Assembly: GCF_002127965.1 (NCBI RefSeq)
Contig: NZ_CP018787.1
Location: 1,736,001-1,800,000 of the forward strand
DNA: 64,000 bases
DNA from: Oxalobacter formigenes
Lineage (GTDB): Bacteria > Pseudomonadota > Gammaproteobacteria > Burkholderiales > Burkholderiaceae_D
Direction of reading: 5' to 3'
The number at the start of each line of letters is the position of its first letter. Positions within the stretch are counted from its first letter, which is position 1. The notes beneath the pieces were generated by a model that searched no databases, had not been told where the DNA came from, and saw only the letters and a list, made by a program, of their open reading frames with translations. Shown here piece by piece: positions 1 through 64,000 of this stretch. The position numbers were made by a program, and so were the translations under genes.

Positions 1-1348
1 CGAGGTTCTGGTACAGGTAATCCGTCACGTTTTGCAGGGTCTTTTCCGGGTCATTGGGGTCGATGATTTTTTCGGGGGTCATGGGTTTCATGGCGTCCAT
101 TTCCCGCTGGTATGTTTTCAGTGTGTCCTGCACGGCTCTCAGGGCTTTGGGGTCGCCCCCGGTCATGCCATAGACCATTTCCCCCATCAGGGAGGCGAAG
201 GAGTAGAAGGCGGTTTTGGCTTCCAGAGGCGCCATTTTCATGCCTTTTTCGAAGGAATAGGCTTGCCGGCTTCCGTGTTTGGGGTCGTAGGTGTATCCCT
301 GTGCTTCGTTGAATTCCTGTATGGCCCGGCCGACGGTTTCATTGTCCATGTTCTGGAAGATGGCCGGGATCAGTTTGCCGGTGGTCTGGTCGGGTTCGCT
401 AACGGGGCGGCTGCCGTCTTCGCCGTGGACGGGGTTTTTCGGGGCAAGCGCCTTGTTGACGTAGCCGGTGACCGCTCTCCCGGCCTGCCTCTCTGCTTCG
501 GCATAGCTTTCATCCCGGGCTCCCGCTACCCGGTTTCCGTCTTTTCCGTGGATGTCACTGTCCTTGCCCAGTCCCTTGTTGGCATAGCCGGTGACCTTGT
601 TTACGGCAAAGCGCAGGAGTTCTCTCATGCTCAAATCCTGCGGATCATAGACATGCGCTGTCCTTTCGAGAATGTTTCCGGTTTTCACGTCTTTGGCCGG
701 TTCATCCGCATATTGAATCGCCTTCTGTATTGACGGCACCCCATCGCGTTCGGGACGGTATTCAAGGGTGCGATAAGCGTTTGACGGATTGTCTTTATCA
801 TCCAGACGGAGTTCCAGTGTTTGGGCTCCTTCCTGCTGTTTTTGTCTGAGCTGGCTTTCCAGTTCGATCCATTGCCTGAAAACCGGGTCATGTCTGGCGT
901 TCAGGATGAAGCTGATATCTTTCTGATCCTGTGTCATCCCATTGACCTTGTTTTTCCAGCCATGGATGTAGTCATCTCTTTCCGGGCCGGTCAAGGGACG
1001 TCCCAGTGGGCTTTTGGGGTCGTTTCCTGCACTGAAACGATTCATGAGCATGTCGTTTCGTCTGCTGGCGTCCAGTCCCTTGTACGGGTCGTCGGGGTCG
1101 GTTTTGAAGACGGGGGCCGGTTTGGTGTTGTCGATGTCAACTGCCTGTGGAGGCGGTTTCTGGAGGTTTTTTTGCTGTTCGGCCTGCGCGGCCTGTTGTT
1201 CCCGCAATATCCTTGCCTGTTCCCGTTCCTGTTCGCGCCGCCGTCTCTCGGCTTCCCGTTCCAGTGCACGGTTTTGTTCTTCGGGGTCGTAGCTGCCGGA
1301 ATACATGTTTCCTATGGAGCTGAAGTAATCATCGTCTTCACCGCTCAT
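1..1348 (-). CDS. MSGEDDDYF-family protein, 3' end off the window (putative polymorphic-toxin carrier)
   Basis: Open on the minus strand from an ATG at 1348 (good AGGAG ribosome site just upstream) to the left edge without a stop, about 449 codons. I recognise no known family. It starts MSGEDDDYFSSIGNMYSGSY, almost identical to the start of the gene at 24319-25722. An E/R/Q-rich stretch (about residues 25-60, likely coiled coil) follows, then a shared block around YRTLEYRPERDGVPSIQKAI, then short repeats containing SYAEAERQAGRAVTGYVNKA. The last visible residues (around EKTLQNVTDYLYQN) align with the point in the paralogue just before its hydrophobic C-terminal tip, so the tip of this copy lies outside the window. 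No signal peptide is visible. It follows the MFS gene on the same strand but is separated from it by five tandem hairpins. The toxin-carrier idea is inference from the paralogous locus. Confidence 0.75.
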   Translation of the reverse strand, partial: MSGEDDDYFSSIGNMYSGSYDPEEQNRALEREAERRRREQEREQARILREQQAAQAEQQKNLQKPPPQAVDIDNTKPAPVFKTDPDDPYKGLDASRRNDMLMNRFSAGNDPKSPLGRPLTGPERDDYIHGWKNKVNGMTQDQKDISFILNARHDPVFRQWIELESQLRQKQQEGAQTLELRLDDKDNPSNAYRTLEYRPERDGVPSIQKAIQYADEPAKDVKTGNILERTAHVYDPQDLSMRELLRFAVNKVTGYANKGLGKDSDIHGKDGNRVAGARDESYAEAERQAGRAVTGYVNKALAPKNPVHGEDGSRPVSEPDQTTGKLIPAIFQNMDNETVGRAIQEFNEAQGYTYDPKHGSRQAYSFEKGMKMAPLEAKTAFYSFASLMGEMVYGMTGGDPKALRAVQDTLKTYQREMDAMKPMTPEKIIDPNDPEKTLQNVTDYLYQNL

Positions 1349-1365
1349 GTTTTTCTCCTGTACAT

Positions 1366-1531
1366 AAAAAAAAGCCTTCCGCTTCATGACATGAATGACG
1401 GAAAGCCTGAAAATAAAAAAGCCCTCCATCCGGAAGGCTTCTGAAAAAAGAAAACCTCCCGTCAGGAAGGCTTCGGTACAAAAAAGGTCTTTTCATTGGA
1501 AAGACCTGAAAACCGGGCGCATGTCGCCCGT
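1366..1531 (-). repeat. array of five tandem terminator-like hairpins in the leader of the 1348 gene
   Basis: Reading the minus strand towards the gene, five GC-rich stem-loops follow one another at about 30-nt spacing: 1514-1530, 1485-1507, 1455-1470, 1421-1438 and 1373-1408. Nearly all are followed by a run of five or more T in the sense direction, so each looks like an intrinsic terminator. The last ends about 18 nt before the start codon. The same arrangement precedes the paralogue at 25722. The first hairpins could terminate the MFS transcript, but five in series is far more than termination needs. Confidence 0.75.
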
Positions 1532-1588
1532 CTCTTTTACTTATACAGGAAAAACAATCTTCGGTCAGCTATGGCATTCGTTTTTCCA

Positions 1589-2782
1589 TCATTCTATCGG
1601 TACAGGCGACCCCGAGCGGGCGAAAAGCAGCACCACGGCAATCCCGAAAAGGGCGCAGAACGCCCCGGTCGCGAAAACCGAGGGATACCCCAGAGCCGTC
1701 GCCAGAAAACCCGTTACCGGACCGGTTGCCGCATAGGCCACGTCCTGAAACGCGGCATATCCGCCAACCGCCGTGCCACGCACCTGAATCGGCACCCGTT
1801 TGACCACTTCCACCCCGAGTGCCGGGAACATGAGCGAACAGCCGCAACCGGCCACCATCGCCCCCGCCAGTGCCATCCATGGCCCCGTCGCCGCCCAGAT
1901 AATCATCAGTCCGACCGACTCGACGAGCAGCGAAACCATCGCCACCCTGATTCCGCCGATCTTGTCAGGCAAATGCCCGAACAGCACACGTACTCCCACG
2001 AACGCCGCGCCGAAACATGACAGCGTCAGCCCGGCATGCGCCCACCCGTACGAGGCGAACAACAGCGACATGAAGGTACCGATCACGGCAAACCCCGCGC
2101 CCTGCAAGGCCAACGCCAGCCCCGGCTGCCAGACCAGTTTTGCCACGGAGAGAAGCGATACCTTCGAACCGCCCGTCGTCTCGATCGGCCTGATCCGCCA
2201 GTCCAGCAAAAAAGCCAGAAGCGGCAGGACAAGCGTCGACACACCCAGCGCGACAAAACCGAAATGATGGTTCATCAAGAGGCCCAGAGGGGCACCCGCC
2301 GCCAGCGAACCATAAATCGCCATCCCGTTCCATGACATGATCTTGCCGGACTTCGTCGTCCCGATCAGGCCAAGCGCCCAGGCGAAATTGCCCGAAATCA
2401 GCAGGGACTCGCCCAGCCCAAGAAAAAGCCGCCCGACAATCAGGATGCCATAGCGCACCATGTCCGGCACCGGCAAAAGCGCCGACAGCAAATAGGCCAG
2501 CCCGGCCATCGAACAGATCAGCATGCCTTTCAAGGTCGTGCGTTTGGCGCCGACACTGTCGGCCTGACGGCCTGCATACGCCCTTGACAGGACCGTCGCG
2601 AAAAACTGGCAGCCGACCGCGACACCGACCAGCGTATTGGACAGATTCAGCTCGTTATAGACGAAAAGCGGAATGACGGGCAGCGGAAGGCCGACCGTCA
2701 GATAGGTGAGGAAAATGGCGAATGTGAGAGAACCGAGATGGCGGTTCTCTTCGGAAACGCGAATGGATTTGTCGACAGACAT
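1589..2782 (-). CDS. MFS transporter, YhhS/YfcJ-like
   Basis: A 397-residue, very hydrophobic protein with about twelve predicted membrane segments, typical of a major facilitator. After a short polar N-terminus it runs into a first helix ([20 protein letters not shown]) and the loop between helices 2 and 3 carries the MFS-type pattern [11 protein letters not shown]. The length and the spacing of segments resemble the YhhS/YfcJ group of small-molecule exporters. The substrate cannot be told from sequence. It acts in the inner membrane. The start ATG follows an A/T-rich tract without a strong ribosome site. The gene is transcribed toward the hairpin array at 1366-1531. Confidence 0.85.
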
Positions 2783-3254
2783 GATCGTAAAAAAAAGAAA
2801 AATAAGTTATCCAAAACCGGGAACGACCAGCGCGATGGAAGTGTTGTCGGTGCGCGTCCCAATTCTTCAAACAGCTTTTCTTTCTTCCCGTTTCCCTGCC
2901 GGTTCCATCCGGAAGAAGCCGTTATGCGGCCATTATAATTCAGCTTTCCGCCAAAAATCCAGACATCCCTCAAGGCAGACGGAAACCGGGAATCCTCACC
3001 TGCTCAAAACATTCACCCTTTGCTGATCAGGCACCATCGTCTGAAGAAACCCTGTTCGACAATCCATATCGATTCCTTCCCTTATCGACCAGACACACTG
3101 GCTGATTCCCTGAAACCGCAAACTGTTCCCTCTTTTTTAAAGATGAAAAAACCGCTGCCATGAAATGATGACAACGGATTTAAAAATCAGTCATATATTA
3201 AAATTAGTTAATATATCGTTTGACGTTTAACGTTTTTCGTTATATCATCAACAC
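2783..3254. other. divergent intergenic region, MFS / higBA
   Basis: This 470-nt spacer holds the divergent promoters of the MFS gene and the toxin-antitoxin pair. Its right end is very AT-rich. A TTGACG at 3220-3225 and TATATC at 3241-3246 could form a -35/-10 pair with a short 15-nt spacer, overlapped by repeated ACGTTT/AACGTT motifs that would suit an autorepressor operator for HigA. No gene or RNA was recognised here. The promoter call is weak. Confidence 0.4.
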
Positions 3255-3533
3255 ATGATTAAATCGTTCACATGTCCGGATACACAAGACCTGTTTGCCG
3301 GTAAAACCGTTCCCCGGTTTGTCAACATCCGGTCAGTAGCGGAACGCAAACTCCAGATGATTCACAGGGCTACGGGCATAAACGATTTACGAATTCCACC
3401 CAATAACCGCCTTGAAGCGTTAAAAGGCGATAGAAAAGGTCAATACAGCATAAGAATTAATGACCAGTGGCGCATTTGTTTCACGTTCGATAATGGACAG
3501 GCTTTTGATGTTTCGATTGTCGATTACCACTGA
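3255..3533 (+). CDS. higB: HigB-type toxin (RelE/ParE superfamily)
   Basis: 92 residues, the usual length for plasmid-maintenance HigB killers. The C-terminal half carries the family core pattern, NRLEALKGDRKGQYSIRIND followed by QWRICFTF and ending VSIVDYH. Known members are ribosome-dependent mRNA interferases that cut translated mRNA in the cytoplasm. The toxin gene comes before the antitoxin gene, the order typical of higBA, and the two are separated by only 11 nt, so they are co-transcribed. Expression is expected to be repressed by HigA bound to the AT-rich upstream region. The ORF is complete and looks functional. Confidence 0.92.
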   Translation: MIKSFTCPDTQDLFAGKTVPRFVNIRSVAERKLQMIHRATGINDLRIPPNNRLEALKGDRKGQYSIRINDQWRICFTFDNGQAFDVSIVDYH

Positions 3534-3544
3534 AAGGATTAAAT

Positions 3545-3844
3545 ATGGATAACATTATTAATGGCATGAGGCCAATACATCCGGGGGAAATTCTCAGAGA
3601 AGAATTTCTGTCCCCGATGAACTTGTCTTCCAATGCACTGGCCATTGAACTGCACGTCCCCGCGCCACGGATAAATGAAATTGTCCGTGAACGCAGAAGC
3701 ATCACGGCAGATACCGCTTTACGTCTTGCCCGTTATTTTGGAACAAGTGCTGAATTCTGGATGGGCTTGCAAGATGATTACGATCTGAAAACCTGCCAGA
3801 GAAAACTCGATGAAACGCTTGGCCGGATTATTCCGCGCCAATGA
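3545..3844 (+). CDS. higA: HigA-type antitoxin, XRE/HTH family
   Basis: 99 residues with a helix-turn-helix of the HigA kind: it begins MRPIHPGEILREEFLSPMNL within the first 30 residues, followed by SSNALAIELHVPAPRINEIV (recognition helix) and the conserved TADTALRLARYFGTSAEFWM. It neutralises HigB by direct binding and represses its own operon by binding operator DNA. It lies 11 nt after higB with an AAAGGATT ribosome site in the gap. The family normally ends soon after the helical bundle, as here, so the protein is full length. Confidence 0.93.
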   Translation: MDNIINGMRPIHPGEILREEFLSPMNLSSNALAIELHVPAPRINEIVRERRSITADTALRLARYFGTSAEFWMGLQDDYDLKTCQRKLDETLGRIIPRQ

Positions 3845-3941
3845 CAGCCTGATTTTATGAAAAACCCCGCCGGATGGTTTGTCCCAAAGACAGACACTCG
3901 TCAGTCGCTTATCCCCAGACATCAATAACACGGCAACAAAT

Positions 3942-3969
3942 AAAAAAGACGGCAAACGCCGCCTTTTTT
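3942..3969. terminator. bidirectional terminator between higA and porin
   Basis: An A-run, a CGGC/GCCG stem and a T-run form a short hairpin that would end transcription from both sides: higA from the left and the first porin gene from the right. Confidence 0.6.
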
Positions 3970-3989
3970 CACTTATCTGGCCATCACAA

Positions 3990-5057
3990 TCAGAACTTGT
4001 GCGTGATACCGAACTGGACGCCGGTCATGGAATCATTCGCCGCACCATTGCTGTTATAGACCGAACCGACATACTCGTTACTGCTGTCGACATACACGAC
4101 ATTGGCGTAAAGCTGGGTGCGTTTGGACAGATCGTAACCATACCCCAGCGCATACTTGTTGGCATGGCCGTCGTGCGGTGAATTGTCCAGCTTGCCACGG
4201 TTATACGAAGCGATCAGCAGATTCGGCCCGATCCGGTATTGCAGGCCGGTCAGCCATTCCTTCTGGTTGCCGCGCACGGCGTAAAAGTCTCCCAGCGACT
4301 TGAACGTGCTTTGTTCGTAACCGAGGAACAATTTCAGATCGCCTATCCTGTACGTACCACCCGCGTTCCAGACAAAGGAGCGGTTCGAATCAGCCTTCAG
4401 CTCGTAATTGGCAATCAGAAGCAGAGGGCCATTGTCAAACATGAGATTGACGGCGTACCCGTCGTTACCGTACTGGCTGGCGAACTGCTTCAACAGCGTA
4501 TTGCCGTGATCGTCACTGCCCAGTGTATAGGTCAGCCCGACAGTCGCGCCGGAAAAGGACGGGCTGTCATACCGGACGGTATTGTTCACGTACATGGAAT
4601 ACAGATAATTGTAGACCGAGAAAGAAGAAACGATACCGTTCTGGTCGAAAGGATCGAGCATCGTGAACGAATTGGCCGACATGTTCGGTACCCGTCCCAG
4701 ACGGACATGGCCCCAATTGCCTTTCAGGCCGACATCAGCCATCCCGGTCCATTCGGTCTTGCTGTCGTCACCCAGACTCTGGCGCAGGCCCTGATCCCAG
4801 CTGTAATTGCCGGTCAGGGTGCCGTCATTGATCCTGAAACGTTGCAACAGTTCAAAAGTCGCTTTCATGCCGCCGCCAAGGTCTTCCGTTCCGTTCAAAC
4901 CGATCCGGCTCATCGTGAAGCTGCCCATTCTGGCGTCGGAACCGGATTCCTTGATGATGCCGGTATCGGCGATACCGTAAAGCTGAATGTGGGTTTGCGC
5001 CATGGCAGCGCCGGAAAAGAGCCCGGAAATCATCAGGGCGGCAAGTAATTTTTTCAT
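3990..5057 (-). CDS. outer-membrane porin, Porin_4 (betaproteobacterial) family
   Basis: 355 residues with a clear signal peptide (MKKLLAALMISGLFSGAAMA, cleavage before Q) and the classic start of mature betaproteobacterial porins (QLYGIADTG). It ends in GITHKF; the C-terminal phenylalanine is the usual signal for beta-barrel insertion by the BAM complex. Members are trimeric 16-strand barrels giving passive diffusion of small solutes. It has its own promoter region and is followed on the same strand by the bidirectional terminator at 3942. It is a close paralogue of the gene at 5381-6460, which lies upstream in the same direction; 323 nt and a terminator separate them, so they are probably separate transcripts. 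Confidence 0.93.
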   Translation of the reverse strand: MKKLLAALMISGLFSGAAMAQTHIQLYGIADTGIIKESGSDARMGSFTMSRIGLNGTEDLGGGMKATFELLQRFRINDGTLTGNYSWDQGLRQSLGDDSKTEWTGMADVGLKGNWGHVRLGRVPNMSANSFTMLDPFDQNGIVSSFSVYNYLYSMYVNNTVRYDSPSFSGATVGLTYTLGSDDHGNTLLKQFASQYGNDGYAVNLMFDNGPLLLIANYELKADSNRSFVWNAGGTYRIGDLKLFLGYEQSTFKSLGDFYAVRGNQKEWLTGLQYRIGPNLLIASYNRGKLDNSPHDGHANKYALGYGYDLSKRTQLYANVVYVDSSNEYVGSVYNSNGAANDSMTGVQFGITHKF

Positions 5058-5261
5058 GTCCTGTCTTGAAAAGTGAATGGGAGAAGAGTTGATGTAAAAG
5101 CAACGATTTTAACAGAAGCGAACCTGAAAACCCTTCAAACAGGGTTGATCCGTCAAAAAATCAGACCGTCTGTGTCACTTCTGCACCAGTATCTGAACCT
5201 GATTTTGAAGCAGACGTTTTGTCCAATTCGGTATAAGACCATCGAATCCGTGAAAAAACAT

Positions 5262-5296
5262 AAAAAAGCGTCTACCGTTTTCAAAACGATAAACGC
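5262..5296 (-). terminator. intrinsic terminator after the second porin
   Basis: On the minus strand a GCGTTTATCG...CGGTAGACGC stem-loop is followed by six T. It lies about 85 nt past the stop of the porin at 5381. Nothing else was recognised in the 323-nt gap between the porins apart from the promoter region of the downstream porin. Confidence 0.75.
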
Positions 5297-5380
5297 CCCC
5301 TTTTTGCCGAAAACCTGTTATCCCGAATGAAACCTTGCGTCACCCCATTCTCTTCCAGCCGCAAGCGATATCACCCGATA

Positions 5381-6460
5381 TCAGAACTTGTGAAGGATAC
5401 CCATCTGGATGCCTGACATGGATTCACTGGATACGCCATTGTCGTTATAAAGTTCCCCGACTTCGTCATTGCTGCTGTCGATATAAACCAGATTGAGATA
5501 AAGACGTGTCCGTTTGGACATGTCATATCCGTAACCGAGTGCGACCTTCCAGGCATGGCCGCTTTGAATCGTCGATGAGTCAATTTTCGCCCAGTCGACA
5601 GAACCCAGAATGGAATGCTGGCCCATCTGGTATTTCATGCCTGCCAAAAATTCTTTCTGATCACCCGTCTGGCGCAAGGAAGTGTAGTTACCCTGAAGTG
5701 CCTTGAAAACAGTCTGTTCATATCCGGCATACAATTTGAGGTTGCCGAAATCATATGTGGCACCCAGATCCCAGACCCATGACTTGTTCGAGTCAGGTTG
5801 CCTGCTCGCCAGACCGAAAAGCATGAGAGGCCCCTGATCGTATTTCACGAGAGACGCAAAGCCGTCATTGCCGTTTTTCCGGATAAACCGTGCCAGATCG
5901 TTATCACCATGACTGTCCGAACCAAGGGAATACGTCGCGGCAAAACCGAGCCCTTTGAATTTCGGGCTATCGTAACGGATCGAATTGCTCTGGTACTTGT
6001 GCGCAACCAGATTATGGACCGCAAACGAGGCGACGATACCGTTCTGTTCAAACGGATCGATCGTCGTGAACGTTTCCACGGCAATGCCGTGAATCCGGCC
6101 AAGACGGACATGGCCCAACTGGTCGTTGGCAAGCCCCACAACCGCTTCACCGTTGAAAAGCATCGGCTTGTCATCGCCCAGCTCCTTGCGCAGATTCTGG
6201 TCCCAGCGGAAATTGCCGGATTTCGTGCCATTGATATTGAAGCGCTCTTCCAGTAAAAACGTCGCCTTGTTGCCATTGCCAAGATCTTCCTGCCCGATAA
6301 ATTTGAGACGGGGCGCCATAAAACTGCCCATCGAGGCGTCGGAACCGGATTCCTTGATAAAACCGGCATCGAGATTGCCGCGGAGCTGGACAAAAGACTG
6401 TGCCGATGCGGCACCGGAAAAAAGCCCGAATGCGATCAGGGCAGCAAGCGTTTTTTTCAT
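5381..6460 (-). CDS. outer-membrane porin, Porin_4 family (paralogue)
   Basis: 359 residues, with signal peptide MKKTLAALIAFGLFSGAASA, mature start QSFVQLRGNLDAGF, internal FIKESGSDASMGSF shared with the neighbouring porin (IIKESGSDARMGSF), and terminal GILHKF. It is a general porin of the same family as 3990-5057, and the two clearly arose by tandem duplication. They diverge most in the surface-loop regions, as expected for porins with different permeability or immune exposure. Its own leader (6461-6560) is AT-rich and contains a short GTAACGATTGTTAC inverted repeat. Confidence 0.92.
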   Translation of the reverse strand: MKKTLAALIAFGLFSGAASAQSFVQLRGNLDAGFIKESGSDASMGSFMAPRLKFIGQEDLGNGNKATFLLEERFNINGTKSGNFRWDQNLRKELGDDKPMLFNGEAVVGLANDQLGHVRLGRIHGIAVETFTTIDPFEQNGIVASFAVHNLVAHKYQSNSIRYDSPKFKGLGFAATYSLGSDSHGDNDLARFIRKNGNDGFASLVKYDQGPLMLFGLASRQPDSNKSWVWDLGATYDFGNLKLYAGYEQTVFKALQGNYTSLRQTGDQKEFLAGMKYQMGQHSILGSVDWAKIDSSTIQSGHAWKVALGYGYDMSKRTRLYLNLVYIDSSNDEVGELYNDNGVSSESMSGIQMGILHKF

Positions 6461-6654
6461 GGGGATATCAAAAGAGAACAGATAAACAAAATGTGTAAAA
6501 AATTGTAACGATTGTTACAAAAATGTGTCTCTCCGGCAATTATTTTTTTGCTTTTTGGCAAAAAATTAAACAGGAAGTGAACAAAAGGAAGTCCGATGTT
6601 GTTTTCAGGCGAAAAGAAGCGAGACGGACAGAAAAGTTGACGGCTGGAAAAAAC

Positions 6655-6685
6655 AAAAAAGGATACCGTTTTTTTAACGATATCC
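6655..6685 (-). terminator. intrinsic terminator after hldD
   Basis: On the minus strand GGATATCGTT and AACGGTATCC pair as a stem followed by six T, 35 nt beyond the hldD stop codon. Confidence 0.8.
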
Positions 6686-6719
6686 CTGATTGTCTGGTTT
6701 GTTGTGTGTGTTGAAGGAC

Positions 6720-7730
6720 CTAGCCCCTGGAAATTTCCCTGCCGGTAATCGTGCTCTGTTCCAGATACGGATCGTCCTGCATCATGTAATTTTTGACGTA
6801 GTCGGCGACGCCCTCTTCAAGGGAATGGAACGGCACATCACATTCCAGGCGTTTCAGCCAGCCCATATCCGCCTGCGTGAAATACTGGTATTTGCCTTTT
6901 AACGCTTCCGGCATCTCGAAATATTCGATTACCGGGTCTTTCCCCATCGCGGCATACACGGCACGGGCGAGATCGTTCCAGGTACGCGCCTTTCCCGAAC
7001 CGATATTCAGGACGCCGTTCGCCTGTGGATTTTGCAAAAGCCAGTAGAGAACGTTCACGCAATCCTTCACGTACACAAAGTCTCGCGTCGATTCACCGTC
7101 CCCGTATTCAGGCCGGTCGGATTTGAAGAGGCGGATCGGCAAGCCTTTCATGATATCGCCGAACACCTTGGCAATGACGCTCTTCATATCGCCCTTGTGA
7201 TACTCGTTCGGGCCATACACGTTAAAGAACTTCACGCTGGCGATACTGTCGAGCCGACGTTCACGGTAAGCCCACAAATCGAAAAGCTGCTTGGAATACC
7301 CGTATGCATTCAGGGGTTTCAACTGCACCGTCGTGCTGATATCGTCGGAAAAACCGAGCGAGCCGTCCCCATACGTCGCGGCGCTGCTGGCATTGATGAA
7401 GCGGATACCCCTGTCCATCGCACACCGGCACAGCAATTCACTGTACTTCACGTTATTTTGCATCAGGAAATCGACGTTCCTCTCTGTAGTAGCGGAACAG
7501 GCGCCCATATGGATAATGCCTTCCACCTTGGGGGGCAAACGGTTCGCATCCAGCATCTTGCGGAATTCGTCGCGATGCATGTAATCGGTATAACGGCGAT
7601 TGACCAGATTGCGCCATTTTTCACTTGACGCCAGATTGTCGACCACCAGAATATCGTCGATATTCTCTTCATTCAGTTTCCAGATCATGGCACTGCCGAT
7701 AAAACCGGCGCCACCCGTCACGATATACAT
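6720..7730 (-). CDS. hldD: ADP-L-glycero-D-manno-heptose 6-epimerase
   Basis: 336 residues, an extended short-chain dehydrogenase. It carries the N-terminal NADP-binding glycine motif (VTGGAGFIGSAM, residues 4-15), the HldD-typical GACSATTERNVDFLMQNN, and the catalytic Tyr/Lys in NAYGYSKQLFD. FFNVYGPNEYHKGDMKSVIA further on is diagnostic for the family. It converts ADP-D-glycero-manno-heptose to the L-form, the last step of the nucleotide-activated heptose needed for the LPS inner core, in the cytoplasm. It is full length and appears to be a single-gene unit with its own terminator. Confidence 0.96.
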   Translation of the reverse strand: MYIVTGGAGFIGSAMIWKLNEENIDDILVVDNLASSEKWRNLVNRRYTDYMHRDEFRKMLDANRLPPKVEGIIHMGACSATTERNVDFLMQNNVKYSELLCRCAMDRGIRFINASSAATYGDGSLGFSDDISTTVQLKPLNAYGYSKQLFDLWAYRERRLDSIASVKFFNVYGPNEYHKGDMKSVIAKVFGDIMKGLPIRLFKSDRPEYGDGESTRDFVYVKDCVNVLYWLLQNPQANGVLNIGSGKARTWNDLARAVYAAMGKDPVIEYFEMPEALKGKYQYFTQADMGWLKRLECDVPFHSLEEGVADYVKNYMMQDDPYLEQSTITGREISRG

Positions 7731-8125
7731 ACAATCTCTCCAGACAATAAAAACGCAGCAGAATGTCCCTGAAAACCCGATTTCATCAGGAAAAACCGGA
7801 GAACATGGACTTGTCGGACTATTTTAACCCTTAACACCCCGAAAAAATCGTCCGCGAATGAAATCCGGAACCGGAACACAGAAAATGGTGCCCACGATCA
7901 ACAAACGGCAAGCACTCTCTGCATCAAACAGGAAATGACATTACAATCAAAGTGTTGTTCCTTTTCAGGAAAAAGGAAATCGAAAAAGGAAATCGAAACT
8001 TGTGGAGCCATTTGCATGTCAAAAAGACTGCATCGTCACGCAAGAAATGAAACGACTTCCGGAAGTGACTTTAAAGAAACGTGCCTTAGCAACAGAAACC
8101 GTCAATCAAAGAGAAAGGAAACGCC
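7731..8125. other. intergenic region, divergent hldD / OB-fold gene
   Basis: About 395 nt with the promoters of two divergent genes. The right part contains purine-rich sequence leading to the AAAGGAAACGCC ribosome site of the gene at 8126. No gene, RNA or strong repeat was recognised. Confidence 0.5.
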
Positions 8126-8515
8126 ATGATCAAGAAATTCGTCTCCACCACCCTCGGTATTACGGGTCTTGCCGTCCTGATCGGTGCCTCCGGCATCATG
8201 TGTGCCATGAATACCGCACAGGCCCAGTATGTCGGCCCGAACCAGACTCAGACCTATACCACCGTTTCCCAGATCCTGAAAAATCCGGTCGACGACCAGT
8301 ATTTCAACCTGAAAGGCAAAATCACCGACAAACAGGGTCATGAAAGATATACTTTCACCGACAGCACCGGTTCCATCCGCGCTGAAATCGACGACGACCG
8401 TTTCATGGGCGTAGAGGTCACTCCGAACTCCGTCGTCGAAGTCTGGGGCAAAGTCGATACCAGCCGCACCAAACCCGTCAAAATCGACGTCAAACGCCTG
8501 ACCGTCATCCAGTAA
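8126..8515 (+). CDS. exported OB-fold protein, YgiW/YdeI (BOF) family
   Basis: 129 residues. The N-terminal signal peptide ends around NTAQA-QY; the mature part matches the bacterial OB-fold family: TVSQILKNPVDDQYFNLKGK, YTFTDSTGSIRAEIDDD and NSVVEVWGKVD. Family members are small periplasmic proteins linked to stress tolerance (peroxide, acid, cationic peptides), although their ligand is not well established. A ribosome site (AAAGGAAA) supports the ATG. A closely related gene lies at 9785-10165 and a miniature at 10246-10380, all on the same strand but each with its own leader. Confidence 0.9.
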   Translation: MIKKFVSTTLGITGLAVLIGASGIMCAMNTAQAQYVGPNQTQTYTTVSQILKNPVDDQYFNLKGKITDKQGHERYTFTDSTGSIRAEIDDDRFMGVEVTPNSVVEVWGKVDTSRTKPVKIDVKRLTVIQ

Positions 8516-8539
8516 TCGGGCAATCAGGCCAATCCATCC

Positions 8540-8570
8540 CTGTAACGGCAGAGGCATTCTGCCGTTACAG
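8540..8570 (+). terminator. hairpin after the first OB-fold gene
   Basis: A perfect 13-bp stem (CTGTAACGGCAGA / TCTGCCGTTACAG) with a 5-nt loop lies 25 nt after the stop. Only a weak T-run (ACTTTT) follows, so it could be a terminator or a transcript-stabilising 3' stem. Confidence 0.6.
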
Positions 8571-8793
8571 ACTTTTCCCGCTACAAAAACTGCTGAACCG
8601 GCATTCAGACAAATCAGACCGACACGCATTGCCTCCCTGGGCAGACACACCGGGAATCTTTTCCTGTCTCCCCTGCAATTGACCTGAATCATCCCTGCCA
8701 ATTGCCAAGCCGCTGTTTTTCGGCTACATTGCCGCGTCGTCCTGAAATTCAGGCCATAAATCCTAAAGAAACCCGTCACAAACCGGCACTATT

Positions 8794-9441
8794 GTGAGAC
8801 CTTTCCTATACTACGATGCACGCCTGAAAGGCGTCATCCTGACCGCAAATGGCGAACGTTTCGTCATCGAATACCTTGGCAAGGAACTCTTTCTTCCAGC
8901 CGATTCCGCCAATGCGGCCTACTATGACAAAATGCTGAAACAAGGCGAAAAAGAAGAAACGGGCCTGATCGGGCTCGTCTCACAGGTCAGAAAGAAAAAC
9001 AACGTCGGCCATTCCCGGGCGCGTGGCTTTTACCGCTTCGACGCCTATCCCGACCAGACGCTTCAACGTGCATTCGAACTCGACGATTTCGACTACTTCG
9101 GGCAAGACCACAACATGAACTCCATCGGATGGCGCAACGAAGCCAATCCCAACGGATTTCTGGCTGCACGCGGCATCATTCCCGGCAAGGAAGGCCGCTT
9201 CATCTCCGACAGTACCGAACCCTATACCGTCAACATCCCGTTCGACTTCGTCGAAATCGCCACCCGCCTGAAACAGGATCCCGTCGACATACTGAAAAAT
9301 TTCATAGCCGACGTCTGCCAGCTTCACTCAACAGACGAGCTGCCGCGGGCAGACGGCTTCAACAGCCGTGGGATGGAAGCGGAAAAGAAAGCCCGCGAAT
9401 ACCTGAAACAGGCCTACCGGCTGAAAAAAGACATCATCTGA
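8794..9441 (+). CDS. conserved-looking hypothetical protein, 215 aa
   Basis: I do not recognise a family. The reading frame starts at a GTG with no clear ribosome site and ends at 9441. The protein is soluble and charged, without a signal peptide or membrane segment. It opens MRPFLYYDARLKGVILTANG, has an aromatic/acidic central stretch (FELDDFDYFGQDHNMNSIGW), and ends in a helical K/E-rich tail. Codon use resembles its neighbours and the minus strand shows the usual shadow ORFs of a real gene. It stands alone between two OB-fold genes, with a spacer on each side. No function is proposed. Confidence 0.7.
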   Translation: MRPFLYYDARLKGVILTANGERFVIEYLGKELFLPADSANAAYYDKMLKQGEKEETGLIGLVSQVRKKNNVGHSRARGFYRFDAYPDQTLQRAFELDDFDYFGQDHNMNSIGWRNEANPNGFLAARGIIPGKEGRFISDSTEPYTVNIPFDFVEIATRLKQDPVDILKNFIADVCQLHSTDELPRADGFNSRGMEAEKKAREYLKQAYRLKKDII

Positions 9442-9687
9442 TTCAACAGAATGCCGGACAGTTCTCTGTCCGGCAAACCGGGATAATCCCTTCGCCAGGC
9501 CATTTCTTTTTGCCATCCATCCTGAAAACGAAAACCGTCACAGCTTCGTTCAACACCGCCTTTTTTTTACGGAAAACTTCCTTTTGCATCGATTCCGCCT
9601 GAACCAAAAAAAATTATCGGACGTCTCATGAGGATGACTTCCGTCATCGCATAAAAACGGCTGCCGTTTTAAACTGTCACAACCGTA

Positions 9688-9729
9688 ACGGATGAGTTAT
9701 ATTGTTCATCCGTAATTGTTCATCCGTAA
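9688..9729 (+). promoter_or_regulatory. repeat cluster upstream of the second OB-fold gene
   Basis: A 14-bp unit TTGTTCATCCGTAA is repeated exactly twice in tandem (9702-9715 and 9716-9729), and an inverted half ACGGATGA lies just before it (9688-9695), forming an ACGGATGA...TCATCCGT palindrome. It ends about 55 nt before the start codon, which suits an operator for a dimeric regulator. The bound factor is unknown. Confidence 0.45.
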
Positions 9730-9784
9730 AAAAACAGCGTCATTTGAATTTTCACTGAAACACCAACAGACAAAGGAGCTTCCC

Positions 9785-10165
9785 ATGATGTCTAAAAAAC
9801 TGCTCACCGGCCTTTTCGCTGCGGGCCTTTCCATCGGAATGCTGGCCGTATCGTCCACCGCAAGCGCCCAGTACATCGGTCCGACCCGAATTGCGCCGAC
9901 AACCGTCAACAAAGTCCTCAAAAGCCCTGTTGACGACCAGTACGTCCTGCTTTCCGGAAAAATCACGTCCCAGGTCAGCAAGGACAAATACACATTCACC
10001 GACAAGACCGGATCGATCGTCGTGGAAATCGACAACGAAGTCTTCGCCGGGCGTCAGGTCGGCCCTGATACACAAGTCGAAATCTGGGGCAAAGTCGACA
10101 AGGACATGTTCAAGGAACCGAAAATCGACGTCAAACGACTGGGCATTCCAAATCAAACAAAATAA
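9785..10165 (+). CDS. exported OB-fold protein, YgiW/YdeI (BOF) family (paralogue)
   Basis: 126 residues from the ATG at 9785, chosen because AAAGGAG lies directly upstream and because it begins a good signal peptide (MMSKKLLTGLFAAGLSIGML...SASA-QY). The mature domain (TVNKVLKSPVDDQYVLLSGK, YTFTDKTGSIVVEIDNE, TQVEIWGKVD) is clearly paralogous to the protein at 8126. It is periplasmic by prediction. The shared VDDQY and WGKVD blocks are conserved but the termini differ. The upstream repeat cluster at 9688-9729 suggests specific control. Confidence 0.92.
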   Translation: MMSKKLLTGLFAAGLSIGMLAVSSTASAQYIGPTRIAPTTVNKVLKSPVDDQYVLLSGKITSQVSKDKYTFTDKTGSIVVEIDNEVFAGRQVGPDTQVEIWGKVDKDMFKEPKIDVKRLGIPNQTK

Positions 10166-10179
10166 GCGGTTTGCAAAAA

Positions 10180-10199
10180 CGTTTGAATTTTTTCAAACG
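10180..10199. promoter_or_regulatory. perfect inverted repeat between OB-fold genes
   Basis: CGTTTGA and TCAAACG form a perfect 7-bp inverted repeat around ATTTTT, 15 nt after the second OB-fold stop. It may be a weak terminator of that gene or an operator for the mini-gene that starts at 10246. Confidence 0.4.
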
Positions 10200-10245
10200 A
10201 TCGTGGTCTAACCTGTCCATAGTCTGAAATGGAAAGGAGAACATC

Positions 10246-10380
10246 ATGATCAAAAAAGGTTTTGGAATGGGCCTCGCCGTTGCATTTGCCGCCCTGCTGA
10301 TCGCGTCCAGCGTCGTGTGTGCCATCAACACCACCGCCTCGCCATACGTGACCAGCACGCCGCAGATGAAAATCCTGTAA
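10246..10380 (+). CDS. 44-residue exported mini-protein related to the OB-fold signal region
   Basis: A complete small ORF with a strong ribosome site (GGAAAGGAG, 7 nt before ATG). The product begins MIKKGFGMGLAVAFAALLIA, a signal-peptide-like hydrophobic stretch, and ends SPYVTSTPQMKIL. The start MIKK and the VVCAINT segment near its end resemble the signal region of the 8126 protein (MIKKFVS...IMCAMNT), but the whole OB-fold is missing. It is either a truncated relative kept as a tiny exported or membrane peptide, or a remnant that still has its translation signals. A probable terminator follows at 10436. Confidence 0.55.
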   Translation: MIKKGFGMGLAVAFAALLIASSVVCAINTTASPYVTSTPQMKIL

Positions 10381-10435
10381 ACGCCTTGTCCTGGACAAAG
10401 CCGGAACAGGAAGCGGCAAAGCCGCAAAATCGGCG

Positions 10436-10478
10436 TCAGACGGCCAATCGTCAGGTATTGACGTAGCCGTCTGATTTT
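10436..10478 (+). terminator. terminator-like hairpin after the mini-gene
   Basis: TCAGACGGC and GCCGTCTGA pair around a 21-nt loop and are followed by TTTT. A second short palindrome (GGAACGGCA / TGCCGTTCC) lies at 10497-10515. No gene was recognised in the rest of 10381-10715. Confidence 0.55.
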
Positions 10479-10715
10479 CGGACAAACCGCAAAAACGGAA
10501 CGGCAATGCCGTTCCCGACAGAGAATACATCCGGAAAGATCATGTATCCGGCAATTGCCGGGGCATCGAAAAAATGGACGATGCCTGTCGAAAACCGGAA
10601 TCTGCCCTTGTCACCATCCACTCTTCATTTCAGGGGCAGACCTGACAAGATTCCTGAAATCCAAGACAACCGGCTGACACAAAATGTTAAACGCTCCCGA
10701 ATGAGAGCTTACCTG

Positions 10716-12428
10716 TCAGCTTGTCTTGAATTGAGCGTCATGGAGCACCTTATACTGACCGCCTTCCTTATTCATCAGTTCTTCATGCGTACCGATTTCG
10801 ACAATCTCACCCTGATTGATAACGACAATCTTGTTGGCATTACGGACCGTTGACAGTCTGTGGGCAATAACAAAAACCGTTCTGTCTTTCATCAGATTAT
10901 CAATTGCCTTTTGCACGGTCGCCTCGGACTTGTTATCCAGTGCAGAAGTAGCCTCGTCCAGAATGATAACAGGAGCATTCTTGATAAAGGCCCGGGCGAT
11001 GGCAATTCGCTGTTTTTGGCCGCCCGAGAGCAGAATGCCTCTTTCACCGATAAAGGTATCCAGTCCGTTTTTCAGGGAATTGACAAACTCCGTCAAATAC
11101 GCCAAATCCAGCGCCTGACGGATTTCCTCATCCGTAGCGTCCGGCCTGCCAACCTTGACATTATCCCGAATCGTTCCGGAAAAGAGAAAATTATCCTGAA
11201 ACACGATAGCGATATTTTTCCTCAGGCTTTCCAGCGTATAGTCGCGTATATCGATCCCATCGATCATAATCTGACCGGACTGGATATCGTAAAAACGTGG
11301 CAACAAATTGACGATAGTCGTTTTTCCTCCGCCAGAATTCCCGACAAGTGCAACGCACTCCCCGACATTGACATCCAGACAGACGTTTTTCAGAACGGGG
11401 GTATCTGCAATGTAATGGAAATGAACGTTTTTGAACTGAATCCGGCGAGAAACAGAATCCAATACCTTTGCATCCTGTTTAGTCTGGATAGCCGGTTCAC
11501 TATCCAGAATACTGAAAGCCCGTTCAATAGCCAAAAAAGAAAGCTGGACAGCAGTATAGTTACTCCCCATATTTTTGATCGGAGTATAAAGCATCAACAA
11601 GGCGGCAATAAATGAGACAAAACCACCAGGTGTCAGCTGATGGATCAAAATCAGATAAGAACCATACGAGATCGTCGCGGCAATCCCGACGGATACCATA
11701 ATGTGCATCATCGGGGTTAACCATGACGAACGTTGGGTCATTTTGATGCTCAAACGAAAGAGTGAATTCAGGATATCCTGAAATTTGGACTGCTGCTCAC
11801 GCTGGTAGTTGTACGCCATAATGGTTTTATTACCGGCAAACGTTTCGTTATATGCCGTAATGACCTTTGCGCCAGATGTGATCGTTTCATTCATCAGGCT
11901 TTCTATCAACTTCCGGACTTTCGCCATCGGATAGAAAGTACACCCCAGGACAAACATGGCAATGAGAGACAACTGCCAGGAGTTATAGAAGAGGACACCA
12001 ATTAACGAGATGGATGACACAAGTCTTGAAACAAAGACTTTCAGGTTGCCCAGAAGACCGGCCGATGCCAGTTCAGCATCCGTATTGAACCGGAAAACAA
12101 TGTCTCCTGAATTCTGGCGATCAAAAAAAGACGTCTCGAAAGAAAGCAGTTTTCTGTAAAGAGCGGCTTTCAAGTCATTGGTAATACGCGTTCCGACCCA
12201 TACATTGAGATAAGTCGCCAGATAATTGAGCAGGCCGCTGCAAACGGTAAAACCAATGATAAACAGTGGAACAAACCATTCCGTATTCCCGGCCGATTTT
12301 TCCACCAATACCATATCCATATAAGGTTTGAGACACCAGGCAATAACGGCATCGAGTGACCCGATAGGAATACATAAAGCCATCGCCAACAGTGCACGAA
12401 ACCAGTACGGTTTCACAAACGGCCACAT
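10716..12428 (-). CDS. msbA: ABC transporter with fused membrane and ATPase domains, MsbA-like lipid flippase
   Basis: 570 residues from the ATG at 12428. Six membrane helices lie in the first 300 residues. The ATPase follows, with Walker A (VGNSGGGKTT, about residue 366), signature LLSGGQKQR (about 466) and Walker B VIILDEATSALD (about 487), then the H-loop IAHRLSTV. Members flip lipid A-core or related lipid-linked glycans across the inner membrane. It sits at the edge of a polysaccharide island, so a dedicated glycolipid substrate is as likely as lipid A. Oddity: in-frame codons upstream of 12428 continue sensibly (NSPFVINYRR before MWPFV), and an ATG at 12475 opens MFENLK in another frame. 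A one-base loss from the T5 run at 12457-12461 would explain this; the true start may be 12475. Confidence 0.85.
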   Translation of the reverse strand: MWPFVKPYWFRALLAMALCIPIGSLDAVIAWCLKPYMDMVLVEKSAGNTEWFVPLFIIGFTVCSGLLNYLATYLNVWVGTRITNDLKAALYRKLLSFETSFFDRQNSGDIVFRFNTDAELASAGLLGNLKVFVSRLVSSISLIGVLFYNSWQLSLIAMFVLGCTFYPMAKVRKLIESLMNETITSGAKVITAYNETFAGNKTIMAYNYQREQQSKFQDILNSLFRLSIKMTQRSSWLTPMMHIMVSVGIAATISYGSYLILIHQLTPGGFVSFIAALLMLYTPIKNMGSNYTAVQLSFLAIERAFSILDSEPAIQTKQDAKVLDSVSRRIQFKNVHFHYIADTPVLKNVCLDVNVGECVALVGNSGGGKTTIVNLLPRFYDIQSGQIMIDGIDIRDYTLESLRKNIAIVFQDNFLFSGTIRDNVKVGRPDATDEEIRQALDLAYLTEFVNSLKNGLDTFIGERGILLSGGQKQRIAIARAFIKNAPVIILDEATSALDNKSEATVQKAIDNLMKDRTVFVIAHRLSTVRNANKIVVINQGEIVEIGTHEELMNKEGGQYKVLHDAQFKTS

Positions 12429-12622
12429 GCGGCGATAGTTAATGACAAAAGGGGAATTTTTAAATTTTCGAACATCAAGTTAAAAGGCCAGGAAAGCAGT
12501 TTTAATAACAGTTTGATATTATATAAAATTATATCAAATTACATGAAAGATAATAGCAATGTTTTTCACTTAATAATGTTTCTTGCTATAATACAGTCTA
12601 TATTTTTATCGTATAAAAACTC

Positions 12623-13531
12623 ATGAATAATAAAGATAAAATTTCCTTTGTTATTTTCACTCCCCTGTATGACGAAAATATCGGCGGTATTATTGTCTTG
12701 CACAAATTGTGCTCTATTCTTAATAAAATGGGACACTCCGCAAAATTATGGCATACAAAAAATCCCACGAAAATTAATACATTAAGGACATTTTTACAAA
12801 AACTACGCTATAAAATCAAATATACAATCAAACCTGAAAAATTTCAGTCCCCGTATCGACTTGAAATTGCCAGCAGGAAAGATGTTGAAAATTCCATCGT
12901 TATTTATCCGGAAATTATAGACGGCAATCCCCTTTGTGCAAAAAATGTTGTTCGGTGGATATTATACAAACCGGGAGCCTTTACAGGAAAAATTAATTAC
13001 GGAGATAACGAACTCTTTATCTGTTATAACATGAAGTTTATAGATGAACATTTCAAATATAAAATATCCGGTACGCTTTCTATTACAGAAAATATGAAAG
13101 AAACATATCAACAAACAAATTATTCCTCACGAAAAGGGACATGCTACATGGTAAGAAAGGGAGATAAACGAAACTTAAACTACCATCCCAAAGGAGCTCT
13201 TAAAATAGATGGAATGTCCCATAAAGATATTTCGGCAATATTTAATCAATACGAATATTTCATATCTTATGATTTATATACCATGTACTCCAATTACGCT
13301 GCCATATGCGGATGCAAATCCATAGTGGTTCCCGAAGAAGGAAAAACTATCGAAGAAATTGCAGCGGAACAAAATGCCCGTCCCGGAGTAGCCTATGGCA
13401 TGGAAAATATCGAAACAGCACTCCAAACACGACATCACTTGTTTGAAAACAATGAACAAAAAGAAATTCGAGAACAACACTCAGTCAAAAAATTTGTAGA
13501 AACATGCTACAAACACTTTCACATTGGATAA
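12623..13531 (+). CDS. putative glycosyltransferase, surface polysaccharide
   Basis: 302 residues, AT-rich and unlike the surrounding composition. The N-terminus (ISFVIFTPLYDENIGGIIVL) resembles the first strand and GG loop of GT-B glycosyltransferases. The later YFISYDLYTMYSNYAAICGC followed by KSIVVPEEGKT resembles the sugar-nucleotide-binding half, where an acidic residue and a G-rich turn recur. It has no membrane segment. It lies divergently from the flippase gene and probably adds a sugar to a surface glycan in the cytoplasm. The specific family and linkage are not recognised, so the call rests on weak fold-like cues and context. Confidence 0.55.
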   Translation: MNNKDKISFVIFTPLYDENIGGIIVLHKLCSILNKMGHSAKLWHTKNPTKINTLRTFLQKLRYKIKYTIKPEKFQSPYRLEIASRKDVENSIVIYPEIIDGNPLCAKNVVRWILYKPGAFTGKINYGDNELFICYNMKFIDEHFKYKISGTLSITENMKETYQQTNYSSRKGTCYMVRKGDKRNLNYHPKGALKIDGMSHKDISAIFNQYEYFISYDLYTMYSNYAAICGCKSIVVPEEGKTIEEIAAEQNARPGVAYGMENIETALQTRHHLFENNEQKEIREQHSVKKFVETCYKHFHIG

Positions 13532-13702
13532 ACTTTATTTTCACGTTATCCAAGGCCAATCCCTGAAAAGTATAAAGATATCTCCGCTTATACACAGCAG
13601 AATTTTCTTTATTTTACTATTTCAGCATTTGACATGTTTTTCTACCGATCAAATTCTTCTTTTCATTTTCCGGCTAATCCATTCTTTCAAGATCGGTTTA
13701 TT

Positions 13703-13990
13703 TTAATTTTTCTTTGATTCCAATTTAACAATAACATCGCTAACAATCACAAAAATGACAATTTCGTTTCAACATACTGTTCCGCGCGAAAAGCAAACCG
13801 CGCACCCCATATTCAAACCATTAATGAATTCTGGTAATCCATAAAAGTCCGTAAATCTGTGACAAGCTCAACAAGCAAGTGAAGGATGAAACTTTCGATT
13901 TGTCTTTCCGGCACTTTTTTCAAATCCTTTATTAATCTTGAGAATTGATCTTGATTCTTGATTTTATAATCATCTCTCAAAAAAAATATA
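13703..13990 (-). pseudogene. decayed 3' end of a second FkbM-type methyltransferase
   Basis: The minus strand directly downstream of the intact fkbM gene still encodes, across a frameshift and an in-frame TGA, segments that match its C-terminus. TDFYGLPEFINGLN corresponds to VDFYELPEFVNSLD, FSRGTVC to FSHSTVH, and NEIVIFVIVSDVIVKLES to DESVVFAIARDVAMPVEIES. An open stretch LRDDYKIKNQDQF...SFILHLL precedes it. No start codon remains. This explains most of the 500-nt gap between 13531 and 14031 and shows that a tandem copy was lost here. Confidence 0.65.
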
Positions 13991-14030
13991 TTATCAAAAA
14001 TATCGGCAAAACATTATCATATGCTTTCTG

Positions 14031-15320
14031 TTATTTTGTTCGTTTCAATACTCCGCGGAACCATTCCTTCAAAACAGATTGTTGAACTCTCTCAGCTTCG
14101 ATCACAATCGGCGATTCAATTTCGACTGGCATAGCAACATCTCTTGCGATTGCAAAAACGACACTCTCATCCCCGTGTACTGTACTATGAGAAAAATAAA
14201 ATCGATAACTCGAATCAAGACTGTTGACAAATTCAGGCAACTCATAAAAATCAACCAGTTTATGATAGACACAAAGTGCAAGTGTCGGACGAAATTTTTT
14301 GATTGTATTTCTGGCTCCCCTCAGAGCCATCATTTCAGCCCCTTCAATATCCATTTTGATGTAATCAACTTTTTTCAGCTTTAAATCAGCAACAGTTTGA
14401 TCAATTGACGTAGAAACAACCTGCCAGGAATCAGGTGAATCAGCCCTTTTCTCTTTTGGATTTTTAACATATACCTGAGTAGCAGGACCTTTTCCTTCAA
14501 TCGACATCCATGTACCAGGATCATCCCATACTGGATTGGGTACGAGTGTAATATGAGAACTTAGCTGCGGATTTAACCGCATGTTCTCTTTGAATACTGT
14601 AATATTGTCCGGGAAAAACTCAAAAGAAATGACCTTTCCTGTAGCACCCACTCTATCAGCAAAATAAAGAGAAGTACCTCCAAAACAAGCCCCACAATCC
14701 AGTACCACATCTCCATTTTGAGGAGCATAAACATTTCTTTTTCCTCTGTATTCATACTGCGAGTAAATAAACTCGTTGAATATGCCAAAAGCCTCAGAAA
14801 AGAGTTCTACATCATATCCAATTTGGCGCAAATTGATCTTTTTCAGATTAACAGGTTCAGACAATGCCAGAGATTGAGTAGACTCTCCCTTTGCTTCCAT
14901 ATCAGATAAAAGTCTCATTGTTTCCCAAAAAGCATCAGAATCCAATGGCATGGGAACATATTTCCACCCTAATGCACGATAAGTTAATACCGTAAGAAGA
15001 AGTAACCTGGAATCGGTATCAGCCATTTGTTGATATAACCACTCCCAGTGAACTCCCCCTTGCTTACAAAAATCACGCGCATGTTCAACGAGTACATTGA
15101 CAACCGATTCTTTCGAAGCATCGGCTTCTACTTTAATGCCGTAAGGTTCATCCGACATACCGAATGATTTACGAAAGTATTCCGGAACGTTCATATTGAC
15201 AGCGCACCACCTTGCCACCGTGAGAAAATCTGTCAAAAAATTATCCGAAATATCGATAAGAGCATTGCTGGCAATGGGAGCGTTCTCAAATGCACGTCGG
15301 GCATTTTTTATATAAATCAT
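14031..15320 (-). CDS. FkbM family SAM-dependent methyltransferase
   Basis: 429 residues. The C-terminal half has the FkbM methyltransferase pattern: SAM-binding motif I VVLDCGACFGGTSLYFADRVG (about residue 205 on), acidic loop ISFEFFPDN, and VDYIKMDIEGAEMMALRGA, the family's hallmark. The N-terminal 190 residues are a helical region without a recognised domain. FkbM enzymes O-methylate sugars or small metabolites; in polysaccharide islands they usually modify the glycan. It is the last intact gene of a minus-strand run that starts at about 20148, and is followed by the remnant of a duplicate. Confidence 0.85.
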   Translation of the reverse strand: MIYIKNARRAFENAPIASNALIDISDNFLTDFLTVARWCAVNMNVPEYFRKSFGMSDEPYGIKVEADASKESVVNVLVEHARDFCKQGGVHWEWLYQQMADTDSRLLLLTVLTYRALGWKYVPMPLDSDAFWETMRLLSDMEAKGESTQSLALSEPVNLKKINLRQIGYDVELFSEAFGIFNEFIYSQYEYRGKRNVYAPQNGDVVLDCGACFGGTSLYFADRVGATGKVISFEFFPDNITVFKENMRLNPQLSSHITLVPNPVWDDPGTWMSIEGKGPATQVYVKNPKEKRADSPDSWQVVSTSIDQTVADLKLKKVDYIKMDIEGAEMMALRGARNTIKKFRPTLALCVYHKLVDFYELPEFVNSLDSSYRFYFSHSTVHGDESVVFAIARDVAMPVEIESPIVIEAERVQQSVLKEWFRGVLKRTK

Positions 15321-15404
15321 TTTATAAGATTATCCTAACTTTCATTAAAAATTAAACCAGATACCTATCGTCCGGGTCTCATTTATCCTATCCACTTGTG
15401 GCAT

Positions 15405-16640
15405 TTAATGATTTTTCGGATAGAAATCGTATTCATTCAAGCAGAAGCGTTCCAGTGCAGCCAGATAGCGTTTTTTACTGTACAACCTGTTCTGCATATC
15501 CACATAATGTCCGATAGCACTCTCTCTTAAACTTTCATCTCTCTCATACATCAAAATGCTTTCAACAATCTTTTCTTTCATTTCATCGTAGGAAGTAAAA
15601 ATATTTTCCGTGTTGAAATCTTCACTTTCAGGGAAAAAGTGCTTATTGTATACAGCAAAGGCCACGCCCTGCATCAAAAAGGTTTGTGCAAAATAACCAT
15701 CCAGCCCTTCTCCAAAAGTAATCATGAACCTCGATTGTGAAACCAATGAAACATAATAATCGAAAGTCATTCCTTTTATTTCCATCAATTCATATTCCGG
15801 CAATTCTTCCGCAAGCTTATTTAATATTTCAGACTTTTTTACATCAGTGTCAGGTGAATAAAGAATCCTTTTCTTCTTTTTTTCAAAAGGTATTATCGGA
15901 TATAATGATAAATCAGTGAACGGCGGAATCAGTAAGGTTTTTAATCCATAACGATCAGAAAATTCCTGTGTGCAATATTGATCGTGGGCTGTTGTCTGGG
16001 TAATATTCGATGTCAGTTGATATAGCGACTGGAATTCCTGTCGTTCAGGCATTAGCAGAATATTCTGATTCATAATATTGATATGTAACTTTCCAATACT
16101 TTGAATATAATTCATTATCTGTTTTGAAAAACTTATTATATTGTGAAACCGGGCAACCGATTCTTCCGGAATGAACAGGATCAGTTCTTCCAGTTCTGAA
16201 AACAGACACAGTTGTGAAAATCGATATACAATAAATTCGTTGCGAAAATGAGTCTGTCGTACATACGTCCGCAAATTAACATTAGGACGTGTCATGACAA
16301 CTACATCACATCCATGTATGTGTTTCAGGGATTTCAACTCTTTTGCAATAGTAAAAAACGAATAAATCCCTCCCGACATAAAATTACCTTCCGGAACCAG
16401 CATAACGATCAATTTCTTTGCCGAAAGATTTTCAGTCTTTATCAGACAATCCTGAATTAATGGAAAAAGGCGTTCATCTGTGATTGGTTGTTCAATTTCA
16501 ACTTCTGCCTTCTTTTCGACAAATGTTTTTACAAACCATTCAAAAAGATGTTGCCTAAGGGTTCTTCTCCATGGTGCTACAATAATCCAGCATGTCAGCC
16601 AATAGGCCAGTCTTTTAGAATATTTCATTATGCACAGCAT
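15405..16640 (-). CDS. putative glycosyltransferase (GT-B-like), surface polysaccharide
   Basis: 411 residues. The N-terminal region LIVMLVPEGNFMSGGIYSFF resembles the first strand and glycine loop of GT-B enzymes. The second half contains KRILYSPDTDVKKSEILNKL and then MITFGEGLDGYFAQTFLMQG, which fits the donor-binding EX7E-type region. A short hydrophobic stretch near the N-terminus (LAYWLTCWIIVAPW) may make it membrane-associated. The start could be M1 or M5. It lies 16 nt downstream of the oxidoreductase gene and is probably co-transcribed with it. Exact family and sugar are unknown. Confidence 0.6.
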   Translation of the reverse strand: MLCIMKYSKRLAYWLTCWIIVAPWRRTLRQHLFEWFVKTFVEKKAEVEIEQPITDERLFPLIQDCLIKTENLSAKKLIVMLVPEGNFMSGGIYSFFTIAKELKSLKHIHGCDVVVMTRPNVNLRTYVRQTHFRNEFIVYRFSQLCLFSELEELILFIPEESVARFHNIISFSKQIMNYIQSIGKLHINIMNQNILLMPERQEFQSLYQLTSNITQTTAHDQYCTQEFSDRYGLKTLLIPPFTDLSLYPIIPFEKKKKRILYSPDTDVKKSEILNKLAEELPEYELMEIKGMTFDYYVSLVSQSRFMITFGEGLDGYFAQTFLMQGVAFAVYNKHFFPESEDFNTENIFTSYDEMKEKIVESILMYERDESLRESAIGHYVDMQNRLYSKKRYLAALERFCLNEYDFYPKNH

Positions 16641-16655
16641 TCAGTAAGATGATAA

Positions 16656-17804
16656 TCAGGATATGGCAACCCATTTTTTTTCCAATATCGATTGACTCAC
16701 CGTATTCAAAAAAGCCAAACCTTCTATCGATTCATCCAGACCAAATACATATGATCCTTTCCGGTCTTTTTTTTCTGACAAAAAAGCAGACAAATCTTTT
16801 TCAAGATCACAATAATAATTTGCAAAGGCTTCTATGTATCCCGCAGGATGACCTGCCTTGAACCGGGTATAGCATTCATTATTAGCAATCGCAATATCCG
16901 GGTTGCCTCTATCCATCATACAACGCTCTCCTGTATCTTTATAAAAATAGAAGATTTCAGGATTTTCCTGACGCCATTCGATTGCTCCTTTATCCCCATA
17001 AAGATAAAAATGCAAACCGTTACGATTCCCGATAGCAGTTTTGCTATACCAGATATTAATAAAAACATTGTTGGTGTAGTTGGCCAATACATTGACATTA
17101 TCAACAATGCCTTTGAAATTTCCATAATTGCTCGCGTGTGCGACCAAATTGAGCGGTTTCTCCTGGATAAGAAAATCAATCAAATGATGAACATGAATTC
17201 CCAAATCCAGGGAAATAGTAGGAATACGTCCATCTTGTAAGCGCCAGTTTTGCGGAACAACCGGTTTCCCATCGGGGGCTTTTCTTAAAAATCCTTCCTG
17301 AGGCATTTCGATCTTAACCTGCTGTATTTTTCCCAGTTTGCCACTGAGCACTATTTCCCTGATTTCCCTGACTATCGGGTATCCCGAATAATTATAGGTA
17401 ACTCTTAAGAAACCGCCTTTTTCCTCAATCAACTTACGCAAACGTAATGCATCTTCCAGGCTGGAAACGAGTGCCTTCTCACAAATAACGGGAATTCCAC
17501 TCATAATACATTTTTCCAGCTGCTCAATATGCTGATCTTGCGGAGTTAAAATAACAATTGCATCAATATTATATTTTTCATTTTTGATTAATTCTTTCAA
17601 AGACGGATAAATCCGCTCTTCGGAAAGACCATATGCACGCCCGGATTGTAGATTAATATCTGAGTTTCGGCTAAAACACCCCGCCACCAGTTTAAATTTT
17701 CCATCCATTTGAGAAGACACAACATGTACCCGGCCAACAGCAGAATTAATGGCTCCTCCGACAAAGGCAAGATTTATCTTTTTCATGCACTTTAAATTTT
17801 TCAT
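16656..17804 (-). CDS. Gfo/Idh/MocA family NAD(P)-dependent oxidoreductase
   Basis: 382 residues (376 if it starts at the second ATG, 17786, which places the nucleotide-binding strand MKKINLAFVGGAINSAVGRV at the very N-terminus as is usual). The Rossmann fold is followed by the family motif EKALVSSLEDALRL, where EK is the conserved dyad contacting the cofactor, and later DLGIHVHHLIDFL, which carries the active-site histidine pattern. Relatives oxidise or reduce sugar nucleotides, for example the 3-position of UDP-sugars before an aminotransferase acts. The nearby DegT gene suggests such an amino-sugar route here. The reaction is inferred from context. Confidence 0.82.
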   Translation of the reverse strand: MKNLKCMKKINLAFVGGAINSAVGRVHVVSSQMDGKFKLVAGCFSRNSDINLQSGRAYGLSEERIYPSLKELIKNEKYNIDAIVILTPQDQHIEQLEKCIMSGIPVICEKALVSSLEDALRLRKLIEEKGGFLRVTYNYSGYPIVREIREIVLSGKLGKIQQVKIEMPQEGFLRKAPDGKPVVPQNWRLQDGRIPTISLDLGIHVHHLIDFLIQEKPLNLVAHASNYGNFKGIVDNVNVLANYTNNVFINIWYSKTAIGNRNGLHFYLYGDKGAIEWRQENPEIFYFYKDTGERCMMDRGNPDIAIANNECYTRFKAGHPAGYIEAFANYYCDLEKDLSAFLSEKKDRKGSYVFGLDESIEGLAFLNTVSQSILEKKWVAIS

Positions 17805-17823
17805 ATTCCGCTATAAATAAAAA

Positions 17824-18972
17824 TTAAACTGAAAGTGAATATAACTTACGTTGCATAATAAGATCTTTTGTTTCATACATATCACGTTCATTGGCACATT
17901 TCAAAAACATTACTCCAACTCGACCAAAAGGACTTTTCTTTATGCGCTCTCCAGACTTTGCGAGGGAAATATAATCAATCATGCATACAGGCACCTGACA
18001 ATTGATCGAATAAAAATCTTGTTCCCTGTCCGTAGAAATTGTATGCCTGAGTATGTAATTTTTTCCATTCTCATTAATTGATTTCCGTAAATTTCCCAGG
18101 AAACCATCAATATACATTTTTGCATATTGAAACCCGGAAGAAAGTTGAATCAATCTAGAATATAAATCACCCGGACAACGACGCGTAAGTTCGATTAGCC
18201 AGAATTTGTCATCATTACAAATGAATTGTGTATGCAATAATCCATCCTGAAGTTTTAAATCATTAACAATAAATTCAATACATTCTCTTATTTCTTTGAG
18301 AATATTTTTTTCGAATGAAAAATCTACATAACTGGTATCAACTACAAATTCATTGGCAGAGCCATATTCTGCAACGACAAAGTCATGAATTATTTTCCCG
18401 CCAGATATAAATGCCGTATGACTATAGAGGTTCCCTACAATATATTCTTCAACCAGACACTTTTTTGAAAGTGAATAGTTTCTGGCATTCATAACAGCAT
18501 TTTCGAGCTCCCCTTTATTTTCTATGACAGATATACCTCTTCCACTATAGGCATCAACCGGCTTGACCAAAATCTTTCCTTTGGCATCCGCAATATTTTC
18601 GAAATCATATATTTGAGGAACCGGAAGTTTTCTGGAAAGTGAATAACACCTGAAATTTTCCTTGTTGAATAAGATATCTGCTTTTTCTATATCATCAATC
18701 AAAACATTTGGGTTATTGTTCTTTATTTTCGCACATGAAAGGTAAGAAATATCATTACACCCCGGTACAATAGCATAATAATCTTTCTCTTGAATATGAT
18801 TGATTAGTATATCAGAGTCACTATAATCAAGCTTTATATAGTTTTTTCCTGCAATATTTGCCAAAAAGTCTGTTTCATTATTTCCGCAAACATAAACTTC
18901 GTTGGTATGTTTTTTCAACTCAGCGTAAATTGGAAAAGACGAAACATTAGTATCAAGAAGAAGAATTTTCAT
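17824..18972 (-). CDS. ATP-grasp family ligase
   Basis: 382 residues. The N-terminal Rossmann-like domain (MKILLLDTNVSSFPIYAELK) is followed by an ATP-grasp core: the lysine strand GKILVKPVDAYSGRGISVIE, the acidic strand CLVEEYIVGNLYSH, and the metal-binding FWLIELTRRCPGDLYSRL. These enzymes join a carboxylate to an amine or thiol through an acyl-phosphate. In polysaccharide loci they are thought to attach amino acids or other acids to amino sugars. It lies between the aminotransferase and the oxidoreductase on the same strand. The substrate is unknown. Confidence 0.82.
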   Translation of the reverse strand: MKILLLDTNVSSFPIYAELKKHTNEVYVCGNNETDFLANIAGKNYIKLDYSDSDILINHIQEKDYYAIVPGCNDISYLSCAKIKNNNPNVLIDDIEKADILFNKENFRCYSLSRKLPVPQIYDFENIADAKGKILVKPVDAYSGRGISVIENKGELENAVMNARNYSLSKKCLVEEYIVGNLYSHTAFISGGKIIHDFVVAEYGSANEFVVDTSYVDFSFEKNILKEIRECIEFIVNDLKLQDGLLHTQFICNDDKFWLIELTRRCPGDLYSRLIQLSSGFQYAKMYIDGFLGNLRKSINENGKNYILRHTISTDREQDFYSINCQVPVCMIDYISLAKSGERIKKSPFGRVGVMFLKCANERDMYETKDLIMQRKLYSLSV

Positions 18973-19084
18973 TACATTACATAAAACAAATATTTATAAT
19001 TTTTCTAAAAAACGCTTTTTGGCTTATATTAATATTCAAATTGAATCTACATTAAACCTTCACCAGGAAAAATTTAATTTTCAT

Positions 19085-20148
19085 TTATAATTCCGCACAA
19101 ATTTTACTGATCACTTTATCTTCCATTCCGACAAAAAGCGGCAAACAGGCAATTCGGGAAGCAATATTTTCCGAAACAGGACAGTTTACTATTTTTCTGA
19201 GATAGGGAAGTCTATTCAAGCTAGGATAAAAATAACGTCGTGGAAATATATCTAACTTTTGCAAAAATTCAAATCTGGTTAAAAGCTCAGCTTCACTTTC
19301 AAACAGAACAGGATAATATGCATAATTATATTCAAGTCCACTTTTCTGTTTGGGTCGTTCATATTTATCTAAAATAAATGAGTCATAGATTTCAGAAATC
19401 CTCTTTCTTTCGTCGACTATTTGATTAATATAATTAAAATTGCATAACCCCATTGCCGCATTGAATTCATCTTGTTTTGCATTAATCCCGAGACAAAAAT
19501 AATCATCACTCCGATGACCAAATCTTTTGATTAACTCCAATCTGCCAGACAGACTTTTATTTTTTACTATTATTCCCCACCTTCAATCGTATGAAACAAT
19601 TTTGTTGCATGAAAAGAAAGTGTGGAAATATCACCATAAGAACAAAGTGCTTTTCCTTTGTATTTCGCTCCAAAGGCATGTGCGGCATCGTAAATAACTT
19701 TAAGTCCATGTTTTACCGCTATGGATTCGATTGCCTCGACATCACAAGCATATCCAAATACATGCACAGGCATAATTGCCTTTGTTTTTGATGTAATAGC
19801 CGCTTCAATTTTTGTGACGTCAATCGTGAAATTATCGGGTTCAATATCAACAAATACGGGAGTACAGCGTTCCCAAAGAATGGAAGATACCGTTGCAACA
19901 TAGCTGAAGGGTGTAGTAATAACTTCGCCCTCCGATATATTCAATGCTTTTAGTGCCAGCTGTAAGGCTATCGTTCCATTGGTGACATAATGAAAATTAT
20001 CAACCGAAAGATATTTTCGCATTTTCTCTTCCAGCTCCAATACATTCGGTCCCTGATTTGTCAGAATGCCTGTATCGAATATATCGGAAACCTTTTTCAG
20101 AAATTCGTCCTTGGGAGGCAAGAAAGGTTTCGTAACGTAAATACTCAT
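19085..20148 (-). pseudogene. DegT/DnrJ/EryC1 sugar aminotransferase, split by a one-base frameshift
   Basis: Two reading frames make one PLP enzyme of about 354 residues. Part one (20148-19570) has the N-terminus VTKPFLPPKDEF, VTNGTIALQLALKALNISEG, VFVDIEPDNFTID and the lysine loop DISTLSFHATKLFHTIEGG (the Lys after AT binds PLP). It then meets stop codons. Part two (19540-19085) continues RFGHRSDDYFCLGINAKQDE to the C-terminus. Restoring one base in the GGGGAA run near 19573-19578 would give a continuous GGAIIVKNKSLSGRLELIKR, exactly the family's expected sequence. The enzyme would aminate a keto-sugar nucleotide. Real inactivation or an assembly error are both possible. Confidence 0.8.
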
Positions 20149-20155
20149 AAATTCT

Positions 20156-20892
20156 CTATCTCATATCCGGTATCTGACAGACTTCATGAACAATCCGGAG
20201 ATTGTTCCCTTCATTACTCGCACCGACATGACAGGTTTCGCCCGCTTTTCTTTTAAAAATCAGATCAATTGTTTTGCAATGATCCGGAAAACAGAACGAG
20301 TCTCTTACGTTTTGCTCTTTTCCATAAACCAAAACGGGTTCTTCTGCCAGGCGTTTCCGGATAATGGTCGTGATGAGTTCTTCGGAATACCGCTTCGGTT
20401 CGTAATTATCTGAACAGTTTGATGAGGTGACATTCATGCCATAAGCATGATGACAGGGCTGCGAATGAAGCCCGATCCGGCTTTGCCGGCCAGATAAGGA
20501 GCGCCTAGCGTCTAGAAGCGAGAGTGAGCGGTGTGTGTGTGTGGGGGGGGGGGGGGGGGGGGGGGGGTGATTTCTTGCGATGTTCCATATACTTGCGCAT
20601 CCAGTGCACACGTATTTTCAGCAGGATTCAAGCTCCCACCACATTTGTTTCGATGAACGTTTTTGGATCTTTGACAGAGTTATCAACGCAGCTTTCTGCC
20701 GTAAAACGGACTTCCTGAATGTCAAGTTTTTCAAACACGGAATCAATCCCTGTCTCATGACAAATATCGTTGTTAAAAACGATATTTGTCATGGATTTAC
20801 ATTCCATGAGATTTTCAGGATTTCCTGCATCCATCAGTTTGTCCAGATTAATTATGTAACAATCAGGATATTTTTGTGAAAAACAAGAGATG
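20156..20892 (-). pseudogene. rfbB: decayed dTDP-glucose 4,6-dehydratase
   Basis: Pieces of RfbB are readable on the minus strand. The N-terminal side has KYPDCYIINLDKLMDAGNPE and then AESCVDNSVKDPKTFIETNV (normally AAESHVDRSI..F..TNV). An in-frame TGA follows, then ILLKIRVHWMRKY. After a 25-nt G/C homopolymer and unrelated sequence, the C-terminal side resumes with CHHAYGMNVTSSNCSDNYEP (normally YHHTYGLPVTISNCSNNYGP) and VYGKEQNVRDSFCFPDHCKT. The glycine-rich NAD-binding start and the YxxxK active site are gone, so it is dead. It ends 8 nt before the DegT gene, implying the operon once made a dTDP-6-deoxy amino sugar. Confidence 0.8.
20543..20567 (+). repeat. 25-nt G homopolymer preceded by (GT)6
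   Basis: An uninterrupted run of 25 G follows six GT dinucleotides (20531-20542), inside the rfbB remnant. Tracts this long are rare in bacterial chromosomes; they slip readily during replication and are known as phase-variation switches in some host-associated bacteria. Here no intact ORF spans it. It may also be a sequencing or assembly artefact. Confidence 0.9.
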
Positions 20893-21144
20893 AAATCTCA
20901 ATCAATAAAACTGCTCTTTACCTGCCAGAATCAACTTCATTCAACTTGTTCATCATTAAAGACTTCAATCAATGCATATATCCAGATTGAAAACGCACCT
21001 GATTCTTTCCTTGATTAAAACGCTGTAAAAAAGGCGTATCACCTGAAAATAAAACGAATAACTTCTATAGATAACGTAGTCTACCATACACTCTTATTCG
21101 TTGGAACAACCTCATCATCATAATTAACGAAGTAGGAACGACAC

Positions 21145-21411
21145 ATGACAAAGCCATCACTTGATTTCAACGAAAGCATTAAAAGCGGCATAAATGAATT
21201 TGAACTGTAAATTCCTCATGACTGTAACGGGACATTTGAACCACGGCTTGTCAAAAAAACATCAAACCAGACTCACTTCAGATAAGACCAGAAAATTCCG
21301 GCTTGTACCGGACATCGGTTATCGGGATATTCGCTCCCTTTCGAAGGACTCTACGGCATTGATATCCCGATAGACGAGTTGACAGCGATAACCGACCAGC
21401 TGATTTTTTGA
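21145..21411 (+). pseudogene. remnant of an IS256-type (mutator) transposase
   Basis: Starts MTKPSLDFNESIKSGINEFE, then a stop. Beyond it come IPHDCNGTFEPRLVKK (the family's RDRNGSFEPQLVKK block) and, in another frame, EGLYGIDIPIDELTAITDQL (the family's LYGIEVSP..IS.ITD). Only the N-terminal quarter remains, with frameshifts and stops and no terminal inverted repeats that I could find. An insertion sequence therefore once landed between the polysaccharide island and the tip/SLR array and has decayed. Confidence 0.7.
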
Positions 21412-21607
21412 ACTCAACGGGTGACAATTCCGTTCACTGGCAGCCGTGTATCCATTTACTCAGTACCCCCGAAAAAAAAGGACGATTCCTTTTCATAACA
21501 GGAAAGAGACCCTGTCCCGATTTACGATTGGATTGGATTCAAACACCATCTTCAGGATTTTATTCAAAACCCGCTTACATTGAATCCTGGACGCGCTTCA
21601 CGTTTTC

Positions 21608-21645
21608 GCTGACCCGTTTGCTTGCGGATTCTGATCGCCTCTTCA
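21608..21645 (-). pseudogene. 38-bp scar of a third cassette SLR gene
   Basis: This stretch matches 23112-23149, the 3' coding end of the SLR gene at 23059, at 37 of 38 positions. On the minus strand it encodes the same EEAIRIRKQTGQ segment. It stands alone just after the stop of the SLR gene at 21677, as if a third SLR copy once followed and was deleted. Confidence 0.7.
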
Positions 21646-21676
21646 TGAATGAAAAAGGCTGGTTCATCACCAACAA

Positions 21677-22552
21677 TCAGTCATCCAGCTTCACCCCGAA
21701 AAACCTCAGGCGGCGTCTGGCATCGGGATCGCCCTCTCCATTCTGCTTGCGGATTTCAATGGCTTTTTCCACCATTTCGCCTGCTTTTTTCCTGTCTTTT
21801 TTCTGGCCCAGCTGTTCGTTGGCATACACGCTGCCTAACGCATCGTAGGCATCGGCACTCCCGTTTTCCGCTGCCTTGTTGTACCAGTAGAGCGAACGCT
21901 CATCGTCGTTTTTGATGCCCAGGCCGTAACGGTAGGCTTCCGCCAACAGGAACTGTGCCCTGACGTTTCCCTTTTCGGCACCCATGATGTAATACTGGAC
22001 GGCATGGGTCTTGTCCTTTTTGACGCCAAGACCTTCCTCATACAGGATACCGAGCTCTGAAATGGCATGAACACTGCCATGTTCAACGGCACGCCGGTAC
22101 CATTGCATGGCCTGTTTGAAATCCTGTTTGACGCCTTTTCCGGTTACGGTCAGATAACCCATTTTGGATTCTGCATCGGGATATCCCTGTTCTGCAGCCT
22201 TGAGATACCATTTTATGGCTTCGTTGATATCTTTTTTAACACCAGATCCTGATTCAAAACTTAATCCAATATTGAAATCAGCAGCAGGAAATCCTTTTTC
22301 TGATGCTTTTCTATACCATTGATTAGCCAGTTTTGGATTTTGCCTAACACCTAATCCATTGTCATACATATAACCAATATGATTAAGTACTTCTGCATTT
22401 CTCTGAGCATCCGGTTTCAGGAAATAAGTCATCGCTTGCTCATATTTCGCTGACTCGAACAAACTCATCCCTGTTTTTGCATTATCTGCAAAAACACTGC
22501 TGCTTATACCTAAAAAAAAATAAAAAAAGAATATTTTTGAAAGAAATTTCAT
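21677..22552 (-). CDS. exported Sel1-repeat protein, candidate immunity partner (cassette 2)
   Basis: 291 residues from the ATG at 22552. That start is preferred over an upstream ATG (22585) because it aligns with the start of the paralogue at 23931 and lies 16 nt after the same hairpin in both. The signal peptide ends SSVFA-DNAKTGMSLFESAK. About six Sel1 repeats follow (for example GYMYDNGLGVRQNPKLANQWY, one repeat per 36 residues). The C-terminus RRRLRFFGVKLDD is shared with the paralogue (MRRLRLLGIDIE). Sel1 repeats are alpha-helical protein-binding solenoids. Location is predicted periplasmic. It directly follows the orphan tip gene at 22632-22976. The immunity role is inferred only from order and pairing. 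Confidence 0.85.
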   Translation of the reverse strand: MKFLSKIFFFYFFLGISSSVFADNAKTGMSLFESAKYEQAMTYFLKPDAQRNAEVLNHIGYMYDNGLGVRQNPKLANQWYRKASEKGFPAADFNIGLSFESGSGVKKDINEAIKWYLKAAEQGYPDAESKMGYLTVTGKGVKQDFKQAMQWYRRAVEHGSVHAISELGILYEEGLGVKKDKTHAVQYYIMGAEKGNVRAQFLLAEAYRYGLGIKNDDERSLYWYNKAAENGSADAYDALGSVYANEQLGQKKDRKKAGEMVEKAIEIRKQNGEGDPDARRRLRFFGVKLDD

Positions 22553-22568
22553 TTTGAAGAACAAATAT

Positions 22569-22602
22569 GGATAAGGCTGTTTCATTATCTCCAGCCTTAT
22601 CC
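22569..22602 (-). promoter_or_regulatory. conserved hairpin before the cassette-2 SLR start
   Basis: GGATAAGGCT (22569-22578) and AGCCTTATCC (22593-22602) form a perfect 10-bp stem with a 14-nt loop, ending 16 nt before the start codon. The same stem, loop length and spacing occur at 23948-23981 before the other cassette SLR gene. No purine-rich ribosome site lies between hairpin and start, so it may control initiation. Confidence 0.75.
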
Positions 22603-22631
22603 TTTGACGTCAAGTCAAAACAAAGAGTGTT

Positions 22632-22976
22632 TTAACGACGTTTTTTCTTCATTTCATCATTGTGATATTTATTAACAGCCATATCCTTGCTGACATCCCG
22701 AACCTTATGCACAGCGACACTGGAAACCATCGACGCTGCATAATCCATCGCTTCTTTGGGTCCCTTGAATTTGATCGCATCCCTGATTGGCCAGAGCATC
22801 CCGCTCAGCAGGCCAAGCGGTACCGCGTACATCACCGATTCTCCGACATGGCTTTCCCCCGTTTCCTTTCGAAAATCGGCATGAAGCTGTGCGGTCATGA
22901 CCGCGGTTGAAACACCTGTCAACTGGGCAATCGACTCCAGTTTTCCCAGAAAGAAATATGCCGGTACCTTGACAAG
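22632..22976 (-). CDS. orphan C-terminal tip module (cassette 2)
   Basis: The frame is open from 22976, right after a TGA, and reads VKVPAYFFLGKLESIAQLTG, then TAQLHADFRKETGES, the hydrophobic SVMYAVPLGLLSGMLWPI, and a lysine-rich end. It aligns along its whole length with the tip of the MSGEDDDYF protein (24015-24350: VKVPAYYIWGKLDTFAELFG, TAKLHADIRDSTGES, SVMYAIPLGLMSAFALPF). It lacks the N-terminal 440 residues and has no ATG; the only internal start is a TTG at 22922. Orphan tips followed by an immunity gene are a standard feature of polymorphic toxin loci, where they act as a reserve for recombination. Activity is unknown; the hydrophobic segment suggests membrane contact. Confidence 0.7.
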   Translation of the reverse strand, partial: LVKVPAYFFLGKLESIAQLTGVSTAVMTAQLHADFRKETGESHVGESVMYAVPLGLLSGMLWPIRDAIKFKGPKEAMDYAASMVSSVAVHKVRDVSKDMAVNKYHNDEMKKKRR

Positions 22977-22994
22977 TCATATCCAACAAAAAAT

Positions 22995-23018
22995 AAAAGG
23001 GCACAAACGTGCCCTTTT
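22995..23018. terminator. terminator between cassettes 1 and 2
   Basis: AAAAGGGCAC and GTGCCCTTTT form a stem with AAAC as loop. It separates the SLR gene at 23059 from the orphan tip module downstream on the minus strand and would work in both directions. Confidence 0.75.
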
Positions 23019-23058
23019 ATTTCCTGAAGATCATTTATGTAGTGATCTTGATGTTAGC

Positions 23059-23931
23059 TCACTCTATATCGATGCCCAAAAGCCGCAACCGCCTCATCGC
23101 AGCCGGATCTAGCTGACCCGTTTGCTTGCGGATTCTAATCGCCTCTTCAATATATTTTTCACCTTTTTCCCTGTCTTCCTTCTGGTTCAACAGGCCATGT
23201 ACATAAATACCCCCCAGTGCCTGCAAGGCATCGGCATTTCCCTGTTCCGCCGCTTTACGATACCAGTGCAGCGCCCGTTCAGGATCATCTTTGATGCCAC
23301 GACCATATTGGTAGGCATGACCTAAAAGATACTGCGCTTTGGCATTTCCTTTATCAGCTCCCATAATGTAATACTGGACAGCACGGTTCTTGTTTTTTTT
23401 GACGCCATACCCCTCCTCATACATAATTCCTATTTCTGAGAAAACATTAATATTGCCATGCTCAGCAGCTGACCGATACCACTTCATAGCTTCCACAAAA
23501 CTTTGTTTGGTTCCTTTTCCTGTCGCCGTCAGATAACCCATTTTCGCTTCAGCATTCGGATATTGTTGTTTTGCAGATTTACGAAACCATTCGATAGCCA
23601 TATTTATATCTTGAGGAACGCCATAACCTTTCTCATAGAATAGTCCGACATTAAACTGCGCAGCGGCCTCCCCCATTTCTCCTGCTTTTTTATACCACTG
23701 AAAACTGATTTGCCTGTTTTTTTCAACGCCGAGCCCGTAATCATACATATAGCCAATACGATTGATCACGGCCGGATTCTTCTGGGCATCCTCCTTCATG
23801 AAATACGTCATGGCCTGCTGGTATTTTCCAGCTTCAAACAGCCGCATGCCTTCTCTGGCGTTGTCGGCAAAAGCCGAAAAACTGAAGAGAAAGAGAGTGA
23901 ATATACAGAGGATTTTGAAAGATGGTTTCAT
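23059..23931 (-). CDS. exported Sel1-repeat protein, candidate immunity partner (cassette 1)
   Basis: 290 residues. Signal peptide MKPSFKILCIFTLFLFSFSAFA is followed by DNAREGMRLFEAGKYQQAMT and about six Sel1 repeats (for example NVGLFYEKGYGVPQDINMAI, YLLGHAYQYGRGIKDDPERA). It is a paralogue of the 21677 protein, similar throughout and collinear in repeat number, with differences spread over the repeat faces as expected for partners of divergent tips. It lies 83 nt after the tip module at 24015 with a conserved hairpin between them. It should be periplasmic. Confidence 0.87.
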   Translation of the reverse strand: MKPSFKILCIFTLFLFSFSAFADNAREGMRLFEAGKYQQAMTYFMKEDAQKNPAVINRIGYMYDYGLGVEKNRQISFQWYKKAGEMGEAAAQFNVGLFYEKGYGVPQDINMAIEWFRKSAKQQYPNAEAKMGYLTATGKGTKQSFVEAMKWYRSAAEHGNINVFSEIGIMYEEGYGVKKNKNRAVQYYIMGADKGNAKAQYLLGHAYQYGRGIKDDPERALHWYRKAAEQGNADALQALGGIYVHGLLNQKEDREKGEKYIEEAIRIRKQTGQLDPAAMRRLRLLGIDIE

Positions 23932-23947
23932 TTGATATGACAGGTAT

Positions 23948-23981
23948 GGATAAGGCTAATTTATTATGAACAGCCTTATCC
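23948..23981 (-). promoter_or_regulatory. conserved hairpin before the cassette-1 SLR start
   Basis: GGATAAGGCT (23948-23957) and AGCCTTATCC (23972-23981): same 10-bp stem, 14-nt loop and 16-nt distance to the start codon as at 22569-22602, but a different loop sequence. The stem is thus conserved while the loop is not, which points to RNA structure rather than a protein-coding constraint. Confidence 0.75.
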
Positions 23982-24014
23982 AACTGGGTCAAGAAAAAGA
24001 ATATGTATATTTAA

Positions 24015-24350
24015 TTATTCTTTACCTCGTTCCTGCTCTGTATTTGTCAACTTATTCACAACCATTCTTTCCCCCACATTCTGCCCCTTGCGAATTCCGG
24101 CTGTTGCCGCCATCGTCATGACGTAATCCTTCGCTTCTTTCGCACTTTTGAACGACATGTTCAGCTTGAAAGGCAAGGCAAACGCACTCATCAAACCCAG
24201 CGGAATGGCATACATGACGGATTGCTGTATTTTGCTTTCGCCGGTTGAATCCCTGATATCGGCATGTAGCTTTGCCGTAAACGCTGCTGTTGACATACCG
24301 AATAATTCGGCGAAGGTATCAAGCTTGCCCCAAATGTAATAAGCCGGCAC
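24015..24350 (-). CDS. C-terminal tip of the MSGEDDDYF protein, in a shifted frame (cassette 1)
   Basis: 111 residues if it starts at the GTG at 24350, but the frame is open further upstream and joins the end of the 24319-25722 ORF after a one-base shift (…QETG then NQIVKVPAYYIWGKL). The tip has VKVPAYYIWGKLDTFAELFG, TAKLHADIRDSTGES, a hydrophobic SVMYAIPLGLMSAFALPFKL, then FKSAKEAKDYV and a charged end. It overlaps the upstream stop by 32 nt, so coupled translation from the GTG is also possible. It is about half identical to the orphan tip at 22632. No catalytic motif was recognised; membrane disruption is a guess from the hydrophobic segment. Confidence 0.7.
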   Translation of the reverse strand: MPAYYIWGKLDTFAELFGMSTAAFTAKLHADIRDSTGESKIQQSVMYAIPLGLMSAFALPFKLNMSFKSAKEAKDYVMTMAATAGIRKGQNVGERMVVNKLTNTEQERGKE

Positions 24351-25722
24351 TTTGACAATCTGGTTTCCCAGTTTCCTGATACATATATCGGGTCACGTTT
24401 TGCATGGTCGCCTCAGGATTTCCCTCGACATAGATCTTGTCCACTGTCATGGGATCGAGCTTTTTCATTTCAGCCTGATGGGCATCGAGCAGAGCCTGCG
24501 TCTTCCGGATCGATGTCGGATCACCCCCAGTAATGCTGTGCACAACCTCCCCGAGAACGACAGCACCGGAAAGAAACATGATCTGCGTATCTTCGACAGC
24601 CTGTTTTGCTCCGTCCGTGACCATTTTCCACGGTATTTTCCGGCTTTCTTCCGTATTCCAGTTGCTCCAGTAACTCATGTTCGGGTGCCCCACCACCTCC
24701 CGCCCCTTTCCGGTGACGGTACTGTTCATCCCCATGTTTTCAGAGACGCTCCCTATGGCATTGCCATAGCTTTCGTCAGGGTGTCCGACAATACGGTTTT
24801 TATCTTCTCCCTGAATTTTGCTGTCACTGCCCATCGCCTTGTTGACGTACCCGGTGACCGCTTTCCCGGCCTGTCTTTCCGCTTCGGCATAGCTCGAATC
24901 CGGATGCCCTGCCGGATTCTTTTTCCACGATTCATTTCCTTCCATCGGGGCGATGGCGTTATCGTTCAGGTAGTCGTATGCGCGGCCTATGCTTTGATCC
25001 TGCGGAATATTCACACTCATGATCTGCGAAAGGAAATTGTCATCCACCTTCACGACCTTCACCGGTTCATCCGCATATTGAATCGCCTTCTGTATTGACG
25101 GAACCCCGTCGCGTTCGGGACGGTATTCAAGGGTGCGATAGCCGGTTGTCTGAGGATTTTTGTCACCCAGCCGGAGTTCAAGCGTTTGGGCCTTCGGTTG
25201 GGGAAGCCATTCCTGATATTGTCGTCTGGCCTGTTCGACCTGTTTTTTGACGTTGGGGTCGTATTTCATACTCTGACGTAACAGGATATAACGCATGTCT
25301 TCATTAGAATTGGTGACCCGGTTTTTCCACACATCGATGTATTCGTTTTGTCTGTCCCGTGACATTTCCCCGCCCAGATAATCCGTCGGTTTGCGATTAC
25401 CGTTATCGTATTTGTGTAACAGGATGTCGGTTCGTTTCTCATCCGGTATGCCATCAAGTGGATCGTCGGGGTTGGTTTTCGGAAGAGGTTTCGGTTCGTT
25501 TTCCGTCAATACACCGGGTTTGGGGGCGGTTTGCTGAAGGGATTTCTGGAGTTCGGCTTGCGCGGCCTGTTGTTCCCGCAAGAGTCTGGCCTGTTCCCGT
25601 TCCTGTTCGCGTCGTTTTTTTTCTGCTTCTCTTTCCGCTGCCCGGTTTTGTTCTTCGGGGTCGTAGCTGCCGGAATACATGTTTCCTATGGAACTGAAGT
25701 AATCATCGTCTTCACCGCTCAT
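24319..25722 (-). CDS. MSGEDDDYF-family protein (putative polymorphic-toxin carrier), tip frameshifted
   Basis: 467 residues as it stands, of which the last 16 or so (KPDCQSAGLLHLGQA) are out-of-frame read-through of the tip. It starts after AGGAGAAAAAC with MSGEDDDYFSSIGNMYSGSY; a charged E/K/R/Q segment (about 25-60) follows, then the block YRTLEYRPERDGVPSIQKAI shared with the 1348 copy. A region of imperfect repeats comes next, each with GHPD.SY and sometimes AEAERQAGKAVTGYVNKAMG, then a helical region ending MQNVTRYMYQETG. One extra base in the GGGAAA run near 24368-24375 breaks the join to the tip. No signal peptide is seen, so delivery by a dedicated secretion machine or phage-like particle would be needed; none is encoded nearby. 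Confidence 0.72.
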   Translation of the reverse strand: MSGEDDDYFSSIGNMYSGSYDPEEQNRAAEREAEKKRREQEREQARLLREQQAAQAELQKSLQQTAPKPGVLTENEPKPLPKTNPDDPLDGIPDEKRTDILLHKYDNGNRKPTDYLGGEMSRDRQNEYIDVWKNRVTNSNEDMRYILLRQSMKYDPNVKKQVEQARRQYQEWLPQPKAQTLELRLGDKNPQTTGYRTLEYRPERDGVPSIQKAIQYADEPVKVVKVDDNFLSQIMSVNIPQDQSIGRAYDYLNDNAIAPMEGNESWKKNPAGHPDSSYAEAERQAGKAVTGYVNKAMGSDSKIQGEDKNRIVGHPDESYGNAIGSVSENMGMNSTVTGKGREVVGHPNMSYWSNWNTEESRKIPWKMVTDGAKQAVEDTQIMFLSGAVVLGEVVHSITGGDPTSIRKTQALLDAHQAEMKKLDPMTVDKIYVEGNPEATMQNVTRYMYQETGKPDCQSAGLLHLGQA

Positions 25723-25740
25723 GTTTTTCTCCTGTTTATG

Positions 25741-25910
25741 AAAAAAGCTTTCCGGTTCATGAGGTGATGGCGGAAAGCTTTAAAAATAAAAAAACCTCCA
25801 TTCGGAGGCATGAAATAAAAAAGCCTCCCATCAGGAAGGCTTCAGGTATAAAAAAGGCCTCTTCCGTCCGGAGAAGCCCTGACATATCAAAAACGGGCGC
25901 AATGCGCCCT
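25741..25910 (-). repeat. array of five tandem terminator-like hairpins in the leader of the 25722 gene
   Basis: Sense-direction order on the minus strand: 25895-25909 (GGGCGC/GCGCCC), 25856-25880, 25823-25840, 25795-25808 and 25746-25780. Most are followed by TTTTTT. The number, order and last-hairpin geometry match the array at 1366-1531 although loops and several stem bases differ. Here the region lies between divergent genes, so no upstream minus-strand transcript needs terminating. Confidence 0.78.
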
Positions 25911-26092
25911 ACCCCTTTCTTTTTACACGCCTTTTCCTCTTCTGTCAGCTATGCGCAACGCCGCATGAGGCATATTTCCCACTTCTCTGCACCACAAGCG
26001 CCATTTGCGTGCAAAGCCATCCGATATCGGACACTTCCTGTTATGATCCAGACAAGTTAATGACCTTTGACCCATAGCAAAATCGTAAAATC

Positions 26093-27028
26093 ATGGCACT
26101 CCCTTCTTTCCCGTCATCCCCATTCATCAAGTGGCTCTCCCGTCTGGCGCTGGTCTGTTTCATCCTGCCCGCGATGCCGATCGAAGCCGTTGCAAAAGAC
26201 CGGAGCGAAGGTGTGAAGCTTTACTATAACCAGCAATACAAAAAGGCCGCCCCTTTCCTGATGAAAGAAGCCAAAAAAGGCAATGCCAAGGCACAGGTCT
26301 GCCTCGGGATGATGTATCAGGAGGGTCTTGGCCTGAAACAGAACTACATGCTGGCCAGACGCTGGTATGAAAAATCGGCGAAGAAAAACCGGGCTGACGC
26401 ACAAACTTTCCTCGGCATGCTCTACAGTCAGGGGCTTGGTGTGGCGAAAGATTTCGAAAAAGCCAAATATTGGTTCGACAAGGCCGCCGGACAGGGCTTT
26501 GCCCCTGCCCAGACACTCGTCGGCCTGATGTACGCCAAAGGCGTCGGCACCGCAAAAAGCATGTCGCAAGCGGAAAAATGGCTGCGGCTGGCCGCCAAAC
26601 AGGGTGAACCGGACGCCCAGACCTATCTGGGCCTTTTGTACCTTGACGGCACTGAACTGCCGCAGGACGTAGGTGAAGCCGCGCGACTTTTGAAAGAAGC
26701 GGCCGTAAAAGGCGACCCGAACGCCCAGTCTGCACTGGGCATGATGTATTTTTCCGGCAAGGGGGTCGATCAGGACATGAACGAGTCGGAAAAATGGCTT
26801 GAAAAGGCGGCCATTGCCGGTAACGTCGATGCACAGACTTTCCTCGGCAACCTCTATTACAAGGGTATCGGCGTCGCGAAAGACGATACCCGCGCACGCT
26901 ACTGGCTTCAGAAAGCGGCGATTGCCGGTGATCCGGACGCACAGGCCACATTAAATGATATGTTGAAAGACGATGCAGCGCCCGTTTTGCCCTTCGAGGA
27001 CAAGAAGCCCCTTTCCGGTTCCCTGTAA
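26093..27028 (+). CDS. exported Sel1-repeat protein, 311 aa
   Basis: An N-terminal hydrophobic signal (WLSRLALVCFILPAMPIEAVA-KD) is followed by about seven Sel1 repeats, each of the form LG.MY..G.GV..D...A..W..KAA..G.A.AQ (for example FLGMLYSQGLGVAKDFEKAK). A short acidic/proline tail (DDAAPVLPFEDKKP) follows. It is predicted to be periplasmic. It is divergent from the hairpin array and the MSGEDDDYF gene, and lacks the conserved hairpin and C-terminus of the two cassette SLR proteins, so pairing with a tip is doubtful. Role unknown beyond protein-protein contact. Confidence 0.88.
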   Translation: MALPSFPSSPFIKWLSRLALVCFILPAMPIEAVAKDRSEGVKLYYNQQYKKAAPFLMKEAKKGNAKAQVCLGMMYQEGLGLKQNYMLARRWYEKSAKKNRADAQTFLGMLYSQGLGVAKDFEKAKYWFDKAAGQGFAPAQTLVGLMYAKGVGTAKSMSQAEKWLRLAAKQGEPDAQTYLGLLYLDGTELPQDVGEAARLLKEAAVKGDPNAQSALGMMYFSGKGVDQDMNESEKWLEKAAIAGNVDAQTFLGNLYYKGIGVAKDDTRARYWLQKAAIAGDPDAQATLNDMLKDDAAPVLPFEDKKPLSGSL

Positions 27029-27046
27029 AAACGGGCGGCCAAAACG

Positions 27047-27613
27047 CTAGAACACGCTGTAGAGAATAATCCCCGCCACCCCGGCCACGATCATGACGAG
27101 GATCGGGTCAAGCCGTTTGAAGCGCCGCATGAGAAGCAGCGAAACGGCGAAAATGCCGACGGCAATGTAATCGGTTTCGTCGAAATGTTCCGGCAACCCA
27201 TCGCTGTGCCAGAAGGACAGGAACATGATCGACAGGCCTGCAAAAGCGATCATCGCCACCACGGCGGCACGCAATTGCAAAAGCACTCCCTTGATCAGCC
27301 TGAGCTTGCGGTACCGGTAATACGCGAAGGCCAGCGACAAAACGATAATACAGGAAGGCAACACGTTCCCGATCGTCGCGATGACCGCGCCGGGAATACC
27401 GCCGACCTGCAAGCCGACGAAGGTCGCCGAATTGATCGAAATCGGGCCCGGTGTCATCTGGGAAATCGTGATGATGTCCGAAAACTGGGCCATCGTCAGC
27501 CAGGGATGCACTTCGACGACCTGATGCTGGATCAGCGGCATTGCGGCGTATCCGCCCCCGATGCTGAAAAGGCCGATCTGGAAAAAGCTCCAGAAAAGTT
27601 GCCAGTAAATCAT
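27047..27613 (-). CDS. chromate-type transporter, short-chain subunit
   Basis: 188 residues, one CHR domain: IGLFSIGGGYAAMPLIQHQV near the N-terminus and FSDIITISQMTPGPISINSA, the two family hallmarks, with about six membrane segments. Short-chain CHR proteins work as pairs encoded by overlapping genes; here the start codon overlaps the stop of the partner gene at 27610 (ATGA). Characterised pairs export chromate, but many have other or unknown anion substrates. Confidence 0.9.
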   Translation of the reverse strand: MIYWQLFWSFFQIGLFSIGGGYAAMPLIQHQVVEVHPWLTMAQFSDIITISQMTPGPISINSATFVGLQVGGIPGAVIATIGNVLPSCIIVLSLAFAYYRYRKLRLIKGVLLQLRAAVVAMIAFAGLSIMFLSFWHSDGLPEHFDETDYIAVGIFAVSLLLMRRFKRLDPILVMIVAGVAGIILYSVF

Positions 27614-28257
27614 AGGCCGCCATCCCTGTCGCGTTGCCGGGTGCTTCGGGTCTGTTTCAGTCTGGACAGCTTCAGTTTCCTGAGCCGTTCGCCATAGACT
27701 GTATCGATCACCCCGATTGCGCCACAGACGAGGATGACGATGAAGACATTCACGTCAAAGAAAAAGACCGCCAGAAACGACCCGATAAGAATGACGTAAG
27801 GAAGCCATTTTTTCGGGGCAAGCACGCCCTTGCCCATTGTAATGACCACATCGATGATAATGGCGGCGACGCACGCCTGCATACCTTTCATCGCCATCGC
27901 GACATAAGTATTGCTTTTGAAAGCGGCGTAAAACATCGAAATGATGGTCAGGATGATCAGCGGTGGAAGTACCGTGCCGAGAACGGTGACGAACACGCCC
28001 ATGATTCCGGCCAGCCGGTAACCGACGAGAATGGACGCGTTTACCGCCATCGATCCGGGGGCCGACTGGGCGATTGCCGTCAAATCCATCATTTCGTCCT
28101 CATCGATCCAGTGCTTTTCCTCCATGAACTTCTTGCGCATCAGGGGGACGATGACGAAACCACCGCCCAGCGTGAACATGCTGAGCTGGAAAGTGGCACT
28201 AAACAGATCCCAGTAAAATTTTTTGTCCCGGTTCATCATTATTTTCGGCAAGATCAT
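27610..28257 (-). CDS. chromate-type transporter, short-chain subunit (partner)
   Basis: 215 residues, one CHR domain: LSMFTLGGGFVIVPLMRKKF and MDLTAIAQSAPGSMAVNASI are the equivalents of the motifs in the partner. The C-terminus is a basic tail (RLKQTRSTRQRDRDGG) likely cytoplasmic. The frame has ATGs at 28257 and at codons 7-8; the latter (MNRDKKFYWDLF) is also a plausible start. It forms a two-gene operon with 27047-27613 through a 4-nt overlap. Inner membrane. Confidence 0.9.
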   Translation of the reverse strand: MILPKIMMNRDKKFYWDLFSATFQLSMFTLGGGFVIVPLMRKKFMEEKHWIDEDEMMDLTAIAQSAPGSMAVNASILVGYRLAGIMGVFVTVLGTVLPPLIILTIISMFYAAFKSNTYVAMAMKGMQACVAAIIIDVVITMGKGVLAPKKWLPYVILIGSFLAVFFFDVNVFIVILVCGAIGVIDTVYGERLRKLKLSRLKQTRSTRQRDRDGGL

Positions 28258-28639
28258 TCAAAGGGCAGAACATGTATCTCCCGCCTGACAGACGATGCGG
28301 TCAACAAAGCCCGGGAACTGTCCGGTTTTCTTCACGGCAACGAACGAGGAAGGAATCCCTTCATGAAAAAAGGCATTTCTTCACTGCAATCTTTCCATTT
28401 TTTCATAAAAAGACGGCTTTCACAAATCCGGCCTCCTCCTTTGCCAACCGCAAAAAACCTGAGTCCGACAGCCGGAAAAACGGAAAAATAACTGGAAGTC
28501 AAATTTTCATTACAGATAACGTTTTTTGCATGTCATTTCCACTGATATCCGCGAAAATAAGCCAAAAAGACTTTTTCGATCATCAAAGCCCTGCTATCAT
28601 TATGGACTTTCCCTTCACCTAGCGTAAGAAAGACAAACT
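28258..28639. other. intergenic region, no gene seen
   Basis: About 380 nt between the divergent transporter operon and an SLR gene. It contains AT-rich promoter-like sequence toward its right end but no recognisable gene, RNA or repeat. Confidence 0.5.
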
Positions 28640-29299
28640 ATGTCCAGGGGTTCCAAAAACAAAAAGCTTTTTTTATGGCTCATTCTCGCCGCCACGATCA
28701 TCCTGATCATCATCAGCCAGACTGCTTTCGCAGTCGGTGAGCGCGACCTTGAACAGGCGATGCAGTCCTATTCCGCCGGACAATACAAAGAGGCTGTTCC
28801 CCAATTCGAAAAAGCGGCAACGCTGGGCAACAACAAGGCACAAACCATGCTGGGTGTCCTGTATTTTCAGGGCAAGGGATGCGAAAAGGACTACGTGAAG
28901 GCCGCCGAATGGTTCGACCGTGCGGCCAATGGCGGCAATATCGAAGCGCAAACCTTCATGGGCATCATCAATCTTGAAGGCCTCGGTACTCCCAAAAACG
29001 AAAAAACGGCCTATTACTGGTTCGAAAAAGCCGCCCGTGGCGGTGAAACCAGCGCACAGAATTATCTCGGCACCCTGCTCATGAATGGACAGGGCACGAA
29101 AAGAGACTCTGCAAAAGCGGCTGAATGGTTTACCAAAGCCGCCGAAAAGGGTGACCTGAACGCCCGGAAAATCCTTGGCGCGATGTACTTTCAGGGCACA
29201 GGCGTTGCCAAAGACATGGTAAAAGCCCGGTACTGGCTGCAAAAAGCGGCTGATGACGGTGACATGGACGCAAAAAACATGCTCTCCGAACTCAAATAA
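28640..29299 (+). CDS. exported Sel1-repeat protein, 219 aa
   Basis: Signal-anchor-like N-terminus (LFLWLILAATIILIIISQTAFA-VG), then five Sel1 repeats (for example MLGVLYFQGKGCEKDYVKAA, FMGIINLEGLGTPKNEKTAY). The last repeat ends directly at the C-terminus (DMDAKNMLSELK). It is periplasmic, possibly membrane-anchored. It stands alone with its own promoter region. An unusual cysteine (GKGCEKD) replaces the common V or T. Function unknown beyond a scaffold role typical for Sel1 solenoids. Confidence 0.88.
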   Translation: MSRGSKNKKLFLWLILAATIILIIISQTAFAVGERDLEQAMQSYSAGQYKEAVPQFEKAATLGNNKAQTMLGVLYFQGKGCEKDYVKAAEWFDRAANGGNIEAQTFMGIINLEGLGTPKNEKTAYYWFEKAARGGETSAQNYLGTLLMNGQGTKRDSAKAAEWFTKAAEKGDLNARKILGAMYFQGTGVAKDMVKARYWLQKAADDGDMDAKNMLSELK

Positions 29300-29490
29300 A
29301 AAACGTGCGAACTGCCGGATGCGCCCAAACGTTGCATAAGCGCAAAACCGGCACCCCATAAAACGGCAAAATCCAATTACGTCAATGCAAAATACCGGCA
29401 AAGAGACGACACTCTTGCCAGTCCTGAAAACATGCCTTTTGCATGACCATGCCGCAGCACGTTTGTGACGGTAAAATCCATTCGCCCAAA

Positions 29491-30222
29491 ATGAAAGAAA
29501 ACAAATACGACTGCGAGCGTTTTTTCAAAAAATACAGCCAGATGCCCCGTTCGCAAAAAGGGCTTGAAGGCGCAGGCGAATGGCATGCCCTCGAAAAAAT
29601 GATGCCTGACTGTTGCGGCAAGCGCGTTTTGGATCTCGGCTGCGGCTATGGATGGCACTGCCGCTATGCCATCGAACATGGCGCCGTTTCGTGTACCGGT
29701 ATCGACATCTCTGAAAAAATGCTGCATCAGGCACAGAAACGAAACGGCTCGCTCTGGACAAATTACCGTTGTATGGCGATTGAGGATTTCGAATTCGAGC
29801 CGGAGAGCTTCGATGTCGTCATCAGCTCGCTGGCTTTCCATTACCTGGAATCTTTCGACGACATCTGTGAAAAAGTCCATCGCTGCCTGACTCCGGGCGG
29901 CAGTTTCGTCTTTTCCGTCGAACACCCCGTCTTCACTGCACAGGGTTCACAGGAATGGATACTGAACGAAAACGGCAGGCCAATTCACTGGCCTGTCGAC
30001 AAATACTTTACCGAAGGCAAGCGACGTGCCAGCTTTCTGGGCTCGAAAGTCACCAAATTCCACAAGACCCTGACGACTTACGTCAATGGCCTGATCAGGG
30101 CGGGTTTCACCATTACCGGACTCGTCGAACCCCGGCCTGATGAAGCCATGCTCGACATACCGGGCATGAAAAACGAATTGCGCCGCCCGATGATGCTGAT
30201 CGTTTCCGCCATCAAAAAATAA
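29491..30222 (+). CDS. class I SAM-dependent methyltransferase
   Basis: 243 residues from the ATG at 29491 (MKENKYDCERFFKKYSQM); an upstream ATG at 29443 would add 16 residues that look non-coding. Motif I is KRVLDLGCGYGWHCRYAIEH, followed by GIDISEKML (motif II) and FDVVISSLAFHYLESFDDIC and LTPGGSFVFSVEHPVFT (motifs III-IV), as in the Methyltransf_11 group of small-molecule methylases. Cytoplasmic. The gene is single, with no pathway partners nearby, so the substrate is not inferable. Confidence 0.87.
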   Translation: MKENKYDCERFFKKYSQMPRSQKGLEGAGEWHALEKMMPDCCGKRVLDLGCGYGWHCRYAIEHGAVSCTGIDISEKMLHQAQKRNGSLWTNYRCMAIEDFEFEPESFDVVISSLAFHYLESFDDICEKVHRCLTPGGSFVFSVEHPVFTAQGSQEWILNENGRPIHWPVDKYFTEGKRRASFLGSKVTKFHKTLTTYVNGLIRAGFTITGLVEPRPDEAMLDIPGMKNELRRPMMLIVSAIKK

Positions 30223-30524
30223 GACCGGCGACCGGGACACGCTTGCCAGTACACGCTTTTTTCTTCCAAGCCTCCCATTTCACGAAAGTTGCCTGCAGAC
30301 AGGCATCTGTTCGTACCAGAAACAACATTTACCCATAAAATTTCCACAGGGAAACGAAATAGCTTCTCTTCCTTTGCTACGATAGAACGATCCCCGAAAC
30401 AAACCGGCCATTGCCCGACCCGGGCGATACTGCACGTCACTGACCTGTTATCCCCTTCAAAAAATGACGGGATTGCCTGATTTTTCATCCAGACGTTTCA
30501 TTCCATTCACAGAAGGAAGGCACC
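30223..30524. other. intergenic region, no gene seen
   Basis: About 300 nt. It ends with an AGAAGGAAGGCACC ribosome site for the secreted protein gene at 30525. Nothing else recognised. Confidence 0.5.
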
Positions 30525-31511
30525 ATGAAAAAAATACACTCTGTCATTGCCCTGTTGATCGCAACAGGCCTGCTGCTGGCGATCCCGTCAGCAAACGCCA
30601 CCCAGAAATGGCAGGATATCCACGCGTCGACCACCATTACGAACAATAGCTATGCCGCAGGAGTATGCAAGCCTGCGTTATCGGACTGGCGAAAGAAAAA
30701 CTGTTCGTCAAAAACCTGCACGGCACGCTGGAACGGGCAATGGAGAAACACGACTGACTCGTCCATTTTCAGCTCAAAATCGTATGCCTTGTGCGGATCG
30801 CATATGCTGGAACGCTCATCATGGCGTGAACAACCGCTTTCCTCGCGATCGCTGACCCGCGAAGAGAGCAAAAACGCCTGCAAATACAATAACAAAACGG
30901 TCACCAACGGCTGGCAATACGACGATGTGTGCCGTGACAAACTGGACATGAATACCGGCAATCTGGGTCACGTCACTATCATCGATTCGATCGACGATGC
31001 CAATACACAGGAAATTATCAAAGGCCTGAAGGGGGAGGCGTCATCGAAAAAACTGGCGGATGGCCGTTATATTTTCGTCTTGAGAAAATACGCGAACGAT
31101 CCCGACAAGCTTGGCCTTGTCCTGCGGCGCTATGACCGCAACATCATCCAGCCCACCGGCCAGGTCTGCAAGAATGACAAATACAGTTATGCCGACAATA
31201 TCCGGAAAACCGTTTCCAAAGGCAATCCCGGACACGTTCGCCATTCGCAATTGAACGGAGGCTGGAACCCGGTCTACAGTGCGGGTGAACTCTGGGTGAA
31301 AAATGGGCAAATAATCGTTGTCTCCAACGAATCCGGCCACTTCAAGCCGACAAAAGCCTCACTTGATGCCGTGAAGGAAACGCTGGATTACCTGTCGGTT
31401 CCCACCCAAAACATTCACTTTTACGATTTCGAAAAGGATAAAGAAGCACTGGAAACGTATAAAAAACAGTGTGCAGGCGGAAAAATACAGGGTTGGGACG
31501 AGTGCCTTTAA
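30525..31511 (+). CDS. secreted protein of unknown function with an AGE...SGHF.P motif
   Basis: 328 residues with a clear signal peptide (MKKIHSVIALLIATGLLLAIPSANA-TQ) and a strong ribosome site. The middle region is cysteine-containing (about nine Cys in the mature protein, such as VCKPALSDWRKKNCSSKTC), which suggests disulfides outside the cytoplasm. The C-terminal third holds VRHSQLNGGWNPVYSAGELW, then NGQIIVVSNESGHFKPT. That arrangement (H-S-x-L...AGE...I...N-x-SGH-F/Y-x-P) resembles a small module I associate with effector or toxin proteins, but I cannot name it with certainty. It has its own terminator. Confidence 0.7.
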   Translation: MKKIHSVIALLIATGLLLAIPSANATQKWQDIHASTTITNNSYAAGVCKPALSDWRKKNCSSKTCTARWNGQWRNTTDSSIFSSKSYALCGSHMLERSSWREQPLSSRSLTREESKNACKYNNKTVTNGWQYDDVCRDKLDMNTGNLGHVTIIDSIDDANTQEIIKGLKGEASSKKLADGRYIFVLRKYANDPDKLGLVLRRYDRNIIQPTGQVCKNDKYSYADNIRKTVSKGNPGHVRHSQLNGGWNPVYSAGELWVKNGQIIVVSNESGHFKPTKASLDAVKETLDYLSVPTQNIHFYDFEKDKEALETYKKQCAGGKIQGWDECL

Positions 31512-31548
31512 GCACGCGTTCGCTACCATTCATTTTCCCTCTGTCATC

Positions 31549-31579
31549 GAAAAGACAAACCGGAATGGTTTGTCTTTTC
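31549..31579 (+). terminator. intrinsic terminator after the secreted protein gene
   Basis: GAAAAGACAAAC and GTTTGTCTTTTC form a perfect 12-bp stem with a 7-nt loop, 37 nt after the stop codon; the stem itself provides the T-run. Confidence 0.8.
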
Positions 31580-31659
31580 TTTGCTGTTTGCCATTGCACC
31601 CAAAATCCTTTTCACCACCGCATTGCCCGCGCCATACGTTTGTGTTTTAAAAAAAGTGT

Positions 31660-31736
31660 TATAATTCAATACGATTCAACTCAAAATCATTATCAAACCT
31701 CTTCAAAAAACGGCCATGAAACCGCTTAGTGTCTAA
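31660..31736 (+). promoter_or_regulatory. MATE-1 leader: TATAAT -10 box and six-codon leader ORF MKPLSV
   Basis: A consensus TATAAT (31660-31665) is followed, about 50 nt on, by a mini-ORF ATG AAA CCG CTT AGT GTC TAA (31716-31736). The MATE start is 254 nt downstream of its stop. The next MATE gene has the counterpart MKPLFV in the same place, so the short ORF is conserved. No SD is obvious. This could be an attenuation or translation-coupled leader sensing a ribosome-targeting compound. Confidence 0.5.
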
Positions 31737-31989
31737 AGCCAGACCCGACAGGCAAACGCCTTTTTCCGGTCTGGGACTCCAAAAGAAAACAGCAATACAA
31801 CCCTCGACTGACTTGTCAGCAACAGGAAAACCAAACTTCACAACCAATTACCGAGATTTCACGCTGCCGCATAAGTGTCACTATTCGTGCCACCTGTCGT
31901 GCCTTCGTTTTTGCCCACCCGGCAGACACCTCTGACCGTGCAGGCACCGCAAGCGATACGCCTGAAACTTGCCAAAAGCAAAAAATTTT

Positions 31990-33435
31990 ATGAACTCAAC
32001 TGCCCGGACACACACCAGGGGAGAAGAAGAACTCGCCAGGGGAAATATCCCCAAACTGTTTGTCAAATTCGTCATACCCGGCATGCTGGCCCTGTTCATG
32101 CTGTCGGCCCAGCTCTTCATCGACGGCCTTCTGATCGGCAACTTCATCGGCGCAAACGCCATGGGTTCCGTCAACCTTGTCATTCCGATATATGACGCCT
32201 TGATCGCCTGTGCGGTCGTCATCTGCGTCGGCTGCCAGTGCATCATCGGCATGAAACTCGGCTGTGACGACCTGCAAACCGCCAACGACACCCTGCGCAC
32301 CGGGCTGGTATTCGCCCTCGTCGCCATCGGCATTGCCGGTGCACTCGTCACTATCTTCGCCCCGGAACTCGTTCGCCTGATGGGCGCCAACGATGTCCTG
32401 CAAGACGATGCTGTCACGTTCATCCGTGTTCTGGCGCCGTTTTTCCCGTTCCCGGTCGTCATGTACCTCTTCGACGCCGTTTTGAAATCGGTGGGCCGCC
32501 CGATCTACGCCACTATCGGCATGTCGGCCATGGTTTTATCCAATGTCGTGCTCGACCTGCTCTTCATACTCGCCTTTGAATGGGGCATTGCCGGCGCCGC
32601 CTTTGCCACCGGCCTCTCCTACCTGATCGGCCTTTCCGTTTACCTGCCTGCCCTGCTGCGCAAAAACAGTCCGGTCAACCTGCTGATCGGACGCTTTAAA
32701 ATGAAACTGGTCGGAAAGCTGCTCACCATCGGCAGCGCCGAAGGCGTGACCGAACTGTCCGCCTGCGTCGTGACGCTCATGTTCAACCTCACCATGATGC
32801 ATTACGCCGGTGAAAAAGGCATCGTCGCCTTCACCGCGATCAATTACCTGAACTACGTCATGCTCGCCAGCATCATCGGCATGAGCGAAGGCCTGCGCTC
32901 GATCATCAGCTACAACTATGGCTTGGAAGCCTTCAGCCGCATCCGCAAAACCCTGCGTCTCGCCATGAAAGTCACCGCCGGATTTGCCGTCGTCATGTTT
33001 TCAGGTTTCTTCTTTTTCGGGAACGAGATGATCTCGCTCTTTTTCAGTCACGGGGAAACCGACATCATCGCACTGGCTGCCAGCGGCACTGCCATCCTCG
33101 CCTTTTCCTACCTGTTCAACGGTTTCAACATCCTGACCGCAGGCGTGTTCACGTCCATAGGACAGGCCAAATATTCCCTGTTGATCTCGCTCTTGCGCGG
33201 CTGCATTCTCCTCTTCGTCTTCCTGATGTTTTTACCGTCCTTCATGGGCATCAAGGGCATCTGGCTGACCGTTCCGCTGGCGGAAGTCTTCACCTTCCTG
33301 ATCGGCGGGGCGCTATACCTGAAAAAAATCCGGCGTATCGGTGAACGGGTTCCGGCACATAACGGTTTTGGCCACATGAAAAAAACAGGCTCAGCCAGCG
33401 AATTATCCCTTTCACGGCCACGGAATATTGCCTGA
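31990..33435 (+). CDS. MATE family multidrug exporter (copy 1)
   Basis: 481 residues from the ATG at 31990 (an in-frame TTG at 31969 is less likely). Twelve membrane segments; the start RGEEELARGNIPKLFVKFVI, then PGMLALFMLSAQLFIDGLLI and NAMGSVNLVIPIYDALIACA, fits the MepA-like branch of MATE proteins. They export cationic drugs or metabolites using a sodium or proton gradient. It is about two-thirds identical to the neighbouring copy at 33854; GSAEGVTEL and IIGMSEGLRSIISYNYG are shared. The 5' leader is about 320 nt long and contains the MKPLSV leader ORF. Confidence 0.92.
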   Translation: MNSTARTHTRGEEELARGNIPKLFVKFVIPGMLALFMLSAQLFIDGLLIGNFIGANAMGSVNLVIPIYDALIACAVVICVGCQCIIGMKLGCDDLQTANDTLRTGLVFALVAIGIAGALVTIFAPELVRLMGANDVLQDDAVTFIRVLAPFFPFPVVMYLFDAVLKSVGRPIYATIGMSAMVLSNVVLDLLFILAFEWGIAGAAFATGLSYLIGLSVYLPALLRKNSPVNLLIGRFKMKLVGKLLTIGSAEGVTELSACVVTLMFNLTMMHYAGEKGIVAFTAINYLNYVMLASIIGMSEGLRSIISYNYGLEAFSRIRKTLRLAMKVTAGFAVVMFSGFFFFGNEMISLFFSHGETDIIALAASGTAILAFSYLFNGFNILTAGVFTSIGQAKYSLLISLLRGCILLFVFLMFLPSFMGIKGIWLTVPLAEVFTFLIGGALYLKKIRRIGERVPAHNGFGHMKKTGSASELSLSRPRNIA

Positions 33436-33599
33436 AAGAACCTGTTTTTTCATCACAAAAGTCCTTCTCCACGTCAAGGCTAAAAGCCTTATTTTCGAAA
33501 AATGTCAAAATCTGGTAAAATAAGCCGTTCAGAATGCTAAATGTGTCTAAAAACATAAAAAGTGAACTGAATGTCAATAAATTATTTTTTCAATCAACC

Positions 33600-33620
33600 A
33601 TGAAACCGCTCTTTGTTTAG
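33600..33620 (+). promoter_or_regulatory. MATE-2 leader ORF MKPLFV
   Basis: ATG AAA CCG CTC TTT GTT TAG, 233 nt before the MATE-2 start. It corresponds to MKPLSV ahead of MATE-1. The rest of the 418-nt spacer contains several GC-rich partial inverted repeats and a shared CGCTGCCGC / CCGGCAG region with the MATE-1 leader; no known riboswitch class was recognised. Confidence 0.5.
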
Positions 33621-33853
33621 CACCAGGGGAAACGGGCTACCGCCTGTCACATCAACCTGATGTTTCCAGCGAAATGATGCAGGAAACGTGCTTGAAAGGT
33701 TTTTCGGCCAAAAAAGGGGCAATCCCTTCAAAACCGCAGTTTTAAGTTAACCGCATTTTGTTTCGTCGCTGCCGCCATACCGGCAGGATTCGCTGTACAC
33801 AAGCCGATTGCAACCGATGAGCTTTTATAAACTCCGGAAAGCATGAGATTAAA

Positions 33854-35248
33854 ATGGAACAAATGAAACAACAAACCGGGACAAAATCCCGGGGAGAAAA
33901 GGAACTTGCAACAGGCAGTATCCCGCAACTCTTCATCAAATTCGTCATACCGGGCATGCTGGCGCTCTTTCTGCTGTCTGCCCAGATTTTTATCGACGGT
34001 GTTTTGGTCGGCAATTTTGTCGGCGCCAACGCGATGGCGTCGATCAACCTCGTCATCCCGATCTACGGGTTTCTGATCGCGTTCGCCATCGTCACCTGTG
34101 TCGGCTGCCAGTGCATTATCGGCATGAAACTCGGTGAAGGCGACTTGCAGACCGCCAATGACGCCTTGCGCACCGGGCTGGTTTTCGCCTTCGTCGTCTC
34201 GTGGATCATCGGCGCGATTGTCTTCATCGTCTCGCCGGTCCTGATCACATGGATGGGCGGCAATGATGTCCTGATGGATGATGGCGTCACCTTCATCCGG
34301 GTACTCGCCCTCTTCTTCCCGATGCCGGTCGCCATGTTCATGTGCGATTCCGTCATCAAGGCAATGGGGCGTCCGATCTACGCGACCGTCGGCATGATCA
34401 CAATGGTACTGACCAACGTCGTGCTCGATCTGCTCTTCATCGTCGTCTTCAAATGGGGCGTCGGCGGCGCGGCATTCGCCACCGGACTGAGCTATATGGC
34501 CGGTCTTGTCGTTTACATGCCAGCGCTATTGCACCGGTATACACCGGTCAACCTGTTTGCGGGACGCTTCAAGGTCGGCCTGATCGGGAAAATGCTCTAC
34601 ATCGGCAGTGCCGAAGGCGTGACCGAATTATCTACCTGTCTCGTCACGCTGATGTTCAACATCGTCCTGATGCATTACGCGGGTGAAAAAGGGATTGCGG
34701 CTTTCACGGCGATCAATTACCTGAACTTCGTCCTCATGTCATGCATCATCGGCATGAGTGAAGGCTTGCGCTCGATCATCAGCTATAACTACGGCATGGG
34801 CAACATGAGCCGTATCCGGAAAACCGTCCGGCTGGCGACCAAAGTCACGACCGCCTTTGCTGTCGTCATGTTCATCGCCTTTTACTTTTTCGGGCGCGAA
34901 ATGGTCACGCTCTTTTTCAGGGCAGGCGAAACCGACATCATCCTGATGGCAGCGAACGCGACCGCCATTTTAGCGTTTGCCTACCTGTTCAACGGGTATA
35001 ACATCCTGATCGCGGGTTACTTCACCTCCGTCGGACAGGCGAAATATTCGCTCGTCATCTCGGTACTGCGGGGTATTGGCCTCCTGTCGATCTTCATGTT
35101 CTTCTTGCCGACCTTGCTGGGCATCAAGGGCATCTGGTTGACCGTGCCATTGGCGGAAGTCATTACCCTGCTGGTGGCAGGCATGATGTACCTGAAAAAA
35201 ATCAGGTGCCTTCACCCGAAGCCTGAGCTGGCAACGGCCGTGAAATAA
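33854..35248 (+). CDS. MATE family multidrug exporter (copy 2)
   Basis: 464 residues with twelve membrane segments. It starts MEQMKQQTGTKSRGEKELAT and then follows copy 1 closely (PGMLALFLLSAQIFIDGVLV; GSAEGVTELSTC; GMSEGLRSIISYNYG). It is a tandem duplicate that has diverged mainly at the ends and in some loops, which suggests different substrates or conditions. It has its own long leader and a strong terminator at 35266. Inner membrane; export driven by an ion gradient. Confidence 0.92.
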   Translation: MEQMKQQTGTKSRGEKELATGSIPQLFIKFVIPGMLALFLLSAQIFIDGVLVGNFVGANAMASINLVIPIYGFLIAFAIVTCVGCQCIIGMKLGEGDLQTANDALRTGLVFAFVVSWIIGAIVFIVSPVLITWMGGNDVLMDDGVTFIRVLALFFPMPVAMFMCDSVIKAMGRPIYATVGMITMVLTNVVLDLLFIVVFKWGVGGAAFATGLSYMAGLVVYMPALLHRYTPVNLFAGRFKVGLIGKMLYIGSAEGVTELSTCLVTLMFNIVLMHYAGEKGIAAFTAINYLNFVLMSCIIGMSEGLRSIISYNYGMGNMSRIRKTVRLATKVTTAFAVVMFIAFYFFGREMVTLFFRAGETDIILMAANATAILAFAYLFNGYNILIAGYFTSVGQAKYSLVISVLRGIGLLSIFMFFLPTLLGIKGIWLTVPLAEVITLLVAGMMYLKKIRCLHPKPELATAVK

Positions 35249-35265
35249 ACAGGTATGACTACAGG

Positions 35266-35290
35266 AAACGGGACCGTAAAGGTCCCGTTT
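35266..35290 (+). terminator. intrinsic terminator after MATE-2
   Basis: AAACGGGACC and GGTCCCGTTT pair (10 bp) around GTAAA. An identical 25-bp hairpin occurs at 39731-39755. Confidence 0.85.
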
Positions 35291-35375
35291 TCACATAAGC
35301 ATCTCTCGCGAAAAACCTGAAAAAAATACCCGATTTACAGTATGATCCAGATATTATCTGCACGGGATTTATGGC

Positions 35376-36224
35376 ATGAAACCAGAAAACCATTCCATCC
35401 TCATCAGACATGAAACCTGCGACACCTGCCGGAAATGCGTACAGGTCTGCCCTGCAGGGATTCTGGTTCAGGAAAGGAAAAAAGAGCCGATCGGCGTAGA
35501 GCATTTGGAAAACTGCATCGTCTGTGGACATTGCGCCGACGCCTGCCCCACCGGTTCACTACAGCACAGCGCCTTTCCTCCGGAAACTATCCATCCCATC
35601 GACTATTCCCGAATGCCAACGCCTGAGCAGGTGATGCTGCTCATCAAATCCCGGCGCTCCAACCGCGCCCTGAGTGCCAAAACGGTTCCACGGGAAAAGC
35701 TGGAACAAATCCTCGAAGCCGCGCGCTACGCGCCCACCGCGTCCAACCGGCAACAGGTTTCCTGTACGGTAATTACCGACCCGGATACACTCCGGCAAAT
35801 CGGCGACTTCACCATTAACGTATTCGATGCCGCTGCAAAAAAACTGATGAATCCGGTCGTCAGATTTCTTTTCCGGCCTTTCCTGAGGCAGGCTTACCAG
35901 TACCTTCCGACACTGCAGCGCCTGAAACAGCGGCATGAAGACGGTTACGATCCCATCCTGCGCAAGGCCACGGCCCTGATCCTGTTTCACACACCGGCGT
36001 CCTGCCATTTCGGGTGTGAAGATTCCAATCTCGCCTACCAGAACGCTTCCCTCATGGCGCAGTCACTGGGCGTTACCCAGATATACATGGGATACGTCAT
36101 CCGTGCCATACAACAGGACAGCAGTGGCACCTTTTCCCGCATTACCGGCATTGACGAAAAAATCCACGCGATCATGGCACTGGGAATACCATCGTTCCGA
36201 TACCTCAACTATACTGAACGGTAA
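35376..36224 (+). CDS. ferredoxin-nitroreductase fusion flavoprotein
   Basis: 282 residues in two domains. Residues 1-65 are a two-cluster 4Fe-4S ferredoxin: CDTCRKCVQVCP and CIVCGHCADACP each give the CxxCxxCxxxCP pattern. Residues about 85-280 are a nitroreductase-type FMN domain, starting IKSRRSNRALSAKTVPREKL with the usual ARYAPTASNRQ and ending IMALGIPSFRYLNY. Such fusions are thought to pass electrons from iron-sulfur clusters to a flavin in anaerobes; the acceptor here is unknown. The gene is followed closely by the autotransporter at 36258 (33-nt gap), probably on one transcript though functionally unrelated. Confidence 0.9.
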   Translation: MKPENHSILIRHETCDTCRKCVQVCPAGILVQERKKEPIGVEHLENCIVCGHCADACPTGSLQHSAFPPETIHPIDYSRMPTPEQVMLLIKSRRSNRALSAKTVPREKLEQILEAARYAPTASNRQQVSCTVITDPDTLRQIGDFTINVFDAAAKKLMNPVVRFLFRPFLRQAYQYLPTLQRLKQRHEDGYDPILRKATALILFHTPASCHFGCEDSNLAYQNASLMAQSLGVTQIYMGYVIRAIQQDSSGTFSRITGIDEKIHAIMALGIPSFRYLNYTER

Positions 36225-36257
36225 GCGTATCCCTATCAATTCAGGCAGAACAGACTG

Positions 36258-39200
36258 ATGGCATCCCTTTTCCTCCGCCGGTTCATCCATACCCTTGTTT
36301 TCAGCTCATTGCCGTTTGCCGTCATGGTGACGCCTGCCTGTGCAGGCACAAGCGAACTTGTCAGGGACGCTTCAGGCAAACCCATGTTCGAGTTACACTT
36401 TTTCGATCAGGGGGAACGATATGGCCAATACGAATCGGCGGAATATCCCAATGTCTCCAGCTGGACGCTTGACGCCGCGCAGAAAAAAGCGGTCGGCAAA
36501 GCCGTTTCCCTCTGGGCTGACATACTGGGGCCCGGCAGTGTCAACACGGCCCCTGTCACCATCAACATCGGCACATTCGATGATGAAAATGCCGATGCAG
36601 GAAGCGTTCAAAATCAGGATGCAACCGGAAACGCCGGATATACGGGAATGGCAGGCAGCCTGATCCTGAACCGGGCGGCAGAAAATGCGGCGCAAATCCG
36701 TGTCGGCACGTTTGATTTTTCCATTCCGGAACACTTCTCGCCCATACCCTCCACCGGCGGGACGGATCTTGTGGCCGTTTTATATCACGAAGTGGGGCAT
36801 GCACTGGGTATGCTGTCATGGGCACAAGAGGAAGGAAACCAGTGGCAAGTGAAAACACCTTCACTGTGGGATACCCATCTTGTTGACCAGTATGGCACTC
36901 GTCTGGGGAAAAACATGCTTATCGTTCCCGGGAACGCCAGTGGCAGGCCCGGCACGGATTTCATTGTCGGTGCATTCAACCAAAGCGGTGTGGTCTTCCG
37001 TGGCGAACACGTCTCCGGGGTGCTCAATGGTGCGCTGGGCAACAGCCTGCCCATTGAAGGCTTTGAATGGGACATTTATGGCAACCTGTCTGCCGACCTG
37101 TCGCATATCGAGCTGGAACGTGGATTGATGAGTCACCAGAGTTACCGCAACTATACGACGTTCATGGAAGCGGAAATGGCAACCCTGCAAGACATCGGCT
37201 ACACCATCGACCGGCGCAATTTATTCGGCTATTCGGTTTACGGCGACGATCTCACCCTGACCAACACCAACGGCTACTTTGCCCGTAACGCAGCCGGTAC
37301 CGCTTACCTCCCGGGACAGGCCAACACCGCCACACTGGGCATCGGCCTTCACCTCTACGGCAAGCGTAACGACGTGACACAGGTGGCCGACCTGCTGGCA
37401 GGAGGGACAGCCGGAACCGGTATACGGGTAGATGGCAGCGCCAATACCGTACGCATCGACCCCGGTGTACAGATAGCCGCCAGCGGCGAATGGGGAACAG
37501 GACTGCTCGTGTCCTATGGCAAGGAACACACCGTCATCAGCCGGGGAGACATAGAGGCAGAGGGATATGGCGGCATTGGCGCGCGATTCGACTTCGGCAA
37601 CAATGTGCTGGGCAATGAAGCCGAATACCGCGGTTCGTGGATTCGGCAAAGCAGAGGATACTCTCTTTCCGTCACCGGAGATGATGATAACGGCTTCGCC
37701 CTCAATCTGGACGGCCCGCTCGTAAAACGTTTCGATGTCTCGGGAAAACTGTCGGGCAGCGCCGCTGCCATTTACATCGCTGAAAACGCTTTCGTACAAA
37801 ACATCAATATCATGGCAGGAGCCGATGTCAGCGGCAACATCGTTTCCCTCTGGAACCCGGAAAATCCCGACATCCAGTACACCGGCAACCGGGCAGACCT
37901 GCGCACAGCCCTCACCTTCGGCCTGAAAGCCGACGACACGGGTGCCGCTACCGTAACGCCCGATACGGCCTTCTCGATGGCCCTGAAAGGAGGCATTTAT
38001 GGTGGCAATAGTATCGACATGAGTCTGGCCGCAGGCCGTCTGGACGTGGGGACGCTGGATGTCCATTCATTGCAAAATGACGGATACCTTTCCCTGTACG
38101 GCGTGAATGCCGACGGAAAAAGCGCCACTGTCATGGATAACTTCACCAACTCTGCCAGTGCGACACTGGAAACCGCCTTCACGTCATCCGGAAAAACCAT
38201 CGGGATTACAGCCGCTTCGGCCAGCCTCGACGGGACATGGCGAATCCGTCCGGCAGCCAGCTTTTACCGCGACGATACCCCGATAACACCGGAATCTCCG
38301 GTTGCCGCCCCGACCGTCTCAGGCCAATTCAGTCACGTTACCCTTGCCGCCGCGGCCTCCCCCACCCTGCAATTTACTCTGTCTGATGACAATCCCTCCG
38401 CTCCCGCCGTTACGGCAAAACGTGAAGCCGACGCCTACAGCCGCTATGCCGGCAATGCCGGAGCCGCGTCCGTCGGCCGTGTCCTGCCCGCTATCGCAAA
38501 CCAGGCCACAGGCGACATGAAAAATCTCTTTACCGCGCTGGATTTTTCCGCCATGAACGGCAACGACATCCGGGAGGGCCTGAAACAGCTGACGCCCGGA
38601 GCCTACGACACCGTTGCCCGTGAAAGTCTGGACAACCAGCATGAGCAAAACATGCTTTCCATCTCGCGGCTGCTTGACACAAGCGCTGAAAACACCTGTG
38701 CAAACATCCCGCCGGAGTCTTTTTCCGGAAAAACCCGTTGCAATGACTGGACCGTTTCCGTCCACCCGTTCGGGCGCGTCAGCCATCTGAAACCGCATGG
38801 CGGAAAAGCGGGTTACACCAGTTCCGGTGGCGGCATGACCATACAGGCCGAAAAAACCGCCTCAAACGGCCTATCGCTCGCCTTTGACGCCAGTCTCTCG
38901 GATCGCCGCATTACCTCCGAAGGGGGTTATTCCGCCAAAACCCGCACCCTCGGCGGTTATGCCGGTGCGAACGCCCTCTTCAAACCGGCACACTGGAACG
39001 GTTCCTACCTCATGGGCATCGCCCGGCTCGGCATTGAAGACGTCGAACTCGAACGGCGCATCGCCGTCAACGGCTACAACCGCAATCACACCGGCAAATG
39101 GACAGGTTTTACCGGCAGTGCACTGGCTGGCATCGGCAAGGACTGGAACAGTGGAAACCCTGAGAAAAACATAGCCGTCGGGCCGCTCGGCTGGCTGGAA

Positions 39201-39602
39201 TACGCTGTCGTCACCCGGGGTTCCCTGACCGAAAGCGGCGAAGGTGCATCGAAACTTCACGTCAACTCCGATACTGTTACGAGCTTTTCTTCCGCATTGG
39301 GCATGCATGCCGCCTTCACGAACCGGACTCCAGAAGGCACGCTGCAATGGAACGCACTGGCCGCATGGCGCCACCAGTGGCAAAACGAAACGCTCCATAC
39401 CACGGCCCACTTTGCCGGATATGGCGAAAACGGCTTTACGAGCGCAACGGGTATGACCGGAAAAGACAGCCTCATCGCGCAAATTGGCGTCAAGGCCACC
39501 GACACCAAAGGCCGCTTCGCCCGACTGATGGCTGGCAGTGAATGGTTCAGCTCGAAAACCGCCTCATATTACGCCAGTGTGAACGTCGGCCTTTCATTTT
39601 GA
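36258..39602 (+). CDS. type V autotransporter with metallopeptidase-like passenger
   Basis: 1,114 residues. Signal peptide to about residue 29 (MVTPACA-GT). The first passenger region has a zinc-protease helix LYHEVGHALGMLSW with HExxH at residues 177-181. About 110 residues on comes GLMSHQSYRNY followed by LQDIGY, which resembles the Met-turn of metzincin-type peptidases. The usual third zinc ligand (HExxHxxGxxH/D) is Ser here, so activity is uncertain. Residues about 330-740 are a repetitive beta-helix-like passenger (ATLGIGLHLYG, TAGTGIRVDGSANTVRI). The last 270 residues are an autotransporter beta-barrel (SLAFDASLSDRR ... YASVNVGLSF, terminal Phe). It would be displayed or released at the cell surface. 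Confidence 0.88.
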   Translation: MASLFLRRFIHTLVFSSLPFAVMVTPACAGTSELVRDASGKPMFELHFFDQGERYGQYESAEYPNVSSWTLDAAQKKAVGKAVSLWADILGPGSVNTAPVTINIGTFDDENADAGSVQNQDATGNAGYTGMAGSLILNRAAENAAQIRVGTFDFSIPEHFSPIPSTGGTDLVAVLYHEVGHALGMLSWAQEEGNQWQVKTPSLWDTHLVDQYGTRLGKNMLIVPGNASGRPGTDFIVGAFNQSGVVFRGEHVSGVLNGALGNSLPIEGFEWDIYGNLSADLSHIELERGLMSHQSYRNYTTFMEAEMATLQDIGYTIDRRNLFGYSVYGDDLTLTNTNGYFARNAAGTAYLPGQANTATLGIGLHLYGKRNDVTQVADLLAGGTAGTGIRVDGSANTVRIDPGVQIAASGEWGTGLLVSYGKEHTVISRGDIEAEGYGGIGARFDFGNNVLGNEAEYRGSWIRQSRGYSLSVTGDDDNGFALNLDGPLVKRFDVSGKLSGSAAAIYIAENAFVQNINIMAGADVSGNIVSLWNPENPDIQYTGNRADLRTALTFGLKADDTGAATVTPDTAFSMALKGGIYGGNSIDMSLAAGRLDVGTLDVHSLQNDGYLSLYGVNADGKSATVMDNFTNSASATLETAFTSSGKTIGITAASASLDGTWRIRPAASFYRDDTPITPESPVAAPTVSGQFSHVTLAAAASPTLQFTLSDDNPSAPAVTAKREADAYSRYAGNAGAASVGRVLPAIANQATGDMKNLFTALDFSAMNGNDIREGLKQLTPGAYDTVARESLDNQHEQNMLSISRLLDTSAENTCANIPPESFSGKTRCNDWTVSVHPFGRVSHLKPHGGKAGYTSSGGGMTIQAEKTASNGLSLAFDASLSDRRITSEGGYSAKTRTLGGYAGANALFKPAHWNGSYLMGIARLGIEDVELERRIAVNGYNRNHTGKWTGFTGSALAGIGKDWNSGNPEKNIAVGPLGWLEYAVVTRGSLTESGEGASKLHVNSDTVTSFSSALGMHAAFTNRTPEGTLQWNALAAWRHQWQNETLHTTAHFAGYGENGFTSATGMTGKDSLIAQIGVKATDTKGRFARLMAGSEWFSSKTASYYASVNVGLSF

Positions 39603-39730
39603 AAACACGCCTGAAACGTTTTCCGGTTCCTGACCAGTATCCGATACCATCCGCAAAAGGATAATCATTGCCAGTCGAGACCATCTTCCTGCTTTGAAGA
39701 GCGAAATGACCTGCGGGCAAGCCCCGAAAA

Positions 39731-39755
39731 AAACGGGACCGTAAAGGTCCCGTTT
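39731..39755 (-). terminator. intrinsic terminator copy serving the minus strand
   Basis: The same 25-bp hairpin as at 35266, with a T-run on the minus-strand side, lying after the autotransporter fragment at 39800. It would also sit 130 nt past the 36258 autotransporter on the plus strand. Confidence 0.75.
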
Positions 39756-39799
39756 CCTGAACGCCGCCAACCCGGCAAGGCACTTCAATAACCGTTGTC

Positions 39800-40240
39800 T
39801 CAAAAGCGCCATCCAAACCGGGCACTCATTGTCTGCCATGTCTGGTGGCTGGATGCGTCAAGGGCATCATTCAGGCTGAACGACATGTTTTTCCTTTCCA
39901 TCGTCAACCCGACACCCGCATTGACGGACGAACTGTCCATAACCGGCCGCGAAAGCGAATCCCTGACCGGCCAGCCTGCCAGAGCCACGTCAAAATGCGC
40001 ATTCCTGTCCCCGGTTACCGGGACGAAAGACAGATCGCCGGATGGACGGAGAGTCCAGCCTGAAGATGTTTTGACCTTTGTTGTGACCGAAAAACCGATC
40101 GGGAATTCCCAGATATTCTGGCGCGATTTTCCCGTTTCGAAAACTGCGTCACGGCCAAGACGCGTCGTGAAACTACTTACATCCAGCGACGTGAAACGCA
40201 CTCCGGCATAGGGACTGAATTCAAAACCATCAAAACAATT
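39800..40240 (-). pseudogene. C-terminal fragment of another autotransporter beta-barrel
   Basis: Open from about 40240 (after a TGA) to 39800 with no proper start. It reads DGFEFSPYAGVRFTSLDVSS, then FSVTTKVKTSSGWTLRPSGD and DSSSVNAGVGLTMERKNMSF, and ends MSARFGWRF with the barrel's C-terminal Phe. About 145 residues, the last part of a PF03797-type barrel. No signal peptide, passenger or upstream remainder is present. It faces the intact autotransporter tail to tail. Confidence 0.75.
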
Positions 40241-40284
40241 TCAAAAAATCCTCTTACCTGAAAGCACTAATTTATTTTCAGGTG

Positions 40285-40437
40285 ATGAAACCGCTCATGA
40301 ATCTCCTTCAACTTCATTTCAATCTCAGCTGGTTATGGCCTCTCATGCCCGCCCTTCTCTTTTTGTACTGGCAAACGCTCTGCATGCGACGACAAAAAAG
40401 GTATCGAATTCATGAAGAAAAAAGAGAATTCCCGTAA
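40285..40437 (+). CDS. possible 50-residue membrane protein
   Basis: A short ORF starting MKPLMNLLQLHFNLSWLWPL with one hydrophobic segment to about residue 33, then a basic tail (MRRQKRYRIHEEKREFP). An AGG lies just upstream and a CCTGAAA/TTTCAGG hairpin precedes it. Its first four residues equal those of the MATE leader ORFs, which may be coincidence. Low confidence. Confidence 0.25.
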   Translation: MKPLMNLLQLHFNLSWLWPLMPALLFLYWQTLCMRRQKRYRIHEEKREFP

Positions 40438-40507
40438 AACCGTCATAGTTCCCAACAAAAAAGGCTGCCATCCAACTGGCCATTTTCCTCATTCCGAACA
40501 AACCTTC

Positions 40508-40585
40508 CTTCCCGGCAATCATATCCCTGAATACGATCACCTGATTGACATGCAGGTCTTTCGCCGCATGAATCAGTGTGAGGTT
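40508..40585 (-). pseudogene. 3' fragment of a DUF488 gene
   Basis: 26 codons on the minus strand read NLTLIHAAKDLHVNQVIVFR and DMIAGK, matching the end of the intact DUF488 protein at 48285 (NVTLVYAAKDPHVNHAVVLR, DVIAGK). No stop directly follows, and the upstream part is frameshifted. It lies just left of the giant SLR pair whose right side carries the intact copy. Confidence 0.75.
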
Positions 40586-40784
40586 CTGATTTCCGCCAAC
40601 AGCCCCTGCAAAAGACGTTTTTCAAAAAACCTGTTCCATTTTTGCCGCACTTTCGGCTGAAAATTCCTGAAGTTTCCCGATTGAACTGAAAGTTACAACA
40701 AAACACTTCAAAACAGTTTTATTGCCTGATAGCATTATTCCATCCCGTCAATTTTCCGGTTCCTTATGGGAACCTTTCGCGCTC

Positions 40785-43700
40785 ATGAATTCTTTTCAAT
40801 GGCACATTGTCAAACTCAAACACCGCGCACTTCTGTCCAGCCTGATCGTCGCGGCGGCTTTCATTCCCTTTTCATCGACAACAGCAGGGACAGCAAACCC
40901 GCCCACCATTCAGAAAACTCCCGAACTTGCCCGTCAGGTCAATGAAACGCTTAACTTCGATCACAAAACAGAAGACATCCTGAAAACACTGACGGAATCA
41001 AAAAACCCGTCCGATAAAACCCTGATGGGAGCGTTTTACGGTTCCGGTGCAGGTGGAAAACAGGACTGGGGAAAAGCCCGGATGTGGTTTGAAAAAGCGG
41101 CCAGTGAAGGCGATGCGCACGCTGAATATTTTCTGGGTCTTCTTTACATGGGGGGTCTGGGCACCCCCAAAGATTATGACAAGGCGTTTCATTGGCTATT
41201 GTTGGCCGCCCGTAAGGACATTCCCGACGCACAGTACCAGTTGAGTTGGTTCTATGCCAACGGAAAAGGTACGAGCCAAAGTCTGCGTGAAACGGTTTAC
41301 TGGATACAAAAGGCAGCCCACAAGGGGCATGTAGTAGCCATGCGAAGCATGGGAATGCTCAGTTACTCGGGATTAGGCATGCCCGAAAACAAGGTCGACG
41401 CTTTCAAATGGTTTGAAAAAGCGGCGAGTGCAGGCGATGCCGAAGCCCAATATCACCTTGGCATGTCCTATATGGCAGGCAAGGGAACGGAAAAAGACGG
41501 AAAAAAGGGAGAAGAATGGCTTTATCGTGCCGCGCTGCAAAATCAGACGAAAGCCCAGGATTATCTTTCCGTCCTTTATGTGCAGCGATTGCTTGATAAA
41601 AAAAACAGGCCGGGCGAAATCGAACAGGCAAGACAGTGGCTGGAAAACGCCGCCCGACGAAACGATAAAAATGCGATATACATGCTGAACGTCATTGAGC
41701 AGTATTCTCGCAAAACATCGAAAAATCAGGCCGAAACCCTCGACACCCTTCGTCGTCGCGCCGAACAGGGCAATGCCGATTCCCAATTCATGCTGGGAGA
41801 GGCCCTGCTTGCCGGAACGGGAATGAAGAAAAATCCGGAAGAAGCTGTCCGCTGGTTTGAAAAAGCGGCAAAACAGGGCAACATTGATGCACAGTCCGCC
41901 CTGGGATATATGCATTATTTCGGCGTCCATGTCCCTGTCGATTACGCAAAAGCCATTCCCCTGTTAAAACAGGGTGCCGATAAGGGGAACAGCCAGGCAC
42001 AAACCGCTATGGGATTCGCCTATGCCAGTGGAACAGGAATTGCCAAAAACGAGCAAAAAGCATTTGAACTGTTTGAAAAAGCGGCCCGGAACAATGTCCG
42101 AAGTGCCCAGTTTTACCTCGGTGAAATGCTTGAAAATGGCATTGGAACCCAACGAAACGTCCCAGAGGGATTGGCATGGATCGAAAAATCGGCGAAGGCA
42201 GGATACGACCAGGCCCAGTTTACGATGGGAATAAACGCTCTCCGTGGCAAGGACAAGATGCAAAATATTGACGAAGCGCGCAAATGGATGCGTCTGGCCG
42301 CCAAACAGAATCATGCAGAAGCCCAGTACATGCTCGGCATGTCATATTTTCTGGGAGAACTGACACCGGAAAATCAAAAGGAAGGTATTTTCTGGTGGGA
42401 CAAGGCCGCCGCCCAAAATCACGTCGAAGCCCGGCTCATGCTGTTCAAGTATCACTGCGATCCCAAAATGCATTATGCGGATCGTAAACGATGTTCCTCG
42501 ATCTCTGAACAAATGCACGATATCCGTGACCCTGACGCGCTTTATTCCCTTGGAGAATTATTTTTTTTCGGTAATGACAACCATAAAAAAAACGTCCCGA
42601 AAGCTGTCGATTTTTTCAGCAAGGCGGCTGATCTGAACCATACAGAAAGCCAGTACATGCTGGGGCTGATTCTCTATTCCAAAACGGATGTCGGACAAAA
42701 CAAAAAACAAGCCTGCCAGTGGTTTGAAAAAGCGGCAAGTCACAATCACCCGGAAAGCCAATATATGCTCGGAATCTGTGTTCTCGAGGGGAACCACACT
42801 TCCGCCGACAAAAAAAAGGCGCTTGAACTGATCAGACTGGCAGCCGACAAAAACGTCAGCATCGCCCAGAACAAAATGGGGTATCTGTATGAAACAGGCC
42901 ATATCGTTCCGAAAGACATGAAAAAAGCCATCGAATGGTACACACTTGCCGAACAGAATGGATTTACGGATGCGGCTTACCATCTGGCCCTGTTGTACCT
43001 TGCCAGTTCCCCACCCCTGCAAAACGATCCGCTGGCTCTGCGTTATCTTGAAAAAGCGGCTAGCGCAAACAATACAAATGCTCTTTATAAACTGGGAACG
43101 TTTTATTTCCACGGTCAATACTCGGCCACAAAAGATCGGAAAAAAGCGGCGGAGTATTTCCGCCGTGCCGCCAAACTCGGCCATAAAAACAGCCAAATAG
43201 CCTATGCCGACATCCTCCAAAAAGGTAAGGGAGTTGAAAAAAACGAAAAACTGGCTTGCGAAATCTATGAAAAAACAGCCAAAGAAGGTAGCCCTTACGG
43301 ACAATTCCGCTCAGGACTGTGCTATCAGACAGGTCTTGGAAATAGACCCAAAAATCCTGCCAAAGCGGTCAGTCTTTTTGAACAGGCAGCCAGACAAAAC
43401 CTGCCGGATGGCCAGATTGCCCTGGCATACTGTTATGAAACCGGACAGGGCGTTGCCCAAAATCTTGCGCTGGCGTTCAAATGGTACAAAATGGCAGCTG
43501 AAAAGGGAGATGTCGGCAGCATGATCACAACCGGAAAGATGCTGGACAAGGGAGAAGGAACAGCACGCGACAGCAAACAGGCTTTTTACTGGTTTTCAAA
43601 AGCGGCTGAGAAAGGATCACCCGAAGCAGAAGTTCAGTTGGGCCAACTGTATTATGCCGGACGTGGCATTTCCGCTGACATGAAAAAAGCGGTTTCCCTC

Positions 43701-44330
43701 TTCGACCATTCGGCCAGACAAGGCAACGCTTTGGCTCAATACTGGATGGGTTATCTCTGTCTTCACGGAAAAGGGGTCGAAAAAAATGAGCCACTGGCTC
43801 GTGACTGGCTCGAAAAAGCCGCCGTCCAGAATCAGACAGGCGCCGCTTTTGAACTGGCAAAACAGTATTGGAATGGCAACGGCATCCCGTCCGATCCGGA
43901 ACAGGCTATTGTCTGGTTCACCAAAGCCGCACAAAATAACGATGTTCAGGCACAAAGAGCACTGGCGTTCATTTATAGCGTCCATGGCGCGAAAAAAGGG
44001 ATAAAGCCGGATGACCAAAAAGCCTTTTACTGGGCAAACAAAGCCGCCAGATATAACGATGATCCCTCGACCAGACTGTTGCTGGGAACGTTTTATATCT
44101 CGGGAAAAGGGACCGCTGTAGATGAAAAAAAAGGCCTTCTCCTTCTGAAAGAAGCCGCAGAGAAAAACTATCCCCAGGCAATGGCGATGCTGGGTGAGTT
44201 CTATCTTGAGAAAAAAGACAGGAAAGAAGCACAAATGTGGTTCAAGCGTGCTGCCGCCTCCGGTGATCAGAAGGTCATCGAAATAATGAAGAAAAAAGGC
44301 GTTTATCCGCAAAACCCCGTCCATCCCTGA
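40785..44330 (+). CDS. giant exported Sel1-repeat protein, about 1,181 aa
   Basis: Start placed at the ATG at 40785, which gives a normal signal sequence (KHRALLSSLIVAAAFIPFSS...AG); an upstream TTG at 40722 is less likely. After a short linker (KTPELARQVNETLNFDHKTE) come about 30 Sel1 repeats to the end, each near 36 residues (AEYFLGLLYMGGLGTPKDYD; SQFMLGEALLAGTGMKKNPE). The last residues are KGVYPQNPVHP. The result would be a very long right-handed alpha solenoid in the periplasm, suited to holding many partners. It is a tandem paralogue of the next gene with only a 28-nt gap, so the two form an operon. Many repeats share the exact DNA string TGGTTTGAAAAAGCGGC, a substrate for unequal recombination. 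Confidence 0.88.
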   Translation: MNSFQWHIVKLKHRALLSSLIVAAAFIPFSSTTAGTANPPTIQKTPELARQVNETLNFDHKTEDILKTLTESKNPSDKTLMGAFYGSGAGGKQDWGKARMWFEKAASEGDAHAEYFLGLLYMGGLGTPKDYDKAFHWLLLAARKDIPDAQYQLSWFYANGKGTSQSLRETVYWIQKAAHKGHVVAMRSMGMLSYSGLGMPENKVDAFKWFEKAASAGDAEAQYHLGMSYMAGKGTEKDGKKGEEWLYRAALQNQTKAQDYLSVLYVQRLLDKKNRPGEIEQARQWLENAARRNDKNAIYMLNVIEQYSRKTSKNQAETLDTLRRRAEQGNADSQFMLGEALLAGTGMKKNPEEAVRWFEKAAKQGNIDAQSALGYMHYFGVHVPVDYAKAIPLLKQGADKGNSQAQTAMGFAYASGTGIAKNEQKAFELFEKAARNNVRSAQFYLGEMLENGIGTQRNVPEGLAWIEKSAKAGYDQAQFTMGINALRGKDKMQNIDEARKWMRLAAKQNHAEAQYMLGMSYFLGELTPENQKEGIFWWDKAAAQNHVEARLMLFKYHCDPKMHYADRKRCSSISEQMHDIRDPDALYSLGELFFFGNDNHKKNVPKAVDFFSKAADLNHTESQYMLGLILYSKTDVGQNKKQACQWFEKAASHNHPESQYMLGICVLEGNHTSADKKKALELIRLAADKNVSIAQNKMGYLYETGHIVPKDMKKAIEWYTLAEQNGFTDAAYHLALLYLASSPPLQNDPLALRYLEKAASANNTNALYKLGTFYFHGQYSATKDRKKAAEYFRRAAKLGHKNSQIAYADILQKGKGVEKNEKLACEIYEKTAKEGSPYGQFRSGLCYQTGLGNRPKNPAKAVSLFEQAARQNLPDGQIALAYCYETGQGVAQNLALAFKWYKMAAEKGDVGSMITTGKMLDKGEGTARDSKQAFYWFSKAAEKGSPEAEVQLGQLYYAGRGISADMKKAVSLFDHSARQGNALAQYWMGYLCLHGKGVEKNEPLARDWLEKAAVQNQTGAAFELAKQYWNGNGIPSDPEQAIVWFTKAAQNNDVQAQRALAFIYSVHGAKKGIKPDDQKAFYWANKAARYNDDPSTRLLLGTFYISGKGTAVDEKKGLLLLKEAAEKNYPQAMAMLGEFYLEKKDRKEAQMWFKRAAASGDQKVIEIMKKKGVYPQNPVHP

Positions 44331-44358
44331 AAACTCGTTAACGGAAAACTTGACACCA

Positions 44359-47300
44359 ATGAACCCTTTGCCATCAGACAGCCATTTTTTCAAACGTTTT
44401 GTACGGGGATATATCCTGCCTTGCCTTTTCTTCCCCATCACGGTAGCCACAGCCTCTCCGGCTCAGCACCTTGTTTATCCGGAGATCATGGAAATGCCAC
44501 AGGAGATAGACCAAACCCTGCTGGTCGATCATGACAGTGAAAAAATACTGAACAAACTGGCGGACTCAAACGCCCCCGCCATGAAAACACTCATGGGAGC
44601 CTGGTACGCTATCGGAGCCGGAGGCAAAAGGGACTGGATCAAAGCCCGCATCTGGTTTGAAAAAGCCGCCACTGAAGGCGACACAAGAGCCGCATATCCC
44701 CTCGGTCTTTTATACTCGGCCGGTCTGGGCACCCCCATCGATTACGACAAGGCCTTTTACTGGCTGTCAATCGCGGCACGCCAGAATATTCCGGATGCCC
44801 AGTACCGGCTGGCAGGACTTTATCAGGAAGGAAAAGGAACCGCCAAAAGCGAACGTGAATTCGCTTACTGGGTAAAAAAAGCCGCTGGAAACGGACACAT
44901 TGACGCCCAGAGAGCCATGGGAATGATCCTTCATTATGGTCTCGGAGTTCACAAAAACCTTCCTGAATCGGTCAAATGGTTTGAAAAAGCAGCCAATGCC
45001 GGAAACGCAACCGCACAATATTATCTCGGCATGGATTATATGAATGGTAATGGCCTCGCCAAAAATGAAAGGGAAGGAGAAAAGTGGCTTTATCGCGCCG
45101 CCATGCAAGACCATCTTGAAGCTCAAACATATCTCGGCACCATTTATCTGAAACGCAAGCTTCAAAATGAAGGTCAGCCACCGGAAACCGCCCTTGCCAT
45201 CCAGTGGATGGAAAATGCCGCTACGCGAAATGACCCGTACGCTATCCGGCTTCTATCCATGGTGTACAGGCATATTCCCGAACTGCAAAACAACGCCAAA
45301 GGCATGCTTCATCTTCGCCGCAGTGCCGAGATGGGGAATGCATCAGCCCAATTCGATCTCGGAAGAACCCTGTTTCAGGATAAAAACTCACCTGCAAAAC
45401 GCAAGGAAGCTGTCGTCTGGCTTGAAAAAGCCGCGCAACAGGACGAACGTAGGGCACAGGCTTTTCTTGGTAACATGTATTACTATGGCGAGTTCGTTCC
45501 TGTCGATTATGTCAAGGCGCTCCCTCTTTTGATGAGGGCTGCCGACAAGGGAGACAGCTTTGCACAATACACGCTTGGTTTGGCTTATATCGATGGGAAT
45601 GGCATTGCCAAAGATGAACGAAAGGCTTTTTCATGGTTGGAAAAATCAGCCAGTCAAAACAGGGCAAGTGCCCAGTATTTTTTAGGACTTATGTACCTTG
45701 ATGGAACAGGGACACCTGTCAATGAGGAAAAAGGCATCCGTTTGCTCAAAGAATTAGCAAAGACAGGGTATGTCTATGCCCAATATAAGCTTGGTACCTA
45801 CGCCCATAGCGGGCTTCATATGGCCAAAGATCTGGCAGAAGCGAGAAAATGGTACCAGTTGGCGGCCAGTCAGGATCATATCAAGGCGAAATACTGGCTC
45901 GGCATGTCCCTCTTTCAGGGCCCGGACAGTGAACAGGACAGGAAAAAAGGCGTTTACTGGTTCACCGAAGCAGCAAAACAGGATGACCCGGATGCGCAGC
46001 TTGAACTGGGAAAATCCCTGCTCTACGGCGATGGTATCGACAAAAACGAAAAGCAGGCGTGCACGTGGTTCAAAAAAGCCGCCAATAACCAACAGCACAC
46101 CGGCCAGTATTACGCAGGAATGTGCCTTATGCGGGGCATCAATGGGCCGGTCGATATTCCGAAAGGAATGTCACTCATTGAAATGTCTGCGAATAATAAG
46201 GTCTCAATGGCCCAGTTCCAGCTTGGGAAACTGTATGAATATGGTTTGAAAGAGTTGCCGAAAGACATCTCGAAAGCCATTGGCTGGTACACACGTGCCG
46301 CAGAAAATGGACATGCAACTGCCCAATACCGGCTGGGAAAGCTTTATCTCAAAGCTGATACTCCACTCAAAAATATTCCGCTCGGCCTCGAATTCCTTGA
46401 AAAATCCGCTTCACAAAATATAACCAGTGCCATTTTTGATCTGGGTAACATTTACTATGACGGAAAAATTGTCAAACAGGATATGGCAAAAGCGTTGAAT
46501 TACTTTCAGAAGGGAACCGGACTGGGCCATCTCCCGAGCCAGAATTTTGTCGGATTCATGATCGAGAATGGAAGCGGAGTTAAAAAGGATAAAGAAAAAG
46601 CATGCAAAATCTATGATGAAACCGGTCGACGCGGAAGTGCATATGGACTTTACCGCTATGGCTTGTGCCAGCTTTCCGATCCCGATCCATCCCCGGAAAA
46701 CCAGAAAAAAGCGTTTATTCTTTTCGAACAGGCTGCCCGAAAAAATCTGGCAGACGCCCAATACTTTTTAGCCCTGTGTTACGAATATGGCAAAGGGACT
46801 CCCAAAAACCCTGGCGAAGCTATTGAATGGTACAGGCGTGCCTCGGAAAACGACAAACCGGAAGCACTGTACCAGTTGGGTATGCTTTATATCACCAGCC
46901 CGTCTCCTCGCCAAAACATACCGCTGGGTCTGGATTATCTGGAGAAAGCAGCCGCCCGGGATCTGTCGTCCGCATTCAACGAACTGGGCCGAATTTATTA
47001 TGACGGGAAAATCGTCAGGCAGGATCTCAAAAAATCCGTCTTCTGGTATCGCAAGGGAGCACAATCGGGAGATACAAGAAGCCAGAATGATCTGGCTTAT
47101 ATGATGGAATACGGTAAAGGTCTTGAAAAAGACGAAAAGGCGGCCTGCACGATGTATGAAAAAACGGCAGGGGAAAAAAACGCTTATGGCCAGTTCCGTC
47201 TGGGGCTCTGCTATCTGAATGGAAAAGGCGGTAAAGCGAAGGATCAACGGGAAGCAGTCCGGCTCTTCGAATCTGCCGCCGGACAAAATCTGGCGTCTGC

Positions 47301-48210
47301 CCAATATTTTCTGGGAATTTACCATAAAGAAGGTAAAGGTGTCGTCAAAAACATGAATGAGGCTTTCAAATGGTACCTGACGGCAGCCGATAACGGTCAC
47401 GTCAGTTCCATGTTTGAAGTCGGTAAAATGTTCGCTAATGGCAGAGGTACGGAACGCGACGACAAAAAGGCATTTCACTGGTTTGAGAAAGCAGCTGAAA
47501 ACGGGTCTGATTCCGCTTTGACCCAGCTGGGCATTATGTATTATAAAGGCTTGGGCATTTCAGCCGACAAAAGCAAAGCCGCCTCCTTTTTTTTGAAAGC
47601 TGCCGAAAAAAACAATTCATACGCCCAACACTGGCTCGGCTATATGTACCTGTACGGTAAGGGGCTGGAAAAAAACGGGGAGCTGGCAAATCAGTGGTTA
47701 TCAAAAGCGGCTGACCAGAATGAAACGGGCGCGATTTTTGAACTGGGAAAACAATACTGGTATGGCATGGGCGTCCCGGTCAATCCTGAAAAGGCAATCG
47801 TCCTGCTTCAAAAAGCAGGGAACGATGGCCATGTTATTGCACAAAGGATACTGGGCTATATTTATGCTGATGGCGGCCCGGAAAAAGGGATTCCCCTTGA
47901 TTTCGAAAAGGCCGTCCAATGGTTTGAAAAAGCGGCCCGACAAGACGACGCCGCCGGGAAAATGGGGTTGGCATTGCTCACTCTGACCGGAAAAGGAACT
48001 CCAAAAAATGAGGAGAAAGGTATCCGGCTTTTGACGCAGTCTGCAAACATGAATTATCCATCCGCGATGGAACTGCTCGGGGATTTTTATCGTGAAGAAA
48101 AAGGTGATAAAAAAGAAGCGGAAAAATGGTATCGTCGTGCCGCCGAAACCGGCGACAAAACCGTTATCGAATCCATGAAGAAAAAAGGCGTTTATCCGGC
48201 AAACCCGTAA
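44359..48210 (+). CDS. giant exported Sel1-repeat protein, about 1,283 aa (paralogue)
   Basis: Start placed at ATG 44359 rather than TTG 44350. The signal peptide (GYILPCLFFPITVATASPA) is followed by EIMEMPQEIDQTLLVDHDSE and about 32 Sel1 repeats. The N-terminal block KTLMGAWYAIGAGGKRDWIK and the C-terminus (KKKGVYPANP) match the preceding paralogue (KTLMGAFYGSGAGGKQDWGK; KKKGVYPQNP), so repeat gain or loss in the middle explains the length difference. Several repeats have a variant core (ACTWFKKAANNQQHTGQYYA; ACKIYDETGRRGSAYG) that occurs at matching places in both proteins. Periplasmic scaffold by prediction; partner unknown. Confidence 0.88.
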   Translation: MNPLPSDSHFFKRFVRGYILPCLFFPITVATASPAQHLVYPEIMEMPQEIDQTLLVDHDSEKILNKLADSNAPAMKTLMGAWYAIGAGGKRDWIKARIWFEKAATEGDTRAAYPLGLLYSAGLGTPIDYDKAFYWLSIAARQNIPDAQYRLAGLYQEGKGTAKSEREFAYWVKKAAGNGHIDAQRAMGMILHYGLGVHKNLPESVKWFEKAANAGNATAQYYLGMDYMNGNGLAKNEREGEKWLYRAAMQDHLEAQTYLGTIYLKRKLQNEGQPPETALAIQWMENAATRNDPYAIRLLSMVYRHIPELQNNAKGMLHLRRSAEMGNASAQFDLGRTLFQDKNSPAKRKEAVVWLEKAAQQDERRAQAFLGNMYYYGEFVPVDYVKALPLLMRAADKGDSFAQYTLGLAYIDGNGIAKDERKAFSWLEKSASQNRASAQYFLGLMYLDGTGTPVNEEKGIRLLKELAKTGYVYAQYKLGTYAHSGLHMAKDLAEARKWYQLAASQDHIKAKYWLGMSLFQGPDSEQDRKKGVYWFTEAAKQDDPDAQLELGKSLLYGDGIDKNEKQACTWFKKAANNQQHTGQYYAGMCLMRGINGPVDIPKGMSLIEMSANNKVSMAQFQLGKLYEYGLKELPKDISKAIGWYTRAAENGHATAQYRLGKLYLKADTPLKNIPLGLEFLEKSASQNITSAIFDLGNIYYDGKIVKQDMAKALNYFQKGTGLGHLPSQNFVGFMIENGSGVKKDKEKACKIYDETGRRGSAYGLYRYGLCQLSDPDPSPENQKKAFILFEQAARKNLADAQYFLALCYEYGKGTPKNPGEAIEWYRRASENDKPEALYQLGMLYITSPSPRQNIPLGLDYLEKAAARDLSSAFNELGRIYYDGKIVRQDLKKSVFWYRKGAQSGDTRSQNDLAYMMEYGKGLEKDEKAACTMYEKTAGEKNAYGQFRLGLCYLNGKGGKAKDQREAVRLFESAAGQNLASAQYFLGIYHKEGKGVVKNMNEAFKWYLTAADNGHVSSMFEVGKMFANGRGTERDDKKAFHWFEKAAENGSDSALTQLGIMYYKGLGISADKSKAASFFLKAAEKNNSYAQHWLGYMYLYGKGLEKNGELANQWLSKAADQNETGAIFELGKQYWYGMGVPVNPEKAIVLLQKAGNDGHVIAQRILGYIYADGGPEKGIPLDFEKAVQWFEKAARQDDAAGKMGLALLTLTGKGTPKNEEKGIRLLTQSANMNYPSAMELLGDFYREEKGDKKEAEKWYRRAAETGDKTVIESMKKKGVYPANP

Positions 48211-48284
48211 TCCCGCCCAATACAAAAGGCAGCAGGTCCATCCACTGGCTGCCTTTTTCTTATACCAAACAGATTGTGTGCAAC

Positions 48285-48638
48285 TCACTTCCCTGCAATC
48301 ACGTCCCGAAGCACCACCGCATGATTGACATGCGGGTCTTTCGCCGCATAAACCAGCGTGACATTTTTCGTTTTCAGCATGTCACGGATTCTGGCAATCT
48401 CCGGATTGCCTTCCAGTTCTTCCCGGTACAGTTTCGAAAATTCCCCGAATTTGTCGGGCTCGTGATTGAACCATTCCCGCAATTTTGTGCTGGGCGCAAT
48501 ATCCTTCATCCAGTCATCAAGATGTGCCCGTACCTTTGAAATGCCGCGTGGCCAGAGCCGGTCTACCAGAATCCGGATGCCGTCCGTTTCAAGCGGCTGT
48601 TCATAAACCCGTTTGATCGCCAGTGACCGCATGTCCAT
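48285..48638 (-). CDS. DUF488 family protein
   Basis: 117 residues, a typical length for this family (YeaO type): IKRVYEQPLETDGIRILVDR, LWPRGISKVRAHLDDWMKDI, APSTKLREWF, and the end VTLVYAAKDPHVNHAVVLRD. The conserved RLWPRGxxK stretch is intact. The biochemical role of the family is not established. It points toward the end of the giant SLR operon (convergent). A fragment of a second copy lies at 40508. Confidence 0.9.
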   Translation of the reverse strand: MDMRSLAIKRVYEQPLETDGIRILVDRLWPRGISKVRAHLDDWMKDIAPSTKLREWFNHEPDKFGEFSKLYREELEGNPEIARIRDMLKTKNVTLVYAAKDPHVNHAVVLRDVIAGK

Positions 48639-48736
48639 TCTCCCTTCATGTCCATTTCGATGATACGGATACGGTGAAGTTCTACGTCTGAAACAGACTA
48701 TAGCATGCCCATAACATCGTCAAAATGCCATTAAAC

Positions 48737-48767
48737 AAAAAACGGCAACCATCAGGTTGCCGTTTTT
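48737..48767. terminator. terminator between GNAT and DUF488 genes
   Basis: An AAAAACGGCAACC / GGTTGCCGTTTTT stem with loop ATCA, symmetrical, ending minus-strand transcription of the acetyltransferase gene. Confidence 0.85.
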
Positions 48768-48783
48768 CCGGATTCTGCAAGGC

Positions 48784-49281
48784 CTAGGCAAAGACCCGGG
48801 CCTTCTTTTCCATATAAACGAACTTCAGCTCGGGTGTCATTTCCTCTTCCTTGAAACGGACATAACCGAGCCCTTCATACAGTTTCAGGTTTTTCAGGCT
48901 GACATTGCTCGTGAAGAGTTCATAGCGCGGCTTCGGGCATGCCTTTTCAACGGCCACCAGAAGCTGGGTACCGATACCCCGTCCCTGCCTTTCCGGCAAG
49001 ACCATGAGTTTCGCGATGTGCAGGGTATCGCCCTTTTCACGTGCACGAACCGAACCGATAATCACGCCCACTTCATCGACGGCTTTCAACACGATGCCTT
49101 CACGGTATTCCTTTTCCAGATCTTTCAGGGTCTGCATCAGCGGAGGGATTCTCTCATTACCCAGCAATCTGGCCTCGCTGCGGAACGCGCGATACTGGAG
49201 AGCCAGAATAATGCCCAGATCTTCAGGCTGTGCTTTCAGAATTCTCAAAACAGACTTCCCTTCCAGAAAAAGAAACACCAA
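48784..49281 (-). CDS. GNAT family N-acetyltransferase
   Basis: 165 residues. It carries the GNAT acetyl-CoA loop in LMVLPERQGRGIGTQLLVAV (the Q/RxxGxG/A pattern) after the strand GVIIGSVRAREKGDTLHIAK, and NVSLKNLKLYEGLGYVRFKE near the end, where the tyrosine is the usual general acid. The N-terminal MVFLFLEGKSVLRILKAQPE may include a few extra residues before the real start (ILKAQPEDLGIIL). The substrate is unknown; similar small GNATs acetylate protein N-termini, amino groups of metabolites or antibiotics. Confidence 0.88.
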   Translation of the reverse strand: MVFLFLEGKSVLRILKAQPEDLGIILALQYRAFRSEARLLGNERIPPLMQTLKDLEKEYREGIVLKAVDEVGVIIGSVRAREKGDTLHIAKLMVLPERQGRGIGTQLLVAVEKACPKPRYELFTSNVSLKNLKLYEGLGYVRFKEEEMTPELKFVYMEKKARVFA

Positions 49282-49376
49282 AGACGGGACTATAACCGGA
49301 AATCACTGAAAATAAAATAAAAAAAGCGAAAAACCGGGCTGACCGAAGAGAAAAAATTTTATAAAATATTTCCGTC

Positions 49377-49449
49377 GGGCGCTTTTGCGCCCATTTTTTT
49401 TAAAATCACCCCAAAAGCCTCTCCCCGAAAACCGGAGAGGCTTTTTTTA
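49377..49449 (+). promoter_or_regulatory. two tandem terminator-like hairpins in the leader of the tail-collar gene
   Basis: GGGCGC/GCGCCC (49377-49392) followed by eight T, then AGCCTCTCC/GGAGAGGCT (49417-49442) followed by seven T, then GGAGAAAAC and the ATG. The first hairpin has the same stem as the first one in the 25741 array, and the ribosome site (GGAGAAAAC-ATG) is also shared. Confidence 0.75.
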
Positions 49450-49459
49450 TGGAGAAAAC

Positions 49460-50569
49460 ATGACACTACTACCTGAAAAAGACCTTCTTGCAGGCACCAA
49501 AACACCCAAAACCACGACCGGCGAAATGAAAAACGCCCTTGGCAAAGTACGTGATTATCTGGCCGAACTGTTTGGCGACGACAGCATGGACAAGGAAAAG
49601 GCACGACAAACACTGGGCATTGACTTGTCGGCTCTTTCCGACAAATCGGATATCGAAGGCGCCCTGTCGATGAAAGCGGACAAGGCCGAACTGGAAAACA
49701 AGGCCAGTAAGGAGATAACCGATGCTCTTGAAAAGAAGATCAATACTCTTGAAGCGGAAATAGCAAAAAGGGGAATACCCGTCGGGTCAATCGATTATTT
49801 TGCCACTTCTACGCCACCCGCCGGATACCTGAAAGCGGATGGATCGGAAGTCGGACGGGAAACGTATCCGGAATTGTTTACGGCAATCGGCACAGTATTC
49901 GGTGAAGGCAATGGTGACTCGACGTTCAACCTGCCAGATTTGATGGGCCGGTTTGCACAAGGAAGTACGATTGTGGGGCAGAGAATCAAGGCAGGTTTGC
50001 CGGATCATAAACATATAGAAGGTTTTGCAGGTGTCAATCCGAATTCTTCTTATGGAGTCGCCACGACTGCGCCCCAGGGGAACATAAACACCCAGAGTGG
50101 AACCAGCGTTTCAAATCATCCATACACATCGCCAGCCTCTCTTTCAAACCCCATATATGGGGCATCAGATACTGTCCAGCCGCCAGCATTGACATTGCTG
50201 CCTTGTATCAAGGCCTTCGACGCAGCAACTGGTCCCGGACTAATCGACGTGACCGGACTGTCGCAGGAAATAGCTTTAAAAGCAGACAAGAAAAACCTGT
50301 TCGGTATTGGCCAGACCTATCATGATGTCACCCATGAAAGGCAGAATCACGTAATCTATACAAACACTTCATCAAAACCTCTTTTTGTATCCATATACGG
50401 TTATGCAACATACCCGATGCAGTTCATTTTGATGATAAACGACCTGTCTGCCGTCAATACATCCAATAATCCCCTCGGTTATGGCGGATTACAGGCTGTC
50501 GTGCCACCGGGCGCAACGTATCAGCTGAAAAATATGGTAACCATCGGACAATGGTTTGAGATGAGATAA
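49460..50569 (+). CDS. phage tail-collar (tail fibre) protein, solitary
   Basis: 369 residues from ATG 49460, chosen for the GGAGAAAAC site; an upstream in-frame start at 49385 would read through the hairpins. The N-terminal 130 residues are polar and coiled-coil-like (MKADKAELENKASKEITDAL). The tail-collar domain follows at about 130-190: GSIDYFATSTPPAGYLKADG, TFNLPDLMGRFAQGS. The C-terminal half is variable with T/S/P-rich and beta-like sequence, as in receptor-binding fibres. No other phage gene lies nearby, so it is an isolated fibre gene, either a prophage leftover or a cassette recruited for another use. It has its own terminator at 50604. Confidence 0.85.
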   Translation: MTLLPEKDLLAGTKTPKTTTGEMKNALGKVRDYLAELFGDDSMDKEKARQTLGIDLSALSDKSDIEGALSMKADKAELENKASKEITDALEKKINTLEAEIAKRGIPVGSIDYFATSTPPAGYLKADGSEVGRETYPELFTAIGTVFGEGNGDSTFNLPDLMGRFAQGSTIVGQRIKAGLPDHKHIEGFAGVNPNSSYGVATTAPQGNINTQSGTSVSNHPYTSPASLSNPIYGASDTVQPPALTLLPCIKAFDAATGPGLIDVTGLSQEIALKADKKNLFGIGQTYHDVTHERQNHVIYTNTSSKPLFVSIYGYATYPMQFILMINDLSAVNTSNNPLGYGGLQAVVPPGATYQLKNMVTIGQWFEMR

Positions 50570-50603
50570 ACTGAAATGCCCTTTTCTGGAATGAAGTAAA
50601 GAC

Positions 50604-50636
50604 AAACAGGTTTTCTTCGGACGAAAAAGCCTGTTT
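50604..50636 (+). terminator. hairpin after the tail-collar gene
   Basis: AAACAGG...CCTGTTT with an inner TTTTC TTCGGACG GAAAA part, 35 nt after the stop. It is followed by mixed sequence, so it may also protect the transcript end. Confidence 0.6.
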
Positions 50637-50754
50637 CCAAAAAATATTAACGTCAAATCCCGGTTCGTTTTGGTTCTTCGCATAGTCAGAGAATCCATGC
50701 AGGAGTATCCTTTGATTCAACAGAAAAAATCTGGTGAACAATGAGGAGACTGAC

Positions 50755-52215
50755 ATGAGTGCCCTTCACAACAGACTCAAAAAGAACGAATTTTTCAAAC
50801 CTGAAGCATTCATTGACGGGGTATGGATCGATACGGGAAAAACCTTTCCCGTTTTCAATCCGGCCACTGGTGAAAAACTGGCCGACATGGCGTATTGCGG
50901 CAGAAACCAGACGGAAGTGGCTATCGAGGCAGCCCACAAAGCCTTTCAGAGCTGGCGCAAGACGACGGCCACCGAACGCGCAACCATCCTGAACCGCTGG
51001 TATGCCCTCATCATGGAAAACCGCCCTTTTCTGGGCGAACTCATGACCGCCGAACAGGGCAAGCCCCTGCCGGAAGCGCTGGGCGAAGTCGATTACGCCG
51101 CCAGTTTCATCCAGTGGTTCGCCGAAGAAGCACGGCGCGCCAACGGGGAAATCATTCCACCCGTCAAGCCGGATTCACGCATTTTTGCGACCCGTGAGCC
51201 GGTCGGCGTCGTGGCCGCGATCACGCCCTGGAACTTCCCGATGGCGATGTTGACACGCAAACTCGGGCCTGCGCTGGCTGCCGGTTGTACCGCGTTAATC
51301 AAGCCGGCCAACGAAACTCCCTTGTGCGCGAATGCCCTGTTGGCGATTGCACAAAAAGCGGGCGTTCCAGCCGGTGTCTTAAATAGCGTATTCGGGGATA
51401 CGCATGCCATTTCAGACGCGATCATGGCATCGTTCGACGTCCGCAAAATCACCTTTACCGGCTCGACCGCTGTCGGCAAGACGCTGGTGAAAAATGCGGC
51501 CGATACCATGAAGCGCGTGTCGATGGAACTGGGAGGCAACGCGCCCATGATCGTGTTCGATGACGCCGACATCGACCTTGCCGTCAAGGGTACGATCGCC
51601 AACAAATTCCGTAATGCCGGACAGGTCTGCGTCGCCATTAACCGTCTCTATGTCGCCGACGGCATTTACGACCGTTTCGTTGACAAACTGGCCGCTGCCA
51701 TCCGTGAACTCAAGGTCGGTGACGGTATGACGCCCGGTGTCACGATCGGCCCGCTGATCAATGAAAAAGGATTGGAAAAAGTCCGGCGACACGTAAAGGA
51801 TGCACAGGAAAAAGGCGGAAAAATCATCGTCGGCGGCAAGCAAAGCCCGCTCGGCGGCACGTTCTACGAACCGACCCTGATTACTGATGCCAGCGACGAC
51901 ATGATGCTCGCTTCAGAAGAAACTTTCGGCCCGGTTGCCGCCTGCTTCCGTTTCAAAACGGAAGAAGAAGCCGTCAGGCGCGCCAACAATACGCCTTTCG
52001 GACTGGCGGCCTATTTCTATTCGAAAGACATCTCAAGGGTATTCCGTGTGTCCGAAGCGATCGAAGCCGGTATGATCGGCATTAACGATACGGGCGTATC
52101 CACTGCCGTCGCTCCGTTCGGCGGTGTCAAGGAATCCGGGCTCGGGCGTGAAGGTTCCGTTCTGGGACTGGAAGAATATCTGGAAGTCAAAACCCTGCAT
52201 CTGGGCAATCTGTAA
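50755..52215 (+). CDS. gabD: NAD(P)-dependent succinate-semialdehyde dehydrogenase
   Basis: 486 residues from ATG 50755, supported by GAGGAGACTGAC just upstream. It is an aldehyde dehydrogenase with AAITPWNFPMAMLTRKLGPA (cofactor site), FTGSTAVGKTL, the catalytic Glu in MELGGNAPMIVFDDADIDLA and the catalytic Cys in RNAGQVCVAINRLYV. GVSTAVAPFGGVKESGLGRE near the end is typical of GabD. It oxidises succinate semialdehyde to succinate in the cytoplasm. A single-gene unit; no gabT is nearby. Close relatives act on glutarate semialdehyde, so substrate assignment is probable rather than certain. Confidence 0.92.
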   Translation: MSALHNRLKKNEFFKPEAFIDGVWIDTGKTFPVFNPATGEKLADMAYCGRNQTEVAIEAAHKAFQSWRKTTATERATILNRWYALIMENRPFLGELMTAEQGKPLPEALGEVDYAASFIQWFAEEARRANGEIIPPVKPDSRIFATREPVGVVAAITPWNFPMAMLTRKLGPALAAGCTALIKPANETPLCANALLAIAQKAGVPAGVLNSVFGDTHAISDAIMASFDVRKITFTGSTAVGKTLVKNAADTMKRVSMELGGNAPMIVFDDADIDLAVKGTIANKFRNAGQVCVAINRLYVADGIYDRFVDKLAAAIRELKVGDGMTPGVTIGPLINEKGLEKVRRHVKDAQEKGGKIIVGGKQSPLGGTFYEPTLITDASDDMMLASEETFGPVAACFRFKTEEEAVRRANNTPFGLAAYFYSKDISRVFRVSEAIEAGMIGINDTGVSTAVAPFGGVKESGLGREGSVLGLEEYLEVKTLHLGNL

Positions 52216-52292
52216 CCCACAATCGCCGGATCATGCCGTATTGGTCCGGCGCTCATCTGCGCTACAATGACAGCAAAATAAAATTTCCCGTC

Positions 52293-53477
52293 ATGACTCT
52301 ATCCCTGTTCCGAAAAATTCATATGAAAGCTGCCTTTGCCTGCTGCGCTTTCCTGATAGCCTTGCCTTTTTCCGCAAGCCATGCAGGAAATATCGTCCAT
52401 TCCGGGTTGCCCGGAGCGCCCGTTATTGTCGGGACGGAAAACCGGAAACCTCCGGAAACCGTCTCTGAAAACAATGTTCCCGAAGCAGCCCGTTCACCAG
52501 TCGATCAGAACGACGCAAAAACACAGTTTCATCTTGGGCTGATGTCGAAAAACGGCTATGGAGTCCCTGTCGACCCGGTAAAAGCCCGCGAATGGTTTGC
52601 GAAAGCGGCCGGACAAAATTACCAGCCCGCCCAATACCAGCTTGCCCTCATGCAATTTTCAGGCACAGGCGGCACAGAAAACAAAAGTGCCGCGATCGAA
52701 CAATTCAAAAAACTGGCTTCTGAAGGATATGCTCCCGCCCAATACACGCTCGGATATCTGAACCTGAAAGGCGATGGCATCCCGCAAAATTCCGGAGAAG
52801 CCCGCTTCTGGTTCGAAAAGGCCGCCGCAAAAAACGATGTGCGCGCAACCGCTGCACTGGCATGGCTTTATCTGAAAGGCGTCGGCGCTCCCATCGATGA
52901 GAAAAAAGCCGCCGTCCTGTTTGAAAAAGCTGCCAATATGGGTGACGCATACAGCCAGGATCAATTCGGCATGATGCTCGGTCAGGGAACTGGCATGAAT
53001 GCCGAACCCGAAAAAGCGTTTTTATGGATTGAAAAAGCGGCAAACCAGCAATATCCGGTTGCCGAATACCATATGGCCATGATGTACCTGACAGGTTCGG
53101 GAACGGAAAAAAATCCGGAGCTAGCCGTCAAATGGCTTGAAAAAGCCGCTTTCCACGGGAACGTCGATGCCCAGAATTTCTATGCCAGCCTGCTTTATCT
53201 CGGTTATGGAATCAAACAGGACATTCCCAGGGCCATCGGGTATTTTACCGAAGCGGCCGAGGGCGGACACGCCGAATCCCAGTTCTTGCTGGGAACCATC
53301 TACGTCAAGGGAAATGGCGTTTTAACGAACCTGAAAACTGCCCGAAACTGGTTTGAAAAAGCGGAAAAGAACGGACACCCCGATGCAAAAGCCGCACTGG
53401 AAAAACTGGATGAAATGGAAGGCAAAGGCCGTGCAACACCTGAAAAGACCGATACCGGCAATCACTATCCATCTTGA
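52293..53477 (+). CDS. exported Sel1-repeat protein, about 394 aa
   Basis: Start at ATG 52293 (MTLSLFRKIHMKAAFACCAF) or 52323 (MKAAFACCAF...SASHA-GN); the 52233 start adds residues overlapping the previous spacer. After the signal peptide there is a proline-rich linker (about 20-70), then about eight Sel1 repeats (FHLGLMSKNGYGVPVDPVKA; QDQFGMMLGQGTGMNAEPEK) and a charged tail (LDEMEGKGRATPEKTDTG). Periplasmic by prediction. It follows gabD by about 80 nt but is unlikely to be functionally related. The binding partner is unknown. Confidence 0.86.
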   Translation: MTLSLFRKIHMKAAFACCAFLIALPFSASHAGNIVHSGLPGAPVIVGTENRKPPETVSENNVPEAARSPVDQNDAKTQFHLGLMSKNGYGVPVDPVKAREWFAKAAGQNYQPAQYQLALMQFSGTGGTENKSAAIEQFKKLASEGYAPAQYTLGYLNLKGDGIPQNSGEARFWFEKAAAKNDVRATAALAWLYLKGVGAPIDEKKAAVLFEKAANMGDAYSQDQFGMMLGQGTGMNAEPEKAFLWIEKAANQQYPVAEYHMAMMYLTGSGTEKNPELAVKWLEKAAFHGNVDAQNFYASLLYLGYGIKQDIPRAIGYFTEAAEGGHAESQFLLGTIYVKGNGVLTNLKTARNWFEKAEKNGHPDAKAALEKLDEMEGKGRATPEKTDTGNHYPS

Positions 53478-53676
53478 AAGCAAAGCCGGACAAGTGTATC
53501 TGTTCTTATATGTTAACCCATTCAGTCAACACATTTTGCAGTATCCCAAACTACAGGATCACGCATCGCCGGTAAGCTGGTAAGAGGAAATACTGCAATA
53601 CCCCCTGATAACCGATTGCGCTACAATCAAGGTCATGGCAATTTGAACCCACATGCAAAAATAAAACGCAAAAAAC

Positions 53677-54510
53677 ATGGAACGACAATATCTGAACCTC
53701 TTGCAGGAAATACTGGACTGTGGCATTGACAAGGGCGACCGTACCGGAACCGGAACCCGTGCCGTATTCGGACGCATGATGCGGCACGACCTGAAAAACG
53801 GCCTGCCGCTTCTGACGACCAAACGCCTGCACATCCGTTCCATCATCCATGAACTGCTCTGGTTTTTGCAGGGAGGCACCAACGTCCAATACCTGAACGA
53901 GAACAAGGTCACCATCTGGGACGAGTGGGCCACCGAAAACGGCGAGCTGGGCCCCATTTACGGCGCTCAGTGGCGTGCATGGGAAGGCTCCGACGGCAGG
54001 ATAATCGATCAGGTCGCCGGTGTCATCGACTCCATCCGCACCAATCCCGACAGCCGCCGCCACATCATCAGCGCATGGAACGTCGCCCTGTTGCCGAGTG
54101 AAAAAATGTCTCCGCAGGAAAACGTCAGGGCTGGCAAAATGGCTCTTGCTCCCTGCCATGTCATGTACCAGTTCCAGGTCGCCGCAGGACGCCTGTCGTG
54201 CATGATGACCCAGCGTTCCGGCGACATCTTTTTAGGCATCCCGTATAACACGGCTTCCACGGCTTTCCTGACCCACATGATCGCGCAGCAGTGCGATCTG
54301 GAACCGGGAGAAATCATCCATTCCATCGGCGACTTGCACCTGTACACAAACCATTTCGATCAGGCAAAACTGCAACTGTCCCGCGAACCGCGTGCCTTGC
54401 CGACCCTGAAACTGGACAAAAAACCGTCCATCTTCGACTACCGTTTCGAGGATTTCGAAGTCATTGGATACGATCCGCATCCGGCCATAGCTGCCCCGAT
54501 TGCGGTTTGA
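53677..54510 (+). CDS. thyA: thymidylate synthase
   Basis: 277 residues. Clear ThyA features: [50 protein letters not shown], the nucleophile in [20 protein letters not shown], and [20 protein letters not shown], ending [18 protein letters not shown]. It methylates dUMP to dTMP using methylene-tetrahydrofolate. About 12 residues longer than the 264-residue enterobacterial enzyme because of an insert ([17 protein letters not shown]) just before the active-site loop. Terminator at 54522. Confidence 0.97.
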
Positions 54511-54521
54511 AAAATATCTTC

Positions 54522-54553
54522 AAAAAAATGCCGGGTTGCCCGGCATTTTTTTT
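54522..54553 (+). terminator. intrinsic terminator after thyA
   Basis: ATGCCGGG and CCCGGCAT form a stem around TTG, with A-run before and eight T after. Confidence 0.92.
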
Positions 54554-54670
54554 GTAAAAACGTCCGTTTTTCACTCAATTCACTATTCAAATCCGTTACA
54601 CTTTCCCGACAAGCGCTTTTACAGGTACATCAACAGGCACCCTTAACCGACAAATCACAGGAGAGAAGAC

Positions 54671-55525
54671 ATGGAAAACAACAGCCCGAAAAACAGGAAA
54701 GTCTGGTTCATCACCGGCGCATCAAAAGGATTCGGACTGGAATTGACCAAACAGCTTCTCGCCACCGGGCATCAGGTTGCCGCCACCACCCGCCGCCTCG
54801 CCAATCTTGAAGGCGCGCTCGGCCGTGAAAACGACAACTTCCTGCCGCTGGAAGTCGACCTGATCAATGAGGTTTCAGTCAAAAATGCCGTTTCAAAAGC
54901 CGTCCGGAAATTCGGCACCGTCGACGTCGTCGTCAACAATGCCGGATACGGACAGTTCGGCTACATCGAGGAAATCAGCGATTCATTGTTGCGCAAACAG
55001 TTCGACATCAACGTATTCGGTACCGTCAACGTCATTCGCGCCGCCCTGCCTGTTTTGAGAAAACAACGCTCGGGACATATCTTCAACATCTCATCGATGG
55101 CCGGTTATACCGGTTTTCCCGGCAGCGGCATCTACTGTGCCTCCAAATTCGCCGTCGATGGCCTGTCCGAGTCCCTGCGTGATGAAGTCGCCGACTTCGG
55201 CATTGCCGTCACCTGCGTCAAACCCGGCAATTTCCGCACCGATTTTCTGGCCGACTCCATGCAGTTCGAAGACTCTTCCATTGAGGACTACACCGAAAAA
55301 CGCGAAGCTTTCCATGTCCTGTTAAAAGGCATGAACCACAAACAGGGCGGCGATCCGGTCAAGGGCGTTGAAATCATCCTCTCCGTCGCCAACATGGAAA
55401 AACCGCCCCTGCACCTCTTCCTTGGTGCCGACGCCTATAAAGTCGCCGCCCGCAAAATCAAGAAAGTACAGGCCGACATGGATTCCATCGCCCCAGTCGC
55501 CATCGATACCAGCTTCCCGGAATAA
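54671..55525 (+). CDS. short-chain dehydrogenase/reductase
   Basis: 284 residues, classical SDR: cofactor motif WFITGASKGFGLEL (residues about 12-25), NNAGYGQFG, and catalytic Ser (ISSMAGYTGF) with YCASKFAVDGL as the YxxxK pair. GxxxGxG with Ala-Ser in the loop suggests NADP(H). The C-terminal part after residue 220 (RKIKKVQADMDSIAPVAIDT) is the variable substrate region. AGGAGAGAAG precedes the ATG. Substrate unknown; the gene stands alone between thyA and a small SLR-related gene. Confidence 0.9.
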   Translation: MENNSPKNRKVWFITGASKGFGLELTKQLLATGHQVAATTRRLANLEGALGRENDNFLPLEVDLINEVSVKNAVSKAVRKFGTVDVVVNNAGYGQFGYIEEISDSLLRKQFDINVFGTVNVIRAALPVLRKQRSGHIFNISSMAGYTGFPGSGIYCASKFAVDGLSESLRDEVADFGIAVTCVKPGNFRTDFLADSMQFEDSSIEDYTEKREAFHVLLKGMNHKQGGDPVKGVEIILSVANMEKPPLHLFLGADAYKVAARKIKKVQADMDSIAPVAIDTSFPE

Positions 55526-55655
55526 TCCGTCCCGTATCCGCGCCCTTTCCGTTGCCCGTAACGGAAAGGGATGCTTTTTCAATTGTTTACCGGCACCCAA
55601 CTTGTTAAAATACGGTTTTGCCGAAACCGTTGGGAATTTGTTCCCGTAACCGATC

Positions 55656-56240
55656 ATGTATATGACAAACCGTACGACAACCCGAAAACAGCCTCTGGCT
55701 TTTTTCTTCGCCCTTTTCCTCCTTCTTGCCATTGCCGTCGCCGCCCCGGTCAATCCGGCCCGTGCAGACAACCTCTCGCAAGGCCTGGAACTCTACCAGC
55801 AAAAAAAATTCAGGGAAGCTACTCCCTATCTTGAAAAAGCGGCACAGGAAGGCCATGAAGAAGCCATTGCCGCCCTGGATGTCATCTATGCCGCTGACGC
55901 GCCGGCAGTCCCGGCTGGCGACAAGGCTGCCGCCAAAGCCCAAACGGGCAAAACAGCTGATATAAAGGAAAAGGCAAAAGCACAGGAAACGGCCAAACCA
56001 CAGGCTGAAGAAGCCGAAGGGAAAGCCCAGTTCGAACGGGCCACCGTCACTGAAGACAAACAGGACGCCGAAGACCGCTCTTTCATGCGCAAGGCATTCT
56101 TCCTCGGTACCGCGGTACTCGTTTTTCTCTTGTGGATCGTCCAGTATTTCCTCTTCCGGAAACTGAGAAACCAGCATTACCGGAAAATGACGCCGGAAGA
56201 ACTGGCTGAAGAAGCGAAAAAAAACAAGAAGAAAAAGTAA
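55656..56240 (+). CDS. membrane protein with one Sel1-like repeat and a C-terminal anchor
   Basis: 194 residues. Signal peptide (LAFFFALFLLLAIAVAAPVNPARA-DN); then a single Sel1-like unit (LSQGLELYQQKKFREATPYL and EKAAQEGHEEAIAALDVIYA). An alanine/lysine/glutamate-rich linker (about 90-145) follows, then one membrane helix (AFFLGTAVLVFLLWIVQYFL) and a very basic tail ending KKNKKKK. The topology would put the repeat in the periplasm and the tail in the cytoplasm. No related gene of known function recognised; it looks like a shortened, anchored member of the SLR group in this window. Confidence 0.75.
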   Translation: MYMTNRTTTRKQPLAFFFALFLLLAIAVAAPVNPARADNLSQGLELYQQKKFREATPYLEKAAQEGHEEAIAALDVIYAADAPAVPAGDKAAAKAQTGKTADIKEKAKAQETAKPQAEEAEGKAQFERATVTEDKQDAEDRSFMRKAFFLGTAVLVFLLWIVQYFLFRKLRNQHYRKMTPEELAEEAKKNKKKK

Positions 56241-56248
56241 TGCCAGCC

Positions 56249-56276
56249 AAAAGCCGGTCAGGTTCATCCGGCTTTT
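56249..56276 (+). terminator. hairpin 1 after the anchored SLR gene
   Basis: AAAAGCCGG...CCGGCTTTT stem, 9 nt after the stop codon. Confidence 0.75.
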
Positions 56277-56288
56277 CAACATGACATC

Positions 56289-56324
56289 AAAAGCCTGCTG
56301 TGCCGTCTGGCCAGCAGGCTTTTT
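56289..56324 (+). terminator. hairpin 2 after the anchored SLR gene
   Basis: AAAAGCCTGCTG...CAGCAGGCTTTTT, directly following hairpin 1. Two consecutive terminators recall, on a small scale, the tandem arrays at 1366 and 25741, but here they lie after a gene. The rest of the gap to 56587 holds only AT-rich promoter-like sequence. Confidence 0.8.
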
Positions 56325-56587
56325 CAATCCCGCTCTCAAGCCCTGAACCGGATTTATCTCCCGATTATCCGGCTCGCCAATCGTCCCGCCTCATACCCCT
56401 TCTTTGCCTCCAGTATTGCCTCTTTCACAACAGTTTTCCCTTTATCAACTATTTCCAATAGACAACAAAACATCCTGTAGGTATGCTGCATAAACAATAT
56501 GTTTAAACACTTACATTGCCTTGTTTAAAAAACTTCGCAAGATATTGTTTTTCACGATACTTTTATAGCCTGAAAATGAGAGATTCC

Positions 56588-59500
56588 ATGAAAAACCATT
56601 CGCACTCCTCCAGCCATTTGACCAAAACCGGCGGAGGAAAAGGAAAGCGCACCTTCTGTAAAAAGACGCTTGTTCTTGCTGTCAGTTCTGCCCTTGCCGT
56701 TATTGCCAGCCCGTCCCTTCTGAATGCCCAGTCAGTCAGCGGTCCTGCGTCAAACTCCGTCATCCAGTGGCAAGCCACCACAGCCGATGGTGACCGGACT
56801 ATCCACATTCAATATCCGGATGGAACGCGTTATTACCAGTACAACTACACAGGAACGCCCTCTTTTACCGGCCGTCAGGATTCCCTGACAGGAAACGTAT
56901 CCGGTGACTTCAAAGGCAGCGACTTTACCAATGCCGATCCCAATGCAACCGGTGCCAAGGGCGGTGCCCTGGTCAATACAGACAGCCTCGGTACCGTCAG
57001 CGGCAATTTCCTTGAAAATACCGTTCATTATGACCAATGGGGCCAATATGCACAGGGTGGAGCCTTGCATAACGAAGGTAACATCAATAGCCTCAGCGGC
57101 CAATTCGTCGCCAATCAGGCCGACGGTGGAACAAGCGGTATCGGCGCAGGAGCGGCCGTCTCAAACAAGAAACAAATCGGCTCCCTCAACAGCGACTTCA
57201 TCGGCAATTTCGGAACAGGATATGAAACCCGCGGGGGCGCCCTGTTCAACGAGTCAAATGCCAGTATCGGAAAAATCAGCGGCAACTTCATGGCCAATAT
57301 TTCCGGTGGATCGTATTACAACTGGGGCGGAGCCATTTACAATCTCGGCACCGTCGGGGACATCAACGCCAATTTCATCGGCAACATGGCCGCTCTGGAC
57401 AGCGAAACCGACGGTTCTGCCAGCGCCATCGGTGGTGCCATCTACAATAAGGGCGCCATCAACAGCATTTCCGGCAACGTTCATGCCAACCATGCTTTTG
57501 CCTATAGTGCGAGCGGCGGAGCTTTCTATAATGACGTGGGCGGTACCATCCACTCCGTTTCCGGGAAATTCGACGGCAATTACGCTTCATCCGTCTCATC
57601 GACTTACGGCGGAGTCATCGCCAATTACGGAAACATCGACCGGATTACCGGCGACTTCACCAACAACTACGCCAAAGCCGAAGAAGCTACCGCCAATACA
57701 GTCTATGGCGGGGTCATCGCCAATCTCGGAACCGGAACGATCGGAAGCATTTCAGGCAACTTCAGCCAGAACACGGCCCAATCCACCTACAAGGCTTTCG
57801 GCGGTGTCCTTTACAGCAGCTTTGAAGGCATAACCAGTATCAGCGGCAATTTCTATAACAACTCGGCCATCAGTACCGGTTCCGCATCAATGGGCGGTGC
57901 GATCTACACGTCTGCCAATATTGCCAACATCAGCGGTAATTTCACCGGCAACAAGGCCGAAGCGTCAGGAGCGACGACATCATCATATGCACGGGGTGGC
58001 GCCATCTACCTGATGACAACCCGGACCAGTATCAGGGAAAGCGATAAATGGGGACAACTGGAACACGCCAAAGACCAGCACGTCACCAATAGCCTCTTTC
58101 AGGACAATGTGGCATCGTCCGCCAATGGCAAGGCATCAGGGGGTGCCATCAACAATTACGTCACCTATAACGCAAATGACCGTTACGTCGGCGCGACCCA
58201 ACCCCAGGTTTCTTTTGAGGAGAGCCGCCTGCTGGAAGAATTCCGGCTCAAAGTCACCAACAGCAGCTTCATCGACAACAAGGCAAACGGTGTTACGGCA
58301 CAGGGCGGTGCCATCTACAGTAATAACCATATGGAAGTCGTCGCCGATAACGGCGTCTCCGTTTTCAAAGGCAATACGGCCAACGGGCAAAGCAGCGCCA
58401 TTTACATCGCCAAAAAAACAGGCGATGCGTTCAAGGACATCATCAAATCCACCCGTTCCATCGGAGGAGGAGGCACTTACCCTGACGAGCTGGTAAACCC
58501 GCCACCCCCCAACAAGCTGTACCTGACCGCCAGAAACAATGGCACCATCGCCATTTATGACGATATCGACGGCGATCTGGGCAAGGATGGTGCGCCCGGC
58601 TACAAGCTCATCTTCGGTGGCGACCATACCGGATCGTCCAATATCAGCGGCAAGATCCACAACGCCGATATATACAGCGGCGAAACCGTTGACGGCAGCA
58701 ATCATATCGCCAACATCGCCAATGCCGGCGTGTTAAGCGACATGAACAATAACCTGACGGTCAATTCAGGCGACTTCAATATCCGGAACCTGAATTTCGA
58801 CAACCTCAAACTGAACAAGCTGACCTTAACCGCTGGCAATCTCAACGTCAACAACGTCAAGGTCGATCTGGTCAACAACACGATGGGCACTATTTCGGCA
58901 ACCGAATACGTCACGGGAAACACCGTCATCAACGTCCACTCATTCTCGCCCACCATTGACACCGTCGGCCTGACAACCACTGTCCATTTCGTCGATCCGC
59001 AAATTGCCGGACAGGTCGTCAACCAGTCGCCTTATACCTATGCGCCGATTTACCGGTACAAGGTCGGTTACGATCCTACGCCCGGTGACTTTACCTTCGT
59101 CCGTCCGGCCAACCCGGGTGGAGAAGACTTCAATCCGGAAGTCACCGTTCCGGGCATCGCCAACGTCCTGTTGGCTGCGATGTTAAACGATGAAATCTAT
59201 TCCCGTGTCCTTTCCGACGCCGATACCTATAAAACCCTCCCTGCTCAGAAAAATGCCGATACATGGGTGAAGGCCTTCGGTTCGCGCGACAACGTGCACA
59301 TGAAAAACGATTACCACGTCAATGCGAATTTCTCCGGCGTCATCGGTGGCGTCAGCAGTGGAAAAATCGGGGGCAAGGATAACTGGAGCCGCGTTTTCAA
59401 CGCCTACGCTGCCTATGCGCACGGCGAACAGAACATCAACCGGGGCACGATCCGGCAGGACATCGCCTATCTGGGCGGCAGCGTCTTCACCTACAAGGGC

Positions 59501-60025
59501 GACTTCTTCGCCGGACTGACCGGCAACGTCGCCATCGCCCACAACAAGACGTCCGAATCGCTCGGCCACGACACCTTCAACAGCTATCTGGCGGGGTTTG
59601 GTCTCAAAACCGGGTACGACCTGCGACTGAACGACAACGTCACGTTCCAGCCGAACCTGTACGCCTCATTCACCCATATCAAGTCGGACGATTACACCAG
59701 CAAATCGAATGTGAATGTAAAATTCGGCAATATGAACGTGTATGAAATAGCGCCGGGTTTCAAGCTCTTCAAGGAATACGACAACAAGGTAAAAGGCTAC
59801 ATCCAGACCCGTTACGTCTGGACGAATACCAGCAGCAGCCAGAACGTCGTTTTGAACGACAGCATTGTCATGCCTGACGCCGGCATCAAGCCTTACGTCG
59901 AATACGGCATCGGTCTTGAAAAGAACACGCCCCACGACAAATATTCCGGTTACTTCCAGATCCTGCGCCGTGACGGTGGCCGTTCCGGCTGGAATGCCAT
60001 CATTGGCGGAAAAATGAAGTTCTGA
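56588..60025 (+). CDS. large autotransporter adhesin-like protein
   Basis: 1,145 residues from ATG 56588 (other in-frame ATGs at 56516 and 56576). A long signal region with basic n-part (KRTFCKKTLVLAVSSALAVI...LLNA-QS). The passenger is built of about twelve or more irregular repeats of the form GGAIYN.G.I.SISGNF..N (for example GGAIYNLGTVGDINANFIGN), which should fold as a beta-helix. The last 270 residues form the barrel (VKAFGSRDNVHMKNDYHVNA, DIAYLGGSVFTYKGDFFAGL, ending AIIGGKMKF). Surface exposed; adhesin or surface-layer role is likely from the family but unproven. Single gene with terminator at 60047. Confidence 0.88.
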   Translation: MKNHSHSSSHLTKTGGGKGKRTFCKKTLVLAVSSALAVIASPSLLNAQSVSGPASNSVIQWQATTADGDRTIHIQYPDGTRYYQYNYTGTPSFTGRQDSLTGNVSGDFKGSDFTNADPNATGAKGGALVNTDSLGTVSGNFLENTVHYDQWGQYAQGGALHNEGNINSLSGQFVANQADGGTSGIGAGAAVSNKKQIGSLNSDFIGNFGTGYETRGGALFNESNASIGKISGNFMANISGGSYYNWGGAIYNLGTVGDINANFIGNMAALDSETDGSASAIGGAIYNKGAINSISGNVHANHAFAYSASGGAFYNDVGGTIHSVSGKFDGNYASSVSSTYGGVIANYGNIDRITGDFTNNYAKAEEATANTVYGGVIANLGTGTIGSISGNFSQNTAQSTYKAFGGVLYSSFEGITSISGNFYNNSAISTGSASMGGAIYTSANIANISGNFTGNKAEASGATTSSYARGGAIYLMTTRTSIRESDKWGQLEHAKDQHVTNSLFQDNVASSANGKASGGAINNYVTYNANDRYVGATQPQVSFEESRLLEEFRLKVTNSSFIDNKANGVTAQGGAIYSNNHMEVVADNGVSVFKGNTANGQSSAIYIAKKTGDAFKDIIKSTRSIGGGGTYPDELVNPPPPNKLYLTARNNGTIAIYDDIDGDLGKDGAPGYKLIFGGDHTGSSNISGKIHNADIYSGETVDGSNHIANIANAGVLSDMNNNLTVNSGDFNIRNLNFDNLKLNKLTLTAGNLNVNNVKVDLVNNTMGTISATEYVTGNTVINVHSFSPTIDTVGLTTTVHFVDPQIAGQVVNQSPYTYAPIYRYKVGYDPTPGDFTFVRPANPGGEDFNPEVTVPGIANVLLAAMLNDEIYSRVLSDADTYKTLPAQKNADTWVKAFGSRDNVHMKNDYHVNANFSGVIGGVSSGKIGGKDNWSRVFNAYAAYAHGEQNINRGTIRQDIAYLGGSVFTYKGDFFAGLTGNVAIAHNKTSESLGHDTFNSYLAGFGLKTGYDLRLNDNVTFQPNLYASFTHIKSDDYTSKSNVNVKFGNMNVYEIAPGFKLFKEYDNKVKGYIQTRYVWTNTSSSQNVVLNDSIVMPDAGIKPYVEYGIGLEKNTPHDKYSGYFQILRRDGGRSGWNAIIGGKMKF

Positions 60026-60046
60026 CGTATCTGCCCTCCCTCTATG

Positions 60047-60072
60047 CCGCCAGCGACAGGATTCGCTGGCGG
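60047..60072 (+). terminator. terminator after the large autotransporter
   Basis: CCGCCAGCGA...TCGCTGGCGG, a 9-10 bp stem followed by TTATTTATT, 22 nt after the stop. Confidence 0.8.
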
Positions 60073-60284
60073 TTATTTATTCCCTGTTTCATCCGAAATC
60101 CCGCAACGCACGTTTAAAATAAAAAAACCTGACTTTTTCAAGACAGGCTTTGGCCTCTCTCACACCTCACTTCAGGCAATCTGACGGGAGGGGCGAGCAC
60201 AGGAAAACCGGATTTTTTTGTGTTTTCGGCAGACGGTTTCTTTCCTGTCACAAACAAAACACCGGCTCGCGGTACAATATCGCC

Positions 60285-60896
60285 ATGACTAAATGGATTA
60301 AAGTTGCGCTCGTTTCGTTTTGCGTATTTCTCATCTATATCTTTTGTTCCATCGCCTGGTTTTCAACCGTCGATGAAAAAAAGACTGCGGATGCCGCCAT
60401 CATTCTGGGGGCAGCCGCATGGTACAAACGACCCTCGCCTGTCTTTGAGGAACGGATCAATCACGGCATCTGGCTGTACAAAAACGGTTACGTCAAAAAA
60501 CTGATCGCCACCGGAGGCAAATCGAAAAACGCCCCCTTCTCCGAAGCGTTCGTCGCGCGGCGTTATGCCATGAAAAACCAGATACCGGAAGAAGACATCC
60601 TGATCGAGGAAGAATCGCTGACCACGCGTGAAAACCTTCAGAATGCCAAAAAACTGATGGAAGAAAACCATCTTTCCAGCGCAATTATCGTCAGTGACCC
60701 CATGCATATGAGAAGAGCTATGCAAATTGCAAATGACCTCGGCATCAAGGCATGGTCATCCCCTACCCCTTCGACCAAATATGCCAGCTGGCAGGCCAAA
60801 ATCCAGTTTCTTTTTCAGGAAACCTGGCACATGATCGCCTACATCGTCTATCCATCCGCCTCACCGGAACCGTCAATCGACAAGGCTGAAGATTGA
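60285..60896 (+). CDS. YdcF/ElyC-like DUF218 protein
   Basis: 203 residues from ATG 60285 (the longer frame from 60150 is not supported). One N-terminal membrane helix (VALVSFCVFLIYIFCSIAWF), then the DUF218 domain: ADAAIILGAAAWYKRPSPVF, LIATGGKSKNAPFSEAFVAR, EDILIEEESLTTRENLQNAK and AIIVSDPMHMRRAMQIANDL. These are the family's conserved blocks. Relatives (SanA, ElyC, YdcF) affect envelope integrity and peptidoglycan precursor use. It is anchored in the inner membrane with the domain outside. Confidence 0.9.
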   Translation: MTKWIKVALVSFCVFLIYIFCSIAWFSTVDEKKTADAAIILGAAAWYKRPSPVFEERINHGIWLYKNGYVKKLIATGGKSKNAPFSEAFVARRYAMKNQIPEEDILIEEESLTTRENLQNAKKLMEENHLSSAIIVSDPMHMRRAMQIANDLGIKAWSSPTPSTKYASWQAKIQFLFQETWHMIAYIVYPSASPEPSIDKAED

Positions 60897-61008
60897 AAAA
60901 CGTCAGAAAACCGTCTTTTCCGGCTTTTGGTACTTTCCGGAAATACGGTAAAATAAAAACTTCACACAACATGCTTCATGGCAACTTCCTGCCGTGTCCA
61001 AAACGACC

Positions 61009-61434
61009 ATGAAAACGAATCCTGTCAGGCAGTGGTTTCAAATCCTCTTCGGTTTCCTTTTTCTGACGCTGGCCCTGGGCGTGCAGGCAAGCAATACCTA
61101 CTCCACACCGAATGCTTACCCGCACACCGGCACCCTGTCGCCGTCGGAAGCGATGAAAATGATCCGGGAACATAAAAACCTGACCGTCGTTGACGTCCGT
61201 ACCCGGGAAGAATTTGAAAAGGGTCATATCCCCGGCGCCATTTCCGTACCGATCCAGTCGCTTCCCCAGAACATGAATGCCATCCCGACAGGCCCCGTCC
61301 TGCTGGTTTGCAGAACCGGCCGTCGTGCACATTATGCCTATCACCTGATCCATGATGCACGCCCCGCGCAGCAATTGTGGTATCTGGAAGGGCGTCCGGT
61401 TTATTCCCCTGACGGAAGCTATACCTTCCAGTAA
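61009..61434 (+). CDS. exported rhodanese-domain protein
   Basis: 141 residues from ATG 61009 (a GTG at 60994 is in frame). Signal peptide (FQILFGFLFLTLALGVQA-SN), then a rhodanese fold: LTVVDVRTREEFEKGHIPGA and ISVPIQSLPQNM, and the active-site loop LLVCRTGRRAHYAYHLIHDA with the catalytic Cys. Rhodanese domains move sulfur from thiosulfate or persulfides; exported single-domain versions are common but their acceptors are mostly unknown. Periplasmic by prediction. Confidence 0.9.
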   Translation: MKTNPVRQWFQILFGFLFLTLALGVQASNTYSTPNAYPHTGTLSPSEAMKMIREHKNLTVVDVRTREEFEKGHIPGAISVPIQSLPQNMNAIPTGPVLLVCRTGRRAHYAYHLIHDARPAQQLWYLEGRPVYSPDGSYTFQ

Positions 61435-61886
61435 ATTTTTCCATCGGCAATTTCCGCAGACAGGTTTTCAATAGCCTGTGCATGCATTATTCCCTCTATC
61501 CTGTACCGGACAAAAACGTCGTCAAAACAAAAAACAGGCAGACAAATCATATTGTCTCCATTTTTTCCCTGCGCGTTTTTGGCCGTTCGCTCTCTCTATA
61601 CATAGCGTCCAGCCAAACCGTTTTTTCTGTATTCCTGCAAAAAAATTCTTTTCGCCACCTCTTCATTAGAAAATACAAATCCAGAAGAACGTCTGAAAAA
61701 AACGGGAGGACGGGATTTTCCATAATTACTACAAAGCAATAAATAGTAATTTATTGAAAAACAGAGTAATTTAACGTTCCTGACATCCATGAAACGAATT
61801 GCCGACGATCGTTTTAACCTTCAAACCCCGACCTGTCGTGACCGGATGGATTGAATCTGAAAATATCCCTCGCAAGGACTGACACC
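61435..61886. other. intergenic region, no intact gene
   Basis: About 450 nt, AT-rich toward 61720-61780 (promoter-like). No recognisable gene or RNA; the short ORFs here have no ribosome sites or family resemblance. Confidence 0.5.
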
Positions 61887-62223
61887 ATGAGCCGGGCAAA
61901 CTATCCTGAAACGATTTTAAACAATCCGAATGGAACGGCGATTTACGTCATCGATCGGGAAAGCCACAAGATTTTATATTTCAACGATTGTGTCAGGGAC
62001 GTCGTCCCCGGAAGCGACAGTCGCCATCCACAAACCCGACAGACACGATGCAAAAACCATTCCCATCATTTCCATGTCCGCAAACACCTTCCCGGATGAC
62101 ATCCGGCTTGCCAAAACGTCCGGCATGAACGATCATTTTCCCAAACCCATAAACATTGGCCGTCTCGCCGACATCATGAAAAAATGGATGGCAAACAGCA
62201 AAATACCTTCTCCAGCCAAATGA
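61887..62223 (+). pseudogene. collapsed PAS / receiver signalling protein
   Basis: The start MSRANYPETILNNPNGTAIY and VIDRESHKILYFNDCVRDVV is the beginning of a PAS domain as found in GGDEF or hybrid-kinase sensors. After about 44 codons the frame changes, and another frame reads HKPDRHDAKTIPIISMSANT followed by IRLAKTSGMNDHFPKPINIG and RLADIMKKWM. That is the last third of a response-regulator receiver domain, with its conserved Lys-Pro. Everything between (kinase or output domains) is missing, so a large internal deletion fused the two ends out of frame. Confidence 0.8.
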
Positions 62224-62252
62224 TTCTCCGATTATTACCCGTCGGCACGTCA

Positions 62253-62882
62253 ATGGAGTGCTTGAGCCTGAAAAAAACAGGCTGTTCCCTGATGGCAATG
62301 ACCCTTTGTTTCATTTTCCTTTCGGCGTGCAAACCAAAAACCATTTTGGACACCACTCCGCTGAAAGCGGAAATCGCGCAGGAATTTGCCAAAGCCGATA
62401 AAGGCGACGCGGCTGCCCGGTTCAATATCGGCCTCATGTACTTCAGGGGAGAAGGTGTCCCTCAGGATTACCGGCAGGCGCGCGTCTGGTTTGAAAAAGC
62501 GGCCATGCAAGGGCTCGGCGAAGCCCAATACAATATGGGAGCCATGCTGGAGCAGGGACTCGGCACAGAAAAGAATGCCGCCACAGCCAGAACCTGGTAT
62601 GAAAAAGCGGCAGCACAGGGCAACGCTCACGCCCAGTACAACCTTGCCAGGCTTTACCTGACAGGCAAAGGCACGTCACAAAACATCGGCAAGGCAGGTG
62701 AATGGATGCAAAAAGCGGCAGCACAGGGAATGACAGAAGCAAAAGAACGCTTTTCCATTCTATTCGACAGTCAATCCGGCTCATTTAAACCGGCAAAAAT
62801 CCAGTCATGGATTGAACAATCGGTCCAGACCGGTGGGGAAAAAGCGAAAATCCTGCAGGAAAAAATAAGAAGCCATAGCTGA
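62253..62882 (+). CDS. Sel1-repeat lipoprotein, about 209 aa
   Basis: Start at ATG 62253, 30 nt after the pseudogene; the longer frame from 62184 overlaps it and is unlikely. The N-terminus ends in a lipobox, CFIFLSAC-KPKT, so Cys26 should be lipidated. Four Sel1 repeats follow (FNIGLMYFRGEGVPQDYRQA; YNMGAMLEQGLGTEKNAATA; YNLARLYLTGKGTSQNIGKA), then a helical tail. It is the only SLR protein here with a lipobox. It could sit on the inner or outer membrane; Lys after the Cys does not suggest inner-membrane retention. Confidence 0.85.
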   Translation: MECLSLKKTGCSLMAMTLCFIFLSACKPKTILDTTPLKAEIAQEFAKADKGDAAARFNIGLMYFRGEGVPQDYRQARVWFEKAAMQGLGEAQYNMGAMLEQGLGTEKNAATARTWYEKAAAQGNAHAQYNLARLYLTGKGTSQNIGKAGEWMQKAAAQGMTEAKERFSILFDSQSGSFKPAKIQSWIEQSVQTGGEKAKILQEKIRSHS

Positions 62883-63011
62883 TACCCTCCTGCATTGACC
62901 GGCTGCCGTCTCCATCATTTTGTAAAAACCATCCTTCCCCGCTTTTCCCGAAACCGGCGGCCTGTCATAATGAATGAATCGACGTCTTTTCAAACAGTGA
63001 AATCCCATTTC

Positions 63012-64000
63012 ATGAAAACCGGCTTTATTTCAATCTGCAAACGGGCGATTCCCGTCCTGCTCTTCTCATTCATGGCTTCCCTGTCGAATCCGGCAGCGGG
63101 ACAAACCGACGCCGATGCGAAAACCGAAGGCATCAGGCTGTATCAGGAAAAAAAATACATCGAAGCCCTTCCCTACCTCAATGCGCCCGATGCCCAAAAA
63201 GACCCGCTTGTCCAGAGCGCGCTCGGCAATATGTTTTCAATGGGGCTGGGCGTCGACGTCAATCAGGAAAAAGCCTTCGACTGGTACCTGAAAGCCGCCA
63301 AACAGAATAACGCGATGGCCCAGCTCTACGTCGCCTATATGCTTGAAAAAGGACTTGGCGTCCGCAAAAACGACAGGGAAGCCTTCAACTGGTACAAAAA
63401 AGCAGCCGAACAGAACGTACCGAACGCACAATACAAACTCGGCACTCTTTACGAAAAAGGCATCGGCACCCGAATCAATCTGAAAGAAGCCCTGAACTGG
63501 TACCGGAAAGCCGCCGAAGGAGGCCTGTCGGGAGCGCAAGTCAAACTGGGCCGCCTGTACAGCGAAGGCATCGGCGTCAAACGCGACTATACCGAAGCCG
63601 CCCGCTGGTTCTACCCTGCAGCCGAAAAAGGGGACGTCATGGCACAGACTGCCCTTGCCTTCCTCTTTGAAAACGGGCTTGGCGTCCAGCAGGATGACGC
63701 CTTCGCTATCAGCTGGTACTCCAAAGCGGCCGAAAAGGGTTTCGCTCCTGCCCAGAACAATCTGGGTTACCTGTACGACAACGGCATCGGCGTCCTGCGT
63801 GACTACACCACCGCCAGAAAATGGTACGAAGCCGCCGCAAAACAGGGGAATGTGGAAGCCCAGTTCAACCTCGGCCAGCTCTACACCCTTGGCCACGGCA
63901 CCGTTCAGGACTACGGCAAGGCCGCCGAATGGCTCGAAAAAGCCGCTGCCAAAGGCCACCCGAAAGCCCTGAACAATCTCGGCATGGCCAGTCTTGACGG
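63012..64000 (+). CDS. exported Sel1-repeat protein, C-terminus off the window
   Basis: Starts at ATG 63012 (MKTGFISICKRAIPVLLFSF...AAG-QT signal peptide); an in-frame ATG at 62970 would add 14 residues. It opens DAKTEGIRLYQEKKYIEALP and runs through about eight Sel1 repeats (SALGNMFSMGLGVDVNQEKA; YKLGTLYEKGIGTRINLKEA) to the right edge without a stop. Repeat spacing is regular at 36 residues. The first unit resembles that of the cassette SLR proteins (GMRLFEAGKYQQAMTYF), a short-range similarity only. Periplasmic. Confidence 0.88.
   Translation, partial: MKTGFISICKRAIPVLLFSFMASLSNPAAGQTDADAKTEGIRLYQEKKYIEALPYLNAPDAQKDPLVQSALGNMFSMGLGVDVNQEKAFDWYLKAAKQNNAMAQLYVAYMLEKGLGVRKNDREAFNWYKKAAEQNVPNAQYKLGTLYEKGIGTRINLKEALNWYRKAAEGGLSGAQVKLGRLYSEGIGVKRDYTEAARWFYPAAEKGDVMAQTALAFLFENGLGVQQDDAFAISWYSKAAEKGFAPAQNNLGYLYDNGIGVLRDYTTARKWYEAAAKQGNVEAQFNLGQLYTLGHGTVQDYGKAAEWLEKAAAKGHPKALNNLGMASLD

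Follow-up and report, generated by a model that had tools for sequence, protein, structure and literature searches.

Toxins of the CDI system (CdiA/CdiB/CdiI) and of the MafB type have a constant N-terminal part, a variable C-terminal part, and a small partner gene downstream. The Oxalobacter carriers described here share this layout, with a constant N-terminal part, a variable C-terminal part and a downstream partner gene. PldB of Pseudomonas aeruginosa with PA5086-5088 and VgrG4 of Klebsiella with Sel1E exemplify Sel1/PA5087-type immunity to type VI secretion system (T6SS) effectors. In the phospholipase arrays reported for Neisseria, a further immunity gene lies behind a gene that encodes only the C-terminal part of an effector.

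The window, that is, the whole stretch analyzed, is 64,000 nt of the Oxalobacter formigenes chromosome (NZ_CP018787.1, 1,736,001 to 1,800,000 of the forward strand; GCF_002127965.1; genome G000 below), and the array lies on its minus strand (Table 1). An earlier note had described a large protein starting MSGEDDDYF with a C-terminal tip. The carrier ORF is there, but the tip is not inside it and continues in another frame; the final residues of the ORF are out of frame, the break falls between carrier and tip, and the carrier of the window is itself decayed. Five unbroken carriers are found elsewhere in G000. The second carrier copy reported at 1348 is present and is whole in the genome (L013). 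The other elements of the earlier description stand as well: two exported Sel1-repeat (SLR) proteins on the same strand, a terminator-like hairpin between the first of them and an orphan tip, the lack of an N-terminal part in that tip, and the scar of a third SLR gene. We propose that the array represents a genus-restricted, recombining family of polymorphic, effector-immunity-like genes, and from these sequence comparisons we put the probability of that reading at roughly one half. It is suggested by the swapped tips, the placement of the SLR genes, the co-variation of tip and SLR, the block at the gene junction, the intact SLRs, the precedent for Sel1 immunity, and a private leader.

Table 1. 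Features of the array in the window (window coordinates)
Feature	Position	Strand	Basis or remark
Carrier promoter motif, decayed copy	25938-25950	-	One mismatch, TATAA box missing
Carrier leader, tandem terminator-like hairpins on carrier strand	25723-25909	-	Strict: 25895-25909, 25820-25843, 25794-25809
Carrier ORF, MSGEDDDYF... start, 467 aa	24319-25722	-	ORF call; frame-broken near 3′ end
Tip 1, separate piece, frame-shifted relative to the carrier	24015-24350	-	Open frame 111 aa
SLR1, exported Sel1-repeat protein, 290 aa, intact	23059-23931	-	Signal peptide by eye; PF08238 E 4.5e-52
Perfect terminator-like hairpin between SLR1 and orphan tip	~22995-23018		Read from sequence; not listed by consensus scan
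Orphan tip remnant	22632-22976	-	ORF 22632-22922, TTG start; homology 22635-22976
SLR2, exported Sel1-repeat protein, 302 aa, intact	21677-22585	-	Signal peptide by eye; PF08238 E 9.1e-52
38-bp relic of third SLR 3′ end	21608-21645	-	97% identical to 23112-23149 inside SLR1
Leader of second carrier	1349-1570	-	Intact promoter motif 1541-1570, three strict terminator-like hairpins
Second carrier (L013)	1-1348	-	C-terminus past window edge; gene whole in genome

In unbroken copies the carrier is 530 to 608 aa long, with a charged N-terminus, central degenerate repeats, and a C-terminal tip of about 200 aa that comes in diverged classes and ends in a hypervariable tail of about 10 to 26 residues. 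The carriers read have no signal peptide. That the carrier belongs to no known family, as had been suggested, agrees with our searches: domain families gave the carrier only weak, sub-threshold matches, no toxin domain above cut-off was present in the tip, and PDB sequences gave no match. Both AlphaFold models were poor (mean pLDDT 34.0 and 35.3) and unfit for a fold search; they hint at most that the tips are helical. Action of the tips at the membrane, also proposed earlier, must be called a guess, because the maximum 19-residue hydropathy is at most 1.53 in eight of the nine proteins examined, the ninth value being 2.27 for the class III tip.

The family is narrowly distributed. The carrier profile matched 2 of 294 genomes of the taxonomic family, its own included, in two Oxalobacter species only, and 1 of 398 in the phylum, which was its own. 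A search of genome contigs with the carrier found two O. paraformigenes loci and nothing more, and the tip profile matched 2 of 369 genomes of the class, one being its own and the other a match of 16.9 bits (E 0.003) that we take as chance. One O. paraformigenes locus is flanked by phage-like genes. Phage or plasmid cargo is not supported: one carrier searched against phage and plasmid records, one tip searched against plasmids, and a search of viral contigs gave no match.

Both SLR proteins of the window belong to the Sel1-repeat family, with PF08238 repeats scoring 173.1 bits (SLR1) and 172.1 bits (SLR2) against a gathering score of 30.7. Partner-type SLR genes number eight in G000, all intact; seven lie directly after a carrier or tip and the eighth after another such SLR. 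They form a subfamily set apart by score, the lowest of the eight at 442.6 bits and the next full-length SLR at 244. Variability along the SLR positions had no clear pattern. The expectation that carriers are always followed by a signal-peptide SLR gene held for all seven unbroken carriers read (five in G000, two in G011). The stricter claim that each tip is paired with one SLR gene holds within the window but not elsewhere: carrier L011 has two SLR genes behind it. At another locus (L051, in G011), SLRs are present with no recognizable carrier. Both SLR genes behind L011 encode proteins 100% identical to the solved O. formigenes chains 6UR7 and 6ORK. 6ORK is listed with function unknown (PMC10868440), and our literature searches found no link of either protein to a carrier gene.

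SLR2 and the orphan tip both resemble their counterparts at carrier L009: the SLR there matches SLR2 at 95 to 97% identity over the middle and C-terminal parts, and the tip cores are 99% identical. Orphan tip/partner modules and relics, a mark of polymorphic toxin loci, are both present. At the sequence level, the comparisons establish that where a carrier has been displaced, remnants of its tip persist next to an SLR gene that is still intact. Intact SLRs adjoin both the broken carrier and the tip remnant, as reported for the immunity arrays of V. cholerae.

The carriers themselves have a mosaic build: blocks reassort between loci, and tips only about 40% alike are attached to N-terminal parts that are nearly identical. 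Common N-terminal blocks with swapped tips, anticipated in the earlier note, are seen in A09 and B10, which share 93% identity in the N-terminal block, 79% in mid1, and 90% in mid2, and only 37 to 43% in the tip. Overall, the tip core co-varies with two parts of the SLR, the middle (r = 0.63) and the C part (r = 0.74; p = 0.0002 within species for both), and within tip class the p values are 0.005 and 0.002, respectively. Co-variation with the SLR N-half is weak (r = 0.23; p = 0.02 to 0.04 without class control, 0.64 within class), and this N-half sits between the tip core and the co-varying SLR parts. In tip class II (n = 5), co-variation with the SLR was absent, and with near-identical tips thinned and B13 kept, the tip-SLR r drops to 0.27 to 0.47. 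B10 and B13 have tips 98 to 100% identical and SLR partners 52% identical, which argues against strict cognate pairing.

Four paralogue pairs were picked for closer comparison. In these, a diverged block that takes in the final 10 to 26 carrier residues and extends through the SLR N-half lies next to carrier sequence of much higher similarity, and in three of the four the tail and N-half were exchanged alone. Synonymous divergence (dS) is 1.39 to saturated in the SLR N-half versus 0 to 0.40 in the carrier body. In the N-halves dN is 0.27 to 0.41 against that dS, which indicates purifying selection. An exchanged block that spans a gene junction would be unusual.

A mosaic structure would also fit gene conversion in which other copies act as donors. 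A serious rival to the effector-immunity-like reading is a family of recombining proteins that interact with the host, because Sel1-like proteins as a group are named O. formigenes secretagogues in the title of a 2023 paper. SLRs would then be secreted to act on the host gut with the carrier co-secreted, and gene conversion, with orphan tips as donors, would create antigenic or functional variation; the identity of two partners to solved O. formigenes-type Sel1 proteins fits such a role. By itself, however, this leaves unexplained the strict pairing of carrier and SLR, the co-variation of tip and SLR, and the intact SLRs behind a broken carrier, and we regard it as doubtful. Should the SLRs prove to act in immunity, any influence on oxalate transport in the gut would be a side activity.

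Most carriers are preceded by a private promoter and then terminator-like hairpins, an arrangement overlooked in the earlier note; two species have retained the leader motif. A tandem-terminator leader would be unusual. Three Rfam matches near the region fell below gathering scores, and we take them as chance. Given the relics, the broken copies and the O. paraformigenes locus between phage-like genes, one might see here only a dispersed, decaying repeat family, spread by recombination or phage and with no present function. Against this stand five intact carriers and eight intact SLRs, the purifying selection on the SLR N-halves, the conservation of the leader motif, and the lack of any match for one carrier in phage and plasmid records; we find this account quite improbable.

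How a carrier might leave the cell was approached with a single marker gene per secretion system. TssK (PF05936, T6SS) and VirB4 (PF03135, T4SS) gave no match in G000 or G011, each being positive in 1 of 13 genomes of the genus, and with both absent from G000 a T6SS or X-Tfe-type T4SS effector is not supported. Secretin-based export and, for O. formigenes, contractile delivery likewise lack support, neither a secretin nor a sheath match being present in G000; O. paraformigenes has one sheath match above cut-off. Beside the carriers read, no CdiB-type transporter or exported CdiA was seen by eye. For type I secretion, G000 has one HlyD-like adaptor gene above cut-off, beside an ABC-transporter-like gene; we take the two to be LapBC-like. 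One can envision that the SLR serves in the periplasm as an adaptor or chaperone, meeting the carrier while the latter is exported, for example by type I secretion, with the carrier tail as a recognition signal. The gene pairing, the adaptor and the hydrophilic tails (net charge +1 to +4 in seven of nine proteins, 0 and -1 in the other two) would suit this. Yet HlyD-like adaptors above cut-off also occur in three genomes where the carrier search found nothing (G001, G006, and G007), and a dedicated chaperone is not expected to outlast a broken carrier or to exceed it in number (eight SLRs versus five unbroken carriers). An export or folding pair seems to us quite unlikely.

Returning to the effector-immunity-like reading, we envisage the carrier as a weapon, or perhaps a contact signal, that would leave the cell by an unspecified route and whose tip would act on a sister cell, in its periplasm or envelope. 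There, a periplasmic SLR would bind the tip as cognate immunity, with the tip core recognized by the middle/C-terminal half of the SLR and the exchangeable tail by the N-half. SLR genes would be kept after carrier decay because they still protect, and the terminator array would allow carriers almost no expression until read-through by RNA polymerase. The fullest version, unlikely as a whole, is a two-lock system: the SLR middle/C half would read a helical tip core and the N-half a swapped tail of 10 to 26 residues, kin specificity would shift through one junction-spanning DNA block, a private promoter and tandem attenuators would hold the effector off, no known delivery machine would be used, and the secretagogue Sel1 proteins would be antidotes in origin. 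For the solved Sel1 proteins of O. formigenes, a gut commensal under medical study, the array offers a candidate function as partners of an undescribed, recombining carrier family. Were the SLRs immunity proteins, carriers could determine which strains of Oxalobacter are able to coexist, which bears on probiotic use.

Compared with known systems, the array combines familiar elements in a different way. Unlike CDI and MafB-type toxins, the carrier has no export signal, exported two-partner protein or adjacent transporter gene and is only 530 to 608 aa long. As reported for the PldB, VgrG4, and Neisseria systems, a Sel1-repeat (or PA5087-like) protein is encoded directly downstream of the effector or carrier; unlike them, the Oxalobacter array has no T6SS marker, VgrG or phospholipase match, and the carrier is unrelated by sequence. 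As reported for the displaced arrays of V. cholerae T6SS and Rhs loci, immunity-like genes and 3′ effector remnants are retained behind a newer module. In contrast to those arrays, the tip classes of Oxalobacter are homologous to one another, at about 40% alike, and tail and SLR N-half were swapped alone in three of four pairs.

The components that the earlier note had listed for the window, namely a carrier (a large protein with a C-terminal tip), tips, two exported Sel1-repeat (SLR) proteins, a hairpin and a 38-bp relic, were all found, as was a second carrier at 1348. Its description of the window carrier as tip-bearing stands in that both pieces are present, but they do not share one reading frame: the last residues of the 467-aa ORF are out of frame. 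Because this carrier is frame-broken and its promoter motif has lost the TATAA box, we see in the window a carrier in decay beside two SLR genes that remain intact. Five other sites in the genome (one contig of 2,468,871 bases) hold unbroken family members of 530 to 569 aa. Given the architecture, the recombination and this retention of SLR genes, we favor an effector-immunity-like system, with a probability of roughly one half, over host interaction, an export pair or a functionless repeat; the last of these, a family decaying without a role, we consider the least probable.

Features of the window and of related loci (L numbers)
Feature	Position	Strand	Remark
Private promoter motif plus terminator-like hairpins in tandem	25723-25950 and 1349-1570	minus	5′ of carriers
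Tip of window carrier	24015-24350		frame other than that of the 467-aa carrier ORF
DegT-type aminotransferase	19085-20148	minus	N-terminal half stops early; gene seems split, since the next ORF resembles its other half
Two giant ORFs	40722-44330 and 44350-48210	plus	1202 and 1286 aa; many Sel1-repeat matches
Small gene pair	3250-3850	plus	presumably HigBA toxin-antitoxin-like
AAA_21 ATPase and 200-aa neighbor	L009 8083-10012		near carrier
HipA-like gene	L010 12271-13539		near carrier
Tip relic	L013 9440-9667		3′ of the L013 carrier (second window carrier) and SLR
Third tip class	L026 3535-3969		very diverged (21% identity to L009 tip); retains invariant G, P and PLG positions
LPD38/phage-like gene group	L027 82-2230		one side of an O. 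paraformigenes carrier array
Major head protein gene	L027 9042-10091		other side of that array

Eight carriers were compared region by region, with the window copy excluded from the last one. Blocks from the N-terminus, the middle and the tip proved to reassort. The O. formigenes carriers A09 and B10 are 93, 79 and 90% identical over their first three blocks and 37-43% over the tip, in line with the prediction of common N-terminal parts with swapped tips; B10 and B13 have tips 98-100% identical and one middle block at just 56%. DNA of four paralogue pairs, picked for near-identical tips, was then compared in 60-base steps. Steps in the 3′ body of the carrier show 90-100% identity, apart from one of 73% in the O. 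paraformigenes pair p23c/p27c. Identity falls within the final 10-26 carrier codons (a border set by eye), keeps to about 46-83% across the intergenic DNA and the SLR N-half, and recovers to about 85-100% beyond it in three of four pairs, remaining low to the SLR end in B10/B13. At synonymous sites, divergence runs from 0 to 0.40 in the carrier body; in the SLR N-half it starts at 1.39 and reaches saturation. From these two contrasts, the junction blocks look old and diverged, amid more recently homogenized flanks.

Taken over all pairs, tip cores tend to co-vary with part of the SLR. Among 13 pairs, the identity of tip cores correlates with that of SLR middles (r=0.63) and of SLR C-terminal parts (r=0.74). 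Both correlations hold with species controlled for (p=0.0002), and also with tip class controlled for (p=0.005 for the middle, 0.002 for the C-terminal part). For the SLR N-half the correlation is weak (r=0.23; p=0.04 without controls, 0.02 with species controlled for and 0.64 with tip class controlled for). The tip core thus tracks farther SLR DNA better than nearer, which is not what plain linkage predicts. Speaking against such pairing, the correlation is absent within tip class II alone (n=5). With near-identical tips thinned, r for the middle and C-terminal parts is 0.27-0.47 if B13 is kept and 0.53-0.74 if it is dropped; B10 and B13 show that one tip core can precede SLRs of only 52% identity.

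By profile score, the SLR subfamily is sharply distinct within the O. formigenes genome: eight genes reach at least 442.6 bits, and the next full-length SLR scores 244. For seven of the eight, the gene immediately before is a carrier or tip; the eighth stands in tandem after another SLR behind the carrier of locus L011, this pair being 100% identical to PDB 6UR7 and 6ORK over 250 and 249 residues, the eighth matching 6ORK. In Oxalobacter paraformigenes HOxBLS, a carrier or tip precedes eight of nine fully readable SLRs (gap-interrupted copies left out) scoring at least 388 bits; the ninth (L051) has none recognizable in the readable sequence, which has gaps there. Variation for host interaction offers a serious, though less probable, rival explanation. 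Reportedly, to go by a paper's title, Sel1-like proteins are the main means by which O. formigenes stimulates oxalate transport in human gut cells, which would speak for it if the carrier partners are among them. We nevertheless rank the effector-immunity-like reading higher. O. formigenes is given as the source of 6ORK (PMC10868440), and 26 Sel1 proteins have been detected in that organism (PMC4764995).

A promoter-like pattern, AGCTGAC[A/C]GAAG, 12-22 bases, then TATAA, has nine exact matches in the two carrier-bearing genomes, every one 88-192 bases 5′ of a carrier start; there were none with the reversed control or in five other Oxalobacter genomes. The L027 leader has a variant motif and the 25722 copy a decayed one; the p23c leader lacks it, and none is visible at L023. 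From motif to start codon, the carrier strand holds hairpins followed by T-runs. By a strict definition applied to 260-base stretches, with 200 shuffles per leader, six O. formigenes leaders have 2-4 hairpins each (counts matched by 0/200 shuffles for four leaders and 2/200 for two), one each in A09 and B11 lying upstream of the motif. Of 64 control upstream regions, 51 had none, 12 had one and one had two. The four O. paraformigenes leaders scored have 1-2, those of p24 and p26 not exceeding shuffles. Across the leaders as a whole, inspection by eye adds one or two hairpins to the strict count in several of them. We infer that these hairpins may form an attenuator array; a literature search combining tandem terminators, leader and antitermination found no paper.

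The carrier occurs in two of 13 Oxalobacter genomes, in none of 281 other genomes sampled from the family, and in a 398-genome phylum sample only in the source genome; phage, plasmid and viral collections gave no match. As the earlier note had supposed, no known family accounts for it: there was no match in Pfam above cut-off, in NCBIfam up to E 0.1 or in PDB sequences up to E 10, and matches in PHROGs and PADLOC were weak (E 0.02-0.04). Neither the Oxalobacter papers searched on polymorphic toxins and on Sel1 nor the listed matches of two wider searches showed a description of the system. AlphaFold was uninformative; except in class III, tips lack a strong hydrophobic helix. One marker family each for T6SS (TssK), T4SS (VirB4), secretin and contractile sheath gave no match in the O. 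formigenes genome. A type I adaptor is present, as an export pair of carrier and SLR might use, but it also occurs in species without carriers and so is not specific to carrier-bearing ones; we think such a pair less likely than host interaction.

Immunity proteins built of Sel1 repeats have precedent. Sel1E protects against VgrG4, with PA5087 as SLR template (PMC7108748), and PA5086-5088 are given as PldB immunity proteins (PMC6099711). For Neisseria, one study reports an incomplete effector gene, its C-terminal part, with a PA5087-like gene behind it (PMC10210955); V. cholerae arrays are attributed to sequential displacement (PMC5361080). The Oxalobacter arrays share this build; what the O. 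formigenes genome would lack, by the marker families searched, is a delivery machinery.
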